From: Carboxylicivirga sediminis | GTDB lineage: Bacteria; Bacteroidota; Bacteroidia; Bacteroidales; Marinilabiliaceae | DNA: 64,000 nt | Reading direction: 5' to 3' | NCBI RefSeq assembly: GCF_018156225.1 | Contig: NZ_JAGTAR010000001.1 | Span: 186,001 to 250,000 of the forward strand | Shown here: positions 1 to 64,000 of the stretch, piece after piece | How positions within the stretch are numbered: the stretch's first letter is position 1 | How the letters are laid out: the number at the start of each line of letters is the position of its first letter | Made by a program: the position numbers and the translations under genes | The notes under the pieces: model-generated | Told to the model about the DNA's origin: nothing | Databases searched by the model: none | The model's input: only the letters and a program-made list of their open reading frames with translations

Positions 1-184
1 GATTCGTTTCCTTATTTAAATCATATCGCCAATGGAGTGGCACATGTTCGCGTGTTAGCACCGGCCTTTTGTATCTTTGACACCATCCATTTACACTAAA
101 CAACGCTTTGTTTCGTCGTTTTATTTTCTTATTGTAAGTTTTCCTAATCTTATCCAATCGCTTTTCAAAACTCTGTTCCATCAT
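1..184 (-). CDS. GH130 family glycoside phosphorylase, N-terminal fragment (mannosylglucose phosphorylase-like)
   Basis: Reading leftward from ATG at 184 (a second ATG is at 181), 61 codons stay open to the window edge. The peptide starts [15 protein letters not shown] and contains [20 protein letters not shown] followed by NKETN. From memory, this matches the N-terminus of GH130 4-O-beta-D-mannosyl-D-glucose phosphorylases, which open with an NG..RY..PVLT..H.P..WRYDLN..TNPY signature. Known members are cytoplasmic and phosphorolyse mannosyl-glucose made by epimerising mannobiose; no signal peptide is visible here, which fits. It lies 34 bp downstream of the GH26 mannanase on the same strand, so the two probably form an operon. 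The catalytic part is outside the window, so the exact specificity is an inference. Confidence 0.75.
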
Positions 185-218
185 AGTCTGTTCTTCAGGA
201 GATACAAATTCTTACCTC

Positions 219-1316
219 TTATCTATCTTTCTTAAACTCTACCAAATCATTTAACAACCAGATATTCTTCTGTTCCAGCAACTGCCTCGCGTATTTAGCC
301 GAAGGATGCTCAGGATAAGGAAAGAAGAAGTGTTTCAGGGGATCATTACGCCACACCAGTGTATAGCTTATATTGGCTGCCACTACACTATCATTAAGTA
401 CTGTACCCAACTTATTGATATACCAGGTTGGATCAGGAATATTTTCATAACCCGTTTCGGTTAATGCCGATAGCTTGCCAGTTTGATTGGCATAATCGAT
501 TACAATATGCAACTTGGCAATGGCGTCATCCAATAATCCATCGGTGTATAAGTCGTAGTAATTATCCATGCCGATAACATCCACATATTCATCGCCCGGG
601 TACCATTTCAGATATCCTTCGAGCGAATCAAAATTACGGTCGGGCGAGTAGGCTACCAGCATCTGATCCATCCCTTTTGCATCGCGCAAGTAAGAGACCG
701 TAAACCTGAATAGTTCAATAAAATCATGGGGCGTACAACTGTTAATTCCCCACCAAAACCAGGTGCCATCCATTTCGTGCCATGGTCTGAAAATAAAAGG
801 CACCTTGGCGCCATCATCGGTTGTAATGCTGTTTAAAAAATCGGCCAGGACATCTAAATCTTTCTTAAAAGCCTCATGGTACTTACCGCCAAGTATGATA
901 TGCTCCACTACCCGGGTGCTGGTATCCCACGAGTCGGCACGATTAATGGGCGAAAATGGGTGCCAACTAAAGGTATTAATACCTCCTTGCTGATAGGCTT
1001 TAAGAGCATATTTCCGGATGTTATCGAAGGTTACAGTATCCAAATTGGCTTTCACACCTTTCTCAATGCCGCCCAACTCCCATCCGAATACAGCAGGATA
1101 ATCACCCGTTACCCGTTTCACATCCGACATGCCTTCCACATCATTCCAGTAGTAACCATACGCATAGGTGTCCTGATGCCCAAACAGAATACCCTTTCCT
1201 TTGAGCGCCATTAGGGTTGAACGTAATTCGTCCTTAGTATTATCATTTGTTCCATTATTTGTTTTGCAAGAGGAAAGCATAAGCAAAACAAAGATCATTG
1301 AGAAAAGCCTGTTCAT
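219..1316 (-). CDS. GH26 endo-beta-1,4-mannanase, lipoprotein
   Basis: A 365-residue lipoprotein with a signal peptide ending in a lipobox (LSSC, Cys17), so it is probably anchored in the outer membrane. GH26 features are clear: GKGILFGHQD near residue 41, the acid/base Glu181 in RPWHEMDGTWFWWG, and the nucleophile Glu287 in LTETGY. The length is normal for a single-domain GH26. Family knowledge says it cuts beta-1,4-mannosyl bonds of mannan or glucomannan and often releases mannobiose. The GH130 phosphorylase fragment just downstream supports a mannan role. A divergent AraC gene begins at 1595, and a good promoter lies at 1348-1378. The substrate is inferred from family and context. Confidence 0.9.
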   Translation of the reverse strand: MNRLFSMIFVLLMLSSCKTNNGTNDNTKDELRSTLMALKGKGILFGHQDTYAYGYYWNDVEGMSDVKRVTGDYPAVFGWELGGIEKGVKANLDTVTFDNIRKYALKAYQQGGINTFSWHPFSPINRADSWDTSTRVVEHIILGGKYHEAFKKDLDVLADFLNSITTDDGAKVPFIFRPWHEMDGTWFWWGINSCTPHDFIELFRFTVSYLRDAKGMDQMLVAYSPDRNFDSLEGYLKWYPGDEYVDVIGMDNYYDLYTDGLLDDAIAKLHIVIDYANQTGKLSALTETGYENIPDPTWYINKLGTVLNDSVVAANISYTLVWRNDPLKHFFFPYPEHPSAKYARQLLEQKNIWLLNDLVEFKKDR

Positions 1317-1347
1317 TTCAACTGATTTAAGTTAGCATTCAACGATA

Positions 1348-1378
1348 CAAATGTATAGGCAGTGCTCATCCGGAACAA
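1348..1378 (-). promoter_or_regulatory. Promoter of the GH26-GH130 operon
   Basis: Read on the minus strand this gives TTG (1376-1378), a 20-base spacer and TACATTTG (1348-1355). This matches the Bacteroidota -33/-7 form TTG-N19-21-TAnnTTTG exactly. The -7 box is about 32 bases before the GH26 start codon. Confidence 0.65.
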
Positions 1379-1594
1379 CCATTATCCTATCACTATTTGA
1401 TATTATTGTATCAATGTAAACAGGGCAAAAATCCAACTAACACAATAGTCACAAAACACCTATACTACAACTATTTAAATAATACTTATTCAAACTCAAA
1501 ATAGATTAATTAACAAATCATACACAATATTTTATCAAACGAGCATATATAATAGTACCAACATAATTACCTTGTCGAATCTAAATCTAAGGCT

Positions 1595-2473
1595 ATGGAA
1601 AATCAAATACATCGTGAAATAACACCCTTAAAAGATAATGATTGTTTTCTGGTGTTTGACAGAAAGCGCAAGGCCTTTTCTTTTCCGGTTCATTTTCATC
1701 CCGAATTTGAGATCAATTTCATTACAAATGCACAGGGTGGCAAGCGCATTGTTGGCGACCACATCGGTATTATCAACGAAAAGGAACTGGTAATGGTTGG
1801 ACCTAACCTATACCATGGGTGGGAAAACTATCAGAATATCAATAATGGAGTATATCATGAAATTACTATTCAGTTTCCGCGCGAACTGTTTGACCAGAGC
1901 ATGCTCGATCGTAACATAATGAAACCCATTAAAGAGCTCTTTGTCAATGCCAACAGGGGGATTCGTTTTTCAAGTGACACCATAGCTCTGGTTGAACCCA
2001 GAATAATGCGCATAACAGAGAAGCGAGGCTATGATAGTTTTTTGGAGTTTCAGTCATTGCTCTATGATTTAGCCATTTCGCGTCATCAGCAGTTACTCAC
2101 CAACATTTCATTTTTGCGCAATAGTGATTTTCATAACAGCGAGCGTATTGAATCCATTTATGCCTTTATTAAAGCTAATTATCAAAAAAAGCTTAAAGTA
2201 GAAGAAGCTGCCGCGCATGTTAATATGACGGTTGTTTCTTTCAGTCGACTTATTAAACAAAGAACCGGTAAATCGTTTGTTGATTTTGCCAATGAAATAC
2301 GATTAGGTTATGCCACACGCCTGCTGATTGAAACCAATAAAAGCGTAGGTGAAATATGCTACTCGTGTGGATTTAACAACATCTCTAATTTTAACCGAAT
2401 ATTTAAAAAGAAACAAGGTTATACTCCTTCTGAATTCCGTAAAAATTTCACGGGTACTAAAAACGTTTATTAG
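1595..2473 (+). CDS. AraC family transcriptional regulator with cupin-like sensor domain
   Basis: A 292-residue regulator. The N-terminal half carries a cupin-type patch (FPVHFHPEFEINFI, then a GPNLYHGWEN segment), as in AraC regulators that bind sugars. The C-terminal ~100 residues (about 183-285) form a two-helix-turn-helix AraC domain ending in SVGEICYSCGFNNISNFNRI and FKKKQGYTPSEFRKNF. It is divergent from the GH26-GH130 operon with a 278-bp spacer, so it probably controls that operon; this is inferred from position. It is not closely similar to the AraC paralogs of the array at 20-30 kb, which have a different N-terminal domain. A hairpin follows the gene. Confidence 0.88.
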   Translation: MENQIHREITPLKDNDCFLVFDRKRKAFSFPVHFHPEFEINFITNAQGGKRIVGDHIGIINEKELVMVGPNLYHGWENYQNINNGVYHEITIQFPRELFDQSMLDRNIMKPIKELFVNANRGIRFSSDTIALVEPRIMRITEKRGYDSFLEFQSLLYDLAISRHQQLLTNISFLRNSDFHNSERIESIYAFIKANYQKKLKVEEAAAHVNMTVVSFSRLIKQRTGKSFVDFANEIRLGYATRLLIETNKSVGEICYSCGFNNISNFNRIFKKKQGYTPSEFRKNFTGTKNVY

Positions 2474-2484
2474 ACATTGCTAAA

Positions 2485-2520
2485 GCAAAACAGCAGTGAT
2501 ACTTTTTACCACTGCCATTG
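2485..2520. terminator. Hairpin between convergent genes
   Basis: The inverted repeat CAGTG/CACTG around a T-rich loop sits between the convergent AraC gene and the CE2 esterase gene. It could end transcription from either side. The stem is short, so confidence is modest. Confidence 0.4.
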
Positions 2521-2547
2521 CATTTTATCTCAGTCTTATTCTTTTTG

Positions 2548-3636
2548 TCACCAATCGATATTCGCCTCGATGAATTTAATCAGTTGACTGGCCATCTGCC
2601 GCTGCTCATCAACCTTAGGATGGCCTCCCGTATCTTTATAGGGGAAAAAACAGGTATAGATATCCGGATCATTGAGCTGAAGAACAGCTGATTGAACATA
2701 CCCGGGCCATGCAGAACCACTTTTGGTGGCATCCATATTACCAAGGGCACAGATAATGGCCGCTTGAGGGTATTGACCACGTATTGAGCCTACAAAATTT
2801 TCATATGCTTGAATGATAGTTGTATCAGCGGGAGCCTGTTCGCCAAAACGATTAATAAACTGTTCGTTGTTAGGATCAGTCACAATCCAGGAGTCATTTT
2901 GAAACAGGTTGATGACTACCACATCGGGTACATAGCCATTAAAATCCCAAACCGATGTGGAATCGGTGGGATCTAATCGATTATACATCTCAGGCATAAC
3001 CATTGGAAACCAGCTAACCGTTATGCCAATACCACTCTTGGCAATGCAATGGTATTGTGCATTAAAATGGCGGGCCGTGATGGCAGCATACGTTTCATAA
3101 TTGTTCTGAAAATAGCCAAACCACCGGTCCTGATCGCTAGTGTCCTCATTGCCATATCCACAGGTTATTGAATTGCCATAAAACTCAATTTTCCGTTTTT
3201 TAGGCTTTGGTGGCGAAAGAATCTTACTCCCTTCGTGGAGCTTAAAACCATAAAACAGGGTTTTACCTTTATCCCATTCGGTACGTTTAAACAGCTGCAC
3301 TGTATGTACCCCTTTCTTTAAATCAGAAGCCAATACATAGTGTCGCTTTGTGGTATCGGTATGTATCACCGCTGTCGGCACATCATCAATAATGACGTTA
3401 TAATAATTGGCTGTATCCAGGTCCTGCAAGGTTGCTGATAATCCGGTGCCTTTAAAACGGATGGATACACTGGTGCCAGGCCATATTAACTCGGCCACCG
3501 TATCGCGCATGAGTATACGGCCTTCGTAAGTGATATCGGCATCGCTAAAAGACAAACTGGTTGTAGGTGGCTGACATGCCCAAAAGCCAAGAAACATCAA
3601 ACTTATAACTATAAAGTATTTAGTAAATTCTTTCAT
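2548..3636 (-). CDS. CE2-type acetyl esterase (GDSL/SGNH-like), lipoprotein
   Basis: Begins at ATG 3636; an in-frame TTG at 3648 is less likely because the signal peptide starts at MKEFTKYF. It is a lipoprotein (lipobox ending FWAC). An N-terminal beta-sandwich of about 130 residues precedes the catalytic domain, the usual CE2 layout. The nucleophile Ser is in FYGNSITCGYGNE (near residue 156) and the catalytic His is in GGHPK near the C-terminus. CE2 enzymes remove O-acetyl groups from hemicelluloses such as glucomannan, xylan or xyloglucan. It starts 28 bp after the GH43 gene on the same strand and is the last gene of the CAZyme block, so it probably deacetylates the same glycan. Confidence 0.85.
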   Translation of the reverse strand: MKEFTKYFIVISLMFLGFWACQPPTTSLSFSDADITYEGRILMRDTVAELIWPGTSVSIRFKGTGLSATLQDLDTANYYNVIIDDVPTAVIHTDTTKRHYVLASDLKKGVHTVQLFKRTEWDKGKTLFYGFKLHEGSKILSPPKPKKRKIEFYGNSITCGYGNEDTSDQDRWFGYFQNNYETYAAITARHFNAQYHCIAKSGIGITVSWFPMVMPEMYNRLDPTDSTSVWDFNGYVPDVVVINLFQNDSWIVTDPNNEQFINRFGEQAPADTTIIQAYENFVGSIRGQYPQAAIICALGNMDATKSGSAWPGYVQSAVLQLNDPDIYTCFFPYKDTGGHPKVDEQRQMASQLIKFIEANIDW

Positions 3637-3664
3637 CGCGTGAATCAATTATCTTTTGTATTTA

Positions 3665-5173
3665 TTATTCGATTGGTGTGTACTTATAATTCTTGAAAGT
3701 GACTTGCCCTGCTCCCATTGACACCAAACCAATCCGCAAACTAAGAAAATCGCTCAACACATTATGATGATAAGCCGAAACTTCAGCTGAGTTTTCTATC
3801 TTATTCCAGGTCGTTCCATCATAACTGTAATACATATCAACGGTATTATCACAATTCTTTAGCTTTAACCAGACCCGTCTGTTCAGTACATTTTCTTCGG
3901 TGACAAATTGCCAGCCCCTTAAATTGGCCAAAACATTGGAACTATCGGCCAAAATTCCTGAAGCTATCTTGGGACTATAAAAAAGAACAAGACCTCCAAT
4001 GGCATCGCCTTCTATTTCCAGCTCTACCTCAGCAGTATATGAGTGATGACGAGGCACACATAATAAAGGTGCGCTCTCAGCTATATCCTGTCCTTTTCCT
4101 TCAATGGTTAGTCCATTTTCTAATTTGTATCGTAAGGTATCATAGTCCTTAAAAAATTTCCATTGGGCATTTAACTGTGGACCATCAAACGAGTCGCTTA
4201 ATTCAAATGTACTTTCGCTCCCGGCTAAAGCTGGTAGTTTGATCGGCTCATCAACTTGCACATTATCGGGCACCTTAAACCAATTATCTGTGATCCACTC
4301 AACAGGCATTAACAGGCTTTGTCGTCCCATGTTGTAATGGTCTTTTTCATAACCATGAAACAGCATCCACCAATCATTTTGCACATCGCCAAACACCGTT
4401 GCATGACCCACCGACCACCATTTTTCATCTTTACTCTTAGGTCGAATAATGGGATTATACGGGGAGTTTTCCCATGGACCGGTGACCGACTTTGAGCGCG
4501 CAGCAACCACCATATGGCCAGTGGCAGGACCTGCTGTACCACCTTGCGCCACTATTAAGTAATAGTAATCGCCTCGCTTAAATAGCTTTGGTCCTTCCAT
4601 GCAAAAACACTCAATACTCCAGTCTCTGGGAATGGGCCAGCCATCATACGCATGTTTAAGCTCACCTGTAACCGATAAGCCATCGGCTGATAAAGGCACA
4701 TAGCCACCGTTGCTAAAGTATAAGAAACGATTACCCTCTTCATCAACCACATGTCCCGGATCGATATTACCAATTTGCAGGTCAACCGGAGCACTCCACG
4801 GCCCTTCAACTGACTCTGAAACAACTACGTAATTGGTATTATTAGCCGGAAAATAGATATAGTATTTCCCATCATGTTTGGCTATATCCGGGGCCCAAAC
4901 AGATCCTACATATTCCGTCAGAGCGCTGACAAGCGGTGTCCAATTCACTAAATTTCTTGAATGCCAAATCGTTAAACCGGGATAATATTCAAAGGACGAA
5001 TGAACAGCATAAAAGTCTTCACCATCAACCAGAATACTGGGATCCGGATAATCTCCCGCAAATATCGGATTCATAAACGAGCGTTTTGCAGCCAGTTGCG
5101 AACCTGACTGACTCTGAGCACTCACTATATTGTAAAATACTATGAAGGATAGAACTAAGACGAGTTTTTTCAT
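3665..5173 (-). CDS. GH43 family glycosidase with C-terminal beta-sandwich
   Basis: The start is placed at ATG 5173, where a typical signal peptide begins (MKKLVLVLSF to VSAQS); an in-frame start at 5200 would add nine residues before it. The catalytic five-bladed propeller shows the GH43 opening NPIFAGDYPDPSIL with its Asp base, an SVWAPDIAKHDGKYYIYF blade, and the acid Glu in CMEGPKLFKRGDYYYL. The last ~190 residues look like the concanavalin-like second domain of beta-xylosidase/arabinofuranosidase types. Likely activity is alpha-L-arabinofuranosidase or beta-xylosidase on hemicellulose side chains; sequence alone does not decide. It sits between GH2 (86 bp upstream) and CE2 (28 bp downstream) in one transcription direction. 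Confidence 0.88.
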   Translation of the reverse strand: MKKLVLVLSFIVFYNIVSAQSQSGSQLAAKRSFMNPIFAGDYPDPSILVDGEDFYAVHSSFEYYPGLTIWHSRNLVNWTPLVSALTEYVGSVWAPDIAKHDGKYYIYFPANNTNYVVVSESVEGPWSAPVDLQIGNIDPGHVVDEEGNRFLYFSNGGYVPLSADGLSVTGELKHAYDGWPIPRDWSIECFCMEGPKLFKRGDYYYLIVAQGGTAGPATGHMVVAARSKSVTGPWENSPYNPIIRPKSKDEKWWSVGHATVFGDVQNDWWMLFHGYEKDHYNMGRQSLLMPVEWITDNWFKVPDNVQVDEPIKLPALAGSESTFELSDSFDGPQLNAQWKFFKDYDTLRYKLENGLTIEGKGQDIAESAPLLCVPRHHSYTAEVELEIEGDAIGGLVLFYSPKIASGILADSSNVLANLRGWQFVTEENVLNRRVWLKLKNCDNTVDMYYSYDGTTWNKIENSAEVSAYHHNVLSDFLSLRIGLVSMGAGQVTFKNYKYTPIE

Positions 5174-5259
5174 CAATGAAGAATTAATATGATCGAGCAA
5201 TTGATTTTAGCAGTCATGAAACAAATCAGGCTAAGGCATTTATTAGGAAACATCTCACT

Positions 5260-8076
5260 TTAGGGCACAACATCTAAACATATTGCACCTTCCTGCAATC
5301 CTTCTGACTTAGCTTTTAAGGTAATTTGCCCCGGTTCACCGGTTGATTGCACAAGCACCTGAGCCAAGCCATTAAAGAGCTGGCGATTGGGCAATTCTGA
5401 CTCAGTGATCACCTGTATAACACCTGCCTTGCGATTGGGCTTATCCCACTCGTTTTGAGGCTCAAATGGCTGGGTTATCAACAGCACGTGATTGGTGCCT
5501 TTTTTCAATAAACTGTTATCAATTACAAAACTGGCATGCTTGTCGTTGGCACTTAGCTGAGCGCTCAAGAGGTGACCATTGAGGTAGACACGCTGCTTTT
5601 GGCCAACATGGATATAATACCAGGTATATATTTGATTTTCGTTTGGCATTTCTGCCAACACGAACTCAGTCACCAAGGCCTTCTCAGCTTCCAATTGCTT
5701 AATGTATTTCTGCTCCTTCTTATCTAACACTGTCAGCTGCCTGGCCAACTTAGCATCGGTCAGGCTATACAAGCTTGTTTCAGGTAGTTCTATCTGCTGA
5801 TAGTTATCAATAAACACCTCTTTTTCATGCGATGTTGGATTGCCATTGCCCAGTCCAATTATTTTTCCCGGACCATCTATCTCAAATTCAATCAGGTTAT
5901 TGGCAGTTGGTACATGAAGACCCTTCTCATCATGTACCTCAACCGTTATAACAGCCAGATCATTCTGTTCCTTTAAGACCGTTTGATGCGCCTTTAAGTT
6001 GATTTGCTGCGGTGCACCGGTGCTTGTATGCGCCTTGGTCAGCACATGCTCGCCATTGTTATACCCAATCGCTTTGATGGTTCCGGGAGCATAAGGCACT
6101 TTCCACGACAAATGGCCATTTAACGGCATTGTCTTTGTGCCCAATGATTGTTCGTTCAGCAGCAGTTCAAGCTCCTGGCAATTACTATATACCCACACAT
6201 CAATGGTATCACCTTCCTTGCCCTGCCAGTTCCAATGCGGCAATAGATGTAACACTGGTTCATCCTGCCACCACGATTTAAGGTAAAACACGTTATCCTT
6301 TGGAAAACCACACACATCCATCATGCCAAAATAAGAGGTGACCGATGGCCAGGTATATGGTGTTGATTCTCCACGATAATCAAAACCGGTCCATATAAAC
6401 ATACCCGACAGGTAATCTCTTTCGGCGTAATGCTTCCAGCCCTCCTGTATGGTAAACCAACCTGGTCTTGGCTTAACATCGTACGCCACTTTATATTGAC
6501 GCTCATTATCTTCAAAATAAACACCACGCGTAGCAAACGTTGAACCCTCTTCGGTACCTATTGATGGCTGATGCGGAAAATTCTTATGGTGCTCATCGGT
6601 ATCGCCATGTACCAGGTAATTATACCCCATTATCTCCACTGTAGTGGATGAACCTTGCCCCCAGCCACCACTGATGGCCACATTTACCGGTCGGGTGGGA
6701 TCAACACGCCGGGCAAAGTTTTGCATGGTTTGGGTCATACGCGCACCTATTTCGTTCCATTCGATGCCCCACTCCTCGTTACCAATGGACCACACAATAA
6801 CCGATGGATGATTCCGATCGCGCTTTATCAAGCGCTCCAGTTCGTATAAAGCTTTATTGGTGGTGCCCATCAAGCGATTTTCGTTGATGACCAATATCCC
6901 CATTTCATCGCACAAATCGAGTAATTCGGGTGTTGGTGGATTGTGTGAACTACGAATGGCGTTGCTGCCCATATTCTTGAGTTGCTGCAGACGCCATCGA
7001 ATTAATTCATCGGGCATGGCACAGCCCACTCCTGCATGATCCTGGTGATTATTTGTCCCTTTAAGTTTAGCATGTTTCCCATTTAGGAAGAAGCCCTTAT
7101 CGGCATCAAAATAAATGGTACGGATACCAAAGGATGTTTGATACTGATCAATCAATTGCCCATCTGCCCAAATTTCTGTCACCAACTGGTACATATATGG
7201 TGTATCGAGGCCCCACAGTTGCGGCGCTTCTACCTGCACTCTGGTCTTCAATAAGGCATTATCCATTGGCAAAAGTGCAGCAGTTTCGTCAGCAGACTGA
7301 ACTACCATATTACCTGCCGCATCCAGCACACGGTGCCTGACACTAAAATGCTGCTCAGCATCACCTTTGTTGTCCACTTCTGTCTCGATAAATACCTGCG
7401 CATGACTATCTGTGACCTCACTGTGTACAAACAGTCCATCTTTCGGGATGTGTAATGCGGGCGTTGTACGCAACCACACATGGCGGTATATGCCAGCTCC
7501 TTCGTAATACCAGCCTTCTTCCATGCTTACATCGGCACGAACAGCTACCACATTATCCGCTCCATAGTTGATAATGTCGGATATATTATAACTGAAACTC
7601 TGGTATCCGCTGGGTTCATTGCCCAGGTAATGACCATTGACCCATACCTTAGAATCGCGTGATACTCCATCAAAATCGAGGAAGATTTGATGGCCCAGTT
7701 GTGTACTGTCAATAAAGAATATTTTGCGATACCAACCAACCGATGTTTCCGGAAAACCGGGACCAACAGCTTTGTAACCATGGCTATGACTGGCTTTGGC
7801 ATCAAATGGAACCTCTACCGCCCAGTCATGGGGCAAATTTACAGGTCGCCATGCCCTATGGTCGAAGTCAGCTGCTGCCGCCCCGTCAGCACCATAGCGC
7901 GCCTTGGCCAGGTATGTAAAGTAGCTGGTTCCTGTATGATAATCTTTTGTTTTATCAAAGGGATGACCGTAAGCAAAATACCAGTCATCATCAAAATTTA
8001 TACGTTCACGCACTGTTTGTCCCAAAGCCACATAGCTGGTTAAACAAATGACAAGAAATAGCCAGGTTTTTTTCAT
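5260..8076 (-). CDS. GH2 family glycosidase, beta-galactosidase-like
   Basis: The start is set at ATG 8076, where the signal peptide MKKTWLFLVICLTSYVALGQ begins; the frame is open 66 bases further upstream. About 938 residues. Order: sugar-binding jelly roll (NLPHDWAVEVPF, then SVGWYRKIFF and WVNGHYLGNEPSGYQSF), immunoglobulin-like domain, then a TIM barrel with KLKGTNNHQDHAGVG, the acid/base Glu in IVWSIGNEEWG, and a likely nucleophile Glu in IGTEEGSTFATRG. DUF4982-type and further Ig-like domains follow. This layout is typical of exported Bacteroidota beta-galactosidases. In the neighbourhood of GH31, GH3 and GH43 it probably removes galactose from xyloglucan; the exact specificity is inferred. 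Confidence 0.88.
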   Translation of the reverse strand: MKKTWLFLVICLTSYVALGQTVRERINFDDDWYFAYGHPFDKTKDYHTGTSYFTYLAKARYGADGAAAADFDHRAWRPVNLPHDWAVEVPFDAKASHSHGYKAVGPGFPETSVGWYRKIFFIDSTQLGHQIFLDFDGVSRDSKVWVNGHYLGNEPSGYQSFSYNISDIINYGADNVVAVRADVSMEEGWYYEGAGIYRHVWLRTTPALHIPKDGLFVHSEVTDSHAQVFIETEVDNKGDAEQHFSVRHRVLDAAGNMVVQSADETAALLPMDNALLKTRVQVEAPQLWGLDTPYMYQLVTEIWADGQLIDQYQTSFGIRTIYFDADKGFFLNGKHAKLKGTNNHQDHAGVGCAMPDELIRWRLQQLKNMGSNAIRSSHNPPTPELLDLCDEMGILVINENRLMGTTNKALYELERLIKRDRNHPSVIVWSIGNEEWGIEWNEIGARMTQTMQNFARRVDPTRPVNVAISGGWGQGSSTTVEIMGYNYLVHGDTDEHHKNFPHQPSIGTEEGSTFATRGVYFEDNERQYKVAYDVKPRPGWFTIQEGWKHYAERDYLSGMFIWTGFDYRGESTPYTWPSVTSYFGMMDVCGFPKDNVFYLKSWWQDEPVLHLLPHWNWQGKEGDTIDVWVYSNCQELELLLNEQSLGTKTMPLNGHLSWKVPYAPGTIKAIGYNNGEHVLTKAHTSTGAPQQINLKAHQTVLKEQNDLAVITVEVHDEKGLHVPTANNLIEFEIDGPGKIIGLGNGNPTSHEKEVFIDNYQQIELPETSLYSLTDAKLARQLTVLDKKEQKYIKQLEAEKALVTEFVLAEMPNENQIYTWYYIHVGQKQRVYLNGHLLSAQLSANDKHASFVIDNSLLKKGTNHVLLITQPFEPQNEWDKPNRKAGVIQVITESELPNRQLFNGLAQVLVQSTGEPGQITLKAKSEGLQEGAICLDVVP

Positions 8077-8187
8077 AATTACAGAACTGCTGTTGTTTTC
8101 AGCTACAAAGGTAGGTTCCAGCAATTGCCAGCAGGTGTCCATTTGTTTCTTATCACCCGCATAAATGTTAATTCACCAGATTTTAAT

Positions 8188-8216
8188 GTAAAAAAACGCA
8201 GAAGCCTGAGGCTTCA
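8188..8216 (-). terminator. Rho-independent terminator after the hybrid sensor gene
   Basis: On the minus strand the perfect stem GAAGCCTCAGGCTTC (15 bases) is followed by TGCG and a run of seven T, directly after the hybrid sensor stop codon. It separates the sensor unit from the GH2-GH43-CE2 unit. Confidence 0.7.
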
Positions 8217-8220
8217 ATCT

Positions 8221-11200
8221 TTATGCATTATCTTCTTTATTAAACGATTTCATATACGCTGTTGGCAACATGCCATACTCTTCCTTAAAGTACTTACTGA
8301 AATAACGCGGGCTGTTAAAACCTACCTCATAGGCAATTTCTGAAATATTCATCTGGCTTTTCTGCAACAATTGCGCACCACGCTTCAGTCGTATGATACG
8401 GATAAACTCAATGGGCGATTTGCCGGTAATTGACACCAGCTTTTTATACAAATAAACACGGCTCATGCCCAGCTCCTTGCTCAAGTCTTCCACAGAAAAA
8501 GAGGATTCGGCAATATTGGTTTCGACCACGGCCACCGCTTTGCTTATTAGCTTTTCATCCATCGAGGTGATTTGCACTTCACTGGGTTGTATCTCCACGT
8601 TTTTTTGAAACTGCTTTTGCATCTTACTCCGTTTCTCAAGCAGTTTATTGAGTCGCAACACCAACAGATCCATATTAAATGGCTTGGTAATGTAATCATC
8701 GGCACCTATCTCCAGCCCTTTGATTTTATCTTCATCAGCGGTTCGGGCTGTTAACAAAATAATTGGTATATGACTCGTACGGATATCTTTACGCAGATTC
8801 TGACAAAGCTCCAAACCATCCACACGGGGCATCATTACATCGCTTATAATCAAATCGGGAATAACCTTGTGCACCATTTCAATACCGGCCTGTCCATCAG
8901 CTGCCTCATAGATGTTAAACCTGTCCTCCAAGGTTTCCTTCATAAACGTGCGAAAATCGTGATTATCCTCCACCAGCAATATTGAAGCCTTACCTTTCAT
9001 GTCAATGTGCAATTCGGGCTGCTCCTGGTCATCAACACCAACCTCCACAGCAGTTTCCTCCAACTTACCATCCTCCCTGGTGACAGGCAGAACTACCTTA
9101 AAAGTAGCACCCTTACCCTCCTTGCTTTCTACATGAATGGTACCATTATGCAGCTGCACCATTTCGCGTGCCAGATTAAGCCCGATGCCGCTGCCTGAAA
9201 GGCCTAACTTTTTATTATGTTCAGATTGGAAGAAGCGAACAAATATCTTATCCATATCCGAAGGCTTAATACCGATACCGTTGTCTTTTACCGATATATA
9301 CACCAATTCTTCATTGGTATCAATTTGAAGCGAAAGCTCAACAGATCCATTCTCTGGGGTGAACTTTAAAGCATTGGACAACAGATTCATCAATACCTTT
9401 TGAAGCTTATCCCGATCAAAGTTGAGCATGAACTGATCAACATCGTGGGTAAACGTAAAGCTTATGCGTTTTTTGGTGAAAGCCTCCTCAAAATTTGTAC
9501 TTACTTCCTGCAGAAAAGCAACAATATTACCATAGGAAGGGTTGTATTTCAGGCCATGTAGCTCCAGCTTTCTGAAGTCGAGCAGCTGATTAACCAGCTC
9601 AAGCAACTGCCTGGCATTACGATCAATCACTTCCAGCAGCTTGCGGTTGGATTTGTCAGTAGCTTGGTTCATCAGCTTGTGCAAGGGGGTTAAGATCAGC
9701 GTTAGTGGTGTTCTGAATTCGTGACTGACATTGGTCAGAAACTTCAGTTTCATCTCATCCATCTCTCTGTTGCGGTTAATTAGTAGCTTCTCTTGCTCCA
9801 TCTCAAACTTTAAGCGCTCTTTTCGCAGCATGGAATAGCGGTAATAAATCATAGCAAGCAGAATGATTAATGAATAAAGCAGAAATGCCCAGGTAGTAGC
9901 ATACAAGGGAGGCAATACTTCAATTCGCAATTCCGAGTACTGGCTATTCCATGAACCATCTGCTTTGCTGGCCTTCACCTGAAACACATAATCACCCGCA
10001 TTAAGGTTGGTGTAGGTTACCTGCTTTTGTGCGGGTTCAAGGGGCAACCATTGCTCGTTAAACCCATGGAGGCGGTACTGATATCTGATTTTGTCGGCAA
10101 TGAAAAAATTAAGCGCTGTAAAGCTTATGGAAAACACATTCATTGAGTGTTTTAACACCACCTCATCAGTTAATGATATGGATTGATTTAAAAGCGGCCT
10201 CCCATGCACTTTTTGCCCGGGTACAACCGTTTTGTTGTACACCTGCAGATCAGTGAACACCACTTTAGGCAGCACATTGGGGTACTTAATATCTTTAGAC
10301 TTGAACAGGTTAAAACCATTGGCACCTCCGAATATCAGCTCATTATCGCTTGTTTTGTAACTAGCATTGGGGTTAAACTCATTACCCTGCAAACCATCTT
10401 CCTTGGTAAAGTCATAAATATGAAACTCATATTCATTAGTGACCAATTTATTAACCACTATCTGACTCAAACCGGTTGATTTACTAATCCATATTGCCTG
10501 GTATTCATCCTCTTCAATGCAATTGATAATGTCTTCAGGCAGGCCATCATTGTCGGTAAAGTGCTTAATGTAATCAGTTTGTGAATCGAGCATTATCAGG
10601 CCTTCGCGTGTGGCTATCCATAAGAAGCCGCGCGTATCTTCATATACCGCATTAACCGCTTTATTGCCTAAATCAAATGGTTCTGTCCGGTTGATGGTAG
10701 GATGGTATTTAAAACGTTGCTCTTCAACATTGTAAAATGCCACCCCGTTAGCAGTTGCGATAAACATATTCCCATCCGACAGTTTGAAGATCTGGTTAAT
10801 GAAAGGGCCTGGCGGTTCAATCGTGCCATTATTGGGCAAAGGTTTAAATTGATCAGTCTGTCGATCATATGTCACAATGCCTCCGCCCAAAGTGCCTACC
10901 CACAGATTTTGTTTATTATCTTCAATGATTGACCAGATATTATTGTTCGTTAGCCCCCTGCCTCCATCAATCTCACACTGATAGCGGGTAAACTTCTTCC
11001 CATCAAAGCGATTTAAACCAGCGGCGTACGTACCCGCCCATACATCTCCTTTTACGTCAATAAAAAGACTTACAATCACGTTACCACTCAGCGAATAAGG
11101 ATCATTTTTATCGTGTAGATATTGGGTAAACCTGTTATTATGACGATCAAAATAAATGAGCCCACCACCATTAGCCCCAATCCACAGGTTGCCTTTATCA

Positions 11201-12312
11201 TCTTCAACAAAACAGTTGATATCACTAAATGGTATGCTATGCGGATCGGACCACAAATGACGGAAGTGCGGAAATTTATGAATGCTTTCGTGGTAATAGC
11301 TAAATCCATTTTTATAGGAGCCAACCCACACAATATTGTTATCATCGATATACAAATCAGTAATGGAGTTTTGCGCTACACTCTTATCATTATCCGGTTG
11401 ATGGTATATTGTTTGAATCTCACCAGAATATTTATTGATGATATCAATCCCGCCATGGTCTGTTCCTACCCAAATTAATCCTTTATCATCCTGTACAATG
11501 CGCCGGATTATATTACTGGTCAACTGGGTTTTATTGCTGGTCATTGAGTAATAACTCCATTGCTGTGTTAAGGCGTTATAATGATGAGTGCCCAGGTTAT
11601 TCCCATAAAACCAAACATCGTTTTCGGCATCAATAAATAATTCAGCATTGAGGCTATCCGCCTCCATCTTATCGTCCAGATAATCATCACTAAAGATTAA
11701 TTGTATATCACTGTCGTCATAACATTCAAGCGTGCCATTGCCAAACAGGCAATACAGGTAACCGTTGGCATGCTTGAAATCAACCAGATAACTGCCTGTT
11801 TCACTATAATCAGGAAAAACAGAACGTAATTCATATGTGGCGGAGTCCAACAGCTGATAGTACTCTTTATTGTAATCTTTGAGCCATATTTGCTGGTGGT
11901 TATCACAATACACCCGATCGATATTGATAATAGAGGTATCTTTCTCTAGGTATTCGTTGGGATCGCTGTAAAAACGCTCCTCACGAACATCATATACCTC
12001 ATACCCTTGCGACGTTTCAAGCCATAAATTATGCTTAAAATCCTCCTGAATATTGATGATGTAATTGTCATCAATAGAACTGGAATCAGCAGTGTTGTGC
12101 TTAAAATTAACGAATGAAACACCATCGTAGCGGCTTAACCCGGCCACTGTGCCGATCCATATAAAGCCCTGATGATCTTTATAAATACAGTTCACCTGAT
12201 TATTGACCAAACCATCTTCGTTGCCTAGTCTTATAAAGGAGTACTGTTTTTGGGCTTGTCCACCAGATGATAGCAAGAACAACAGGACGAAACAGAACAG
12301 GATTATCTTCAT
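8221..12312 (-). CDS. Hybrid two-component system sensor/regulator (HTCS)
   Basis: A 1363-residue inner-membrane protein combining sensor kinase and transcription factor. Order: signal peptide (to about 20); repeated Reg_prop propeller blades (for example FIWIGTVAGLSRYDG) over roughly 25-690; Y_Y_Y domain near 730-800; one membrane segment (TTWAFLLYSLIILLAMIYY); histidine kinase with phospho-His near 864 in SHEFRTPLTL; ATPase motifs NLLSNALKFTP, DNGIGI and GSGIGLNLA; receiver domain with acceptor Asp near 1158 in LIISDVMMPRVDG; AraC DNA-binding domain from about 1254. HTCS proteins bind glycan oligosaccharides in the periplasm and activate the local utilization locus. It lies inside the CAZyme block, 52 bp after GH3, so this block is its likely target. 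Confidence 0.96.
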   Translation of the reverse strand: MKIILFCFVLLFLLSSGGQAQKQYSFIRLGNEDGLVNNQVNCIYKDHQGFIWIGTVAGLSRYDGVSFVNFKHNTADSSSIDDNYIINIQEDFKHNLWLETSQGYEVYDVREERFYSDPNEYLEKDTSIINIDRVYCDNHQQIWLKDYNKEYYQLLDSATYELRSVFPDYSETGSYLVDFKHANGYLYCLFGNGTLECYDDSDIQLIFSDDYLDDKMEADSLNAELFIDAENDVWFYGNNLGTHHYNALTQQWSYYSMTSNKTQLTSNIIRRIVQDDKGLIWVGTDHGGIDIINKYSGEIQTIYHQPDNDKSVAQNSITDLYIDDNNIVWVGSYKNGFSYYHESIHKFPHFRHLWSDPHSIPFSDINCFVEDDKGNLWIGANGGGLIYFDRHNNRFTQYLHDKNDPYSLSGNVIVSLFIDVKGDVWAGTYAAGLNRFDGKKFTRYQCEIDGGRGLTNNNIWSIIEDNKQNLWVGTLGGGIVTYDRQTDQFKPLPNNGTIEPPGPFINQIFKLSDGNMFIATANGVAFYNVEEQRFKYHPTINRTEPFDLGNKAVNAVYEDTRGFLWIATREGLIMLDSQTDYIKHFTDNDGLPEDIINCIEEDEYQAIWISKSTGLSQIVVNKLVTNEYEFHIYDFTKEDGLQGNEFNPNASYKTSDNELIFGGANGFNLFKSKDIKYPNVLPKVVFTDLQVYNKTVVPGQKVHGRPLLNQSISLTDEVVLKHSMNVFSISFTALNFFIADKIRYQYRLHGFNEQWLPLEPAQKQVTYTNLNAGDYVFQVKASKADGSWNSQYSELRIEVLPPLYATTWAFLLYSLIILLAMIYYRYSMLRKERLKFEMEQEKLLINRNREMDEMKLKFLTNVSHEFRTPLTLILTPLHKLMNQATDKSNRKLLEVIDRNARQLLELVNQLLDFRKLELHGLKYNPSYGNIVAFLQEVSTNFEEAFTKKRISFTFTHDVDQFMLNFDRDKLQKVLMNLLSNALKFTPENGSVELSLQIDTNEELVYISVKDNGIGIKPSDMDKIFVRFFQSEHNKKLGLSGSGIGLNLAREMVQLHNGTIHVESKEGKGATFKVVLPVTREDGKLEETAVEVGVDDQEQPELHIDMKGKASILLVEDNHDFRTFMKETLEDRFNIYEAADGQAGIEMVHKVIPDLIISDVMMPRVDGLELCQNLRKDIRTSHIPIILLTARTADEDKIKGLEIGADDYITKPFNMDLLVLRLNKLLEKRSKMQKQFQKNVEIQPSEVQITSMDEKLISKAVAVVETNIAESSFSVEDLSKELGMSRVYLYKKLVSITGKSPIEFIRIIRLKRGAQLLQKSQMNISEIAYEVGFNSPRYFSKYFKEEYGMLPTAYMKSFNKEDNA

Positions 12313-12364
12313 TAATTTTTCAATTGTATTATTGACCCAATGGCCTATGCCACCCCAAAAAATA

Positions 12365-14545
12365 CTATTTTATTCTGAATTGTGTTTGATAAACGCAATT
12401 ATCTGAGGCATTTCCCACATAAAGCTGGTATCGTCCCTTCTCGATATGCCAGCCGGCTATGCTTTCATCGTAGAAAGCTAATTGTTCAACAGGTATTATC
12501 AGCTCAACAGTGGTGGTACTACCGGCTTTCATGTAAACTTTCTCAAAGGCTTTGAGTTCCTTCACGGCCCGTTTTACCTTTGAATCTTTTTTACCAACGT
12601 AGACTTGCACAACTTCTGCTCCGTCTTTCTGCCCCATATTATTGATGGTGCAACTTACTTTAAGTGTATCACTTGCCAGGTAAGAGGTGGCATTCACTCC
12701 TGCATCTGAAATAGTGAATTGAGTATAGGATAAGCCATAGCCAAATGCAAACCGGGGCTTTATCTGTTGTGTTTCATGCCAGCGGTAACCTACCAGTATA
12801 TCTTCCTGATAATGTTGCCTGATACTATCGCCCGGATAAGACAACTGACCGAAATAGTGCGCAGCGTTATCGCTTAATTTCACCGGATACGAAAACGGCA
12901 GCTTACCCGAGGGGTTGACTTCACCCGAAAGAATATCGGCCAGGGCATTGCCCGCTTCACTGCCATTGTACCAGGCCTGAATCAGTCCCTTTACATCATG
13001 TAACCATGGCATTTCAACAGCATTTCCACTGACCAGCACAACGGCTGTTTGAGGATTTACATCAGTAATTTTCCTGATTAGCTCATCCTGACCAAAAGGT
13101 AAATGATAATGTTTACGGTCGCCGCCCTCACAATCCTGATAGTGATTCTTATTAAGCCCTCCGATAAACAACACCATATCCGCTTCAGCTGCTGCTTCAA
13201 CCGCCGCTCTGCTTAACGAATCGGCATCTAAACCCGAAGGCAATTCGCGCCCATAGGCCGGCGGTCCGGAGGCATATCCCATTGAGTAAATAATAGTGGC
13301 ATTTTTAAAGCGGTGCTTAATCCCTTCCAGGGGCGACACCTCGTACCTCGCCTTTAACTCCGAAGAACCTCCTCCATTTGTCATGGTGCGGGTGGCATTT
13401 TCACCAATCACAGCAATAGTAAGGCTGGTATGCTCATCAATTGGCAGAAAATCCTTATCATTTTTCAGTAAGACGATGCCATCAGCAGCCACCTTGCGGG
13501 CTACCCGACTATGTTCCACATTATTGGCGCGACCTAAAGAACGTTCGCGATTCATATTGGTACGAAACATGAGTCGTAATATCCGACGTACCTTTTCATC
13601 CACAACAGCTTCGTTCAGTTCTCCACTCTTTATTATATCCCTGAATGGCTTGGCCAGAAAATAGTTATCGTAGGCAAAACGTTCAGAAAAAGTTAGTCCG
13701 TTAGTCCAGGTGCCCATCTCAATATCAAGGCCATTAAGAGCTGCCTCTTTTGTATCGTGGGCGCTTCCCCAATCGGTAATCACTACGCCATCATAAGCCC
13801 AATCGCCTTTCAGTATCTTATTAATCAGTAATTCATGATGACTGGTAAACTGCCCCCTGAACTGATTATATGCACCCATCACCGACCAAACACCTCCCTC
13901 TTGAACAGCGGCTTTAAATGCCGGCAGGTAAACCTCATGAAGTGCACGATCACTCACCTGCACATCAATGTGTGAGCGCCACTTTTCCTGGTTATTCAGT
14001 GCGAAATGCTTCACACAGGCCGCTACGCCATTGCTTTGTACCCCTTTAATATATGGCACCACCATTTTGGAGGCCAGCAGCGGGTCTTCACCCATGTATT
14101 CAAAGTTACGGCCATTGAGTGGGGTACGATAGATATTAACACCCGGCCCCAGCAACACGTCTTTTTTACGGTAACGTGCTTCCTCGCCAATGGCCACGCC
14201 ATATTCGAAGGAAAGCTGCGGGTTAAAGGTAGCGGCCAGACAGGTTAATGCTGGAAAGGCGGTGATGGAATCATTGGTCCAGCCGGCATAGCCCCAGTTG
14301 TCCCAGTTGATTTCGCCACGAACGCCGTGTGGCCCGTCAGACATCCACAACTCAGGTATACCAAGGCGCGGCACACCAGGCGAGCTGAATTTAGATTGTG
14401 CATGACACATAGCCACTTTCTCGTCCAGCGTCATCCGGACAATAATGGCACTAATCTTTTCTTCTACTTCATCAGGCTTTTGTGCCAAGCCATTTGAGCA
14501 AAATCCCAACCATAAAATGGCAGCCAACAGGATTATATTTTTCAT
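12365..14545 (-). CDS. GH3 family beta-glucosidase/beta-xylosidase
   Basis: The start is set at ATG 14545, where the signal peptide MKNIILLAAILWLGFCSNGLA begins; the frame is open further upstream. About 726 residues with the full GH3 layout: TIM barrel (SDGPHGVRGE, LLGPGVNIYRTPLNGRNFEY, CVKHFALNNQE), nucleophile Asp in GVVITDWGSAHD, the second alpha/beta domain (GGGSSEL, VLFIGG), and a C-terminal fibronectin-III-like domain. Family members cut terminal beta-glucose or beta-xylose. Next to GH31, GH2, GH43 and a hybrid sensor it is probably the beta-glucosidase that finishes xyloglucan oligosaccharides. It is 52 bp upstream of the sensor gene and probably shares its transcript. Confidence 0.9.
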   Translation of the reverse strand: MKNIILLAAILWLGFCSNGLAQKPDEVEEKISAIIVRMTLDEKVAMCHAQSKFSSPGVPRLGIPELWMSDGPHGVRGEINWDNWGYAGWTNDSITAFPALTCLAATFNPQLSFEYGVAIGEEARYRKKDVLLGPGVNIYRTPLNGRNFEYMGEDPLLASKMVVPYIKGVQSNGVAACVKHFALNNQEKWRSHIDVQVSDRALHEVYLPAFKAAVQEGGVWSVMGAYNQFRGQFTSHHELLINKILKGDWAYDGVVITDWGSAHDTKEAALNGLDIEMGTWTNGLTFSERFAYDNYFLAKPFRDIIKSGELNEAVVDEKVRRILRLMFRTNMNRERSLGRANNVEHSRVARKVAADGIVLLKNDKDFLPIDEHTSLTIAVIGENATRTMTNGGGSSELKARYEVSPLEGIKHRFKNATIIYSMGYASGPPAYGRELPSGLDADSLSRAAVEAAAEADMVLFIGGLNKNHYQDCEGGDRKHYHLPFGQDELIRKITDVNPQTAVVLVSGNAVEMPWLHDVKGLIQAWYNGSEAGNALADILSGEVNPSGKLPFSYPVKLSDNAAHYFGQLSYPGDSIRQHYQEDILVGYRWHETQQIKPRFAFGYGLSYTQFTISDAGVNATSYLASDTLKVSCTINNMGQKDGAEVVQVYVGKKDSKVKRAVKELKAFEKVYMKAGSTTTVELIIPVEQLAFYDESIAGWHIEKGRYQLYVGNASDNCVYQTQFRIK

Positions 14546-14650
14546 ACTTTGTGTTATTTTCTTGGTTACTATTACGCAATACAGCCTGTAATAAAACATA
14601 GCTACACCTGCTTATTCAAGGGTCCAGGTAGATCACATTATACTGAACAA

Positions 14651-14696
14651 ATAAAAAGAGAGCTTCGATGCACCTTTGTCCATCGAGCCCTCTCAT
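14651..14696 (-). terminator. Rho-independent terminator after the GH31 gene
   Basis: On the minus strand a long stem (GAGAGGGCTCGATG pairing with CATCGAAGCTCTC) is followed by TTTTTATTTG. It directly follows the GH31 stop codon and suggests GH31 is transcribed as its own unit. Confidence 0.75.
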
Positions 14697-14703
14697 CCAT
14701 TTA

Positions 14704-17565
14704 TTACTCAGCACTTATTTGTACTGGTTTCCCGAAGTATTTTACTTTCTGCCCTTTTAATCGGTCAAAATCGAGATCAACTTTATTCTTTTTATCAGCG
14801 AAAATCACCTCAAACTCCCGCTCATCGGGCATGCCATTATATGCTCCAATGCGCTCACCAATTGTTAATACCTGCTCCTTGTCAGACCACGAAACAGGAA
14901 TCATCGCATAGTGTCCCTTTTCATAGTTATAGTTGAGTCCTTCATCTTCGTATATGGTGAAAGCACCATCGGCACCGGTATATACCAATAATTTGATTGG
15001 CGCATGCGGCTTTTGTCCGGTGTACTCAATTTGAGGCCCAACCGGTACAATGGAACCGGCTTTGATAAACAGTGGGATTTGCTCATAAGGTGCTTCCGCC
15101 ACAATGCGTTGACCACCTTCAATAAAAGCTCCGTTATGGGCATTGTACCAGGCTGTTCCTTCGGGTAAATACACCTCGCGCTGACGAGTTCCATACTCGT
15201 ATACCGGACAAACCATGAATGATGGCCCAAACATATACTGGTCGTCAATATTGGTAACAGCCTTGTCATTCGCGAAATCCATCACCAGGGCACGCATCAT
15301 GGTGTAATCATTAAAATAGACATATCCAGCCAGGGAATAAATGTATGGCATCAGGCGATAGCGCAGCTTGTTGTATGCCACAATACTTTGATAGGCTTTA
15401 TGAGATTCGGGTGCAATATGAAATACCTCGCGATAAGGATACTGCCCATGTGCCCTGTAGAGTGGCACAAAAGTACCGAACTGATACCAGCGCGTATTGA
15501 GCTCGCGCCACTCCTCCATATCCTCACTGCCTTCACGGGCAGTTTCGTAGCGTTTCTCCACACAAAAACCGCCAATATCCATGGTCCAGTATGGAATGCC
15601 AGACAAGGCAAAGTTCATTCCGGCTGTAATCTGTGCTTTCATATCTTCCCAGCGGGTGCCAATATCGCCGCTCCAGGTAGCTGTGGCGTAACGCTGTAAT
15701 CCGGCAAAGCCTGAGCGTGTCAACAGGAACACACGCTTATCAGGATCTACGCTTCTTTGTCCGTTATATATCGCATCGGCATTGGCCAGGGAGTAGGTAT
15801 TAAAATACTCAGTGGATGATCCCAGAGCAGTTGGTCCGCAAAGCTTTTTGCGGTAATCAATGCTGGCATTGGACAGTATATCGGGTTCTGAAGCATCCAT
15901 CCACCAGGCATCCATCCCGTATTGATACAGGTTATCGCGCATTTGCGACCAGAAAAGTTCGCGCGCCCCCTGGCTGTATGGATCATAGAAGGAACCTATA
16001 TAGCCCTGACCAATCCAGTCTCTCACACTGTCTTTCACTGCCTGCTGATACATGAAGCCTTTCGCATCCAGTGCCTTGTAATTATTAGTATTGTTATAAA
16101 ACTTAGGCCACACAGAAATCATGCAGTGGGCATTCATGCCGTGTATATCATCCATCATTTTTTGTGGATCAGGAAAACGGCTGGCATCAAACTGATGACT
16201 GCCCCATTGGTCCTCCTCCCAGTACGACCAGTCCTGCACAATATTATCGATGGGAATGTGACGCTTACGAAATTCGGCCAAAGTACCAACTATCTCATCC
16301 TGTGTCTTGTAGCGTTCTCTGCTTTGCCAAAAACCATAGGCCCAGCGAGGCAAGATGGTGGCTTTACCGGTTAGCTGCCGGTAACCACTTATGACCTCAT
16401 CCATGTTTTGGCCATGGACAAAATAGTAATCGAGCTGCTGGCCCATCTCCGACCATAAGGACAGTTTGCCCTGCTCTTCATCTGGTCGGGGCGCTAAAGC
16501 CTTGAGGCCGATATACGACACTCCGCCATCGGGTTTCCAGCTTAGCTTAAGAGGTACACGCTGCCCTTTCTCCAGCTCAACAGTAAACTTATAGGTATTA
16601 GGATTCCAGGCAGTTCGCCAGCGTTCTTTCACCACTTCCTTACCGGCCATCTCCACTTTGGTGTATCCGGCATAGTAAAGCTTAAAATGATAGGTGCCAC
16701 TAACGGGTGCTTCAATCTGTCCCTCCCACTCAATGGTGGAATTTTCAAAGGGAAATGCCTCGGGAAATTGCTTAACAGCATCAAGGTGTTCATAGTCAAT
16801 GTCTGCTTCATCTTTTTGCACAAACACAGTACCATCGGCCGTTGTGTAGGTAGCACTTAGTCCACCTTTTTCGCCCTGCTTGTTATACAAAGTAAACTGC
16901 GAAAGCTGCCCATAGTCACTGGGGTTACCAAAGCGGGAGAGCGAGTAATTATCCCATAAGAGGCCATAGTTCTTATTCGACACAACAAAAGGCACTGATA
17001 CTTTTGTGTTGTACTGATATAATTCCTCGTTCTTGCCTTTATAATTCCACTCGTCGCTCTGGTGCTGTCCTAAGCCATAAAAGGCCTCATCGTCGGGCGA
17101 TTCAAACACTTGCTCAAAGGTATAGCCGGTATAGCCGTCAACGCTTATGGGGCTAAACTTTTTATGACCGCCATCTTGCTCCTTTAGCAAAGCATTGCCA
17201 GCACTATCGAAAAAAGCCACTTCGCCCGTTAGCAACGATGCTTTCACCTTTAAATCAGCAGTACTGAGCAACAGTGCGTCCTCCTTTTCCTCAAGGGTGA
17301 ATTTCACCTTGTTTTCGCCCTGTGGGATGACCACAAGACTCTCGCGTGGATTTAATTGCTTTTCGGGTGATGCCACCACCCTGATGATGCCTTCCGACAC
17401 TGCTTGAATCTGAACTATCTGCGCATCGGCCTTGCTACACTCTTTGGGATATATAATAACGCCATCGCTTTGGCGCAGGTAGGTCGGTTGACTGCATGAC
17501 ACCAATAAAAAGCTGAACGCTAATAATTGTCCGAGATACTTTAGTTTTTGTGTTGTCCTGTTCAT
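14704..17565 (-). CDS. GH31 family glycosidase with inserted PA14 domain, lipoprotein (alpha-xylosidase-like)
   Basis: The start is set at ATG 17565, giving 953 residues with a lipobox (FSFLLVSC); an upstream in-frame ATG near 17673 would lie on the -7 promoter box. An N-terminal beta-sandwich is interrupted by a PA14 domain (IEWEGQIEAPVSGTYHFKLY and following). The GH31 barrel then has the nucleophile Asp in DAWWMDASEPDI and an acid/base region around TWSGDIGTRWEDM. A PA14 insert and the WWMDASEPD nucleophile region are typical of the alpha-xylosidases in xyloglucan loci such as CjXyl31A and BoGH31A (from memory). Likely role: removal of alpha-1,6-xylose from xyloglucan oligosaccharides. It is first in the one-strand CAZyme block. 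Confidence 0.87.
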   Translation of the reverse strand: MNRTTQKLKYLGQLLAFSFLLVSCSQPTYLRQSDGVIIYPKECSKADAQIVQIQAVSEGIIRVVASPEKQLNPRESLVVIPQGENKVKFTLEEKEDALLLSTADLKVKASLLTGEVAFFDSAGNALLKEQDGGHKKFSPISVDGYTGYTFEQVFESPDDEAFYGLGQHQSDEWNYKGKNEELYQYNTKVSVPFVVSNKNYGLLWDNYSLSRFGNPSDYGQLSQFTLYNKQGEKGGLSATYTTADGTVFVQKDEADIDYEHLDAVKQFPEAFPFENSTIEWEGQIEAPVSGTYHFKLYYAGYTKVEMAGKEVVKERWRTAWNPNTYKFTVELEKGQRVPLKLSWKPDGGVSYIGLKALAPRPDEEQGKLSLWSEMGQQLDYYFVHGQNMDEVISGYRQLTGKATILPRWAYGFWQSRERYKTQDEIVGTLAEFRKRHIPIDNIVQDWSYWEEDQWGSHQFDASRFPDPQKMMDDIHGMNAHCMISVWPKFYNNTNNYKALDAKGFMYQQAVKDSVRDWIGQGYIGSFYDPYSQGARELFWSQMRDNLYQYGMDAWWMDASEPDILSNASIDYRKKLCGPTALGSSTEYFNTYSLANADAIYNGQRSVDPDKRVFLLTRSGFAGLQRYATATWSGDIGTRWEDMKAQITAGMNFALSGIPYWTMDIGGFCVEKRYETAREGSEDMEEWRELNTRWYQFGTFVPLYRAHGQYPYREVFHIAPESHKAYQSIVAYNKLRYRLMPYIYSLAGYVYFNDYTMMRALVMDFANDKAVTNIDDQYMFGPSFMVCPVYEYGTRQREVYLPEGTAWYNAHNGAFIEGGQRIVAEAPYEQIPLFIKAGSIVPVGPQIEYTGQKPHAPIKLLVYTGADGAFTIYEDEGLNYNYEKGHYAMIPVSWSDKEQVLTIGERIGAYNGMPDEREFEVIFADKKNKVDLDFDRLKGQKVKYFGKPVQISAE

Positions 17566-17931
17566 ATGGCTGTTATCATTTTTCCATGTTTGGAGAGTCA
17601 ATATTTGTTGACCAATACCACCTGCGATTGCGCTGTCACATGGCGCTTTGGCATTTGTCAATAGACTCATCACAAAAGTATCGCAATGGCACCTGCCTGC
17701 CCCAAACGATTGTTAATGATAGGGGTTAAAATGATAACTGCTATGTTGCTAATGATGTGAATGTATGTATGATTTGATAATTAAATTGTCTGAAAGCAAC
17801 ACTCAGACAACTGACAAACTGCTATTTAGCGGTTAGTAACCTCCTTAATCCTTCTTTCTGCGAAGCGGAACAAGCTCTAACAGGAGAGAAAGCCGTGAAC
17901 TTCAATTCTACAACCTTAAGCATTATCTGAC
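17566..17931. other. Intergenic stretch with the GH31 promoter; no gene seen
   Basis: This 366-base stretch lies upstream of GH31 and downstream of the barrel gene at 17932-18762, all on the minus strand. Apart from the promoter at its left side I see no convincing coding frame, RNA gene or strong hairpin. Confidence 0.5.
17673..17706 (-). promoter_or_regulatory. Promoter candidate of the GH31 gene
   Basis: On the minus strand a TTTG element (17703-17706) precedes TACTTTTG (17673-17680), which fits the Bacteroidota -7 box TAnnTTTG. The 22-base spacer is slightly longer than usual. It lies about 108 bases before the GH31 start at 17565 and rules out a start at 17673. Confidence 0.45.
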
Positions 17932-18762
17932 TTATAACTTACTCAACTGAATCAGATCAACGGAAAATGTAAGATAACTGCGCTCAGCCAATGGATTCAT
18001 CACGGCTGCCACCTTAACAGGAAGTTTGGCATTTTCGCCAACTTTAAGCTTTCGGGTAAAGGCAATGCCAATATCATTGAAACCAGGTTTTGCCCCATAG
18101 AAATGAGCTCCTGTTGGATCGTGCAAACTAAACGCACCACCAACATGTGCCTTTACTTTATTTTCGCCCCAATACCAACCATATTCTAATGCCAGGTATT
18201 GCGTATATCTTTGCGCACCTCTGTAACTGATCTGTTCGTCGCCATCCTGAATGTATTCCAGTTCATTATCGCGACCAAAAACCAAAGTGGATGACTTTAA
18301 ATGCCAATGACCGGCTTTATCAAGCTGCACATTCACTATCAGGTCGAGCAGGCCGCGGGTTGTTTGTTTATTGAAATCAAATATGCCGCTTGGATCAGGT
18401 ATATCCGTAATACCCTGTGTAAAGTTGTAATAATATTCAAGGTGCACGTTAAATCGAGGTTGACGATAGACCAGTATAAAATCTGTTTCCTGATAAACGC
18501 CATTTAAACCAACTCCTCCATACATACCAAAAATCCAATCGCCCCAAATAACACCCGCCTGTGTAGCCATTGCCGGAGAGGCTGAAGGCAACAGACCTCG
18601 GAAGACATTTTGTGACTTAAAAGCCAGACTCATATCCCAATCCACTTTAGTAGCCTTATCTATATAAAGGCTATCGGCTACTACTTTATTATCGTGCTGT
18701 GCCCTGGCCATAAAAACAAAGCCAGACATAAATAAAATAAATACTATAATTCGCTCTCTCAT
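17932..18762 (-). CDS. Predicted outer-membrane beta-barrel protein, unknown function
   Basis: 276 residues with a signal peptide (MRERIIVFILFMSGFVFMARAQ). The mature part has alternating hydrophobic/polar strands rich in Tyr, Trp and Gly (FNVHLEYYYNF, YLALEYGWYWGENKVKAHVGG) and ends with a barrel-like terminal strand (TFSVDLIQLSKL). An early FRGLLPSASPA segment recalls bacterial barrels that begin with a 'RG.S.S.' strand, but I do not recognise a family. It stands alone between the CAZyme block and the AraC/hydrolase array. A TAGTTTTG -7-like box lies just upstream. A role in outer-membrane transport is only an inference from fold. Confidence 0.7.
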   Translation of the reverse strand: MRERIIVFILFMSGFVFMARAQHDNKVVADSLYIDKATKVDWDMSLAFKSQNVFRGLLPSASPAMATQAGVIWGDWIFGMYGGVGLNGVYQETDFILVYRQPRFNVHLEYYYNFTQGITDIPDPSGIFDFNKQTTRGLLDLIVNVQLDKAGHWHLKSSTLVFGRDNELEYIQDGDEQISYRGAQRYTQYLALEYGWYWGENKVKAHVGGAFSLHDPTGAHFYGAKPGFNDIGIAFTRKLKVGENAKLPVKVAAVMNPLAERSYLTFSVDLIQLSKL

Positions 18763-18896
18763 AACTTACTCATATTAATGGTGACTTATTTGATATCCAA
18801 AACTACGGTGTATTGTGGAGGTTAATTATTCCAATATTCTCATACATCACCCCATAATCGCCAAACTGTAATTCAGACATATTCAAGTGGCATCTT

Positions 18897-18935
18897 AAAA
18901 AAAAATGGAGGCTGATATATCAACCAGCCTCCATG
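18897..18935. terminator. Rho-independent terminator after NylB-like hydrolase 1
   Basis: The stem TGGAGGCTG/CAGCCTCCA is flanked by nine A on the left, giving a T run on the minus strand, and by a T-rich tract on the right. It directly follows the stop of the minus-strand serine hydrolase. Confidence 0.75.
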
Positions 18936-18958
18936 TTTATTTTTTAGTTTCTATGGTG

Positions 18959-20239
18959 TTATTTATTTAAATAGTCCGCAATTTGCTGAAACGCATTTTC
19001 CACGCGTTTCATCCGCTCACGATCGGCACTTGTTTTTTCTGATGCAAAACGTACAATCACTACTTCTTTTGTTGGATTAACATAGATGTATTGACCATAA
19101 ATACCTTTGGCTAAAAATGAATTATCGGCATCTCCTTTTACCCACCAGTAATTTCGGTAGGTGCCATTTGGGTATAAATCAGCATGTGACCCATTAATAA
19201 ATTCATCTCTGTTACCATTATTGATTATGTCTGATGTTACAGATGATGAAAAAACCCGCTGACCATTCATTAGTCCTCCCTGTTGCATTAATAAGCCAAA
19301 CTTAGCAAAGTCGTACACCGGCGCTGACAAACCGCCAGTAGCCCAGGCAATTCCGGCTCCATCAATAAGATAGATTGCCTGTCCTTCAGCCCCCAGATGA
19401 CGCCATAATTCATCTGATACATTCTGCTCCAGCGTCTTACCTGTAACGCGATTTAAAACCCACCCCAACACATCAACAGTTGGAGAGTTGTATAAGAAGG
19501 ATTCTCCATGCTTCCGTTCCTGCGATACCGATGGCAAAAAGTCCATAATTCCGCCACCTTCGTAGCCTTTAATCTGCCATGAGTTGGCTGCTGCTCCATA
19601 TTGACGGGCAAAAGATTGTTCATTCATCAAGGCTTCAATGCTTTCGTCCCAGGCGGTTCCTGCACTCATATCTAACAGTTGACGTACAGTAGCCTTTGCA
19701 AACCCACTTTTTGACAATTCAGGAATGATGTCTTTTACCATTGCATCAGGATCCAATGTGCCACGGTCAATTAAAATGGCTGCTACCGTTCCAATAACTG
19801 ATTTAGACGTAGATGCTGCCCAGTGTGGTGATAGAGGTGTCATATCATTCCAGAATCGCTCGTACACTAACTGTCCCTTATGCAATACTACAAAAGCATC
19901 AGTATTATATATTTCCAGCAACTCGCGCAAATCGAACTGCTGATCTCCGTCAAGGCCAACGGTCAGTTTATCCATGTTTTGAATTGAGCGCTCAAATGGA
20001 ATCGACGGACCATATCCATTATCAATATTAGTTGTGTTATGAATGCGTTGCACATTTAAAAATCCCCAACGGTTAAAAGGATACATTGCCCAGTTTGTGG
20101 CATCCACCCGTTTATCCTGGGGCGCCGGATAGCCTACCATCAATCCTAATTCTTTGGCTGTATCGCCATTTTGTGCAACAGCACTCTGCATCATGGCCAA
20201 AACAACAGTTGCCATTAGTAAGTAATTTCTTAGTTTCAT
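18959..20239 (-). CDS. Exported serine hydrolase, class C beta-lactamase fold (NylB-like)
   Basis: 426 residues with a signal peptide (MKLRNYLLMATVVLAMMQSAVAQ). The SxxK nucleophile motif is STSKS in HWAASTSKSVIGT, and the second catalytic motif is LYNSPTVDVLGW. A late YVNPTKEVVIVRFAS strand completes the fold. The pattern resembles 6-aminohexanoate-dimer hydrolase (NylB) and related esterases more than true beta-lactamases, so likely reactions are amide or ester hydrolysis of small substrates in the periplasm. It is divergent from the AraC paralog at 20406, whose promoter lies in the shared spacer. This is module 1 of the AraC/hydrolase array. The natural substrate is unknown. Confidence 0.85.
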   Translation of the reverse strand: MKLRNYLLMATVVLAMMQSAVAQNGDTAKELGLMVGYPAPQDKRVDATNWAMYPFNRWGFLNVQRIHNTTNIDNGYGPSIPFERSIQNMDKLTVGLDGDQQFDLRELLEIYNTDAFVVLHKGQLVYERFWNDMTPLSPHWAASTSKSVIGTVAAILIDRGTLDPDAMVKDIIPELSKSGFAKATVRQLLDMSAGTAWDESIEALMNEQSFARQYGAAANSWQIKGYEGGGIMDFLPSVSQERKHGESFLYNSPTVDVLGWVLNRVTGKTLEQNVSDELWRHLGAEGQAIYLIDGAGIAWATGGLSAPVYDFAKFGLLMQQGGLMNGQRVFSSSVTSDIINNGNRDEFINGSHADLYPNGTYRNYWWVKGDADNSFLAKGIYGQYIYVNPTKEVVIVRFASEKTSADRERMKRVENAFQQIADYLNK

Positions 20240-20273
20240 AATATAACGTTTTTAATAGTTTCAACTTACATCA

Positions 20274-20281
20274 CAAATATA
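20274..20281 (-). promoter_or_regulatory. -7 box of NylB-like hydrolase 1
   Basis: TATATTTG on the minus strand, 35 bases before the start codon, fits TAnnTTTG. No clear -33 TTG is found at the expected distance, as expected for an activator-dependent promoter. Confidence 0.4.
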
Positions 20282-20356
20282 CAGGTGCGGCAGGTCCCTG
20301 AACTATTGATTTTCTTCAAGCAAAAATCCAAAATCGTCAAAACACTTTAATTAGTC

Positions 20357-20387
20357 TTGGCCAGCACCACTTATTCAACTACATTTG
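20357..20387 (+). promoter_or_regulatory. Promoter of AraC paralog 1; decides the start codon
   Basis: TTG (20357-20359), a 20-base spacer and TACATTTG (20380-20387) match the Bacteroidota consensus. The -7 box overlaps an in-frame TTG at 20385 that could be read as a start, so translation must begin downstream, at ATG 20397, 20406 or 20418. Confidence 0.6.
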
Positions 20388-20405
20388 AAAGACGAGATGG
20401 AAAAC

Positions 20406-21389
20406 ATGAAGAACACCATGCCTATAATTCTTGAATTCACAGAAGGCAAAGCAGAGAACTACTTTAAGGCCGTTCATGACTATTTTGGTGGTGAGCTAAA
20501 GGCTGACTCATACTATTTTAAGAGAGGTGCAACATTAATACATGGTACTTCTCTTCAGCTAACCGAAGGTATTGAGCTTTCGATTATTGATGCTATACAT
20601 ACCGAAGCACTAAAAATGGTTCGAGTACCGGATAACAATCCGGACTATTATCACCTGGTAATTATCCATACCGGCAAATACACTCAATCTTTTGAACAGG
20701 AACTCTTAAAACTTGAAGCCGACAGTACAAAAGGGATATTTATCTACAACGGCATGTTTCCGCTAGAAGCCGAATTTCCAGCTAATACGCCCTATAAAGC
20801 CATAACGTTCAAATTTCATAAAGCATGCCTCGAAGACTTAATACCTGAAGCCGCTGCGATGTTCAAAACCATGTATCCATCTGATGAAGGTATTGCATAC
20901 CACATTCCTACAACCAACAAGGTCAATCAGCTAGCTGATGATATTCTGAGCTATCAGAAGGGTATTTACGGAGCAAAAGCCATGATAAAAGCGCGGGCTT
21001 TTGAGGCTTTTGTTATCATCATGAAGATAATGGAACAGATGACGGATGATGAGCTACATGGTTTGCATATTGACGACTACAACCGACTGATGCGTATCAA
21101 AAAGCATCTGTTGGATTCATTAACCGACACCATCAATGTAGAAGCCATTGCCGAAGAGTTTGCCATTAGCGTATCGAAGCTTAACAGGGATTTTAAAGCC
21201 TTGTTTGATATGACCATTTATAAGTTTTACACCCGCGCCAAAATGGATGAAGCCTACCGTCGATTGCAAACAGGTAACTACTCGGTGGCTGAAGTAGGGT
21301 ATGACCTGGGCTACAGTAGTCTTCCTAAGTTTTCGGAGATGTTTAAGAAAGTAAAAGGGATTAACCCAAAGGACGTAATAGCCTTGTAA
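20406..21389 (+). CDS. AraC family regulator, array paralog 1
   Basis: About 327 residues. ATG 20406 is chosen because the promoter -7 box ends at 20387; ATG 20397 is also possible. The N-terminal ~230 residues form a domain shared only by the paralogs in this window, opening LEFTEGKAENYFKAVHDYF and carrying the shared motif TKGIFIYNGMFPLEAEFPAN. The AraC domain covers the last ~100 residues, ending KMDEAYRRLQTGNYSVAEVG and FKKVKGINPKDVIAL. It is divergent from NylB-like hydrolase 1 and convergent with the YtcJ-like amidohydrolase, so regulation of the divergent hydrolase is the natural inference. The ligand is unknown. Confidence 0.88.
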   Translation: MKNTMPIILEFTEGKAENYFKAVHDYFGGELKADSYYFKRGATLIHGTSLQLTEGIELSIIDAIHTEALKMVRVPDNNPDYYHLVIIHTGKYTQSFEQELLKLEADSTKGIFIYNGMFPLEAEFPANTPYKAITFKFHKACLEDLIPEAAAMFKTMYPSDEGIAYHIPTTNKVNQLADDILSYQKGIYGAKAMIKARAFEAFVIIMKIMEQMTDDELHGLHIDDYNRLMRIKKHLLDSLTDTINVEAIAEEFAISVSKLNRDFKALFDMTIYKFYTRAKMDEAYRRLQTGNYSVAEVGYDLGYSSLPKFSEMFKKVKGINPKDVIAL

Positions 21390-21424
21390 ATACCTAAAAT
21401 GCACACCTATAGCCACAAGACAAC

Positions 21425-21454
21425 ATTACCCCACTGCTATAGCAACGGGGTAAT
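21425..21454. terminator. Hairpin between convergent AraC 1 and the amidohydrolase gene
   Basis: The inverted repeat ATTACCCC/GGGGTAAT surrounds a short loop between the two stop codons. It resembles the hairpin at 27406-27435, which has the same position in module 4, suggesting it was copied with the modules. Confidence 0.5.
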
Positions 21455-21489
21455 GATAATAAAGCAAAACTATTCAATATAGCAGACTG

Positions 21490-23202
21490 CTAATTGTTTT
21501 GAAACACCATCTTTCCATTCATCCAGGTCTCTACAACTTCTATTTCCGAAATTTTGTAAGAATCAACCTTGCGTGGATCATTTTCGAGAATAACTAAATC
21601 GGCATATTTACCAACTTCAATTGAGCCTATTTCGTGCTCCGACATACACTGCCAGGCTGCTTCACTGGTTAAAGCCCGGATAGCTGATTCTACAGATACG
21701 CTCTCCTCAGGCGATATTTTATAATTCGGCTCTTTGAAAGTGTTGCGGTTAACAGCAATCTGAATCATCTCCAACGGATCCGGATTGGTCACCATAAAAT
21801 CAGAGTGAAGGGTATAACTAATATTACGGCATTCGGCACTATGCGCACGATCCAATAGCTGCACTTTTTCTTCACCAAACACCATATCGCGCAACCAAAC
21901 GCCCCAGTAATGAACATGACCAATCAGAAAGCTGGCTGAAATACCGTAGTTTTTCATCTTTTCAAACTGTTCATCGTGTATAATTGAAGCATGCTCAATG
22001 CGAATACGCAAAGGCTCTATATCAATCCCATCCTCAATCAGGTTTTCAACCATTGTTAAAATATTATCAATGGCCGCATCTCCATTACCATGCACAGCCA
22101 GTTGCCAGCCTTGGGCTGCTCTTTGTCTGGCAAAACGTGTTAATGCCTCAACCGATGTATATTCTTTACCATAGGTTCCCTGGTGCATACCACAACAATA
22201 TGGCTCACGCTGTAAACCGGTATAGCCCTGGTTTGAGCCATCTGCCACAAGTTTAAAACCCACCAGGCGAACCAAATCATTCCCGTCATTGGGTTGAATA
22301 TCAACCTCTGTCCACTCATCATTAAGTAAATACGACGGATATGCACGAATACGTGTGGTTAATTCAGGATTAGCTCCAACAGCCTTCAGAACGTCCCAAT
22401 CGGCGGTACTATTACTTGCCACCCCCAAGGCCAGCTCGGTAGTAGTGGTAATCCCTTTTGAGTTCCAATCACCGGTTAAAGCCAGTATAGCTTCAACCGG
22501 ATCAACTGTTTGTGCTTCGGGCATCGCCATCCAAACCTGAATAAAACTGGCCATGTTTTTCATTACTCCTGTTAAATCACCATTGGCATCGCGCACAAAC
22601 TCTGCACCATCGGGGTTTGTAACTTTGTTGGTAATACCTGCCACTTCAAAAGCTTTAGAATTAGCATATGCCAAATGCCCTGATGCGTTTAAAATAAAAA
22701 CAGGGTGTTCAACAGAAACAGCATCCAGATCCTTAATGGTCAATTCTTCAGGGCCATCCTGCACGGCAGGGTCCCAGTTACGGGCTGCAATCCACTTTCC
22801 AGGTTCGGCATTGTCTGCCATCTCCTTTAAATGCTTCAGCACTTCATCACTTGTTTTAAAACGCGACATACCAACATATTCCATCAGGTAATCAACGGAG
22901 GCACCAGCTACCACATGGGCATGCGGATCGATAAAACCAGGCAACATGGTTTTGCCTTCCAAATCAATCAAACTGGCTTGTTTCCCAAACTCTTTCTGTA
23001 GATTTGATAAATCACCGGTTGCAACAATCTTATCACCTTCAATAGCAATGGCTTCCACTTCAGAAAAATCACTATCCACCGTTAGAATGGTTCCACCATG
23101 AAAAATAGTGACTGTTGTCTCTTTTTGAGTGCAACTAGTCAAGCCAACTATCATCAGGATACCTAACAGGTAAGTCCTAAAAGAATGCTTTCTTGTCTTC
23201 AT
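21490..23202 (-). CDS. YtcJ-like amidohydrolase, lipoprotein
   Basis: 570 residues with a lipobox (IVGLTSC), so it is probably exported and lipid-anchored. It belongs to the amidohydrolase superfamily, YtcJ/N-substituted formamide deformylase type: metal ligands in MLPGFIDPHAHV, further active-site motifs AVHGNGDAAIDN and RIRIEHASI, a late Asp region HSDFMVTNPDP, and a C-terminal composite-domain strand KYADLVILENDP. Likely reaction: metal-dependent hydrolysis of an amide-type bond; the substrate is unknown. It is divergent from AraC paralog 2 and forms module 2 of the array. A -7 box TATGTTTG lies in the spacer. Confidence 0.88.
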   Translation of the reverse strand: MKTRKHSFRTYLLGILMIVGLTSCTQKETTVTIFHGGTILTVDSDFSEVEAIAIEGDKIVATGDLSNLQKEFGKQASLIDLEGKTMLPGFIDPHAHVVAGASVDYLMEYVGMSRFKTSDEVLKHLKEMADNAEPGKWIAARNWDPAVQDGPEELTIKDLDAVSVEHPVFILNASGHLAYANSKAFEVAGITNKVTNPDGAEFVRDANGDLTGVMKNMASFIQVWMAMPEAQTVDPVEAILALTGDWNSKGITTTTELALGVASNSTADWDVLKAVGANPELTTRIRAYPSYLLNDEWTEVDIQPNDGNDLVRLVGFKLVADGSNQGYTGLQREPYCCGMHQGTYGKEYTSVEALTRFARQRAAQGWQLAVHGNGDAAIDNILTMVENLIEDGIDIEPLRIRIEHASIIHDEQFEKMKNYGISASFLIGHVHYWGVWLRDMVFGEEKVQLLDRAHSAECRNISYTLHSDFMVTNPDPLEMIQIAVNRNTFKEPNYKISPEESVSVESAIRALTSEAAWQCMSEHEIGSIEVGKYADLVILENDPRKVDSYKISEIEVVETWMNGKMVFQNN

Positions 23203-23235
23203 ATCTTATAATTTAATTATTTGTAATTTCTGATA

Positions 23236-23243
23236 CAAACATA
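23236..23243 (-). promoter_or_regulatory. -7 box of the YtcJ-like amidohydrolase gene
   Basis: TATGTTTG on the minus strand, 34 bases before the start codon, fits TAnnTTTG. A -33 TTG is not evident at the usual distance. Confidence 0.4.
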
Positions 23244-23342
23244 TAAAGGTTAATTAAAGTCTATTGCACCATTTTCGTCAATGACTATCCCATTATTCAC
23301 ATTAGCCAGTGGCGAACAACTCGTGTTAAAAATATGTTTAAC

Positions 23343-23373
23343 TTGGGACACACTCTGACAAACTTTATTTTTG
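23343..23373 (+). promoter_or_regulatory. Promoter of AraC paralog 2
   Basis: TTG (23343-23345), 20-base spacer, TATTTTTG (23366-23373) followed by C: a full match to TTG-N20-TAnnTTTGC. It ends 19 bases before the start codon. Confidence 0.65.
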
Positions 23374-23392
23374 CATTAAACAATCACACGGC

Positions 23393-24373
23393 ATGAAACC
23401 AACACCCCTGACTCTATCGTTTAAGGAAGGTGCTTTTGACAACTATATCAAAGCATTGTATGAACATTTTGGTGGAAAGTATAAAGATAATCACTATCAT
23501 TTTCGTAACACTAAAACTCAAATTCATGCTGCCATACAATATATTGCTGATGGCATTGAGATTGGCATTATGGATGCCATCCACTATGAACCAATACTTT
23601 TAGAACGTGTTCCAGATGGGAATCCTGATTATCTGCACCTCATCATCATCCATACCGGCGAATTTTCCCAATCGTACAACAATCAGCATCAACATTTGGA
23701 AGCCGACAGTGCAAAAGGCATTTTCTTTTACAATGGCATGTTTCCTTTGGTGGCTGAGTTTCCGGCCAATATGCCATACAGATCCATCGCCTATAAGTTT
23801 AAAAAAGAAGCCCTTAAGCATCTGATACCAGAAGCCTTGCCGCAGATTAGTAAAATGTATCAGACTCAGGGAGGCCTAGCCTACCATATTCCCACCACCA
23901 GCGAAGTCAACCAGCTTGTTGATGATATATTTCACTATCACAAGGGCGGATTTGGCACCAGTGCTTTGATTAAAGCCCGGGCAATAGAAGCTTTTGCCAT
24001 AACTTTAAAGGTGATGGAGCAAATGGACGATGATGAGCTGAACGGCCTGCATATTGACGATTATAATCGCTTGATGCGCATCAAAAAACACCTGCAGGAG
24101 TCATTCGCCGGCACCATTAACGTAGAGGCCATTGCTGAAGAATTTGCCATTAGCATCTCTAAGCTCAACCGCGACTTTAAAGCGCTGTTTAATACGACCA
24201 TCTACAAGTTCTACACCCATGCTAAAATGGATGAGGCCTATCGCCGCCTCCAATCGGGGCAATACTCGGTTACCGAGGTAGGCTACGACCTGGGCTACAA
24301 TAGCCTGTCAAAGTTCTCGGAGATGTTTAAGAAAGTAAAAGGGATTAGCCCAAGTGATGTGGTGGCGTTGTAA
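23393..24373 (+). CDS. AraC family regulator, array paralog 2
   Basis: 326 residues, closest by eye to paralog 1 over its whole length. The N-terminal domain opens LSFKEGAFDNYIKALYEHFG and has the shared motif AKGIFFYNGMFPLVAEFPAN. The AraC domain carries LHIDDYNRLMRIKKHL, then AEEFAISISKLNRDFKALF, and ends FKKVKGISPSDVVAL. It is divergent from the YtcJ-like amidohydrolase (190-bp spacer) and probably controls it. No kinase, receiver or membrane segment is present, so the ligand, if any, must be seen in the cytoplasm. Confidence 0.88.
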   Translation: MKPTPLTLSFKEGAFDNYIKALYEHFGGKYKDNHYHFRNTKTQIHAAIQYIADGIEIGIMDAIHYEPILLERVPDGNPDYLHLIIIHTGEFSQSYNNQHQHLEADSAKGIFFYNGMFPLVAEFPANMPYRSIAYKFKKEALKHLIPEALPQISKMYQTQGGLAYHIPTTSEVNQLVDDIFHYHKGGFGTSALIKARAIEAFAITLKVMEQMDDDELNGLHIDDYNRLMRIKKHLQESFAGTINVEAIAEEFAISISKLNRDFKALFNTTIYKFYTHAKMDEAYRRLQSGQYSVTEVGYDLGYNSLSKFSEMFKKVKGISPSDVVAL

Positions 24374-24875
24374 GAAGCTGCATACTGCTTGTTCGCTTAT
24401 TTTAGTTTTACCGCAGAGTAGAAGGAGGACGCGGAGGAATTACAGCTTCAATCCTCTACTCAGGGAAAAGAAGCCGTCAACTTAAACCTTTTCCAAAGTT
24501 TAAAACTTTGGAAAAGATGAGTTCTTAGCTTATTCTGCTTTGTGGAAAGAGGTTTTGATGAGGTGGTCAGACCTCTGCGCTCTTTGCGTTCTCGGCGGTG
24601 AGTTTTTTTATCGCAGAGTAAAAGGAGAAGCAGATGCAGAAAAAATCTCCCTCTCCCTGCGGGTGTCTCCCCAAGGGGCGAATCTACCACATTGGTGAAA
24701 ACAAAGTTTCGCTAATACCTTTAAAAGACTAACACAAATTGGCAAGTGCCGAAGGCGATGGGGGATTGCCACCGAATTAATCCAACAGATGCAGTGCCTT
24801 TATAAAAACTGCACATAAAAAAGTCAGTAGCCACACACTAATGACTACTGACCACTGACGATTATTTACTCACAA
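24374..24875. repeat. Repeat-rich intergenic region
   Basis: A 502-base stretch with no credible gene. It holds two GCAGAGTA(A/G)AAGGAG words (near 24413 and 24613) with GCGGAGG and CTCTTTGCGTTCTCGGCGGTGA blocks, like the decayed 'accgcagag' repeats seen in many genomes. It also holds a near-perfect palindrome around TTCCAAAGTTTAAAACTTTGGAA (centred near 24500), a 20-base word at 24653-24672 that recurs at 31370-31389, and a terminator at 24816-24852. Confidence 0.6.
24816..24852 (-). terminator. Rho-independent terminator after NylB-like hydrolase 2
   Basis: On the minus strand GTCAGTAG pairs with CTACTGAC across a 14-base loop and is followed by seven T. It directly follows the serine hydrolase stop codon. 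Confidence 0.8.
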
Positions 24876-26225
24876 TTACCTGTAATGCTCCTGAATAATC
24901 TGGCGGGCAAACCCAGGGAAGTAAAGCAGGTTTTCATATACTGTTGAGAACCATACCACCACTGTATTGGTTTCGGGTGATACATATATGCCCTGACCAT
25001 AGCGACCAGCCTTGTACATGTCACCATCGTTAAATACAGCATCCCACTGGTAGCTGGCATGCGATGGTACCTCGCCAAAATATTTGGCATTATTGGTTCC
25101 TTGTTCCCCTTTCAGATAAGCATCGCTATAAGTGTTATCATACACCTTATCAAAATACGTATCGCTTACCAGTTGGTGCTCAGCCACTTTGTTCCAGCTA
25201 TCGGTATAAATCATTCCGTAACGCCCCATATCGCGCAAGCGTGATGAGAAAATGGCTCCGTTTAAAATTTCGCCTTGTGGCGTCAGTGCATAAGCACCTT
25301 CACTTTCCATACCTATCTGCGTCCATAAACGCTGACTCATGGCATCTTCAAAACGCTGGCCGGTTACGCGTTCTACTATCATTCCAAGTATCTGAGTATT
25401 CATGGTAGAATAATCAAAGGCGGTGCCCGGCTCTATATATAGCTTTACATCACGCATAATGTCAAACAATGACTTATCTGAAACTTCATGACGGGTAGCA
25501 ATGGCATAGGCAAATCCAACAGCCAGTGGGTGACCAGGCGTTTTAAAGTTCTTGTTGGTCTCCACATAATCCATTCCTGAAACATGGTGCAGCAAATGCT
25601 TTACCTTCACCTTTTGCCAGTCTTCACTATCGTACTCCGGAATATAATGTGTTACATTTTTCTCAAAATCTATCAAACCGTCCTCTTCCAGCATGTGCAC
25701 CAATATACCGGTTAATGTTTTAGAAGCCGAAAACCACACATGCTTATCAGTTGGGCGCATACCCATGTATTTTTCCAAAGCAATTTTACCATCGTGTATC
25801 ACTAACAGCCCCTGCATACGTGCACTGTCATTCTCTACCAAATCTCTCAATGGCATTTTACCCGCATTGGTATCCGTCATGGTATCCCAAAGCTTTTCAT
25901 CCAACTCCTCTTCGAGCATGGCTACTTGCCCCTCGCGGTAAAGGGTGGCGGTAGGCGACACTTCGGGCAGGTTAAGGAACGAGTATGTTCCGGTATCATC
26001 AGCTTTAATAAAGTTGAGTGCCCGGTAGGCTGTGCGATATGTCTGCGCCTCAGATGCTTCAATATCATCGGCAAAATAGCTAATAGGCTTCGTGGCCTTA
26101 TCTTGCTTCTCTGTTTGTTTTATCTCTTTTTTACCTTCATCGTTCAAGGTATCATTATTTGCACATGCAACTAAGTTAATAAGCAATGTTGCCACAACTA
26201 CAGGTATAAATTTTTTCGTTTTCAT
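24876..26225 (-). CDS. Exported serine hydrolase 2, class C beta-lactamase fold (NylB-like), lipoprotein
   Basis: 449 residues with a lipobox (LLINLVAC). The SxxK motif is SASK in HVWFSASKTLTGILVHML, and the second motif is FDYSTMNTQILGMIVERVTG. A signature before it (LLVIHDGKIALEKYM) is typical of NylB/esterase-type members. About 35 residues between the lipid anchor and the fold are charged and probably act as a tether. It is related to the hydrolase at 18959-20239 but clearly diverged. It is divergent from AraC paralog 3 (165-bp spacer) and forms module 3 of the array. Substrate unknown; amide or ester hydrolysis outside the cytoplasm is the likely reaction. Confidence 0.86.
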   Translation of the reverse strand: MKTKKFIPVVVATLLINLVACANNDTLNDEGKKEIKQTEKQDKATKPISYFADDIEASEAQTYRTAYRALNFIKADDTGTYSFLNLPEVSPTATLYREGQVAMLEEELDEKLWDTMTDTNAGKMPLRDLVENDSARMQGLLVIHDGKIALEKYMGMRPTDKHVWFSASKTLTGILVHMLEEDGLIDFEKNVTHYIPEYDSEDWQKVKVKHLLHHVSGMDYVETNKNFKTPGHPLAVGFAYAIATRHEVSDKSLFDIMRDVKLYIEPGTAFDYSTMNTQILGMIVERVTGQRFEDAMSQRLWTQIGMESEGAYALTPQGEILNGAIFSSRLRDMGRYGMIYTDSWNKVAEHQLVSDTYFDKVYDNTYSDAYLKGEQGTNNAKYFGEVPSHASYQWDAVFNDGDMYKAGRYGQGIYVSPETNTVVVWFSTVYENLLYFPGFARQIIQEHYR

Positions 26226-26356
26226 AATACCATTATTTTAATTCGTGATTGTTTACTCTTAAAATTCTAATACAAAGATGCACCTGAATAACTGCCTGCA
26301 CTATTCCAAAACGTTCAGGCATCAATTCAAAAAGACAAAAACAATATGAAAGTAGG

Positions 26357-26364
26357 TATATTTG
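26357..26364 (+). promoter_or_regulatory. -7 box of AraC paralog 3; decides the start codon
   Basis: TATATTTG fits TAnnTTTG. The transcript would start near 26371, so the in-frame ATGs at 26366 and 26372 are at or before its 5' end and ATG 26390 is preferred. No -33 TTG is seen, unlike the other array regulators. Confidence 0.45.
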
Positions 26365-26389
26365 AATGTATATGCTACTTTTAAACATT

Positions 26390-27376
26390 ATGAATAACGA
26401 GAATACTCTACATTTGAAGGTAAAAGAAGGCATTACCTCGAACTACCTGGATGCTTTGCAAGCTAAAATTGGAGGTACAAGAGTCGAAAATCGCCTGGAT
26501 TACCATGTTGGCAATAGCCGCCTAAGTATTTCCTATTACAATCTAATTCCTGAATTTGAGGTAACACTCGCCCAGCTGGACTACCATCAGAAGTTGATAG
26601 TTGAACGTGAACCGGATGACCGTGCCGATTATTTTCATTTCAACATGGTGAATCAGGGTCAGATAAAACAACACATCGACAACAAAGAGCAATATACCGA
26701 AGCAGGTGCCTCTAATGGTGTTTTTATTTACAATGGTTTATTCCCGCTCAAGTCATTTTTTCCGGCTAAAGGCAATACGCAGTCCATGGCCTTTAAATTC
26801 TCGAAAAAGGCGTTTGATCAACTAATGCCCGAATCACTCGACTTGTTAAACAGCCTGTTTCCCGATGCAGAACCACTTGCCTACCACACCGCCATCAACA
26901 GTGAATTGGCTAAGGAGCTAAAGGATTTATTTTATTACGAAAACACCAGTTACGGACGTACTCCCAATGTTATGTCTGTCGGCCTGAAATTGTTCCCCAT
27001 TTTGATGCAATCGTTAAAGACGCAATTGGATAAGGATGAACTCAATGGCCTGCACCTGGAAGATTACAATCGCATTGTGGAAGTTAAGGATTACCTGCTG
27101 GCCAACCTCAACCAGATAATTAAAGTCGAAAACATAGCAGAGATGCACCACATAAGCCTGTCGAAGTTAAAGCGTGATTTTAAAAGTTTATATGATGTAT
27201 CTATTTATAAGTTTTACACCCATGCTAAAATGGATGAAGCTTACCGCAGGCTAAAAACCGGTCAGTATTCGGTAACCGAGGTAGGCTTTGATTTGGGCTA
27301 CAGCAGCCTGTCGAAGTTTTCAGAGATGTTTAAAAAAGTAAAGGGGATTAACCCGAAGGATGTGGTGCCGTTGTAG
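26390..27376 (+). CDS. AraC family regulator, array paralog 3
   Basis: 328 residues from ATG 26390. The N-terminal domain opens LHLKVKEGITSNYLDALQAKI and has the shared motif SNGVFIYNGLFPLKSFFPAK. The AraC domain (last ~100 residues) ends YRRLKTGQYSVTEVGFDLGY and FKKVKGINPKDVVPL. The 3' end is nearly identical in DNA to that of paralog 4, including synonymous sites. It is divergent from NylB-like hydrolase 2 and convergent with the M20 gene. It probably regulates the divergent hydrolase; this is positional inference. Confidence 0.87.
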   Translation: MNNENTLHLKVKEGITSNYLDALQAKIGGTRVENRLDYHVGNSRLSISYYNLIPEFEVTLAQLDYHQKLIVEREPDDRADYFHFNMVNQGQIKQHIDNKEQYTEAGASNGVFIYNGLFPLKSFFPAKGNTQSMAFKFSKKAFDQLMPESLDLLNSLFPDAEPLAYHTAINSELAKELKDLFYYENTSYGRTPNVMSVGLKLFPILMQSLKTQLDKDELNGLHLEDYNRIVEVKDYLLANLNQIIKVENIAEMHHISLSKLKRDFKSLYDVSIYKFYTHAKMDEAYRRLKTGQYSVTEVGFDLGYSSLSKFSEMFKKVKGINPKDVVPL

Positions 27377-27405
27377 ATGACAACGAACTATTATAAGTTA
27401 GACAA

Positions 27406-27435
27406 CACTACCCCGTGCAAAAACACGAGGTAGTG
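27406..27435. terminator. Hairpin between convergent AraC 3 and the M20 gene
   Basis: The inverted repeat CACTACCCCGTG/CACGAGGTAGTG has a five-base loop. No long T run follows, but its position between two stop codons and its likeness to the hairpin at 21425-21454 support a terminator role. Confidence 0.5.
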
Positions 27436-27457
27436 AAGTTATAAACAGCTTTATTGC

Positions 27458-28822
27458 TTATTTCTTCTGTAAAATCTCTAATGCCACTAAAGCCGATACT
27501 TTTGAGCCAAAGGTTATCCCATTCAGGTCGACCTGGTAGCTTGGCTCGTGGGGCGAAAATGGAAACTCTTTACCCTGCGACTGCGCATTGACAAAAAGCT
27601 GAGGCTCTGCTGTTCCAATAAATAAATAAGCTCCTTTTACGTTTTCCAAACCATCAATCAGGGCAAAAGCATCTTCTGAGCCTGGCAGGCTAATATTATC
27701 CAGACGGTGATTAACAAAATCTACCCGTTCGCTTGCATTTCGTATGGTGGCCATCAAATTAGGGTCATTATAAATAGCCGGACCAAAACCACTTTGTGTA
27801 ATGGTTGGCATCATGTCTTCTGAAACCCCATTTGCCATGGCTATACCGTTAACAATATCATGGATGCCTTTTATCATCTTATTCATCACTTCGTTAGTTG
27901 AGAAGTGCAGCTTTAATTTCAGGTGTGATTCGGTGGGAATCACATTGTGCTCCACACCAGCCTGAACACTTCCAATGGTTAGTACTGCCACCTCTTCAGG
28001 ATCGGTGTAACGCGAAACCACGGTCTGCAACTGCACTATGGCCATACCTGCCATTACCACCGGGTCGATGGCATGATGAGGCGATGAACCATGACCGCCA
28101 ATACCATGAAAGGTGACGTCCATATGGGTGGTTCCGGTAGTCAGACGACCATCGGTTGTAAGCAGTGTACCAGTTGGGAAAGGGCCTGTATGCTGCGCTA
28201 AAAAATAATCAGGCTGTGGCACATTGTATTTGGTGTATAAACCATCGTCCACCATTGCCTGGGCTCCCTGAACCAATTCTTCGGCGGGTTGGGCAATTAA
28301 TACCAAGGTACCTGACCAGTGCTCTTTCATGGCGCTCATTGTATGAGCCAATGCTACAACATAAGTTGTATTGGCATCGTGCCCACACATGTGCGATACC
28401 GGAACTTCAAGGCCATTGGGACCAATGGCTGTTTCACGGCTGGCATACGCTAACTCTGTTTCCTCTTTAATTGCCAATGCGTCCATATCGCCCCGATACA
28501 TTAACACGGGCCCATCACCATTTCGGAGGATTCCTGCCACTCCGGTTTTGCCAATGCCAGTATGCACTTCAAAACCAAGCTTACTCAGCTCATCAGCCAC
28601 AACGCCTGCTGTTCTTGTTTCCTGAAACGGAAGCTCTGGGTTCGCATGTAAATCCTTATACACATTATGGATATAATCCGCATTGTTATCTATCGCCTGC
28701 TCCATTTGCTTAATAATACTCTGTGGTAAAGTGCTTTCCTGTGCATAAACACTCAAGCTCGTTATCAGTAAAGCCACTAAGATGAGGCTTGCCAGCCGTA
28801 CATTTATAATTATCGTTTTCAT
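27458..28822 (-). CDS. Exported M20 family amidohydrolase (N-acyl amino acid / IAA-amide hydrolase type)
   Basis: The start is set at ATG 28822, where the signal peptide MKTIIINVRLASLILVALLI begins. About 454 residues. Metal-site motifs are in YRGDMDALAIKEET, SHMCGHDANTTYV and AQPAEELVQGAQAMV. The dimerisation domain has FHGIGGHGSSPHHAIDPV, and the C-terminal metal region has SLPGSEDAFA. This is the M20D-type amidohydrolase pattern (hippurate, N-acyl amino acid or indole-acetyl amino acid hydrolases). Most relatives are cytoplasmic, so export is notable. It is divergent from AraC paralog 4 (228-bp spacer) and forms module 4 of the array. Confidence 0.9.
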   Translation of the reverse strand: MKTIIINVRLASLILVALLITSLSVYAQESTLPQSIIKQMEQAIDNNADYIHNVYKDLHANPELPFQETRTAGVVADELSKLGFEVHTGIGKTGVAGILRNGDGPVLMYRGDMDALAIKEETELAYASRETAIGPNGLEVPVSHMCGHDANTTYVVALAHTMSAMKEHWSGTLVLIAQPAEELVQGAQAMVDDGLYTKYNVPQPDYFLAQHTGPFPTGTLLTTDGRLTTGTTHMDVTFHGIGGHGSSPHHAIDPVVMAGMAIVQLQTVVSRYTDPEEVAVLTIGSVQAGVEHNVIPTESHLKLKLHFSTNEVMNKMIKGIHDIVNGIAMANGVSEDMMPTITQSGFGPAIYNDPNLMATIRNASERVDFVNHRLDNISLPGSEDAFALIDGLENVKGAYLFIGTAEPQLFVNAQSQGKEFPFSPHEPSYQVDLNGITFGSKVSALVALEILQKK

Positions 28823-28916
28823 AACACAAAAATTTTTATTTTTCAATCATCGCATAAAATGCTCTTATAACTGTTACAAGGTGATAGTCACTATTGCTTT
28901 ATGAACTTTCACATGA

Positions 28917-28924
28917 CAAATATA
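28917..28924 (-). promoter_or_regulatory. -7 box of the M20 gene
   Basis: TATATTTG on the minus strand fits TAnnTTTG, about 95 bases before the start codon. A -33 TTG is missing at the usual distance, as for the other hydrolase promoters of the array. Confidence 0.4.
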
Positions 28925-28999
28925 GGTTCTAAAACTGCTGGCTATTATCCCTTATCGCCCATAGGGTATCCTTCCACGGCCATTGTTTATTTACGAGAA

Positions 29000-29030
29000 T
29001 TGTTAAAAAGGCGATAATCTATTAATTTCA
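29000..29030 (+). promoter_or_regulatory. Promoter of AraC paralog 4
   Basis: TTG (29000-29002), 20-base spacer, TAATTTCA (29023-29030). The spacing is as for paralogs 1 and 2; the -7 box deviates at its last two bases. Confidence 0.45.
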
Positions 29031-29050
29031 CATTTAAAACTAATCGTTTG

Positions 29051-30034
29051 ATGGAGCAGGAAGACCAATACACTTTAGAACTAAAAGAAGGTAGTGTTAG
29101 AAACTATATAGAATTATTGGAACAAACATTCGGTGGTACCCGAACGACAAATGCCTATGATTATAAGAAAGGGCTTGATAAAATTCATATTTCTCACTAC
29201 AACATTCTGGATGACCTGGAATTGGCACTGTTAGAAGTTAATCTTAGTAAAGCATTGAATGTTCATCGACAACCCGATGAACGAACAGACTTTTACCACC
29301 TGACTTTTATTAAAGAAGGGCACATTGAACGCGACTACCAAAATAAAGAACTTGAGGATGCAGATACGACCAAAGGCTTATTTATTCACAACGGACTGTT
29401 TGCTCTTTCATCTCATTACCCGGCTAACCTTGAGATGCGTTCATTATCTGTTAAATTCTCCAGAAAGGCATTATTGCAAATAATCCCCGAAGCAAATGAT
29501 TTATTACAATCACTCTTCCCCGACGATGAACCACGTGGCTATCATACCAATGCTCTGGTTGAACTAGAGAATATGGTAAGGGATATTTACTTTTTTGAGA
29601 AGGCAGCATTTGGTAGTAAAGCACTGGTAATTGGGCGTAGCCTGGAACTATTCACTCAACTGCTGGGGACTATAAAAAACCAGCAGGAAAAGAATAGCTT
29701 AAACGGTTTACATTATGACGATTACCAAAGACTTTTGGATATTAAGCATTACATACTGAGCCATCTTGACCGAAAACTGAATATTGAGGATATTACAAAT
29801 GAATTTGGCTTAAGCGATTCTAAACTTAAACGCGATTTTAAAGCCCTTTTCAATTCATCGGTATACCAATTTTATACCCATGCTAAAATGGATGAAGCTT
29901 ACCGCAGGCTTAAATCGGGACAATACACCGTTACTCAGGTGGGATTTGATTTAGGCTACAACAGCCTGTCGAAGTTTTCTGAGATGTTTAAAAAAGTAAA
30001 GGGGATTAACCCGAAGGATGTGGTGCCGTTGTAA
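29051..30034 (+). CDS. AraC family regulator, array paralog 4
   Basis: 327 residues from ATG 29051 (an in-frame TTG precedes it). The N-terminal domain opens LELKEGSVRNYIELLEQTFG and has the shared motif TKGLFIHNGLFALSSHYPAN. The AraC domain ends YRRLKSGQYTVTQVGFDLGY and FKKVKGINPKDVVPL, with DNA nearly identical to paralog 3 in its last ~70 bases. It is divergent from the M20 amidohydrolase gene and probably controls it. Its opening residues are also the closest match to the miniature copy at 40742-41152. Confidence 0.87.
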   Translation: MEQEDQYTLELKEGSVRNYIELLEQTFGGTRTTNAYDYKKGLDKIHISHYNILDDLELALLEVNLSKALNVHRQPDERTDFYHLTFIKEGHIERDYQNKELEDADTTKGLFIHNGLFALSSHYPANLEMRSLSVKFSRKALLQIIPEANDLLQSLFPDDEPRGYHTNALVELENMVRDIYFFEKAAFGSKALVIGRSLELFTQLLGTIKNQQEKNSLNGLHYDDYQRLLDIKHYILSHLDRKLNIEDITNEFGLSDSKLKRDFKALFNSSVYQFYTHAKMDEAYRRLKSGQYTVTQVGFDLGYNSLSKFSEMFKKVKGINPKDVVPL

Positions 30035-30102
30035 TTTCATATAAAAAAACATTACAGGCCGATTAAAAATGTAAAAAAACAATGAAGCGTCTATATGATA
30101 TG

Positions 30103-30248
30103 CAATCCCGCCGGGATTGTTATTAATAGGGTAAGCTTATTATTTCTATAAATATTCAACTTCTCCGAAGTTGTTTTATTATCTCCAGCGGAGATAAATA
30201 TTTGCAGATAAGTGCAATGTAAATGACCAATCAACCTCAGCGAGGTTG
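30103..30248. repeat. Cluster of four short palindromes
   Basis: Four different perfect or near-perfect palindromes follow one another: CAATCCCGCCGGGATTG (30103-30119), CAACTTCTCCGAAGTTG (30157-30173), TTATCTCCAGCGGAGATAAA (near 30179) and CAACCTCAGCGAGGTTG (30232-30248). All have a similar arm length and a CnnCG-type centre, but different arms. They look like REP-type hairpin elements rather than one duplicated unit. Confidence 0.65.
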
Positions 30249-30274
30249 AATAGATTTACCCGGTTATTAATGAT

Positions 30275-30320
30275 AAAAAAAGCCCGGAGCACAACACTTA
30301 ATGGCATTGTACACCGGGCA
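30275..30320 (-). terminator. Rho-independent terminator after the barrel gene
   Basis: On the minus strand GCCCGGTGTACAA pairs with TGTTGTGCTCCGGGC and is followed by seven T. It directly follows the stop of the gene at 30375-31172. Confidence 0.8.
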
Positions 30321-30374
30321 ATATAAAACTACTAAAATAATAAGCTATCGCATCATCACTGATTTATTGCCGCT

Positions 30375-31172
30375 TTATTTAGCAAACACAAAGGTTGTTA
30401 CAAACCTTAGCTCACTCTTACCAGCATAGTCGGGACGAATCACATTGTTGTAATACTGCACGCCAAGTGATACAGGTATCTTACCCATAAACACCAGTTT
30501 GCTAACTCCACCACCTACAGGTACGGTCCATTTCTGTCCCTTTTCAGCATTCCAGTTGGCCGTAATGGTTGGGAAGGTATTAACGACCCATCCTTTGCCC
30601 AGTCCGTAGGCTACTAACGTTTGCCCCACAAAACGATTCACATCGGCCCGATCCTTATCACCGGCAAACGAATGCGTTTGACGCAAGACCATATCAAAGG
30701 TCCAGTTTTTGTTTTGATACACCATTACAATTCCGGCTCCGGCGCTCCATTTTCCACTACCTAACAGGGGATCGGTAGCAGTTGGCAGATCAATGGATGG
30801 CCCTACCCCCCAGTTTAATTTTCCCTTGGTTTTGGGAGCCATAAAGAACGAGTAGTTTAAATCGGTAAAACCAGTAGTACTTACCGACTCCCCAACAGCT
30901 GCCGGCACATACGAGGTACCAAATACCCCGCGGTGAACGATACTGAATTTGTTAAAATCGGTAGCTACAATGGGCTGAAACGAGGCAGTAAAGGTATTAC
31001 CATCGAGCCCCGGTGTGCCTGTACCAATATTATACTGAACCGGCAGAGCAATAATGCTGGCCAGCGGATTTTGTAACTTCTGGGCAATCTCATCCTGCTC
31101 CGATTGGGCATATAGTTGGCCGGCACTAAGCATGGCCAGTGCTACTAATACGTAATTTCTAATTGTTTTCAT
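30375..31172 (-). CDS. Outer-membrane beta-barrel protein, transporter-like (Phenol_MetA_deg-like)
   Basis: The start is set at ATG 31172, where the signal peptide MKTIRNYVLVALAMLSAGQLYAQ begins; about 265 residues. The mature part runs as antiparallel strands with motifs LASIIALPVQYNIGTG, NWGVGPSIDLPTAT, WSAGAGIVMVYQNKNW and a C-terminal LRFVTTFVFAK strand. This pattern is seen in proteins annotated as 'transporter' or MetA-pathway-of-phenol-degradation barrels. The substrate is unknown. The gene is single, convergent with AraC paralog 4. Confidence 0.75.
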   Translation of the reverse strand: MKTIRNYVLVALAMLSAGQLYAQSEQDEIAQKLQNPLASIIALPVQYNIGTGTPGLDGNTFTASFQPIVATDFNKFSIVHRGVFGTSYVPAAVGESVSTTGFTDLNYSFFMAPKTKGKLNWGVGPSIDLPTATDPLLGSGKWSAGAGIVMVYQNKNWTFDMVLRQTHSFAGDKDRADVNRFVGQTLVAYGLGKGWVVNTFPTITANWNAEKGQKWTVPVGGGVSKLVFMGKIPVSLGVQYYNNVIRPDYAGKSELRFVTTFVFAK

Positions 31173-31955
31173 GACTATATATTTAAATGAATAATTCTGA
31201 AGCACATGGGCTTTTGCAAGCCTGAAACTCTCATTATACTTTAGTCACAAAAATGGTGAGTTACTGAGCCTTAAACTTTCCCATACAGGGCATTCATTAT
31301 CCCGATTAGGTCATCCACTTGTATAATGCCAGTTATCGTCATCTTATGTGTTTTATCCTGAAATCCCCCCTCCCTGCGGGTGTCTCCCCGAGTGGAGAAT
31401 CTTCCCCGGTGGGGAAGGCGTGCCAGCTCCAGCATGAGCTGCCAAAGCAGTTGGGGAAGGCTTACAAGCTCCAGTAAGAGCTGCCGAAGCATTTAGGGAA
31501 GGCGTACAAGCTCTAGTACGAGTTGCCGAAGCACTTGGGGAAGGCTTACTAACGCTAGTACGAGCTGCCGAAACACTTGGGGAAGGCATGCAAGCTCTAG
31601 TACGAGATGCCGAAGTAGTTGGGGAAGGCTTACAAGCTCTAGCACGACCCGCCCAACAAAAAAGGTGACGTGCCCATTCTGGCACGTGTACTTCGATTAT
31701 ACCTTGGAGTTTTGTTCAGTAGTAATCATATGCATTCAATTAATTCTATTCATCAATTATTTTGTATGGTAAAATTTACAATCTGATTACTGGCAAATCA
31801 ACAAATAGCACTATATACAGCATATCAAGCATATAATATTAATGAATAATATCATTGTATAATTTTATTGAGCCATTATGATGATAAATATATTATACTT
31901 ATATTCAATCTACATTTCAATAAACAGCACCAAACATTAACTTAAAATTATTCTA
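31173..31955. other. Long intergenic region with a 42-bp tandem repeat
   Basis: 783 bases without a convincing gene. From left to right it holds the upstream region of the barrel gene, a shared word (31370-31389, also at 24653-24672), the tandem repeat at 31411-31662, and about 220 very A+T-rich bases before the DUF6261 gene. A TACATTTC -7-like box lies near 31908. Confidence 0.6.
31411..31662. repeat. 42-bp tandem repeat, six copies
   Basis: Copies start at 31411, 31453, 31495, 31537, 31579 and 31621, exactly 42 bases apart with no indel; the last copy is diverged at its right end. Each begins GGGGAAGGC (AGGGAAGGC in the third) and carries an AGCTC...GAGCTGCC core. Because 42 is a multiple of three, frames stay open across the array on both strands. 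On the plus strand 31438-31668 encodes a 14-residue repeat like GEGLQALVRAAEAL, but there is a stop at 31435 and no good start codon. Confidence 0.85.
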
Positions 31956-32669
31956 ATGAAAAAGATTTCACCATCTACGCGCGTCACAGAAACTGACTCA
32001 TTGGCGCGTAATATCCTTGATGTTTACACAAAGGATAGCAACCTGGCTACCATGCCCTATTTAAGTAAAATAATGGCCAACCTGCAACCGGTTTCGCAGC
32101 AGCTGACTGAGGCGATAAAGCGCCTAAAGACCAAATCAATACTTGAAGACAAAGATGCTGCCCGCGACCAGGCCTTTCGCAGCTTCTACTACCTGGTACT
32201 GGGGGCTACGCATCATCCTGACGCAGCCATCAGACAAGCAGCCAAAAGCATCATGACTGTACTTGAGAACTACGGCCTGGAAATGACGCATGATAACTAC
32301 GCCACACAGTCGTCCAAAACAACATCGCTGACTGAAGACCTGAAAGATGCAGCCTTACAGGCAGCCATACAGCAACTATCAGGAGCCGAAGCCAGTTATT
32401 TGGCGCTTGAGCAGGCACAGACCAACTTTAGTGAATCATTTATCAACTACCAGGAGGACAAGGCCGATGAGAAAAACTACGCCAATGCCACCTTGCTGAA
32501 GAAGGAAGTCATTAAAATCATCAACGGCCAGCTAACAGAACACCTTGAACTGCTGGGTAAAATTGATGAAACAGCCATCAGCAGCTTCGCACAAACAGTA
32601 GAGCAGCTAATTGCCACCAACAACGAACAGGTAGGCAAGCGCACTGATAAAGTGGAAGAAATGGCTTAA
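31956..32669 (+). CDS. DUF6261 family protein
   Basis: 237 residues, no signal peptide and no membrane segment. It is highly helical and rich in Ala, Glu, Lys and Gln, with segments such as DQAFRSFYYLVLGATHHPDA and ALEQAQTNFSESFINYQEDK. By memory this is the Bacteroidota-specific DUF6261 family, whose function is not known. The length is typical. It stands alone with its own terminator, and a 42-bp tandem repeat lies about 290 bases upstream. No function is proposed. Confidence 0.7.
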   Translation: MKKISPSTRVTETDSLARNILDVYTKDSNLATMPYLSKIMANLQPVSQQLTEAIKRLKTKSILEDKDAARDQAFRSFYYLVLGATHHPDAAIRQAAKSIMTVLENYGLEMTHDNYATQSSKTTSLTEDLKDAALQAAIQQLSGAEASYLALEQAQTNFSESFINYQEDKADEKNYANATLLKKEVIKIINGQLTEHLELLGKIDETAISSFAQTVEQLIATNNEQVGKRTDKVEEMA

Positions 32670-32697
32670 AAAAACAATCCCTGTTTATTGAAAGCAA

Positions 32698-32733
32698 CAA
32701 AAGGAACCTCCATCATCGGAAGTTCCTTTTTTT
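32698..32733 (+). terminator. Rho-independent terminator after the DUF6261 gene
   Basis: AAAGGAACCTCC pairs with GGAAGTTCCTTT across a short loop and runs into seven T, 29 bases after the stop codon. Confidence 0.85.
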
Positions 32734-32881
32734 ATGGCATCTTTTGCAGGGCTGAGCCGGACAAACTCAACACCATAAACACAGCAGATTACAATACTAA
32801 AACTTTTGAAATGCGTTTATCTTCTCCTGTTAGGTGGATCTATTCAGCCAGAGCGGAAAGGCCGGGATGAGCTTTTAACTG

Positions 32882-33778
32882 CTACTCAAGCAGACTGATG
32901 TTTAATAAATGGTTAGGCGTTTTTTTGACTGGCTCATTATCCTTCCACTTACCTCTAAACAACACCTTGCCGTCTTTACTTAGTAAAATACCATGGCCAT
33001 GCCTTAGGTCATTTTTCCAATGCCCTTTGTATAGTTCACCACTGCTGAAGTGGTAGATACCATAGCCATTTCTTAAGTCGCTGGCGTACTCCCCCTCATA
33101 GAAATCGCCATTGGGCCAGTGGTATTTACCAGTGCCCCACCTTTGGTTGCTATGCCAATAGCCCTCATAAAAACTTTTACTGTCGAATATGGCATAGCCA
33201 AAGCCCTCGGCCTGCCCATCGTTAGTACCGCCTATATAGCGTATGGTCACTCCATCGGCATTTTGCAGTACCAGGGCATCCATGGGGGTAATGGCCCCTA
33301 TACTATCACTCAGCTCATTCACTTTCTGGCTGATATATTGATTGGACATCCGCATAGAATCGTTCTCATGCTGCAGGGTACCCAGACTTGATTTAACGCT
33401 CTCCAGGCTATCGTTCAGCTCATGTTTATTGGCCAGCAGTTGCCTGATAGCATTGCTTCTTCTGCGCAACTTATCAGCGAGCTTTGTGTAACTGGTATTA
33501 TTCATCTTTCGCTCCTCAATTATCTCACGCGCTCTGGTTGAATAATGGTTACTACTGCCCATACTGTCAATAACGGCGAACAACTCCAGCGCCCTTGCAT
33601 CCTCTTTACTGTTCAGTAAGGAATCGGCCAGCGATTTCAATTGATAAAATGCCAGTTCATCCCGGTACTGCGACATGGTGGTGTTTAGTCCGTTTATCTG
33701 CATATGACTTTTCAGCCAAAGAGCCATAAACACTAATAATACAAAGCCAGCAATAATATTTTTAAGGGATTGTTTCAT
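32882..33778 (-). CDS. MORN-repeat protein with membrane anchor and coiled coil
   Basis: 298 residues. An N-terminal hydrophobic segment (IIAGFVLLVFMALWL) is probably an uncleaved membrane anchor. Residues about 30-160 are a charged helical, coiled-coil-like region (KLADKLRRRSNAIRQLLANK). The C-terminal third has about four MORN repeats (FYEGYWHSNQRWGTGKYHWP, FYEGEYASDLRNGYGIYHF, LYKGHWKNDLRHGHGILL and a partial one). MORN repeats usually mediate protein or lipid binding; the role here is unknown. It lies 52 bp downstream of the DUF2490-like gene on the same strand and may share its transcript. Confidence 0.8.
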   Translation of the reverse strand: MKQSLKNIIAGFVLLVFMALWLKSHMQINGLNTTMSQYRDELAFYQLKSLADSLLNSKEDARALELFAVIDSMGSSNHYSTRAREIIEERKMNNTSYTKLADKLRRRSNAIRQLLANKHELNDSLESVKSSLGTLQHENDSMRMSNQYISQKVNELSDSIGAITPMDALVLQNADGVTIRYIGGTNDGQAEGFGYAIFDSKSFYEGYWHSNQRWGTGKYHWPNGDFYEGEYASDLRNGYGIYHFSSGELYKGHWKNDLRHGHGILLSKDGKVLFRGKWKDNEPVKKTPNHLLNISLLE

Positions 33779-33830
33779 GCTTTTAGTTTTATCATTTTGA
33801 TAGTTTGGTAATGCCTTCGTATTGACTGGT

Positions 33831-34643
33831 TTAATAGCCCAGGTTAGGGCGTGGTAATTTCTTCTCCAGCTTTCTCAGATCAAAGCCCAGCTGAATATTG
33901 AAGCGCAGGATATGCGATGATCGATAAGAGGCTCCGTCACTTTTTTGTCCGAGCGTCCACATGTGCCCCACAAAAAAGGTGACGTTATTATTAAGTACAT
34001 AGCCAAAGCCATTGTAGGTTCTGAAATCCTCCAGCGGATTATACACAATGGAACTACCGGTATGCATAAATATTTCGGCACTGGGCGAAAAATACAAGGT
34101 CTTTTCGGTAATAGTTGGTTTGTTTAAGGGGATATAGGCAAAAAACTTATAGCGATAGCGGTTGGTATAATCGTGCACATCGCCCACATTATTATTACGT
34201 TTCCAGCGGTGTTCAAACCGGAACTGATGATACAGGTTAAACCGGCCCATATCGGGTGTTTTAAACAGCCACTGGTGCCATATACGTGGCTCATAGGTAA
34301 TTTTTTCATACTGGTCATTACCTGGTTCGGGGGTGTAGTTGAGCACCAGAGTTGGACCAATCACTGCCTCAAAGTTCTTATTGAAAAAGATGTTGATACC
34401 CGCCCGGTTATAAACCTGTCTGGTACGTCCGTAAAACGAAGTCACATTATCGAGGGAGTTGCGCACCCGGTAGTGGTGTTCGCCATAGTAGCCTATCTTA
34501 TCACTCAGGCGCACTTTTAAGTACAGGCCATTCCATATACCGGTTTCTTCCAATGCAGTAGTACTGGAAGATGGTGTATTAAACTGCTGTGCCTGGCTAA
34601 GGGCTACCACTAAAAGCAATGCAATTACTAGCTTTATCTTCAT
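33831..34643 (-). CDS. DUF2490-like outer-membrane beta-barrel protein
   Basis: 270 residues with a signal peptide (MKIKLVIALLLVVALSQAQQ). Tyr/Arg-rich amphipathic strands follow: YYGEHHYRVRNSLDNVTSFY, RTRQVYNRAGINIFF, IWHQWLFKTPDMGRFNLYHQ, FRFEHRWKR and RYRYKFFAYIPLN. The spaced 'HQ.R.EHRW' pattern is the one seen in DUF2490 barrels. Function unknown. The MORN gene follows at 52 bp. Confidence 0.72.
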   Translation of the reverse strand: MKIKLVIALLLVVALSQAQQFNTPSSSTTALEETGIWNGLYLKVRLSDKIGYYGEHHYRVRNSLDNVTSFYGRTRQVYNRAGINIFFNKNFEAVIGPTLVLNYTPEPGNDQYEKITYEPRIWHQWLFKTPDMGRFNLYHQFRFEHRWKRNNNVGDVHDYTNRYRYKFFAYIPLNKPTITEKTLYFSPSAEIFMHTGSSIVYNPLEDFRTYNGFGYVLNNNVTFFVGHMWTLGQKSDGASYRSSHILRFNIQLGFDLRKLEKKLPRPNLGY

Positions 34644-34770
34644 GAGCTGGTGGTAATGGTTAATTAGTTATGGTTACACTAAACTGTTCAACTGTTATTT
34701 AGTAAGTATATTAACTTGATTAATGAGCAAGAACTGGCAACTTATATCACCAGTTGCTCCCAATTAAATA

Positions 34771-34825
34771 AGGGCACCTACTGCTCCATGATTGTTAAAA
34801 CTGATATTCAGCAGTGCGGTGCCCT
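34771..34825 (-). terminator. Long stem-loop downstream of the NTF2-like pair
   Basis: AGGGCACC-TACTGCT pairs with AGCAGTGC-GGTGCCCT (about 15 bp, one bulge, 24-base loop). On the minus strand it is followed by TTATTTAATT, so it may end transcription of the NTF2-like genes. Confidence 0.5.
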
Positions 34826-34847
34826 GTTGGGAAACCAATTTTCCTAT

Positions 34848-35303
34848 CTATCCTTCCACGGTGTGGTATATCTTATTCACAATTTTCCAACCATCGGGAA
34901 ATTTATACAGCTGCATATAGTCGATATACACCGACTTTCCTTCCAGGATGTAATCCATTTTGATTGTCGCCGCATTGTTGCTGATATCAATACTCAAATA
35001 ATCAACACTCACATGCTTACCTACTTTGCGGGGCAAAACGCCATCAACCATATTATTTTTAACGCGCTGCTTAAACTCGGTAAGTGACACGTTACTCAAC
35101 CGGCCATTGTTATTCAGTACCTGCATGCGAAAATCGGGATGAAAGCCGGCATCTATCTTGGCCATGTCGCCAATATTCTGAACACCGTCGAGATAAGCCG
35201 ATTCAATAACACGCTTAATGGCCATTTCCTCTTTGATATCTGATTGAGCAAAAGACGTAAATCCTATAAGGGCCGCAGTAAACAGTAAAATATATTTTTT
35301 CAT
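34848..35303 (-). CDS. Secreted NTF2-like (lumazine-binding-like) protein, copy A
   Basis: 151 residues from ATG 35303, where the signal peptide MKKYILLFTAALIGFTSFAQ starts; the frame is open ~70 codons further upstream but without support. The fold is a small cone of the NTF2/SnoaL type: helices with VIESAYLDGVQNIGDMAKID, then FHPDFRMQVLNNNG, and C-terminal strands YLSIDISNNAATIKMDYILE, YIDYMQLYKFPDGWKIVNKI. It resembles the 'putative lumazine-binding' family. It is a tandem duplicate of the gene at 35574-36029. No catalytic function is proposed. Confidence 0.8.
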   Translation of the reverse strand: MKKYILLFTAALIGFTSFAQSDIKEEMAIKRVIESAYLDGVQNIGDMAKIDAGFHPDFRMQVLNNNGRLSNVSLTEFKQRVKNNMVDGVLPRKVGKHVSVDYLSIDISNNAATIKMDYILEGKSVYIDYMQLYKFPDGWKIVNKIYHTVEG

Positions 35304-35521
35304 CGGTCTAAATGTTTTATCAAAAAGCTGATGGCAATCACTTCTTAGGCCAATCCTCCTTTTGTGGTTATAATTCGGTTTAATTACTTCATACACAAAG
35401 AACCGATATATAGGTTTTAGTTTATACCCCATTTCATTCATCTGCTTACCCATTTTGGTCAAAATAGAACCTGAAGTAGTTTCATAGAGCAGAAGCTTAA
35501 ATTGCATACCCAATAAACCAT

Positions 35522-35553
35522 AAAAGCAACTCCCACTATTGAGAGCTGCTTTT
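35522..35553 (-). terminator. Terminator after NTF2-like copy B
   Basis: On the minus strand AAAAGCAGCTCTCAATAGTG pairs back to GAGTTGCTTTT and ends in a T-rich tract. It is 21 bases past the stop codon of copy B, so the two copies are probably separate transcripts. Confidence 0.6.
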
Positions 35554-35573
35554 AATCATTATGCTTAAATACG

Positions 35574-36029
35574 CTATTGGCCTACTGTATAGTAAATCTT
35601 ATTTACAATCTTCCAGCCATCAGAGAATTTATACAATTGCAAATAATCGATATATATAGTTTTACCTTCCAGAATATATTCCATTTTAACACTTGCGGCA
35701 TACTTCTCTATATCAATATTCAAGATATTAACACTCACCTGTTTCCCTTCGGGGCGGGGCAAAATGCCTTTCTCCAAATTATCCTTAGCCATTTGTTTCC
35801 ATCCCTGTCGGTCGACATTGGATAAACTACCATCCTCTTCAAGCACCTGCATTCTAAAATCAGGATGAAAGCCGGCATCAATTTTATCCATATCGCCTAT
35901 ATTCTGTGTCCCATCCAGGTATGCAGTCTGAATAACTTGCTTAATTGCTTTTACCTCTTCTTTATCTGACTGAGCAAAAGAAGTGAAAGCTAATAGGGTC
36001 GTCGCAACTAGTAAAATATACTTTTTCAT
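35574..36029 (-). CDS. Secreted NTF2-like (lumazine-binding-like) protein, copy B
   Basis: 151 residues with a signal peptide (MKKYILLVATTLLAFTSFAQ). It aligns with copy A over its full length without visible gaps: QTAYLDGTQNIGDMDKIDAG, FHPDFRMQVLEEDGSLSNVD, MEYILEGKTIYIDYLQLYKF, DGWKIVNKIYYTV. The identity is well over half by eye, so the pair is a fairly recent tandem duplication. Secreted NTF2-like proteins of this type are common in Bacteroidota and have no settled role. Confidence 0.82.
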   Translation of the reverse strand: MKKYILLVATTLLAFTSFAQSDKEEVKAIKQVIQTAYLDGTQNIGDMDKIDAGFHPDFRMQVLEEDGSLSNVDRQGWKQMAKDNLEKGILPRPEGKQVSVNILNIDIEKYAASVKMEYILEGKTIYIDYLQLYKFSDGWKIVNKIYYTVGQ

Positions 36030-36241
36030 GTGTTAACTGTTTTTACAAAAAGCCGATGACTTAATTATATGTAAACGGTCTTTTTGTGGTTAATCAATTG
36101 GTTGAATTACTATCGTTATTTTTATCACAAATAACCGATATATTCCCTTTAACCTTTAACCCATTTAGTTCACCTGCATATCCGTTGCGGTCAAAATATA
36201 ACGGCACATTAGGCATGTATCAAAACCCTTACAATCAACTA

Positions 36242-37252
36242 TTATTGGAGCTTTTCTTTCAAAAAACCCAGGGTTCTTTCAATTAAGGGGATTTTATCAC
36301 CTGTATCTGATAAAGTAACGGCACCACCCGGATAGAAGTGACCAAATCCAGGCACCCAGTTAAAATGATATTCAACGGCATTCGCCTTAAGAATCTGAAT
36401 TAGTGGTTGAGTTAAGAAAGTTACAACCGGGTAATCATTATCGCTCATAAACAACATAATTGGCGGATTACTCTCAGCGGTCGCAAGTTTATTATCAATC
36501 TTCAATCCGGCTACAAATCCTGAATTGGTAAAAACCGCAGAAACCTTTTCCTGCATACCATATGCCACATTAATAGAAGTAACAGCTCCTGCTGAAAAAC
36601 CTCCCAATGCAATCTTATCAGGATTGATTTGATAAACATCACTTTCGGCCTTGATGTGGCGAATTGCTGTACGTAAGTCCTCTCCGGCAGCCAAAACAGC
36701 TGCTTTAAGAACGTCTTCAGCATTTTCGTTGGTTAAAGCTTCCAGCCCCATTTGCTGACGGATCATGTTTGTTTGGGCTACAGCTGCAGGGTTTGTGAAT
36801 ATGCTAACATCGATATCATCTTCTGTATATCCTGAATATTCGTCTACAATTGGATTGTCGGGAGCTACCCGATAGTTAACTGTAAATACCACAAAACCTT
36901 CAGCAGCATAACGCATGGCGTACTGGCTCATTGATGTAGTCTGTCCGCCAAAACCAGTATATGAAGAACGGGGATTACCTCGGTGAAAGCTACCTCCATA
37001 AGTCAGAATAACAGCAGGACGAGGTTCACTTGATTCACCTTTGGGATAGTAAACATCCATGGTCAGGTCTTTCATGGCAACTTTACCATTTGCATTCACT
37101 TTCCCTTCTCCATACTTAACATCGGGGGTTACTTCGTATTGAACGACATCTGGCACTTCCGGATTAAAAAAGGAGTTTTGCGCATTTATACCAACTCCAA
37201 ATGTAAGGGCCCAAAACAGCCCTATAATAATCGATTTTCTTACTCTCATCAT
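36242..37252 (-). CDS. Exported alpha/beta hydrolase (carboxylesterase-like)
   Basis: 336 residues with a signal peptide (KSIIIGLFWALTFGVGINAQ). The fold is alpha/beta hydrolase of the esterase/lipase (BD-FAE or HSL-like) kind: oxyanion region ILTYGGSFHRG, nucleophile Ser in ALGGFSAGAVTSIN, Asp in MLFMSDNDYPV, and His in VPGFGHFYPGG. Two consecutive Met codons (37252 and 37249) are possible starts. A -7 box TACTTTTG lies just upstream. It is a single gene with no obvious partner; the substrate is unknown. Confidence 0.85.
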   Translation of the reverse strand: MMRVRKSIIIGLFWALTFGVGINAQNSFFNPEVPDVVQYEVTPDVKYGEGKVNANGKVAMKDLTMDVYYPKGESSEPRPAVILTYGGSFHRGNPRSSYTGFGGQTTSMSQYAMRYAAEGFVVFTVNYRVAPDNPIVDEYSGYTEDDIDVSIFTNPAAVAQTNMIRQQMGLEALTNENAEDVLKAAVLAAGEDLRTAIRHIKAESDVYQINPDKIALGGFSAGAVTSINVAYGMQEKVSAVFTNSGFVAGLKIDNKLATAESNPPIMLFMSDNDYPVVTFLTQPLIQILKANAVEYHFNWVPGFGHFYPGGAVTLSDTGDKIPLIERTLGFLKEKLQ

Positions 37253-37406
37253 CGTATGTTTTATAAATTAATAATCTTGTGTTTACATTTCAAAAGTAAG
37301 TTGCAAGTCAGCTAAAAAAGGCTCCTATCCTATCAGTCGAGAGCCGTAAACAGTCAAAACATTGGACAAGCTAAGAATGTGTGACCATGACAGTTGCCAT
37401 GACAAC

Positions 37407-37456
37407 AAAAAAGCCTGAACAGACAATACTGAACAGGCTCTTTACGAATTGAAAAC
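37407..37456 (-). terminator. Terminator after the DUF559 gene (copy 1 of a duplicated element)
   Basis: On the minus strand AGCCTG pairs with CAGGCT and is followed by six T. This ~50-base element is nearly identical to the one at 38238-38288. Confidence 0.75.
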
Positions 37457-37473
37457 CAGATGAGGTAATACGC

Positions 37474-37863
37474 TTAAACTTCTATGTTGATGCGACTACA
37501 ACAATCACTAATCTGACTTAAAACTGATGAAACCCGAAAAAGAACATCCTCATTTTTAAATCGGATTACCTGAATACCAAACCTCTCAAGCTCTGCAGTT
37601 CGTCCAATATCATACTGCTTCTGATAAAGATGAATTTCTCCATCAATCTCAATAACCAGTTTCTTTTCATGGCAATAAAAATCAGCGATGTAATACTCAA
37701 TTGGATGCTGTCGTCGGAATTTTAATCCATCCAGTTTTTTGTTTCTTAACTCAGACCATAGTATTTTCTCTGAAGGGGTCATTCTAGTTCTAATATCTTT
37801 AGCGAATTGTCTAATAACAGAACTAGCACCATAAAACAGATTGTCAAAATTTTCTTGCGACAT
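37474..37863 (-). CDS. DUF559 family (Vsr-like) nuclease-domain protein
   Basis: 129 residues from ATG 37863. The sequence shows the DUF559 hallmarks: RTRMTPSEKILWSELRNKKL, FRRQHPIEYYIADFYC, the PD-(D/E)XK-type core LVIEIDGEIH, and RTAELERFGIQVIRFKNEDV. The fold is that of Vsr mismatch endonucleases, but the activity of DUF559 proteins is not established. There is no methylase or other restriction partner nearby. It is flanked by duplicated terminators and palindromes, which suggests it arrived as a small mobile cassette. Confidence 0.88.
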   Translation of the reverse strand: MSQENFDNLFYGASSVIRQFAKDIRTRMTPSEKILWSELRNKKLDGLKFRRQHPIEYYIADFYCHEKKLVIEIDGEIHLYQKQYDIGRTAELERFGIQVIRFKNEDVLFRVSSVLSQISDCCSRINIEV

Positions 37864-38314
37864 TATTAAATGTTTGAAGAACAAATTAGCTATTAATGAC
37901 TTAATATCAAATACCCCTATGGGCAGTGTAAATCAATAATGGATAATAGCAAACTTATAAATCGTAAAAACACATCACCTCAAGAGGAAATCCGGATATT
38001 TAAAAAGATAATTGTAAACGTATAATTCGCAATAAAACACCTCACCTCAGTCCTCTCCTTCGAGGAGAGGAGGCCCTTACTTAAACATAATATTATTCTA
38101 GATTAGAGGCAGTTGCTTTTCTAAGTGATGTCACCTTCTCCTTGAGGAGAAGGCCGGGATGAGGTGGTTCAATGAAATTTTATAGGTAGCCATTAATTTA
38201 ATGCTTGTATTCCAAATCCTTTTTAATGTCCGACCACAAAAAAAGCCTGAACAGACGATACTGAACAGGCTCTTTACGAATTGAAAACTTATCTAGATGA
38301 ACAAATTATACTAT
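37864..38314. repeat. Intergenic region with DUF559-associated palindromes and a duplicated terminator
   Basis: 451 bases without a gene. It holds CCTCTCCTTCGAGGAGAGG (38052-38070) preceded by CACCTCACCTCAG, and CCTTCTCCTTGAGGAGAAGG (38134-38153) followed by CCGGGATGAGGTGG, so the two palindromes are flanked by inverted CACCTCA-like arms. The terminator copy 2 (38238-38288) follows. These composites look like a Bacteroidota intergenic repeat family. Confidence 0.65.
38238..38288 (-). terminator. Terminator after the surface-antigen-type barrel gene (copy 2)
   Basis: On the minus strand the AGCCTG/CAGGCT stem is followed by seven T. It differs from the copy at 37407-37456 at very few positions, even outside the stem (both continue TTTACGAATTGAAAAC on the plus strand). 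Confidence 0.75.
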
Positions 38315-39598
38315 TTAAAAGTACTCTGTTAGGTTAAGGTACAATGCTCCATTGCCATTATGATCCCACGCATAGTCAATTCCCAGATTGGTGCGTGTAG
38401 CTTTCTGGATTTGAATACGTAAACCAACACCAAATGCATGTGCCCAGTTATCAAATAGCTTTACATCTGCATCGCGTGCCGAAGCAGAGGTCGTATTGGC
38501 AAATACTACCCCTCCTAAGAAGTCGGGATTTTTAGCCAGAAGTGGTAATCGAAAGCGATATTCCAGTTCAGCGTAGAACATATCATCACCTCGCCAGCGT
38601 CCCTGCGCATAGCCACGACCTGAGCGGCCCATCTGGTCCCAGGCTGTTGCCGGCATCAGCATATATGGTAAGTTCCCATGTGTGGTTACATTGGCATAGG
38701 TCCAGAAAGCAATCACGTTACGTGGTACTTCTTTATTCACACTAAAGTAATCGCGGTATTCCATCCACAGGGTCGACGAACTCTGGTCGCTCCCTAAAAA
38801 GTCGGCATTGTATTTATACGAAATATTGGCAAAACGCCCCGTATACGGATTGGCCATATTATCACGCGTATCATATAATGCTGTTGCTGATGCACCTACC
38901 AGACTATAACCTGTTGGATCAAATCCATGCTTCATACTGTATACATAGTGATTGGTATAAACGCCGTTTTCTATATCCAACAAGTTATCGTCGATATTGG
39001 AAAAACGGTCATAATGAATTCCACCACCCAGATAGAATGAAGGCTTCACCTGTCTTAGTGCTGTTTGATGTGCCCTGTAGAAATTAAACTCCATGCCTTC
39101 TCCCTCGTATAATTCATCATCGCCAAACGGTGATACACCAGGCATGAGCGTATTACCATCTGCTCCGGTACCTAAACCAAATGTTGGCTGCGATGAATCA
39201 AAAAAACGATAGTCTCCCTGTAGTAACCAATTGTTTTGGTTGGTATATACATTACCGCGCATCACCAGCATCAGCTGATTTTTGGTGGTGTAGGTAGCCG
39301 TCATCAAGGCATTTGACATTTTAGTGGTTGTAGGATCTCCTAAAAAGATACTACCAGATGCTGCCATACCATAGACAAAACCAAATGCAGGGTTTGCTGC
39401 CAATGCTGGAATAGGTGTAAAGTACAGCTTTCCCACTTTTATATCTGGCACCTCAGCCTTAGCTTTTTCCTGCTCTGCACGCTCTTCAGCAATTTCAGGT
39501 GTTACCTCTTGCATGTCTTGTATTGGAGGCGATTGTGCGCCTGCCATAACAGCAAAGCCTAGCAATGCTGCTAAAAAAGATAAACGAATCTTCTTCAT
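38315..39598 (-). CDS. BamA/TamA-family outer-membrane protein (surface antigen D15-like barrel)
   Basis: 427 residues with a signal peptide (MKKIRLSFLAALLGFAVMAGAQ). No POTRA domains; after an acidic-basic stretch (EIAEERAEQEKAKAEV) the barrel begins. Strands include FTPIPALAANPAFGFVYG, GASATALYDTRDNMANPYTG, YRDYFSVNKEVPRNVIAFWT and the end strand GALYLNLTEYF. The DTRDN..NP..G motif is a hallmark of the Omp85/bacterial surface antigen barrel. Barrel-only members are common in Bacteroidota and of unknown role. It has its own terminator. Confidence 0.85.
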   Translation of the reverse strand: MKKIRLSFLAALLGFAVMAGAQSPPIQDMQEVTPEIAEERAEQEKAKAEVPDIKVGKLYFTPIPALAANPAFGFVYGMAASGSIFLGDPTTTKMSNALMTATYTTKNQLMLVMRGNVYTNQNNWLLQGDYRFFDSSQPTFGLGTGADGNTLMPGVSPFGDDELYEGEGMEFNFYRAHQTALRQVKPSFYLGGGIHYDRFSNIDDNLLDIENGVYTNHYVYSMKHGFDPTGYSLVGASATALYDTRDNMANPYTGRFANISYKYNADFLGSDQSSSTLWMEYRDYFSVNKEVPRNVIAFWTYANVTTHGNLPYMLMPATAWDQMGRSGRGYAQGRWRGDDMFYAELEYRFRLPLLAKNPDFLGGVVFANTTSASARDADVKLFDNWAHAFGVGLRIQIQKATRTNLGIDYAWDHNGNGALYLNLTEYF

Positions 39599-39773
39599 GA
39601 TTATATTTTTTATAGTTTTACTTTCATTGTAAATTGTGATACAAATATCCGACTTCTTCAGGTCAGCTTTTATCCCATTCTAGTCAAGCACTTATCCAAA
39701 AAAATCAAAAAGGGAAGTCGAATAGGATAATTAGGCTCACCTTTCCTCAATAAGTCAAGTAGATAGATAATTA

Positions 39774-40556
39774 TCAGAAGCTATAGGTAATGCCAATACC
39801 AGCATAAGTATTGAACAATTCCGTATGCCTGACACGCCTGGTGTAAAAGGCATTCACTCCCAATTGGGAGTTAAGCTTATAGCCGGCATCCAGGCGGGCA
39901 AATATGACAAAAGCATCCCTGTTGTACACCATCCGGTTATCCATTGTTACTGAGGCCGACCACCTGTTACCCTGATAGCCAAACTGCGGCTCGAAACGGA
40001 TGAATATTGGGGGTTCGGGCCAGTCAGCCGTGTTGGCCAACGGAAAGTTATAGCGCCATTTGTTACTTATAAAAAAGCGTTCATCACTCAAACGCCATGA
40101 ATACTGGATGGCAGGCTCCAATATCCAGTGACCAAATAAACCCGCATTTTCAGGCTTACCGGTGGGCATTACCAGCTTGGCTGAGGCAGAAAGTCCTTGC
40201 CATCCTTGATTCGTTTTGCTGGCAGGTGTAAAGTCGCGCGTATACGTCAGGTTGAAGTCACCTGGTGTCCAGATGGTCTCTCCACCTCGCTGATGATATA
40301 CGCCAATGAGTTCAATATTGATAAAGTCACGCTGACTAAGATTTAATTTTGCATTAGTTACCCAGTATAAGCCATCTTCATTGGGATTAAAATTGTAGAA
40401 CTCTATATTGGAATGTACACGTGAAATATATGGCCGGAATACAGTCGGCGATTCATTTACAGGCTCCTGCCCCAAAGCCTTAGTAACAGAAACAAACAGC
40501 AACCATAACACAAACAAATATCTGAAATTCAGACGGGCTCTAATCTCGTAACTCAT
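39774..40556 (-). CDS. Predicted outer-membrane barrel protein next to the mini-AraC gene
   Basis: 260 residues with a signal peptide (about 1-30, ending ALGQEP). Strands such as YISRVHSNIEFYNFNPNEDG, FINIELIGVYHQRGGETIW, RWSASVTMDNRMVYNRDAFV and a terminal TYAGIGITYSF indicate a small barrel. No known family recognised. It is divergent from the miniature AraC gene at 40742, the same arrangement as the array hydrolases with their AraC paralogs, so it may be that regulator's target. Confidence 0.7.
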   Translation of the reverse strand: MSYEIRARLNFRYLFVLWLLFVSVTKALGQEPVNESPTVFRPYISRVHSNIEFYNFNPNEDGLYWVTNAKLNLSQRDFINIELIGVYHQRGGETIWTPGDFNLTYTRDFTPASKTNQGWQGLSASAKLVMPTGKPENAGLFGHWILEPAIQYSWRLSDERFFISNKWRYNFPLANTADWPEPPIFIRFEPQFGYQGNRWSASVTMDNRMVYNRDAFVIFARLDAGYKLNSQLGVNAFYTRRVRHTELFNTYAGIGITYSF

Positions 40557-40692
40557 GACTCTAACTTTAAAAATAATTCACAGCTACAAAATTGTATTGC
40601 GTATAGCTGATACTGTAACCCTATTAAGTCAACAAAATACCCAATCGGGTCAAATAAGCTTCAACTAACGGCACCAGCGTATACGAATGAAG

Positions 40693-40723
40693 TTGCTAAC
40701 ACCAAATGATTCTTCTATTTTTA
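40693..40723 (+). promoter_or_regulatory. Promoter of the mini-AraC gene; decides the start codon
   Basis: TTG (40693-40695), 20-base spacer, TATTTTTA (40716-40723). The in-frame ATG at 40706 lies inside this promoter, so ATG 40742 is the start. The spacing is identical to the promoters of array paralogs 1, 2 and 4. Confidence 0.5.
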
Positions 40724-40741
40724 AGAGCCAATTATAAAATA

Positions 40742-41152
40742 ATGAACGAAAAGAATAAGCAACTACAACTACACATCGAAGAAGGCAGTGTTTTCAATTA
40801 TATTAATGCTGTATCAGCAGCCCTGAATCATCCTTATGAAAACAACCGCTTGTTACTTATTAAAAAGGAAATAGAGACCCAGATAGAAAGTAAAATCAGC
40901 ATTGAAGAGCTGGCGTCCCAGTTCGCTATTAGTGTATCCAAACTGCAGCGCGACTTTAAAACCTTGTTTAATAGCTCAGTCTATCAGTTTTTTACCCATG
41001 CCAAAATGGATGAAGCCTACCGTCGACTAAAAACCGGTCGGTACAGTGTGATGGAGGTAGGCTATGATTTGGGCTATAGTAACCTGTCCAAATTTTCCCA
41101 GATGTTTAAAAAGATTAAAGGTGTTAGTCCGAAGGATGTTATACCAGCATAA
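40742..41152 (+). CDS. Miniature AraC-type regulator (array paralog lacking the sensor domain)
   Basis: 136 residues. The first ~33 (LQLHIEEGSVFNYINAVSAA) align with the opening of array paralog 4 (LELKEGSVRNYIELLEQTFG). From NRLLLIKKEIETQIESK on, it aligns with the AraC domain of the paralogs and ends KMDEAYRRLKTGRYSVMEVG, FKKIKGVSPKDVIPA. The ~200 residues between these parts in full-length paralogs are missing, without a frameshift. The DNA-binding helices are intact, so it could bind DNA without a ligand signal or compete with the full-length regulators. This is not a random truncation: start, promoter and stop are all kept. Confidence 0.85.
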   Translation: MNEKNKQLQLHIEEGSVFNYINAVSAALNHPYENNRLLLIKKEIETQIESKISIEELASQFAISVSKLQRDFKTLFNSSVYQFFTHAKMDEAYRRLKTGRYSVMEVGYDLGYSNLSKFSQMFKKIKGVSPKDVIPA

Positions 41153-41246
41153 TCAAATACTTGTTGGACAGTCAACACTGACACTTAGGGCATCACAATT
41201 AAACAGTCTTTAAATAAAAATATATTTTCAAGCTAAATGGATTGCT

Positions 41247-41254
41247 TACATTTG
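41247..41254 (+). promoter_or_regulatory. -7 box of the ferredoxin-nitroreductase gene
   Basis: TACATTTG fits TAnnTTTG and ends 22 bases before the start codon. A -33 TTG is not clear; a TTTTC sits at the expected distance. Confidence 0.45.
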
Positions 41255-41276
41255 TCGTCCCAAAAAGTAAAGACAA

Positions 41277-42104
41277 ATGCTAGATTTTAAAATTGACGAG
41301 GCTAAGTGCACCCAGTGCGGCCTCTGCTCGAAGGAGTGTCCTACTCTAATTATAGACGGTAAGAATGGGATACCGGCCATTAAAGAGGGTAAGGAAAAGA
41401 ATTGTATCAGATGTCAGCATTGTTTGGCTATCTGCCCAACCGGAGCTCTCTCTATCTTCGGCAAAAATCCCGAAGACAGTATTCCGGTAACAAGCCAGAT
41501 ACCATCATCTGATGATATGGAGCGCCTGATTCTCACACGTCGTTCTGTTCGTAAATTCAAACAGGAAGAGGTTAAGACTGAAACAATCGAACAGCTGCTC
41601 AAAAGTGCATCACACGCCCCAACAGGCCATAACAAAAACCAGGTACTGCTGTCGCTCACTCACACCCGCGAGGAGATGGATAAGGTGCGCAACATTGTTT
41701 ATGATGCCATCAAAAAGGCTAATGAGAAAGCACCTTTGGAAGGTTCACTGTCGATGTATGCAGCCATTCAGAAAATGTGGGAAACAAAAGGCATTGATTT
41801 GATATTCAGAGATGCCCCTCACCTGATAATAGCCACTGCACCAGAAAAGAACAGCAATGGTGTGGCCGATTGTGTTATTTCACTGAGCTACTTTGAACTA
41901 TTGGCCAACACCATGGGCATTGGCACCCTTTGGAACGGTTTCCTGAAAGCTGTGATGGAACAAATTGCAACAGAACTTAAAGCAGCCTTTGGCATACCAG
42001 ATGATCACCGTATTGGTTACATCATGGTGTATGGCTTGCCAGCCGTTAAGTATGCACGCTCCATCCAGTCCGATGGTTTGAATCTGAACGAGATTAAACT
42101 ATAA
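41277..42104 (+). CDS. Nitroreductase with N-terminal ferredoxin domain
   Basis: 275 residues, cytoplasmic. The first ~65 residues carry two 4Fe-4S clusters (CTQCGLCSKECP and CIRCQHCLAICP). The rest is an FMN nitroreductase domain (LILTRRSVRKFKQEEV, SHAPTGHNKNQVLL, IGTLWNGFLKAVM, IGYIMVYGLPAVKY). Such fusions take electrons from ferredoxin-like donors and reduce nitro compounds or quinone-like substrates; the substrate is unknown. It faces the DUF2023-like/flavodoxin pair and may belong to the same redox response. It overlaps nothing and has a terminator at 42113-42150. Confidence 0.92.
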   Translation: MLDFKIDEAKCTQCGLCSKECPTLIIDGKNGIPAIKEGKEKNCIRCQHCLAICPTGALSIFGKNPEDSIPVTSQIPSSDDMERLILTRRSVRKFKQEEVKTETIEQLLKSASHAPTGHNKNQVLLSLTHTREEMDKVRNIVYDAIKKANEKAPLEGSLSMYAAIQKMWETKGIDLIFRDAPHLIIATAPEKNSNGVADCVISLSYFELLANTMGIGTLWNGFLKAVMEQIATELKAAFGIPDDHRIGYIMVYGLPAVKYARSIQSDGLNLNEIKL

Positions 42105-42108
42105 TATT

Positions 42109-42450
42109 TTACGAAGCCTCTTTTAATAGAGGGGCTTCTTCTTTTCTTTTCAGATAGCGCGCACATTGAATAACCTGATTGTAACCAAGCAACGTCCCCA
42201 GAATAAAATCTTCTTCGGCCGATAGTTCATTCAGGCGCTTGTGGCAAAAGCACTTGATTACCTCCACACATTCATTCGCGCCAAAAAACACATTCACCTT
42301 ATTTTTAGTCACTGGCTGAACGAGGTATTGAATGTCATTGGCTTCCAACTTCTTTATAGCAAGCGACACATCGCTGCTGGCCATTGTATGCAGTATCAGG
42401 TTACGCAGGCCTTTTTTATATTCATAAATATGATGGCAAAATACTTTCAT
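42109..42450 (-). CDS. DUF2023-like protein (flavodoxin-associated)
   Basis: 113 residues from ATG 42450, where MKVFCHHIYEYKKGLRNLIL begins; the frame is open further upstream. Small, cytoplasmic, with several Cys/His residues (VFCHHIYEY, VIKCFCHKRL). It resembles DUF2023 proteins, which by memory occur next to flavodoxin genes in Bacteroidota. It lies 197 bp downstream of the flavodoxin on the same strand. Function unknown; a role with flavodoxin is inferred from position. Confidence 0.65.
   Translation of the reverse strand: MKVFCHHIYEYKKGLRNLILHTMASSDVSLAIKKLEANDIQYLVQPVTKNKVNVFFGANECVEVIKCFCHKRLNELSAEEDFILGTLLGYNQVIQCARYLKRKEEAPLLKEAS
42113..42150 (+). terminator. Rho-independent terminator after the nitroreductase gene
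   Basis: GAAGCCTC pairs with GAGGGGCTTC-type sequence across an A/T loop and runs into TTCTTTTCTTTT. It overlaps the end of the convergent DUF2023-like gene. Confidence 0.7.
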
Positions 42451-42647
42451 GCAATCTGATGGTTTAAAATCTAGTAAAAATGAATAAGCCAAGCCATTAA
42501 TAAACTTACCCGGATACGTTTATCCGGTATTTTACAAATGAACATTGGAATCAACTGGCTTTATGGCTTATTCATTTATTTGCTCTGGTGGCAGAAGCAA
42601 AAATGGTCAAAGGTCAACTCTATAATAGACACCACCATCATTTATCT

Positions 42648-43151
42648 CTAATCAAGATGAGGCCGTAAATCACCTATCCAGCTCTCAACACGGCTTTGGG
42701 TCTTATCACTTTCATTATCTTCATCAATGGCCAGTCCTACCAATTGTCCTTCCAATTCGGCTGTTGAAGCATCGTAGCTGTAATCATCAACCGACACCAT
42801 GCCCACCACCTCACAGCCTTTACCGGCAATGGCCTTATAGATAGTTCCCATACCATCCACAAAAGTATCAGGATAAGCATCGGCATCGCCCAAACCAAAC
42901 AGGGCTATCTGTTTACCACCCAGGTCAACTCTCTGCAGCTCGGTAATAAATCCCTCCCAATCGTCCTGCAAATCGCCCAAACCCCAGGTGCTGGTCCCTA
43001 AAAACAGAAAATCATAGTTTGCCAAATCAGAAGCGGATGCTTCATCTACATTTATCAGGTCAGCCTGGTTATCTAATTGCGAATTAATCATTTCGGCTAC
43101 AGCCTGCGTATTGCCGGTACTGGAGCCGTAAACTATTGCTGTTTTCTTCAT
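42648..43151 (-). CDS. fldA: Flavodoxin
   Basis: 167 residues from ATG 43151; the promoter at 43175-43205 excludes the more upstream in-frame start. The FMN-phosphate loop GSSTGNTQAVAEMI is near the N-terminus. Flavin-flanking loops LGTSTWGLGDLQDDWEGF and LFGLGDADAYPDTFVDGMG are typical of long-chain flavodoxins, as is the length. It is a low-potential electron carrier that can replace ferredoxin, classically under iron shortage. It lies upstream of the DUF2023-like gene, and its promoter shares an 18-base block with that of the CxxC protein gene at 43341-43691. Confidence 0.95.
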   Translation of the reverse strand: MKKTAIVYGSSTGNTQAVAEMINSQLDNQADLINVDEASASDLANYDFLFLGTSTWGLGDLQDDWEGFITELQRVDLGGKQIALFGLGDADAYPDTFVDGMGTIYKAIAGKGCEVVGMVSVDDYSYDASTAELEGQLVGLAIDEDNESDKTQSRVESWIGDLRPHLD

Positions 43152-43174
43152 TTTACTGATTGTTTTGATTGATA

Positions 43175-43205
43175 CAAATGTATCCTGATGAAGCATGCCC
43201 ATCAA
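43175..43205 (-). promoter_or_regulatory. Flavodoxin promoter
   Basis: On the minus strand TTG (43203-43205), a 20-base spacer and TACATTTG (43175-43182). Full match to the Bacteroidota consensus; the -7 box is 24 bases before the start codon. Confidence 0.65.
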
Positions 43206-43218
43206 TCGCCATTAGTGG
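43201..43218 (-). promoter_or_regulatory. Operator-like motif upstream of flavodoxin (copy 1)
   Basis: On the minus strand CCACTAATGGCGATTGAT. It differs at one base from the copy at 43731-43748. It covers the -33 TTG and the bases just upstream, where an activator or repressor would bind. Confidence 0.5.
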
Positions 43219-43340
43219 GGCTTTTCAACCAATAGTTTCAAGGCAACCTGCTCATAAAATCACCATAAAAATCTCTTTTTCATTAGCTTACAAACGTTTA
43301 ATCCCAACAAATAGTTAACAACTGATGATGAGTAGCTCCA

Positions 43341-43691
43341 TTAATTACTCCCCACCTCGAGACCAATTTCCTTAACCGATAAGAAAACTGAAGGCGACTT
43401 TGATGCTCCACTACCTTTGAGCAATGACTTTAATTCGTGCAACTCATAACGGTTCAACATCATTGATGCATTCTTATGACCAATGGGTACAATTATCTTG
43501 CGCGTATAAACAATATCAGAGTTAACAGCTTCGTAGTAACACCCATCCATACGGGCAAAGCAGCGTTGAAAATAACGGTACTCCTCATCATCGAAGGAAA
43601 AAAGGAAATTATGAAACTCTACATGAATTTTATTGCAATTGGGACAAATAAACACACGTCCGTTTGGCGTTTGACTGAGCACTTTATCCAT
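43341..43691 (-). CDS. Small CxxC protein, unknown function (possibly DUF6686-like)
   Basis: 116 residues, cytoplasmic. An N-terminal CPNCNKIHVEFHNF pair of cysteines suggests a small zinc-ribbon-like or metal site, with further Cys in RCFARMDGC. The middle (VYTRKIIVPIGHKNASMMLN) and the end (LHELKSLLKG) are mixed strand and helix. The family assignment is tentative. It is on the same strand as, and upstream of, flavodoxin and the DUF2023-like gene; the shared promoter motif ties it to flavodoxin regulation. Confidence 0.65.
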   Translation of the reverse strand: MDKVLSQTPNGRVFICPNCNKIHVEFHNFLFSFDDEEYRYFQRCFARMDGCYYEAVNSDIVYTRKIIVPIGHKNASMMLNRYELHELKSLLKGSGASKSPSVFLSVKEIGLEVGSN

Positions 43692-43730
43692 ATCTTTTTT
43701 CTTTCGAATATGGGATAAAGTACTTCATCA

Positions 43731-43748
43731 ATCAATCGCCATTAATGG
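43731..43748 (-). promoter_or_regulatory. Operator-like motif upstream of the CxxC gene (copy 2)
   Basis: On the minus strand CCATTAATGGCGATTGAT. Its first ten bases (CCATTAATGG) are a perfect palindrome. A TTG (43733-43735) and a weak -7 box (CATATTCG at 43705-43712) with a 20-base spacer give the same layout as at flavodoxin. Confidence 0.5.
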
Positions 43749-43819
43749 TGAAAATAAAATGGACTGATAGGTTTAAGCGGATAACAAACGAACTAATCAA
43801 ATCACCTAACAACGAGAAA

Positions 43820-45469
43820 TTAGTGACTGACTGCAACTTTTTGTGACCGAATCAGCCGGTAGCATAGTACTATTATAAACGGCATCATTACACACAAACC
43901 TATTGATACGCCAATGTGTGCCAGAGACACCAGGTAAACCAATCCTATGATGACACCAACCATTACCATACCTAACAACATTTTAAGGGTATAATCACCT
44001 TTATTCACCATTTCACGAGCCTGTGAAAATGGTAGCGGTTGTTTTTGCAACTTCACCAGTAAAATGGCTAAAGCAGCACTCAGACTCGCTCCTAATACAA
44101 TGTGTGGCAATACACTTACCCCCCAAATCCAGATAATAGGCACCAGGTAAAGTACATACAAAGGCAAAAAGAAGGTAAACAAAACTGCCTTTATGGCCCC
44201 GGACTGCATATGGTATTTTTTATCGGTGGAAGCCACTTCATAAATCCAGGCGGCCTTAGGCGTATCAGTATACGGTATGATGGATGTACCAATGGTTCCA
44301 AAAAATCCTGCCAGAAAAAACATCACATACTTAGAGCTTTGCCCCAATTCTGCTATGTATTCACTAAAGTTATTTACCTGTGGCTTCAAAAAAACAATTA
44401 CCATAATGATGCTGTAGGCAAACATAGGGTATAACTGCTGCTTCAACTTCCGATCACTTTTAATATGGCTCATGGTAAATGCCCAGCCCATCTTCTCAAC
44501 CGAAGATACACACAACAGATCAATAACTTTTTCGAGCCATGGTTGCTTTGTATTTACCTCTATAACTTCTTTCTTTTTGGTGACTGTGCCAGTTCCTGAC
44601 TCAGCTATAATGACATTGAAGCCAGACGATAAAGTACGCACCAGAATTACACTTCCAAGGATTGTAACGCCAATTGTAATCAGAAATAACACCACATCAT
44701 TACCTTTACCCATACCAGATAAAAAGCGTACAAAACCGGCAAACCATACCGAAGGCACCAACTGAGTCCACCAAGCATGTGTAAAAGTGAGCTGCTCCAT
44801 ATTGGCATCTTCAATAAAATTGGGTACCAACTGATAACTTGCCATGATGATTATCGCCAAACCTATTTGGAGATAGTTGAGCACATCCTTAAAACGGCTG
44901 GCACTAACCAATCGCGAAAGGCTCATATAAAAGCCTACCGCCAACAATAAGATGAACCAGGCGCATAAAAACACACCTAATAAAAAAGCTAAAGCGATAA
45001 AACCATATTTGATGGCCAGGTAAATACTAAATGGCAGGCTCAAGGATAAGGTAATATTACCAATGTATACCAATACGTGAACCAAGCGCACAATTAATAA
45101 TGTCCGCGACGAAACAGGCCTTGGCAATAGCACATGGTTCTCATTCTCATCAAACAGCACCGATGTAAATTCGGTGAGCATTATGGTACCAGCAAACACA
45201 ATCAGAAAAGCATAGAATACTGATAACTGCAGCATTAAGTCAGGTATACGATACAAGCTAAGCAGCATAATGGCTCCTAAAAACGTGTAGATAAATAACT
45301 GCTTCAGGAGCGTTTGCTTTTTGCCAGCCGACTGAAAACTATTGGGTGGACGACGAAAATCCATTTTTAGCTTAGCTGCCAGCAATACTTTAAAGTGACG
45401 TTCATTCACGCCTAACAGGCTTAAAAAAACACTAAGCGGTGCCGATAAAATACGTTGAATAACACTCAT
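43820..45469 (-). CDS. ABC-2 type exporter permease
   Basis: 549 residues with about 12 hydrophobic segments (for example GAIMLLSLYRIPDLMLQLSV, MLLGMVMVGVIIGLVYLVSL). A central cytoplasmic stretch (IAESGTGTVTKKKEVIEVNT) separates two membrane halves. The gene begins 3 bp after the ATPase gene, so they form one exporter, probably two ATPases with one permease. The layout resembles the Bacillus EcsAB-type or similar bacterial exporters; the substrate is unknown. The N-terminal segment includes LTEFTSVLFDENENHVLLPR, also typical of this group. Confidence 0.85.
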   Translation of the reverse strand: MSVIQRILSAPLSVFLSLLGVNERHFKVLLAAKLKMDFRRPPNSFQSAGKKQTLLKQLFIYTFLGAIMLLSLYRIPDLMLQLSVFYAFLIVFAGTIMLTEFTSVLFDENENHVLLPRPVSSRTLLIVRLVHVLVYIGNITLSLSLPFSIYLAIKYGFIALAFLLGVFLCAWFILLLAVGFYMSLSRLVSASRFKDVLNYLQIGLAIIIMASYQLVPNFIEDANMEQLTFTHAWWTQLVPSVWFAGFVRFLSGMGKGNDVVLFLITIGVTILGSVILVRTLSSGFNVIIAESGTGTVTKKKEVIEVNTKQPWLEKVIDLLCVSSVEKMGWAFTMSHIKSDRKLKQQLYPMFAYSIIMVIVFLKPQVNNFSEYIAELGQSSKYVMFFLAGFFGTIGTSIIPYTDTPKAAWIYEVASTDKKYHMQSGAIKAVLFTFFLPLYVLYLVPIIWIWGVSVLPHIVLGASLSAALAILLVKLQKQPLPFSQAREMVNKGDYTLKMLLGMVMVGVIIGLVYLVSLAHIGVSIGLCVMMPFIIVLCYRLIRSQKVAVSH

Positions 45470-45472
45470 CGC

Positions 45473-46258
45473 CTAATTTTTAAAAACCTCATCCAAAATA
45501 CCAGATTCACCTACTCGCTCCTCACCTCCTGTGAGCTTGGCAAACACCTGTTCAAGTGACGCCTTGCTATCTTGTTGCAGCTCTTCAAACGTACCGTCGG
45601 CGATTACCTGTCCGTTATCAATCAGGATAATGCGGTCCGATATTTTCTCAACCACATCCATCAGGTGCGAACTGTAAAAGATGGTTTTGCCTTGTTTGGC
45701 CAGACGGGTCAGCATATCCTTTACCAATATCACCGAATTGGCATCCAGACCAGATAATGGCTCGTCCAGAAACAGTATATCCGGGTTATTAATCAGGCCG
45801 GCAATAATCAATATCTTCTGCTTCATTCCTTTAGAGAAGGTATCCATGCGCTGATTGGCGTGTTGTGACATCTCAAAGTACTTAAGCAATGAGTTGGTTC
45901 TTTCTTCTATCAACAAAGGTGACATATCAAACAGCGTCCCTACCAGATGAAGGTATTCAACAGGCGTCAGTGCTTCGTAAAGCGCACCATTTTCGGGTAC
46001 ATAGCCTATTTTCCGTTTGACTTCAATGGCATTGTTACGCAAAGGAATGCCCATCACTTCAATATCTCCATCGAAACTGGTTAGAATACCACAAAGAATC
46101 TTGACTGTCGTGCTCTTCCCTGCACCATTGGGTCCTATATAGCCAATTATTTGCCCGCTTTCTATACTCAGGTCAATACCCTTCAGTACTTCTTTTACAT
46201 CAGCCCCTTTGCCAAAGCTTTTACGAAGTCCTCTTATGTTTATGCTTGTCTGTTTCAT
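45473..46258 (-). CDS. ABC exporter ATP-binding protein
   Basis: 261 residues. Walker A is GPNGAGKST, the signature is TFSKGMKQKILI (a common variant), Walker B is DILFLDEPLSGLD, and the switch His is in FYSSHLMD. The signature motif FSKGMKQK is typical of the exporter subfamily that includes NatA and EcsA. It is first in a two-gene operon with the permease (3-bp gap). An IS4-type element is inserted about 100 bp upstream of its start, which may have changed its promoter. Confidence 0.92.
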   Translation of the reverse strand: MKQTSINIRGLRKSFGKGADVKEVLKGIDLSIESGQIIGYIGPNGAGKSTTVKILCGILTSFDGDIEVMGIPLRNNAIEVKRKIGYVPENGALYEALTPVEYLHLVGTLFDMSPLLIEERTNSLLKYFEMSQHANQRMDTFSKGMKQKILIIAGLINNPDILFLDEPLSGLDANSVILVKDMLTRLAKQGKTIFYSSHLMDVVEKISDRIILIDNGQVIADGTFEELQQDSKASLEQVFAKLTGGEERVGESGILDEVFKN

Positions 46259-46365
46259 TAAGTCAGGTTTAAATAAAAGTTGAGTATTTCAGAAGAAACA
46301 GCACTTTGCCTTTCTTCCGTTTAACAAAAATAATAATTCACTTGTATAAATATCCTTGTAACAGA

Positions 46366-47788
46366 GATTTAAAATCACTAGTGTCCGGTAAAAAGTTACC
46401 GGGCAGAACATTTTAAAGAACTGCCCGATATGTCTACTTTTAGTTTACCACAACAAAAAAGTAAGACATGGGTAAAAGTACAATTTTTAGCGGACAGCCT
46501 ATATTTAATCAGCTGTTAACGTTCATTGACAAGAGTGAGATTAGAAAAATAGCGAAACAACACGATAGTGAACGGTATGTAAAGAAGTTTACGACCTATA
46601 ATCATTTGGTTGTGATGTTATTTGTTTCATTAGAAGGTTACCACTCGATACGCGAGGTTATTCTAGGTTTACTTGCTAATGCACATAAATTATCCCATTT
46701 AGGATTAAGCTATCTGGTAAAACGCAGTACTTTTTCAGAAGCCAACAAACGCCGCAGTAGCAAAGTATTCGAAGACATTTACATGTCTGTATACAGAAAA
46801 CATGCTTCAAGTTTAGCGGACAGCCGGCTAAAGGAGAAAGAACTCAAGCGTTTGTACATCATGGATTCATCAACCATCTCGTTGTTCAAGGATATTTTGA
46901 AAGGAGTTGGGCGCAATCCTAAAAATGGCAAAAAGAAAGGCGGCATCAAAGCACATACGCTTATCAAGGCAGATGAAAACGTACCTTGTTTAATCAGATA
47001 TAGTGAAGCTTCCAAACACGACCATATGTTCTTACAAGAAGCCATGAACTTGCCGTCCGGTTCAATCATAACTTTTGACAAAGGCTATGTTGATTATGCC
47101 CGGTATCAAGCGTTTACTGACAAGTCGATTTGGTATGTCACCCGCTTGAAAGATAATGCACTGTATAAAGCCAGGCAAGAGTTTGATATACCTGACGATG
47201 CTGATTCTGGTGTCCTAAAAGATGAAGAGATAGTCCTTCTTTATGGTACTAACAAAACAAAGGAACATAAAGCAAGACGCATTGCATACTGGGATAATGA
47301 AAATGCACGAGTGTTTGAGTTTATTACAAATAACATGGAACTAGCTGCAGCAACGATTGCTTATATCTACAAGAAGCGTTGGCAGATAGAGCTGTTATTT
47401 AAGCAACTCAAGCAAAATTTTCCGTTGAAATACTTTCTTGGTGACAATGAAAACGCAATTGAAATCCAGATATGGGCGGCAATGTTAGCAAACCTGCTTA
47501 TTACCCTTGTAAAAAGTAAGTTGAAGCGTAATTGGGCGTTCTCGAATATGGTTTCTATAATTAGGCAGCAGTTAATGAATTACATCAATATATATGCCTT
47601 CTTAGAGAATCCCGAGAAAAGCTGGCTTGTACTGATTAAAGAGAATAAAAACAATTATCAAAATTCGCTATTCCCAGAAATTTAGTGGGCTTGCTTTTGA
47701 AACCTGAAAATGCCTGACTTGTATATCAGGCACTTATATTGATAAAATTAAAACTATTCCGGTTTACCGGACAACAATGATTTAAAAT
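46366..47788 (+). mobile_element. IS4-type insertion sequence with 10-bp target duplication
   Basis: A complete element of about 1403 bp (46376-47778). The terminal inverted repeats share TGTCCGGTAAA (left 46382 on; right ends TTTACCGGACA at 47773) with imperfect outer bases. GATTTAAAAT flanks it on both sides (46366-46375 and 47779-47788); a 10-bp duplication is within the usual IS4-family range. The single transposase gene is intact. It sits between the ABC exporter genes and the Tricorn gene and breaks no recognisable gene. Confidence 0.88.
46468..47685 (+). CDS. IS4-family transposase with DUF4372-like N-terminus
   Basis: 405 residues. The N-terminal ~75 residues (SGQPIFNQLLTFIDKSEIRK, SEANKRRSSKVFED) resemble the DUF4372 domain found on many IS4 transposases. 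The DDE core is complete: Asp in LYIMDSSTISLF, Asp in IITFDKGYVDYARY, Glu in YKKRWQIELLFKQLKQ (the YREK-like signature). The length is usual and there is no frameshift, so it is probably active. A hairpin (TGCCTGA...TCAGGCA, 47711-47732) follows the stop codon. Confidence 0.93.
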   Translation: MGKSTIFSGQPIFNQLLTFIDKSEIRKIAKQHDSERYVKKFTTYNHLVVMLFVSLEGYHSIREVILGLLANAHKLSHLGLSYLVKRSTFSEANKRRSSKVFEDIYMSVYRKHASSLADSRLKEKELKRLYIMDSSTISLFKDILKGVGRNPKNGKKKGGIKAHTLIKADENVPCLIRYSEASKHDHMFLQEAMNLPSGSIITFDKGYVDYARYQAFTDKSIWYVTRLKDNALYKARQEFDIPDDADSGVLKDEEIVLLYGTNKTKEHKARRIAYWDNENARVFEFITNNMELAAATIAYIYKKRWQIELLFKQLKQNFPLKYFLGDNENAIEIQIWAAMLANLLITLVKSKLKRNWAFSNMVSIIRQQLMNYINIYAFLENPEKSWLVLIKENKNNYQNSLFPEI

Positions 47789-47874
47789 GCATATTTTAGA
47801 ACTTCCTTTCTCAGGAAAACTGTTCCTATTTATTCATCAACCTTGAAAACTTATCTAAACCTCAAATTTTTAAC

Positions 47875-50800
47875 ATGATTCAACAACGTACCAAATCAAC
47901 ATGCTTAATACTGTTAGGCCTATTGCTCAGTATTATTATAACAGCTCATGCACAAGCTGAAGGCACACGCCTGTTGCGCCAACCCGACATAAGCGATAAC
48001 CACGTGGTATTTACCTATGGCGGTGATTTATGGCTGGTAGGCAAGACAGGAGGCGATGCCATTCGCTTGACCAGTACACCGGCGGTAGAAAAAGATCCTT
48101 ACTTCTCGCCCGATGGACAAACCATTGCTTTTACATCAAATCGTTCGGGCACAGATGCGGTTTATACTATGCCGGTAGAAGGCGGAGCTGCAACACGCCT
48201 GACGTGGTATCCGGCAGCATCACAAGTGAGAGGCTGGACGCCAGACGGACAGTCTATCCTGTATGCTTCGGACAGGGAAACAGCACCTAGCTCATACCAC
48301 CGCTTATGGACAGTTAGTAAAGATGGTGGCCCGTCGAAATTATTAACCAAACAATGGGGTACGAAAGCTTCCTTTTCAGCCGATGGCAAATACCTGGCAC
48401 TTGACAAGATGCGCCGGTGGGATGTCGAATGGCGCGCTTACCGGGGTGGACAAAATACACCATTGATCATTCTTAACCTCGAAACCTGGGAGGAAGAGCT
48501 GCTACCTAATGAACGCACAACAGATATTCAACCCGTGTGGTTGGGAGAGGAAATTTACTTTCTCTCCGATCGTGATTGGGTAAGCAATATATGGACTTAC
48601 AACACCACCAGCAAAGAGCTAAAACAAGTTACAAACTTCGAGAAAACAGACATCAAATATTTAGCTGGTCGCAACACGGAGCTGGTTTATGAGCAGGACG
48701 GTTACATTCACCTGTTCAATACCGACACACAAAGCAGCAAACAACTAAGCATCAATGTAGTGGGTGACTTCCCCTGGGCTGATACGAAATGGGAAGATGT
48801 GAGCAAAAAAATTGACTTTGCCCAACTCTCGCCAAGCGGCAAACGTGCTATTATGGGAGCACGTGGCGAAGTGTTTACGGTGCCGGTTGAGCATGGAAAT
48901 GTACGTAACATCACCAACAATTCGCACGCTGCTGAACGCAAACCACTTTGGTCGCCCAAAGGTGACAAAATTGCCTGGTTTTCTGATAAGAATGGAAAAT
49001 ATGAGCTGATGCTGACCACACAGGATGGTCTGGGTGATGTTGAAAGCATTGGTATTGGCGAATCGAAGATGATATGGGAGCCTTGCTGGTCGCCCGATGG
49101 CAAATACATTGCTTTTGTGGATGATGACGTACGTATCAGAGTACTTGACATCAGTACCAAGAGTATCAAAACCATTGATGTGGCCGGTAACAACTTTGAA
49201 CGTGGTGACATGGGTATTACATGGTCTAAGGATTCAAAATACCTGGCCTATGCCAAGGCTGGAGCCAACCATTTCCGTCGCATCCACATCTGGTCATCGG
49301 CAGATAACAGTGTGAAGCCGGTTACCAACGCCATGGCCGATGCTTTTTCGCCGGCGTGGGATCGCAACGGCAAACAGCTGTACTTTTTGGCCAGCACCGA
49401 CCTGGGCCTGGAGTCAAGCTATGTAAACACCAGCGTTATGTCGCCTGACGATGCCCGTTACAGTGCTTATGTTATTAATCTTAACAAAGCTGACAAATCC
49501 CCGTTTGAACCACGCAGTGATGAAGAGGAAGTAAAGAAGGAAGAAGAACCCAAAGAGGATGCGGATAAAAAAGACAGTAAAAAGAAGTCGAAAGATAAAG
49601 AGGAGGAAACAGATAAAGGTATTACCATCGATTTTGAAGACATTGAAAACCGCATAATGGCCATGCCAATGCCCAAACGACAATACCAATATACGCTGGC
49701 AGGGCCCGAAGGAAGTGTTTTCATCAGCGAATCAACAGACAAGGGCAATACGATTCATAAATTCACTTTAAAAGAGCGTGAATCCAAAGAGTTTGTGACA
49801 GATGCGCGCTCGGTTTCCATCTCTGCCAATGGCAAGCAGATGCTGGCAAAGATGGGCACATCGTGGAAAGTGATGGGAACCGATAAGCCCAATGGGAAAG
49901 ACGGTAAAACACTCAAAACAAACCTGAATACGAAGCTTGACCGACAGGCTGAATGGCAACAGATGTTTGAAGAAGCCTGGCGCTATCAACGCGATTTCTT
50001 CTACGATCCGAACATGCATGGACGCGACTGGGGTGAAGTATATGAGCGCTATGCACCACTTGTGCCATATATCAAACATCGCAGCGACCTGAACTATGTG
50101 TTGGACATGATGAATGGCGAACTATCGGTAGGTCATAGCTTTGTTTTTGGTGGTGACATGCCTGAAGTGGATAAGGCATCAGTGGGGCTGTTAGGTGCCG
50201 ACTTCAATGGCAATTCCTCACATTGGCAAATCAAACGTATTTATACAACCGAAGTGTGGAATCCTGACTTATCAAGCCCGCTTCAACGCCCTGGCTTAAA
50301 AGTGAAAGAGGGTAATTATTTAGTGGGTGTTAATGGAAAAGAAATAACCACAGCAGATGATCCTTATATGGCACTAGACGGCACACGTGGTGTACAAACC
50401 GTTTTGCACATCAATTCAAAAGCTGCTTTTGAAGATAGCTGGACCATTACGGTAAAGCCAATCGCCAGTGAACGTGCTTTGCGTCAGCGTGCCTGGGTTG
50501 AGGACAACCGTCGTCTGGTTGATAAACTATCGGATGGTAAGCTGGCCTATGTATGGGTGCCCAACACGTCTAGTGCCGGATTCGTTTCCTTTAACCGTTA
50601 CTATTTTGCACAGCAGGATAAGCAGGGTGCTGTTATTGATGAGCGTTTCAATGGTGGTGGCTTGCTGGATGATTACATGGTTGACCTGATGAAGCGAGAC
50701 CTGCGGGCAGCCTTGACCAATGAAGTTCCTAATGGTTCGCCAATTCTGTTACCAGCAGGTATTAAAGGGCCAAAGGTGCTTATCATTAACGAAATGGCAG

Positions 50801-51147
50801 GCTCTGGTGGCGATTTCTTCCCATGGGCCTTTAAGCAGCAAAAGATAGGTCCGGTAGTTGGTGCCCGCACCTGGGGCGGATTGGTTAAATCTTCGGTGCA
50901 TTATCGTCTGGTAGATGGTGGCGCGCTTACCGCTCCTGATAATGCTGTATTTGATCCTATTAACAACGAATGGGTAGGTGAAAACGTTGGTATCACTCCA
51001 ACCATCGATGTACGTATGGATGCTCAATCAATGGAAAAGGATACCGATCCTCAATTAGAAAGAGCAGTTAAAGAAGCTCTATCTCGCATCAAGGAAAAGA
51101 AGGTAATTACACCGCCTTCGTTCTCCACTCCTGCAGTTAAGAAATAA
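47875..51147 (+). CDS. Exported Tricorn-type protease (S41)
   Basis: 1090 residues with a signal peptide (to about residue 26). Order: two beta-propellers with WD40/PD40-like blades (YFSPDGQTIAFTSNRSG, LWSPKGDKIAWFSDKNGK) to about 540; an acidic-basic linker (EEEVKKEEEPKEDADKKD) near 550-590; then the Tricorn core, PDZ and S41-type catalytic domain. The nucleophile Ser is near residue 977 in NEMAGSGGDFFPW, a His is in LSVGHSFVFGG, and the Glu region is NNEWVGENVG. Family members degrade peptides; here in the periplasm. It is a single-gene unit with its own terminator. Confidence 0.93.
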   Translation: MIQQRTKSTCLILLGLLLSIIITAHAQAEGTRLLRQPDISDNHVVFTYGGDLWLVGKTGGDAIRLTSTPAVEKDPYFSPDGQTIAFTSNRSGTDAVYTMPVEGGAATRLTWYPAASQVRGWTPDGQSILYASDRETAPSSYHRLWTVSKDGGPSKLLTKQWGTKASFSADGKYLALDKMRRWDVEWRAYRGGQNTPLIILNLETWEEELLPNERTTDIQPVWLGEEIYFLSDRDWVSNIWTYNTTSKELKQVTNFEKTDIKYLAGRNTELVYEQDGYIHLFNTDTQSSKQLSINVVGDFPWADTKWEDVSKKIDFAQLSPSGKRAIMGARGEVFTVPVEHGNVRNITNNSHAAERKPLWSPKGDKIAWFSDKNGKYELMLTTQDGLGDVESIGIGESKMIWEPCWSPDGKYIAFVDDDVRIRVLDISTKSIKTIDVAGNNFERGDMGITWSKDSKYLAYAKAGANHFRRIHIWSSADNSVKPVTNAMADAFSPAWDRNGKQLYFLASTDLGLESSYVNTSVMSPDDARYSAYVINLNKADKSPFEPRSDEEEVKKEEEPKEDADKKDSKKKSKDKEEETDKGITIDFEDIENRIMAMPMPKRQYQYTLAGPEGSVFISESTDKGNTIHKFTLKERESKEFVTDARSVSISANGKQMLAKMGTSWKVMGTDKPNGKDGKTLKTNLNTKLDRQAEWQQMFEEAWRYQRDFFYDPNMHGRDWGEVYERYAPLVPYIKHRSDLNYVLDMMNGELSVGHSFVFGGDMPEVDKASVGLLGADFNGNSSHWQIKRIYTTEVWNPDLSSPLQRPGLKVKEGNYLVGVNGKEITTADDPYMALDGTRGVQTVLHINSKAAFEDSWTITVKPIASERALRQRAWVEDNRRLVDKLSDGKLAYVWVPNTSSAGFVSFNRYYFAQQDKQGAVIDERFNGGGLLDDYMVDLMKRDLRAALTNEVPNGSPILLPAGIKGPKVLIINEMAGSGGDFFPWAFKQQKIGPVVGARTWGGLVKSSVHYRLVDGGALTAPDNAVFDPINNEWVGENVGITPTIDVRMDAQSMEKDTDPQLERAVKEALSRIKEKKVITPPSFSTPAVKK

Positions 51148-51169
51148 TCACCTAAGTATATGATACAAG

Positions 51170-51197
51170 AGCCGCTCATCACCGAGCGGCTTTTTGT
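51170..51197 (+). terminator. Rho-independent terminator after the Tricorn gene
   Basis: AGCCGCTC pairs with GAGCGGCT, loop ATCACC, followed by five T. A perfect eight-base stem 20 bases past the stop codon. Confidence 0.88.
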
Positions 51198-51330
51198 TTG
51201 GACTAAAGGCAATGCGCTAAAAATCATGACAAAATTCATGAATGCTAATAATCATATTCTATACCCGATATTCCTGTTATTTTCGGTGCGAAATTACGTA
51301 CAGACAGTCTGATTTAATGTAAATACAGTC

Positions 51331-52611
51331 ATGAATAAAGCCGATACTAGATACACCGCTTACATTAATATATTGCACGAAGAGCTAATGCCGGCCATGG
51401 GCTGCACAGAGCCTATTGCCATAGCCTATGCTGCCGCAATGGCCCGCAAGATAATGGGCCAGATGCCCGATCGTGTATTGGTGGAAGCCAGTGATAACAT
51501 CATTAAAAATGTAAAGAGCGTGGTGGTGCCCAATACCGGCAATCTGAAAGGCATTGAAGCGGCTGCAATAGCCGGTATAATCGCTGGCGATGCAGATAAG
51601 GTATTGCAGGTGATATCGGTGGTGAATGATGAACAGCGCAGCGAAATGGCCCACTTTCTTCAAAACAAAGAGGTAAAAGTGGTGGCTTCCAGGAGTGGTG
51701 TTATTTTCGATTTAGTTGTGAATGTGTATGCCGGTAAGTCACATGCCTCGGTGCAGATATCACATTATCATACTAACATTGTTCGAATCGTAAAAGATGG
51801 TGAGGCAACTGTCTATACCCACCATTGCGATGACGTGAGCAACAAGCACAAAACCGACCGTAGCATAATGAGTGTGGAAGATATCGTTGAGTTTGCCGAA
51901 TCGGTGGATGTTAACGAAGTGAGAGACGTATTGAAACTGCAAATAGCACATAACACAGCCATTGCCCAGGAGGGCATCAATGGTAACTGGGGTGCCAATG
52001 TAGGCTCGGTACTACTGAATAGCTGGGGTGATGATATTAAAGTACGTGCTAAAGCTATGGCAGCGGCTGGGTCCGACGCACGAATGAGTGGCTGCGAGCT
52101 ACCGGTGATGATTGTTTCGGGCAGTGGCAATCAGGGACTGGCCACGTCTGTACCGGTGATTGAATATGCCAAAGAGCTAAAAGCTGATGAAGACAGTTTG
52201 CTGCGCGCATTGATTGTAGCCAACCTGGTCACTATCCACCAGAAAACAAGCATTGGGCGTCTATCAGCTTTTTGCGGTGCTGTTTCAGCTGGAGTTGGTG
52301 CCGGGGCAGGCATCACCTTCCTGTATGGCGGACGATACAAAGAGGTGGCACATACCATTGTGAATGCCCTGGCCATTGTTTCGGGCATTGTGTGCGATGG
52401 CGCCAAACCGTCGTGTGCTGGCAAAATAGCTTCAGCAGTGGAAGCAGGCATTTTAGGCTATCACATGTATAAAAATGGCCAGCAATTTTATGGTGGCGAT
52501 GGCATTGTGGTAAAAGGTGTTGAAAATACCATCAAAAACATTGGTCGCCTGGGGAGTGTGGGCATGCGCGAAACCGACAAAGAGATCATCCGCATGATGC
52601 TGGGTGAATAG
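51331..52611 (+). CDS. UPF0597 / L-cysteine desulfidase-type (CyuA-like) protein
   Basis: 426 residues, cytoplasmic. Cluster cysteines and family motifs are present: MPAMGCTEPIAIAYAAAMA near the N-terminus, GRLSAFCGAVSAGVGAGAG, and IVCDGAKPSCAGKIASAVEA. This is the family of L-cysteine desulfidases and iron-sulfur-dependent serine dehydratase alpha-like proteins (YhaM/CyuA). Likely reaction: L-cysteine to pyruvate, sulfide and ammonia, using a 4Fe-4S cluster. The length is typical. No cysteine transporter or regulator is beside it. A possible terminator lies at 52752-52792. Confidence 0.88.
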   Translation: MNKADTRYTAYINILHEELMPAMGCTEPIAIAYAAAMARKIMGQMPDRVLVEASDNIIKNVKSVVVPNTGNLKGIEAAAIAGIIAGDADKVLQVISVVNDEQRSEMAHFLQNKEVKVVASRSGVIFDLVVNVYAGKSHASVQISHYHTNIVRIVKDGEATVYTHHCDDVSNKHKTDRSIMSVEDIVEFAESVDVNEVRDVLKLQIAHNTAIAQEGINGNWGANVGSVLLNSWGDDIKVRAKAMAAAGSDARMSGCELPVMIVSGSGNQGLATSVPVIEYAKELKADEDSLLRALIVANLVTIHQKTSIGRLSAFCGAVSAGVGAGAGITFLYGGRYKEVAHTIVNALAIVSGIVCDGAKPSCAGKIASAVEAGILGYHMYKNGQQFYGGDGIVVKGVENTIKNIGRLGSVGMRETDKEIIRMMLGE

Positions 52612-52984
52612 ATTTTACCTGGAGATAAAAGCCACTAGCTTCTAGGGTCTAGACTTTAGCTATTTCCATGGCGCTTAAATTTCCCATGGATATCACGTCA
52701 ATGAATTGGATATTGCGCTAAGCACAAAAAATACCTACTGACACATATTCGAATGCCCTGCTGCAACTGTAAAAACATCGTAGCGGGGCATTATTTTGAA
52801 ATTCCGCTTGGATAACCAGGCAGTTATTCAAACAAACACATCGGGCCTTCAGCCCTGTATTTAGCTCACTGGCATGGAAACAGGCTAAAGCCTGTTCTGG
52901 TCCACATCGCTCTTACAGAGCTAACACTCCTTCGTAAAAATTGCATGAAAGGCATAAACGTATTAAAGCAGGTCGGCAGGTTTG
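52612..52984. repeat. Intergenic region with a hairpin and REP-like palindromes
   Basis: 373 bases without a gene. It holds a hairpin AATGCCCTGCT.../...AGCGGGGCATT (52752-52792) followed by ATTTT, probably the terminator for the UPF0597 gene, then CGGGCCTTCAGCCCTG (52842-52857) and the perfect palindrome AACAGGCTAAAGCCTGTT (52879-52896). A CTAGCTTCTAGGGTCTAGA stretch is near 52637. Confidence 0.6.
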
Positions 52985-53488
52985 TTAGTAGGTATTAGTA
53001 TGCTCGTAGGCGACATTAAATACACCATCAGTCATTATAATTGGCTCGCCATCAGTTGTGGAATCTGTAAACTTAATTTGAAACTCTCCACTAACTCGCT
53101 TATTCTCCTCATCAATCTGATGTATAATAAGGTAAGTCTGCTCGCTTTTAATACTCTCATAACGCCATGCCACACCATCACCACCAATAATGAATGCTAA
53201 ACTGGCGTCAAAATCCAACAGCTTTTTGTCAGGCTCAATGCTTGCCTTATTAATTTTAATAGTCATTGCTTCTTCCTGATAGTAATCCGGATCCTCTACT
53301 GCTGCAGAGATCGACAACTCATCAAACTTCTCATTTAGGTAACTCCAGCTGCGGGTAGCTAACCAGGTTTCATTATCCTTTTCAGCCTTAAAAACAAAAT
53401 CTGCTACTTCAGGATCATTCGTGTTATTCTCACATGAGCAGATGACGAAGCTGACTATTACAACTGCAATAAAATTCAAGTATCTCAT
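52985..53488 (-). CDS. Small lipoprotein of unknown function
   Basis: 167 residues with a lipobox (IVSFVICSC). The mature part starts with acidic residues and has FVFKAEKDNETWLATRSW, a pattern of Bacteroidota lipoproteins in which a conserved Trp follows the first strand. Later segments (GGDGVAWRYESIKSEQTYLI, RVSGEFQIKFTD) indicate a small beta-sandwich. I do not recognise a named family. It is convergent with the UPF0597 gene and 95 bp upstream of the helicase stop on the same strand. Confidence 0.7.
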   Translation of the reverse strand: MRYLNFIAVVIVSFVICSCENNTNDPEVADFVFKAEKDNETWLATRSWSYLNEKFDELSISAAVEDPDYYQEEAMTIKINKASIEPDKKLLDFDASLAFIIGGDGVAWRYESIKSEQTYLIIHQIDEENKRVSGEFQIKFTDSTTDGEPIIMTDGVFNVAYEHTNTY

Positions 53489-53583
53489 ATCAAGGCTATT
53501 TATTGGTTAATTTCCTTAAGATGTCGATACCAACAGAATGGTTGCGTTATCAATTTAAGAAACACACCCATACCTTAGAACTC

Positions 53584-54858
53584 CTATCTCTTTTTCCTTC
53601 TAAAATCCGGATTTTGAGCCCCCCGCTTTTTATTCCGGTTAGCAAAATACTCTTGTTTCCTGCGCTGCTTTTCCTTCTCAAATTCCTTCTTTTCTTCAGC
53701 ATTCATTGGTTTGTCGGTCTGCGGGAAAGGATGATCGCGCACCACCTCAATCTTTTGCTTGATCAGGTTCTCAATGGCTCTTATATAGGCATTCTCTTCA
53801 GGCTCGCACAGGGAGATGGCCACACCCTCTTCTCCAGCCCGGCCACAGCGTCCAATACGGTGTACATAGGTTTCTGACTCGTTGGGGATGTCATAGTTGA
53901 TAACGTAGCGTAGCTTATCAATATCAATACCACGAGCTGCAATATCGGTCGCCACCAATACGCGTATTTCGCCTGCCTTAAATTGCTTCAGAGCTTTCTG
54001 TCGTTGATTCTGACTCTTCTCGCCATGTATGGCAGCACTGCTAATTTTTTTCTGACGCAGGTTACGTACGATGCGATCGGCACCGTGCTTGGTGCGCGAG
54101 AACAGCAATACCTGTTCCATGTCCTCGTCCTTCAGAATGTGTAGCAGCAGGTTCTTCTTACTTTCCTTATTGGTGGTATATACATGCTGTTGAATGGTTT
54201 CGGCAGTTGAGGATACCGGGTTTACCGTTACCTTTTGTGGCTTCACCAATATTTGCTGCGACAGTTTGAGGATCTTAGGTGGCATGGTTGCCGAAAAGAA
54301 CAGCGATTGACGTTCCTGGGGCAGCATCACCAGCAGTTTTTTGATATCATGAATAAAGCCCATATCCAGCATGCGATCGGCCTCATCCAGCACAAAATAC
54401 TTAATATCACGGAAAGAAATAATGCCTTGCTCCTTTAAGTCGAGCAGACGCCCTGGTGTGGCTATCAGCACATCCACCCCTTGCCTGAGCGTTCGAACCT
54501 GCGGACCTTGTGGCACACCGCCAAAAATAACGGCGCTTCTTAGCTTAGTGTACTTACCATAGGTTTTAAAGCTTTCGCCTATTTGAATAGCAAGCTCCCT
54601 GGTTGGTGTTACTATCAGAGCCAGCATCTTCCTTCTTCCGCGCTGACCATCGATATCCTGCATGGCATGTTGAATGATGGGGATGGCAAAGGCAGCTGTT
54701 TTACCAGTGCCGGTTTGTGCACTGCCCAGTACATCTTCACGCTTAAGAATAAAAGGAATAGCTTCGGCCTGAATGGCGGTTGGGTGTGTATAGTTTTCAT
54801 CCCTTAATGCCTTGAGAATGGCAGGATGTAAATTTAAATCTTCAAATTTCACTTGCAT
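53584..54858 (-). CDS. DEAD-box RNA helicase (RhlE-type)
   Basis: 424 residues, cytoplasmic. The motifs are complete: Q motif (THPTAIQAEAIP), I (GSAQTGTGKTAAF), Ia (VTPTRELAIQIG), II (FVLDEADRMLDMGF), III (FSATMP), IV (VLLFSRTKHGADRI), V (VATDIAARGIDID) and VI (YVHRIGRCGRAGEEG). The C-terminal tail is basic (KEFEKEKQRRKQEYFANRNK), as in RhlE-type helicases that act in ribosome assembly or RNA decay. The length is typical. Confidence 0.95.
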   Translation of the reverse strand: MQVKFEDLNLHPAILKALRDENYTHPTAIQAEAIPFILKREDVLGSAQTGTGKTAAFAIPIIQHAMQDIDGQRGRRKMLALIVTPTRELAIQIGESFKTYGKYTKLRSAVIFGGVPQGPQVRTLRQGVDVLIATPGRLLDLKEQGIISFRDIKYFVLDEADRMLDMGFIHDIKKLLVMLPQERQSLFFSATMPPKILKLSQQILVKPQKVTVNPVSSTAETIQQHVYTTNKESKKNLLLHILKDEDMEQVLLFSRTKHGADRIVRNLRQKKISSAAIHGEKSQNQRQKALKQFKAGEIRVLVATDIAARGIDIDKLRYVINYDIPNESETYVHRIGRCGRAGEEGVAISLCEPEENAYIRAIENLIKQKIEVVRDHPFPQTDKPMNAEEKKEFEKEKQRRKQEYFANRNKKRGAQNPDFRRKKR

Positions 54859-55006
54859 ATTTTGCTGTTAATAACGGCTCGCATACTAATAGTGGTGAAT
54901 TACGAGCTCATTGCTATCAAACCGCTACGCCGTTGTGTATTATTTTGCAAAGATACTACTTTAAAGGTTAACAGCCGATTTTAATTTTAAGGTCCATGCT
55001 TATGGC

Positions 55007-55975
55007 TCAAACAAGTTCTGTTTCAATTGCCACTTCCTCCTTTTCACACACCCATATATTTCGGGCAAACTTTTTACCCTTTTTCTCCACCTGACAAACA
55101 TCAGCCACCTTAAGCCCTGCCTGGTTAATAATCACTTCAATATCCGAAGTTGATACAATAATTAAGCGTGTGGCCAACTCGGCCGCCGAACGGATGATGT
55201 GTAAAGAGTTATCATCATCGGAATGGCTGAATAAATTGTATGGCAAGTCAATAATGGCAGCATCATACTGTGTGCTATGGTCCTTTAAGTCGGTGCGGTA
55301 CACATTGGCCGTATAGTTGTAATGAGCCAGATTTTTGCGCGTTGACACACAAGCTTTCCAATGTATGTCGCAGCCCTCAATGTGAAGGCCTGAGATGCAG
55401 GCTTCGAGCATAACAGTGCCCACCCCACAACCGGCATCTAACAGCCGTTTGTTTTTATCACCTTGGGAGGCAATGCTCACAAGGGTTTTGGCAATATCCA
55501 TGTTGATGGCACTGCTGAATGACACCGGCTTATTCTTGTGCTTAAACCAGTCGGTATTGTGCTTCACCAGCTCCCCAAAGTACCAGGTATTTTGGTAGCA
55601 GGCGATTGAATAGATGATGGTGGGCGTCACATAATCGGGTTCACCTTCAATGCAATAACCCACATCCTTTAGCTTACCAAGGCGCTCGTTATAGCTGGTT
55701 GCATCCCCTTCGAGCAACAGGTATTCTGCCTTGAAGCCATCAGTGCAAATGTTTTTCTGACGGATGCAATCAATCAGCTGGTCGTAATCATTGGCCATGG
55801 CCATAATATCCAGCCTGTTTTTAACAAAAGGACTGATTGACGGGTCTATTTTAATATTGGTAAATAAGAGCTTTTGCCGGACTTCCTCCCCAAAAAGTTG
55901 CCGGGCTTCCAACTGACATAACTCGCTATTATGCGTGTCGTACTTAAATGTATAGATGTGGTTGTATTGGCGCAT
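55007..55975 (-). CDS. TRM11-like SAM-dependent methyltransferase (UPF0020 family)
   Basis: 322 residues, cytoplasmic. The N-terminal half is a variable, possibly RNA-binding region (IYTFKYDTHNSELCQLEARQ). The C-terminal half is a methyltransferase domain: SAM motif I LLDAGCGVGTVMLEACISG, acidic loop IEGCDIHWKAC, and a motif IV that reads AAIIDLPYNLFS instead of the usual DPPYG or NPPY. It resembles TRM11/UPF0020 proteins that methylate tRNA guanosines. No THUMP domain is obvious. It lies 148 bp upstream of the helicase gene on the same strand, so an RNA role is plausible. Confidence 0.8.
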   Translation of the reverse strand: MRQYNHIYTFKYDTHNSELCQLEARQLFGEEVRQKLLFTNIKIDPSISPFVKNRLDIMAMANDYDQLIDCIRQKNICTDGFKAEYLLLEGDATSYNERLGKLKDVGYCIEGEPDYVTPTIIYSIACYQNTWYFGELVKHNTDWFKHKNKPVSFSSAINMDIAKTLVSIASQGDKNKRLLDAGCGVGTVMLEACISGLHIEGCDIHWKACVSTRKNLAHYNYTANVYRTDLKDHSTQYDAAIIDLPYNLFSHSDDDNSLHIIRSAAELATRLIIVSTSDIEVIINQAGLKVADVCQVEKKGKKFARNIWVCEKEEVAIETELV

Positions 55976-56223
55976 AATAAGTGTAATGTATTTTGAGTTG
56001 TTTTACTCGCTTATATATATCTGGCTGTTATGCCTGGCACAAAGGTATCTTAGCTGTGTAAGACTGCAAAATCTGACGATTAAAGATATCTGAAACATCA
56101 TTAATTCAGATAGAACTGCTCCTAACCATCAATTATTTCATCCAATAATCCCACTAATATAAAACAAACGCAAATAATTCAAGTGAATCATCTGCGTTGT
56201 CAAATATTATCAATAGCTAAGCT

Positions 56224-57354
56224 CTATAAATTATCAACAATGCTCAACAGCACGGGCACCAGCGATTTGCCCAGTTTAATGGAGCGTTCGGGCGACCAGC
56301 CCAGCTCTGCGTCAGGGATATTGGCGTTTTGCTTAAATGGCATTTCCAGGGTTTGCGACAAACAGTGAAACTCCTCGCCCAGATTTTTAGAACCAATCTG
56401 CAGGTTAGCTTTACCCGGCTCATTCTTTGGGTAGCCATATTCCTTCTGCATATCTGGATTAATGGCCATCCAGTTACCTATAAAACTATCGGTTAGTTGC
56501 TTCAGCTTGTCGTCGAATGAAGGGATACCTTCGATACCCGAAATAAAGTTATATGGCAGGCCTTCATCGCCATGCACATCAAGCACAAAGTCCATACCTG
56601 TTTCTCGCATTTTCTCTTTCACATAGTACACCTCCGGACTGTTTTCGATACTTGGCTCGGCCCATTCGCGATTTAGGTTAACACCTTTGGCATTGACCCG
56701 CAGGTTGCCCAATATGCTGCCATCAATATTCATGTTGGGCACCAGGTAGAAATTAGCCTTCTGAAGCAGGGTAAGGGCTGTGGCATCCTCTTCATCCAAG
56801 AGGCGCTCAATTAAGCCCAGCATAAACCACTCAGCCATTGTTTCGCCGGGGTGCTGGCGGGCTATCACCCACAATTTTTTCTTCGAGTCGTTGTCGTCAC
56901 CAATCTTCAGGAAGTCGATGGGGCGCCCCTGTGTGGTATGACCGATACACTCCAGCGCACATTTAGGCGATAACTGTGCCTCATTGATCATGTCGAGGTG
57001 TTGCTCATACGAGAAGGGTGCAAAGTAGGCGATATATACCGAGTCGTGCTCAGGTGTCAGCTCCATGCTTAAAATCTGTCCATCGTACTGCGTGGGTATT
57101 TGAAACCAGGTGATACGATCGTAGGAAGCGCGGGCCTGGTAATTATCCCAGCCTTCGGGGTAGGCCGCATCGCCGGCATTGAGCAGATTGAGCTTACAGG
57201 CCGTGTCTTTGGCTCCCTGCACACGAAAATAGAACCACTGCAGGAAATCGGACCCGCTGTCTTTTCTGATATTTAATTGTATGTCTTTGGGGTTGTCGGC
57301 TTTGATGACTTCTACATTACCGGCATCAAAGGTTGAGGAGATTGTTATTTGCAT
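56224..57354 (-). CDS. M14 zinc carboxypeptidase, cytosolic carboxypeptidase-like
   Basis: 376 residues, no signal peptide. An N-terminal beta-sandwich (LQWFYFRVQGAKDTACKLNL, YIAYFAPFSYEQHLDMI) is typical of the cytosolic carboxypeptidase (CCP/Nna1) subfamily. Zinc ligands: HPGE in VIARQHPGETMAEWF and His in FVLDVHGDEGLPYNF; substrate motif NLNREW in AKGVNLNREWAEPS. CCP relatives in animals remove glutamate side chains from tubulin; bacterial ones have unknown substrates. The gene starts one base after the stop of the MarC gene, so the two are almost surely co-transcribed. A short C-terminal tail follows the catalytic Glu region (EMPFKQNANIPDAELGWSPE). Confidence 0.9.
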   Translation of the reverse strand: MQITISSTFDAGNVEVIKADNPKDIQLNIRKDSGSDFLQWFYFRVQGAKDTACKLNLLNAGDAAYPEGWDNYQARASYDRITWFQIPTQYDGQILSMELTPEHDSVYIAYFAPFSYEQHLDMINEAQLSPKCALECIGHTTQGRPIDFLKIGDDNDSKKKLWVIARQHPGETMAEWFMLGLIERLLDEEDATALTLLQKANFYLVPNMNIDGSILGNLRVNAKGVNLNREWAEPSIENSPEVYYVKEKMRETGMDFVLDVHGDEGLPYNFISGIEGIPSFDDKLKQLTDSFIGNWMAINPDMQKEYGYPKNEPGKANLQIGSKNLGEEFHCLSQTLEMPFKQNANIPDAELGWSPERSIKLGKSLVPVLLSIVDNL

Positions 57355-57355
57355 A

Positions 57356-57958
57356 TTATAAAACGTTTAACTTCTTAATAAAATCAAGCACTATATTGCC
57401 AAAGTTGGTCATAAACAGTTTAATGGCCATCGCCAGGAGGATAATACCAAAGAACTTCTTAAGTACATAAATACCACCTTGTCCAATGACGCGTTCAACC
57501 AGCTTGGTTCCCTTAAGCACACCATACACAACAATGATGTTCAGTAGCAAGGCAATAATGATGTTAATCGTATCGAACTCGGCCCTCAAGGATAGCAATG
57601 TAGTAAACGAACCGGCCCCTGCAATCAGCGGAAAAGCAATGGGCACAATAGAGGCTCCCGATGGCGAATCGTGCTTAAATATTTCAACACCCAGTATCAT
57701 CTCAAAGGCCATAACAAGCAGCACAAACGAACCTGCAATGGCAAATGATGAGATATCGACCCCAAACAAACTCAGGAGCGCTTCACCCACAAACAAAAAG
57801 ACAATAAGGATTGTAAAGGCAACCGATGTGGCCTGAAAAGCTTTGATGGGTCCGCTCTTCTTCTGAAGATCCAGAATAATAGGTATTGACCCAAGAATGT
57901 CAATCACCGCAAATAATACGATAAAGGCTGAAACAATTTGTAGATAATTAATGTCCAT
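57356..57958 (-). CDS. MarC family integral membrane protein
   Basis: 200 residues from ATG 57958, where the first membrane segment starts (YLQIVSAFIVLFAVIDILGS). Six hydrophobic segments in all, with the family's FAVIDILGSIPIIL and VPIAFPLIAGAGSFTTLLSL signatures. MarC proteins include SnatA, a transporter of small neutral amino acids, but most have no proven substrate. It is the first gene of a two-gene unit with the CCP-like carboxypeptidase (one-base gap). Together these suggest handling of small peptides or amino acids, which is only an inference. Confidence 0.9.
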   Translation of the reverse strand: MDINYLQIVSAFIVLFAVIDILGSIPIILDLQKKSGPIKAFQATSVAFTILIVFLFVGEALLSLFGVDISSFAIAGSFVLLVMAFEMILGVEIFKHDSPSGASIVPIAFPLIAGAGSFTTLLSLRAEFDTINIIIALLLNIIVVYGVLKGTKLVERVIGQGGIYVLKKFFGIILLAMAIKLFMTNFGNIVLDFIKKLNVL

Positions 57959-58080
57959 AGAACGAGGTTTTGAGCAAATATATAGCAAAATAACAGGAAG
58001 CATCGGGTTTAGTTGAATACAACCCACATGTTTTACGACATCCCTGGTAAAATCTGTTACACAAGATCAAGTTCTCAAAT

Positions 58081-58116
58081 AAAAAAGGCTGCTCACCTTG
58101 TCAGATGAACAGCCCT
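58081..58116 (-). terminator. Terminator of the SusCD operon
   Basis: On the minus strand GGCTGTTCATCT pairs with the complementary arm of AGGTGAGCAGCC and is followed by TTTTTT. It is about 77 bases past the last gene of the SusC-SusD-lipoprotein operon. Confidence 0.65.
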
Positions 58117-58192
58117 CAACCTAAGCTTTCATTTATCAATCCAATCCGGTGTTAAAAACATTTGTATATCAACACCAAAATTGCGTTTATCA

Positions 58193-58633
58193 CTATTCTA
58201 TTATTATAATAAGCTCTGCCCTGGCCGGATTTTTCGCTAAATCATAAATATCAAACTTCAAACGGTAGTAGCCCGACTGAATGTTATACGGAATATTACC
58301 ACCAAACAACACCAGCTCTTTCACCTCCTGCACCGTTTCCGACAAGGGAATCACCATCTCTTCAGGTTCCCAGGGCGTATCAATTCCTTTTAAAGAAGCC
58401 CCCTGTGCCACTGGCAATGCTTCCACAAATTCGAGGTTAACGCGACACTCTTTCAGTGCCACATCATCTTCAAATACCGCATCCAGCTTCATGATACCTC
58501 CACGTGCAAACTCTTGATTTTCAACAGGTGCAATTATTGTTACGTGGGGTGATTTTTTATCACCATCGTCTTTGCTGCAGGCCATTGTTAACGCTATTAA
58601 CAGCAGACCCAATATGTATTTCAAATTCTTCAT
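58193..58633 (-). CDS. DUF4625-type lipoprotein
   Basis: 146 residues with a lipobox (LIALTMAC). The mature part is one Ig-like beta-sandwich: SPHVTIIAPVENQEFARGG, IMKLDAVFEDDVALKECRVN and IQSGYYRLKFDIYDLAKNPA. By memory this fits DUF4625 proteins, often found at the end of SusCD operons. Its ATG overlaps the stop of the preceding gene by one base, so it is co-translated with it. A surface role in binding or presenting the ligand is inferred. Confidence 0.82.
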   Translation of the reverse strand: MKNLKYILGLLLIALTMACSKDDGDKKSPHVTIIAPVENQEFARGGIMKLDAVFEDDVALKECRVNLEFVEALPVAQGASLKGIDTPWEPEEMVIPLSETVQEVKELVLFGGNIPYNIQSGYYRLKFDIYDLAKNPARAELIIIIE

Positions 58634-59493
58634 TACTCTTCTTTTTTAATTAATTCGGTTGTTGAACAGGCATCAAATGGCATATAGCCATTATTGTAGT
58701 AGGCAAAAGCTCCCCACATATCTACTTCAATAACGCCATCTTCGGAATAGGTCGCGACCACTGGTTCTTCAAGGTGAATCTGCATATTACCATCCAGCAT
58801 CGACCATTTGTAGATTTTAATAGAACCATATCCTTCAGAGGCAGCAATTTCTTGTGGCATAAACTCAATGGTCTTACTTTCAAAATCTACCACACCAATA
58901 ATAATACGTCCATATCCCCAATAGTTGTATACCTCTATCTGGTTATAGGTATTCTCTACCTGCTTAATAGTCATGTATCCATACTCATCCCAATAACCAC
59001 TCTCTTCACCATTAATGGTGCCATAACGGATACTGTAGTCTATCTGGTTGTAAGTACCAAACAAGTAGGTATCTTCAAATACAGGTGGCTCATCGGTGGT
59101 GATGCTTTTAACCTCGCTAAAGGCAAAGCCATTTTCTGAGTAGGTGTATGCTTTATAATAGTAGGTAGTGCTACCCACCAGCTTATCTACCCATTTCTCT
59201 ATCTCCAGGTCATGCTGTTCGGCATTAATAATTGAAGTAGCAACCTCGGGAAATTCATCGTTGGCTGACACAAAAAACCCACTCTCCATAATGTTTTCAT
59301 CCCCATTCAAGGTAATGGTTGCTTTCAGCTTCACCCTGTCGAACGACAAACTATCGCTTTGAGTAGCGAATGTTGGCAGCAACTCTTTTGACACCCTGTT
59401 GTATTTATCGGCATCGACACTTTCATTACAGGACACCAGCATAAGCATAGCCCCCAATAACAACATGCAATATCTAATTATATTTAGCTTCAT
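58633..59493 (-). CDS. SusCD-associated lipoprotein, likely surface ligand-binding protein
   Basis: 286 residues from ATG 59493. Lipobox in LLLGAMLMLVSC. The first domain has KLKATITLNGDENIMESGFF and KLVGSTTYYYKAYTYSENG, a fibronectin-III-like pattern common in surface proteins of Bacteroidota. The second half (FGTYNQIDYSIRYGTINGEE, YGMTIKQ-type strands, IEVYNYWGYGRIIIGVVDFE) is a separate beta-rich domain of unknown family. Position after SusD (18 bp) suggests a surface ligand-binding protein like SusE/SusF. No direct substrate evidence. Confidence 0.75.
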   Translation of the reverse strand: MKLNIIRYCMLLLGAMLMLVSCNESVDADKYNRVSKELLPTFATQSDSLSFDRVKLKATITLNGDENIMESGFFVSANDEFPEVATSIINAEQHDLEIEKWVDKLVGSTTYYYKAYTYSENGFAFSEVKSITTDEPPVFEDTYLFGTYNQIDYSIRYGTINGEESGYWDEYGYMTIKQVENTYNQIEVYNYWGYGRIIIGVVDFESKTIEFMPQEIAASEGYGSIKIYKWSMLDGNMQIHLEEPVVATYSEDGVIEVDMWGAFAYYNNGYMPFDACSTTELIKKEE

Positions 59494-59511
59494 AATATAC
59501 AATTTATACTA

Positions 59512-61041
59512 TCAATCGTTTTGTTCGCTCTCATCAATCTGCGGGTTGTCCTGTATCTCACGTCTTGGAATCTGGAACACCCAGTTATTGGCACCGGCTG
59601 CTACTTCAAACTGACCGGGTATGCTGTGATTTGAATTGTCATATGCCCGATTGATGCCTTTATACAATCGCTTCAGATCGAAATACGAAAAACCTTCACC
59701 CCATAGTTCAATACGGCGCTGATGGTAGATGTATTCCACATCAACCTCGCTCATATCCCAGCCTGGCTGACGGTTTTCCATCAAAAGCCTTACAACTTCT
59801 GCTGCCATTACTGTATTACCCATGTGTGCATAGGCCTCTGCTTCGATCAGAATCATTTCGGCAGCCCGCATATACGGGTAATCCTGGGTCCAGTCATCCT
59901 TTCGACCAAACTTCAGGCTGGCATATGGGTTTTGAATATTGGGCGCCGTTTGAATATCCACTTTAAAGCGCTGATAGTCTTCTTGAGAGATACCTTCTGG
60001 GCCATTAAACAATTGCTTACGCACATCTTCATCGGGTATGCTGTGGTAGAGCTCATAATCAATTAAACGCGGTGATAAGATACCGGCATAGCCCGGGCTG
60101 TTATTTGATATATGTGAGAACCACGAAACAAGCGTTGTCTGCGTCTCAATGGTATGACGGTAACCCCAAATCCACTCAGGATTCGTGGCATCCATAAAGC
60201 CACTCTTCAGTTGCTCAACATCCATCAGTGAATAACCTGAATAAGCACTCTTAGCATGATCAGCTGCCTTTTGCCACTGCTGCGACAGCATATAATAGCG
60301 CGCCAGCAAACCATGAATAACATGGCTATCAATAGAGCGTTTATCATCTTGCCTGTCATAGTTGGCAGACAGTTGTAAAGCCAAAGTCAGATCATGCTCA
60401 ATCTGTTCAAACACACGTGCTACCGTATTGCGACCCTTAAGCGCTTCTGCCTCTTCCTCAGCAACACCATCAAGCGTTGAAAAATACAAGGGCACACCCG
60501 GTGCCTGGAGGTTAACTATTTCCTTCGTGATTACTTCCTGGTACAATTGAATCAGATACAGGTACGACATTCCTCTAACTGCATAGGTCTCAGCCAGACA
60601 ACTGTTGTAAAAATCCTCATCGTAACCGATAATGTATTCAGAAAGCTCATCGGCCATATCCAACAAACGGTTACCATTGGCAATAGCCGTGTAAAAAGTA
60701 TTCCAGATATAGGCCGTACGCACATTGGGTGCCGACCGATAACGGTGCAAATAATCCCACGAAAAATAATGACTGGTAGGTTGTGAGATATCCTGTGCCA
60801 TCATATCCGTGGCATGCAAGGTCATGGTGTAGTTAAAAGAGTCGTGATCACCCTGGTAACTCACCATAAAAAGATAAAGTCCATCAACAAGTGATTTTAA
60901 CTTATAGGGATATTCCCTTATTAGATCCTTAAGGTTGTCTCCGCCCTGCCCCGTTGTGTAGTCCGTGTCCAGCTCGTTGGAACATGATGCCAGTGACATC
61001 ATCAGGATGAAGGCTCCTATTTTAAAATTCTTCAAACTCAT
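59512..61041 (-). CDS. SusD/RagB family outer-membrane lipoprotein
   Basis: 509 residues, lipobox MMSLASC. SusD features: the N-terminal helical TPR scaffold (VRTAYIWNTFYTAIANGNRL, AETYAVRGMSYLYLIQLYQE), AKSAYSGYSLMD, and the C-terminal region PYMRAAEMILIEAEAYAHMG with RRIELWGEGFSYFDLKRLYK, the classic end signature. It caps the SusC porin and captures the ligand on the cell surface. It starts 9 bp after SusC. Genes for two lipoproteins follow. The ligand cannot be read from the sequence. Confidence 0.96.
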   Translation of the reverse strand: MSLKNFKIGAFILMMSLASCSNELDTDYTTGQGGDNLKDLIREYPYKLKSLVDGLYLFMVSYQGDHDSFNYTMTLHATDMMAQDISQPTSHYFSWDYLHRYRSAPNVRTAYIWNTFYTAIANGNRLLDMADELSEYIIGYDEDFYNSCLAETYAVRGMSYLYLIQLYQEVITKEIVNLQAPGVPLYFSTLDGVAEEEAEALKGRNTVARVFEQIEHDLTLALQLSANYDRQDDKRSIDSHVIHGLLARYYMLSQQWQKAADHAKSAYSGYSLMDVEQLKSGFMDATNPEWIWGYRHTIETQTTLVSWFSHISNNSPGYAGILSPRLIDYELYHSIPDEDVRKQLFNGPEGISQEDYQRFKVDIQTAPNIQNPYASLKFGRKDDWTQDYPYMRAAEMILIEAEAYAHMGNTVMAAEVVRLLMENRQPGWDMSEVDVEYIYHQRRIELWGEGFSYFDLKRLYKGINRAYDNSNHSIPGQFEVAAGANNWVFQIPRREIQDNPQIDESEQND

Positions 61042-61050
61042 GCTTACTAA

Positions 61051-64000
61051 TTATAATTGTAGTGAGATACCAAATGAAACTGTACGCAATGCCGAATAGT
61101 TAAACCCAACAGCACCATTCAGGCTTTGACGCGGATCAAGACCTTTGCGGGCCGATTTCAGCCACAGGTTATCACCTGTGAGATACACCCTGCAACTCTT
61201 GATATTGGCTCGTTCCAGCACATTAATCGGCAAGGTGTAACCAAATGTAACGTTACGCAGGCTGAAATATGATGCCGAGGTGTAGAATCGATCGGTGGTC
61301 ATATTCGACTGGTAATCGTTTTCAAGAATCGGCACATCGGTATCGGTATTATTTGGTGTCCATCGCTTCAACATATCACGGTGATAATTGGTGCCCGGTC
61401 TGCTGCCCATCAGCGACTGGTAGTTACTATCCATTACAGTTCCTCCAATCTGAAAAGCAGTCTGGAAGGATGCATCAAAGTTTTTGTAGGTAAACGTTGA
61501 ACCTAATCCGCCTGTTAAGTCAGGAATAGAGCTCTTACCTGTTTTCTGCATCGTGGCTTCTGTAATATCATCTGTTGTTGTGATAGTGGCATTACCATAA
61601 TGATCGTATTCATATCGGTAATACAGTGCGCGACCAGTTACTTGATCTACCCCTGCATATTGGAAATCATAAAAGTCGTAGATAGAACCTCCCAGCTCAC
61701 GCCAAAATACACCTTCTGCGTAGCCATTCTGATCTTTCGAACTTGGCAGTTTCAGCAACTCATTTTTATAATGAAGCGCATTCATATTAACACTCAGGCT
61801 TATGTCCTGCTTTTTCAGCACATACACATTCATATCCAGCTCCACACCGGTATTGCGCATATCTAAATGATTACGCCACTGATAGCTTGGCAACCCTTCG
61901 GAAAGTGGCAACTGGTATTGGAACAGCAGGTCTTTGGTGTCTTTCATAAAGAAGTCGAATGACAGATTAACACGGTCGAACAGGTATGACTCAATACCCA
62001 CGTTAAAGTTGTTACTCTTTTCCCAGGTTAAGTCAGGATTACCACGTGAGCTAAACACAACTGCTGCCTGACCACCTACATCTCTTACCACATACTGGTC
62101 GTCGTAACCATACCAGGTACCAATGTTATCGTTACCTTGCGTACCGTAACTGGTTCTCAATTTCAGATTATTGACAAAAGAAATACCTTTCATAAAGTCC
62201 TCTTCAGAGATGCGCCACGACGCACCTGCCGACCAGAAATTACCCCAGCGACTATCCGGGTGGAAAACAGACGAGCCATCGCGACGGAAGCTGGCCGACA
62301 GATAATACTTATCTGACAAATCATACTCTACACGACTCAGGTACCCTTCCAATGCATACTCGCTATAACCCGATGTCAGGCTTCGGTATGATGATGCGTT
62401 GGCAAACTCAGGATTCGATGGATCGAAAAAGTTAGCCATATTACCCGACAGGTTGTTGTTTTTATTGGTCTTGGTTTCGTGCCCTAATAAGGCTTTAATG
62501 GTATGAGCGCCAAAAGACTTGCTGTAGTTCAACAACTGGTTAAAGTTGGTGGCTGTGTAACGTTGTGATGTTTTATAACCCAAACCGCCAGCAGCTGCTG
62601 CATCGCCTCCAAGCGGCGTTAAAAAGCTGGAATAAGTATTAAAATACAAGTCATACGCCCCGTTTACGGTTAAGGTTAAACCCTCAATAATGTTAAAGTC
62701 TACCGAGCCACGTAAATTAAAATTATCGGCTTTATTATCGTTGATATTGGCTTTAGTTGTAGCCACCGGGTTAGCCATGGTTCCAAACGGACGCCCTGTT
62801 TGTTCACCATAATCATAAACAGGATTGCCATTGTGGTCCAGCTGTTTTTCGCCGGTATTTAAATCGTACATATACACCGGATAGATAGGTGCAACCATCT
62901 GTGTAAACATAAAAACATTACCCTGGCTGGCTCCACTGGCCGAAACAGAGTTCTGTATGGTTCCGGTATAAGCCACATTACCTGATAATTTGAGCCACTT
63001 ATTAAAACGCTGATCCACCTGCAAACGTGCATTTAGGCGGTCAAACTCCGATCCGTCAACAATGCCTTTATCAGACAGGTAGCCAAATGAGGCGTAATAA
63101 GTTGAGCGCTCGGTACCACCACTAAAGCTCAGGTTATACTCTTCACGAATACCCGAGTTAAAAGGTTCTGTTTCCCACTCATTGCCCCATTTTTTATCGG
63201 TAGCTGCCGGATTAATGCGCCCGGTGAAAGGGTCAATCAATTCGTTATCAGCTACACCGCGATAGACGTTGTATCTTAAACTATTGGCGATTAAATCATT
63301 AGAAGCAGTAATCCCTGCCTGTGCATAGCCCAGATGCCCCAGGTAACTATTGCGCAAGCCTTCCCAGCTTAACTCGTAATACTCAGCCGGATTGGTAACA
63401 ATATCGTAATTAGGCACACCGCGCGTATTAACCCCATAACGCGAATCGAAGTTAATCCGGAAGTCGCCTGCTTTACCTTTTTTAGTAGTAATTAAAATTA
63501 CACCATTAGCTCCACGAGCACCATACATAGAGTTAGCTGCTGCGTCTTTTAGTACCGACAGGTTATCAATATCCTGAGAAGGTATTGAATTCAATGATCC
63601 TTCATATGGTACACCATCCAATATTATAAGTGGCTCCTTTGATGCTGAAATAGAACCTAAACCACGCACAATAATCTGCCCACCTGCCCCTGGCTGACCA
63701 GAGCTTTGCGTAATCTGCACACCTGCCAGGCTTCCTTCGAGTGACTTGGCGAGGTTGGCCGATTGCATTTTTGTCAAACTTTCGCCTTTAACCGTACTGG
63801 CGGCTCCGGTAAACGAACTCTTCTTGGTGGTTCCATAGGCCACAGCTATCACCTCATCCAACCCAATCATCTCATTTTCGAGGTAAATAGTATAATGATT
63901 GGCTTGACCAAGTGTAATGATTTGTGTTTGCATACCGATAAAGCTCACCTGAATACTGCTCACATCGGTCCCGATGGATAAGGTAAATGCCCCGTTCATA
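61051..64000 (-). CDS. SusC/RagA family TonB-dependent outer-membrane transporter, N-terminus beyond the window
   Basis: At least 983 residues are visible; the gene continues past the right edge, where the carboxypeptidase-regulatory-like domain (MNGAFTLSIGTDVSSIQVSF) is cut. The plug domain follows (ALEG-type SLEGSLAGVQITQSSGQPG, IIVRGLGSISASKEPLIILD) and then the 22-strand barrel, ending FNYSALRTVSFGISLQL. With SusD it forms the uptake complex, powered by TonB. No ECF sigma or anti-sigma gene is in view and no glycosidase follows in the operon, so the ligand class is open. Signal peptide and TonB box lie outside the window. Confidence 0.95.
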   Translation of the reverse strand, partial: MNGAFTLSIGTDVSSIQVSFIGMQTQIITLGQANHYTIYLENEMIGLDEVIAVAYGTTKKSSFTGAASTVKGESLTKMQSANLAKSLEGSLAGVQITQSSGQPGAGGQIIVRGLGSISASKEPLIILDGVPYEGSLNSIPSQDIDNLSVLKDAAANSMYGARGANGVILITTKKGKAGDFRINFDSRYGVNTRGVPNYDIVTNPAEYYELSWEGLRNSYLGHLGYAQAGITASNDLIANSLRYNVYRGVADNELIDPFTGRINPAATDKKWGNEWETEPFNSGIREEYNLSFSGGTERSTYYASFGYLSDKGIVDGSEFDRLNARLQVDQRFNKWLKLSGNVAYTGTIQNSVSASGASQGNVFMFTQMVAPIYPVYMYDLNTGEKQLDHNGNPVYDYGEQTGRPFGTMANPVATTKANINDNKADNFNLRGSVDFNIIEGLTLTVNGAYDLYFNTYSSFLTPLGGDAAAAGGLGYKTSQRYTATNFNQLLNYSKSFGAHTIKALLGHETKTNKNNNLSGNMANFFDPSNPEFANASSYRSLTSGYSEYALEGYLSRVEYDLSDKYYLSASFRRDGSSVFHPDSRWGNFWSAGASWRISEEDFMKGISFVNNLKLRTSYGTQGNDNIGTWYGYDDQYVVRDVGGQAAVVFSSRGNPDLTWEKSNNFNVGIESYLFDRVNLSFDFFMKDTKDLLFQYQLPLSEGLPSYQWRNHLDMRNTGVELDMNVYVLKKQDISLSVNMNALHYKNELLKLPSSKDQNGYAEGVFWRELGGSIYDFYDFQYAGVDQVTGRALYYRYEYDHYGNATITTTDDITEATMQKTGKSSIPDLTGGLGSTFTYKNFDASFQTAFQIGGTVMDSNYQSLMGSRPGTNYHRDMLKRWTPNNTDTDVPILENDYQSNMTTDRFYTSASYFSLRNVTFGYTLPINVLERANIKSCRVYLTGDNLWLKSARKGLDPRQSLNGAVGFNYSALRTVSFGISLQL

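Follow-up and report, generated by a model that had tools for sequence, protein, structure and literature searches.

Why should a genome line up exported hydrolases head to head with AraC-family genes, and does each regulator serve only the enzyme that it faces? The first-pass annotation of this locus of Carboxylicivirga sediminis described four such units and proposed that private regulators sense related small amides or peptides, the system being built by duplication of the regulator and swapping of the enzyme. We addressed the question in the window (the whole 64-kb stretch analysed), in the rest of the source genome and in genomes of relatives.

Four divergent pairs and their regulators

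The four divergent pairs are indeed present in the ORF list of the window, each with a hydrolase on the minus strand and an AraC gene on the plus strand:

18959-20239, minus: exported serine hydrolase 1, NylB/beta-lactamase-fold (PF00144 by Pfam; SxxK motif by eye)
20406-21389, plus: regulator 1
21490-23202, minus: YtcJ-like amidohydrolase lipoprotein (PF07969)
23393-24373, plus: regulator 2
24876-26225, minus: serine hydrolase 2, a lipoprotein (PF00144)
26390-27376, plus: regulator 3
27458-28846, minus: exported M20 amidohydrolase (TIGR01891, 227.6 bits for a cut-off of 153.75)
29051-30034, plus: regulator 4

Family models place the enzymes in several unrelated folds (PF00144, PF07969, PF00144 and M20 in pair order), as had been claimed, and inspection by eye shows that all four begin with a signal peptide or lipobox, in line with their export. 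The regulators are likewise AraC (HTH_18) paralogs, regulators 2-4 being 42-65% identical to regulator 1. Over the six pairs, the sensor parts are 26-55% identical versus 64-84% for the DNA-binding parts, and the recognition helices are near-invariant across regulators; divergent sensors on a conserved DNA-binding part suggest that the ligands differ and that the DNA site is common.

The C-terminal double HTH (HTH_18/HTH_AraC) was found in 41 of 41 relatives. The sensor part of regulators 1-4 matched no Pfam model above the cut-off, and among the relatives it gave a weak ExsA_N match in five, DUF1543 in one and nothing else; its residue R72 is nearly invariant. The AlphaFold model of regulator 2 (pLDDT 89.9) and the Foldseek matches to full-length AraC proteins and cupins indicate an N-terminal cupin-like sensor followed by a helical linker. 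ToxT and Rns are AraC proteins with a fatty-acid pocket. Rns is reported to bind decanoic acid and to be inhibited by fatty acid (PMC12379584). ToxT, Rns and CsvR are the nearest full-length PDB structures in Foldseek, the ToxT/Rns match having a TM of about 0.3 over the whole chain; a PDB profile search matched the DNA-binding part only, the sensor part having no sequence match to ToxT or Rns. The regulators studied here differ from these proteins in their predicted targets, namely hydrolases, outer-membrane proteins and lipoproteins. The source genome holds two further full-length paralogs (C45:36461 and C111:152395), and the window a fifth, sensor-less copy, described below.

A predicted direct-repeat operator at a fixed distance from the promoter

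The EM motif, the -7 box spacing and a hold-out matrix concur that the divergent spacers carry a conserved AraC-type operator. Filtering the 130 regulator matches for identity over their last 120 residues left 62, of which the 56 scoring above 250 were used here. EM on the 56 upstream spacers returned a 32-nt direct-repeat motif (LL 336.0 versus 112.7 and 113.5 in two mononucleotide-shuffled sets, run with fewer EM starts than the real data). The predicted operator is a pair of direct half-sites (about TTGAnCTnATTGG) set 21 bp apart and is found at a posterior above 0.5 in 41 of 56 spacers; the other 15 regulators had no local operator above that value. With a motif width of 20, EM picked up nothing but the region around the start codons of exported genes, and a 26- and 32-nt motif was used instead. 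A Bacteroidota -7 box (TAnnTTTG, at most one mismatch) lies at an offset of 25 nt in 31 of 40 sites, 15 times exactly, for a background rate of 0.0044 per position; this count leaves aside one minus-strand site of the 41, and the sites, coming from related genomes, are not independent. Direct half-sites 21 bp apart at a fixed distance from the promoter are a feature of AraC-type activated promoters. After removal of near-identical sites, 33 of 36 were kept, and a later step used 31 of the 33, without both L040 sites.

We then scanned the window with an 83-nt matrix derived from 22 sites in other species, whose register came from an EM run with the window spacers among its input: exactly 11 matches were obtained, with scores of 17.8-40.1 and a next best of 4.5, all on one strand and between 18.8 and 40.7 kb. 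Twenty Markov-1 windows averaged 0.05 matches above 15, and one of them reached 18.2, outscoring the weakest real match (17.8, the M20 site). An earlier 32-nt matrix without the promoter, controlled by ten mononucleotide-shuffled sets, also picked 27498 (inside the M20 gene, 17.1) and 34822 (14.8); neither exceeded 4 with the 83-nt matrix and they were not counted as operators. The operators, with the genes not yet listed, are:

17932-18762, minus: exported 276-aa protein, probably an outer-membrane barrel, no Pfam match
18831-18862, minus: operator, -7 box TAGTTTTG 25 nt downstream; predicted target 17932-18762
20307-20338, minus: operator, -7 box at 20274-20281; predicted target hydrolase 1
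23269-23300, minus: operator, -7 box TATGTTTG 25 nt downstream; predicted target the YtcJ-like gene
26306-26337, minus: operator upstream of hydrolase 2, register set by a -7-like box with one mismatch at 26273-26280
28950-28981, minus: operator, -7 box at 28917-28924, with the lowest hold-out score of the 11; predicted target the M20 gene
30375-31205, minus: outer-membrane barrel, start probably internal (265 aa)
31281-31312, minus: operator, -7-like box with one mismatch 25 nt downstream; predicted target 30375-31205
34848-35513, minus: exported Lumazine_bd_2 protein, 151 aa counted from an internal ATG
35429-35460, minus: operator ahead of the probable start of the first Lumazine_bd_2 gene, box at 25 nt with two mismatches (by eye)
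35574-36029, minus: second exported Lumazine_bd_2 protein
36161-36192, minus: operator, box at 25 nt with two mismatches (by eye); predicted target the second Lumazine_bd_2 gene
36242-37252, minus: exported alpha/beta hydrolase (BD-FAE)
37324-37355, minus: operator, exact -7 box at 25 nt; predicted target the alpha/beta hydrolase
38315-39598, minus: outer-membrane protein, Omp85 superfamily
39675-39706, minus: operator, -7-like box with one mismatch at 25 nt; predicted target the Omp85-type gene
39774-40556, minus: exported protein of outer-membrane type, 260 aa (OMP_b-brl match no better than E 0.17)
40620-40651, minus: operator, top window score in the 32-nt scan (29.8); predicted target 39774-40556
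40742-41152, plus: regulator 5, sensor-less, DNA-binding domain intact, with an internal in-frame deletion of about 579 bp relative to C. mesophila

The 11 operators front five hydrolases, four outer-membrane-type proteins and two small exported proteins, seven of these genes being absent from the original finding. The four pairs are real but the arrangement extends beyond them, from 17.9 to 40.7 kb. The spacer of hydrolase 2 may contain three half-sites: its EM site (26285) is one 21-bp period nearer the promoter than the operator at 26306. The 17932-18762 family is also found downstream of operators in two other genomes (G013 and G044), and the model of the 30375 barrel (pLDDT 64.7) has as its best PDB match a COG4313 channel, a family reported to be implicated in hydrophobic-molecule uptake (PMC4493636).

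It could be argued that the chief role of the operators is to let the AraC genes be autoregulated or repressed, given that 41 of the 56 regulators have one upstream. We consider this highly improbable: the fixed spacing to the -7 box is on the hydrolase/exported-gene side of the operator, not on the AraC side, and outer-membrane protein genes are fronted by operators with no AraC gene in the spacer (31281 and 39675). The geometry recalls E. coli AraC, in which a C-terminal double HTH reads direct half-sites (araI1-I2) one 21-bp period apart beside the promoter. E. coli AraC, however, is one regulator per sugar system, whereas here several paralogs with divergent sensors go with one predicted site at 11 promoters and a Bacteroidota -7 box.

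Relatives and the question of private regulators

Across genomes the operator follows the regulator. The regulator is present in 17 of 71 family genomes (as fragments only in G029) and the operator in 17 of 17 genomes with the regulator versus 1 of 54 without (G012, with two weak sites). Operators were also found, before similar genes, in five of five further genomes selected for having the regulator (Draconibacterium, three Flammeovirga and Tamlana). Among 80 family sites, 49 front a long gene whose product, by our own rule, has a signal peptide, and 22 front a lipoprotein of 52-65 aa (17 of 27 within 130 nt beyond the sites and five more when seven of the ten remaining sites were examined out to 320 nt). 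Predicted targets elsewhere include sulfatases, alkylsulfatases, a choloylglycine/penicillin-acylase-type hydrolase, DUF3604 proteins and a Flammeovirga TonB-dependent receptor that has plug and CarboxypepD_reg domains; a few are cytosolic (an Fe-ADH by Pfam in G014, its like in G017, and 45-74 aa cytosolic-type proteins in G012, G016 and G010). The initial description of the targets as amide/ester hydrolases was thus too narrow.

A divergent upstream neighbour (ORFs of at least 90 aa) was found for 44 of 62 regulators, and a hydrolase-type partner, of several unrelated folds, is labelled in 26 of the 52 rows of the regulator tree (labels assigned by us), in agreement with the facing of regulator and exported hydrolase proposed from the window. 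In five loci (cluster 1), TPR proteins had been taken for the partners, since the first neighbour table left out ORFs shorter than 90 aa; the operator in these loci fronts a 54-63 aa lipoprotein first. Partner changes on the tree number 18, skipping four tips labelled 'other', for a minimum of 15 and a shuffled mean of 34.9. Swapping of the enzyme is thus rare and partners are mostly co-inherited with the regulators.

This conservation of partner family within regulator clades could indicate four insulated modules, each regulator reading the operator of its own hydrolase through small half-site differences and the other operators belonging to one or two regulators. There is a weak correlation between the similarity of operators and that of DNA-binding domains (r 0.20, Mantel p 0.02; 37 sites, pairs with sensor identity below 70%), leaving room for some private preference, and the M20 operator departs from the consensus. 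Nevertheless, we consider such insulation unlikely because (i), the recognition helices are nearly the same, (ii), a single matrix, hence one operator grammar, fits all 11 sites and (iii), operators also lie in spacers that contain no regulator gene, both in the window and at C100:28832. At the latter locus an operator and a 58-aa lipoprotein are found but the regulator is absent from the spot where relatives have one; the source genome keeps, at another place, a regulator that falls in the same clade of the 52-regulator tree, a configuration that favours action in trans. Two weak source-genome sites (C52, E 0.012; C41, E 0.013) were rejected, having no exported gene of at least 30 aa within 300 nt.

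A proposed common envelope programme

We thus favour as probable the proposal that regulators 1-4 are ligand-responsive activators with divergent sensors and one DNA specificity, their regulon comprising the 11 promoters of the 23-kb island and the unlinked promoter of the tiny lipoprotein at C100. Each regulator would bind the tandem direct-repeat operator, which ends 25 nt ahead of the exported gene's -7 box, and recruit RNA polymerase as a class-II-like activator. The computation itself yields the operator and its spacing, the members of the regulon, the co-occurrence with the regulator and the conservation of the pairs; binding, activation, the sharing of operators among paralogs and a hydrophobic ligand are inferences from these results. 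On the best reading, the subfamily activates an envelope/amphiphile-hydrolysis regulon: exported hydrolases would cleave amide or ester bonds (and sulfate esters in relatives), outer-membrane barrels would let small or hydrophobic products through, and small lipoproteins at the surface would form the third component. Acids or amides of amphiphilic or hydrophobic nature, related to substrates or products of the enzymes, are the likely ligands. With differing sensors and one apparent docking site, several chemical signals may feed into a single envelope programme. A more elaborate version, which we hold only tentatively, is that the sensors diverged while the DNA specificity stayed fixed, with amphiphilic acids, amides and sulfates as cues. 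The older core may then be the tiny proline-rich surface lipoprotein, found under many of the strongest operators, hydrolases and outer-membrane channels would have been recruited later, and the sensor-less copy would add basal or competing operator occupancy.

What the programme is for can be approached from its targets. Scavenging of lipidic or N-acyl nutrients, as in a polysaccharide utilisation locus for amphiphiles, is possible if somewhat doubtful: hydrolases occur together with outer-membrane barrels and relatives add alkylsulfatase, sulfatases, an Fe-ADH target and the Flammeovirga TonB-dependent receptor, but no TonB receptor, SusD-like or fatty-acid oxidation gene was recognised among the Pfam-scanned operator targets of the window. 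Bacteroidota polysaccharide utilisation loci also combine a local regulator with exported hydrolases and outer-membrane proteins under common control; they differ in their glycoside-hydrolase theme and type of regulator, and their SusD-like component had no recognised counterpart among the targets scanned here. The choloylglycine/penicillin-acylase-type, beta-lactamase-fold and alkylsulfatase enzymes and the small lipoproteins might instead detoxify antimicrobial amphiphiles (bile-salt-like compounds, surfactants, acylated antibiotics), a defence-type envelope response rather than feeding. This we regard as the less likely purpose: no efflux pump was recognised among the Pfam-scanned targets, and the COG4313-like channel and the Flammeovirga receptor rather suggest uptake.

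MarA, SoxS and Rob offer a precedent for AraC-family paralogs that answer different signals through one DNA box. Unlike the paralogs here, they are not known to sit together in a single island next to the enzymes that they control, and no sensor domain is known in MarA and SoxS. We found no description of the present operator/regulon system in the literature covered, which includes few subscription papers. An uncharacterised AraC subfamily of marine Bacteroidota hence gains a predicted operator, promoter geometry and regulon that are directly testable, and poorly understood exported proteins (DUF3604, YtcJ-type, NylB-type, Lumazine_bd_2 and tiny lipoproteins) are joined in one predicted expression programme. 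Since the sensors differ and the operator is common, a single reporter promoter would make ligand screening possible for many regulators.

A predicted operator shared across the hydrolase island

The four divergent pairs of exported hydrolase and AraC-type gene described in the first-pass annotation are all present in the window. Their regulators are 64-84% identical in the DNA-binding part vs 26-55% in the sensor part, and the named relatives come chiefly from Carboxylicivirga and other Marinilabiliales, C. mesophila being the source of the nearest match to regulator 1 (88% identity). A fifth regulator (40742-41152) has no sensor domain, reflecting an in-frame loss of ~579 bp (193 codons) relative to its C. 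mesophila counterpart (L090:7110-8168), where the alignments flanking the gap overlap by 7 bp; the DNA-binding domain has been kept whole, and the gene is preceded by a strong operator (40620).

Named contigs and 71 family genomes supplied the regulator relatives (130 matches, 62 after reduction). Unsupervised EM on the upstream spacers of the 56 regulators scoring >250 yielded a 32-nt motif in which two direct half-sites follow each other at a 21-bp period, with a log-likelihood of 336.0 vs 112.7 and 113.5 in two mononucleotide-shuffled sets that were given fewer starts, and a posterior >0.5 in 41 of the 56 spacers. Read in the direction of the exported gene, its consensus is approximately TTGAnCTnATTGG - 8 nt - TTGAnnnnAATGG. 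The consensus of the Bacteroidota -7 element is TAnnTTTG. This box, with at most one mismatch, occurs exactly 25 nt beyond the operator in 31 of 40 sites (15 exact) against a background rate of 0.0044 per position; it falls outside the 32-nt motif itself, yet at a fixed spacing. The operator is thus placed where it would serve activation of the exported gene rather than the AraC gene, and we propose that ligand-responsive AraC activators would occupy it directly upstream of the exported-gene -7 box.

An 83-nt matrix, trained on 22 sites with the window genome and C. mesophila left out, picked out 11 places and no more across the 64 kb of the window (scores 17.8-40.1, next best 4.5); because the EM run that fixed the register of these 22 sites took in the window, the hold-out is one of the matrix and not of motif discovery. 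Twenty Markov-1 random windows gave a mean of 0.05 places >15 and a top score of 18.2, so that, taken by itself, the M20 site, the weakest of the real ones (17.8), would not be convincing. All 11 operators lie on the minus strand, at 18.8-40.7 kb, and four front the hydrolases of the annotated pairs. The regulon extends beyond these pairs.

Further operator-fronted genes in the window
17932, minus strand: outer-membrane-type protein, assigned by eye, without Pfam support
30375, minus strand: barrel; model pLDDT 64.7, best match a COG4313 channel
34848 and 35574, minus strand: two Lumazine_bd_2 proteins
36242, minus strand: alpha/beta hydrolase
38315, minus strand: Omp85-type protein
39774, minus strand: outer-membrane-type protein, assigned by eye, without Pfam support

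Across the whole window genome, the sequence-only model R1 recovered the same 11 sites (E 4e-10 to 0.8), seven of which were in its training set, and one strong unlinked operator outside that set (C100:28832-28911, 40.3 bits). Sites on contigs C52 and C41 (E ~0.01) look like chance. On contig C111, a weak operator-like site (L087, 151801-151876; 15.3 bits, E 0.13) precedes a 125-aa lipoprotein gene adjoining the regulator there; genome G034 has a similar lipoprotein, of 128 aa, encoded divergently from a regulator. Short imperfect repeats around GCTCTAGTACGAGCTGCCGAAGCACTTGGGGAAGGC were spotted by eye at ~31406-31650 in the window.

Operator targets and their distribution

The downstream gene was read for 80 listed operator sites of the family. 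A gene of at least 80 aa starts within 300 nt at 53 of them, and a simple rule assigns a signal peptide to 49 of these 53 genes; in a more lenient form it also accepts 251 of the 467 other genes at these loci (Fisher 6e-9). The remaining 27 sites are followed by a lipoprotein of 52-65 aa (22 sites: 17 within 130 nt, 5 at 133-149 nt) or by short ORFs without signal peptide (5 sites). These small lipoproteins combine a signal peptide, a lipobox, an acidic stretch past the cysteine (e.g. C-S-S-D-D-K-Y) and a proline-rich tail. With its likeness to the Bacteroidota lipoprotein export signal (PMC5080379), the acidic stretch makes surface exposure plausible. Other targets in relatives include a choloylglycine-type hydrolase, sulfatases, an alkylsulfatase, DUF3604, DUF1254/DUF1214 and DUF2846 proteins, a PF00144 protein in Tamlana and a TonB-dependent receptor in Flammeovirga. 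The theme is however not purely one of the envelope: an Fe-ADH is a target in G014 (with a like protein in G017), as are non-exported proteins of 45-74 aa in G012, G016 and G010.

The regulator was found at E<=1e-30 in 17 of the 71 family genomes (G029 holding fragments only) and the operator at E<=1e-3 in 18, namely the 17 regulator holders and G012, which has two sites, both weak; the positives are partly training-biased, the 53 genomes lacking both being free of that bias. The regulator is rare in the class (1 of 395 sampled genomes at E<=1e-40, the window genome) and in the phylum (3 of 395, two weak). Operators were present at E<=0.05 in all five genomes picked for holding the regulator (Draconibacterium, three Flammeovirga, Tamlana), two of which had supplied training sites. 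In Draconibacterium, three operators lie within ~1.1 kb (L222/L227/L232, G799:C62:89408-90517), which suggests tandem copies; the best of the three is followed by a gene for a 55-aa lipoprotein. Flammeovirga, a lineage distant from Carboxylicivirga, has operator-bearing islands (L040, L041, L050, L051) that encode a sulfatase, DUF3604, an alkylsulfatase, a choloylglycine-type hydrolase and a TonB receptor; either transfer or old ancestry may account for them.

Probable shared recognition and co-inheritance

Each AraC paralog had been taken as private to its own hydrolase. At the level of DNA recognition little of this privacy is left, the recognition helices being almost invariant among 41 relatives compared (outlier row L043:14140); similarity among operators tracks similarity among DNA-binding domains only weakly (r 0.20, Mantel p 0.02). 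At four loci (L028, L034, L035, L110) a regulator sits between a dGTPase-like gene and a tiny lipoprotein gene, and at L103 it lies beside the lipoprotein on a contig that stops short of the dGTPase-like gene. The window genome (L157) and G013 (L189) keep operator and lipoprotein at that spot without the regulator (at L157:8833-9122, on C100, the lipoprotein is proline-rich and of 58 aa), while a regulator of the same clade is found elsewhere in each genome without a local operator (L088, L046). This natural experiment, read from gene content, supports a regulator that may act in trans.

The arrays were also thought to have been built by swapping the enzyme, a view that the tree of 52 regulators does little to support. 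With 48 tips counted and 16 partner labels (assigned by the report's author), the label changes 18 times (minimum 15) vs a mean of 34.9 in 2000 shuffles (lowest 29), a contrast inflated by close orthologs. The pairs are thus mostly co-inherited; PF00144, choloylglycine-type and tiny-lipoprotein partners each recur in separate clades.

A candidate ligand class and the place of the system

The model of a sensor-bearing regulator is confident (pLDDT 89.9), and the solved full-length proteins closest to it in structure are CsvR, ToxT and Rns (TM ~0.3 over the full chain). Rns holds decanoic acid, which acts as an inhibitor (PMC12379584; PMC8329261), and the COG4313 family is implicated in hydrophobic-molecule uptake (PMC4493636). 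Based on the Rns-like fold, the COG4313-like barrel and enzyme families cutting N-acyl, ester and sulfate-ester bonds, the ligand may be hydrophobic or amphiphilic, a tentative guess more apt to fail than to hold. No published account of many sensors sharing one operator with a hydrolase/barrel island and tiny lipoproteins turned up in the literature searched. The individual parts are of known kinds, and we file their arrangement as an apparently undescribed variant of AraC-type regulation.
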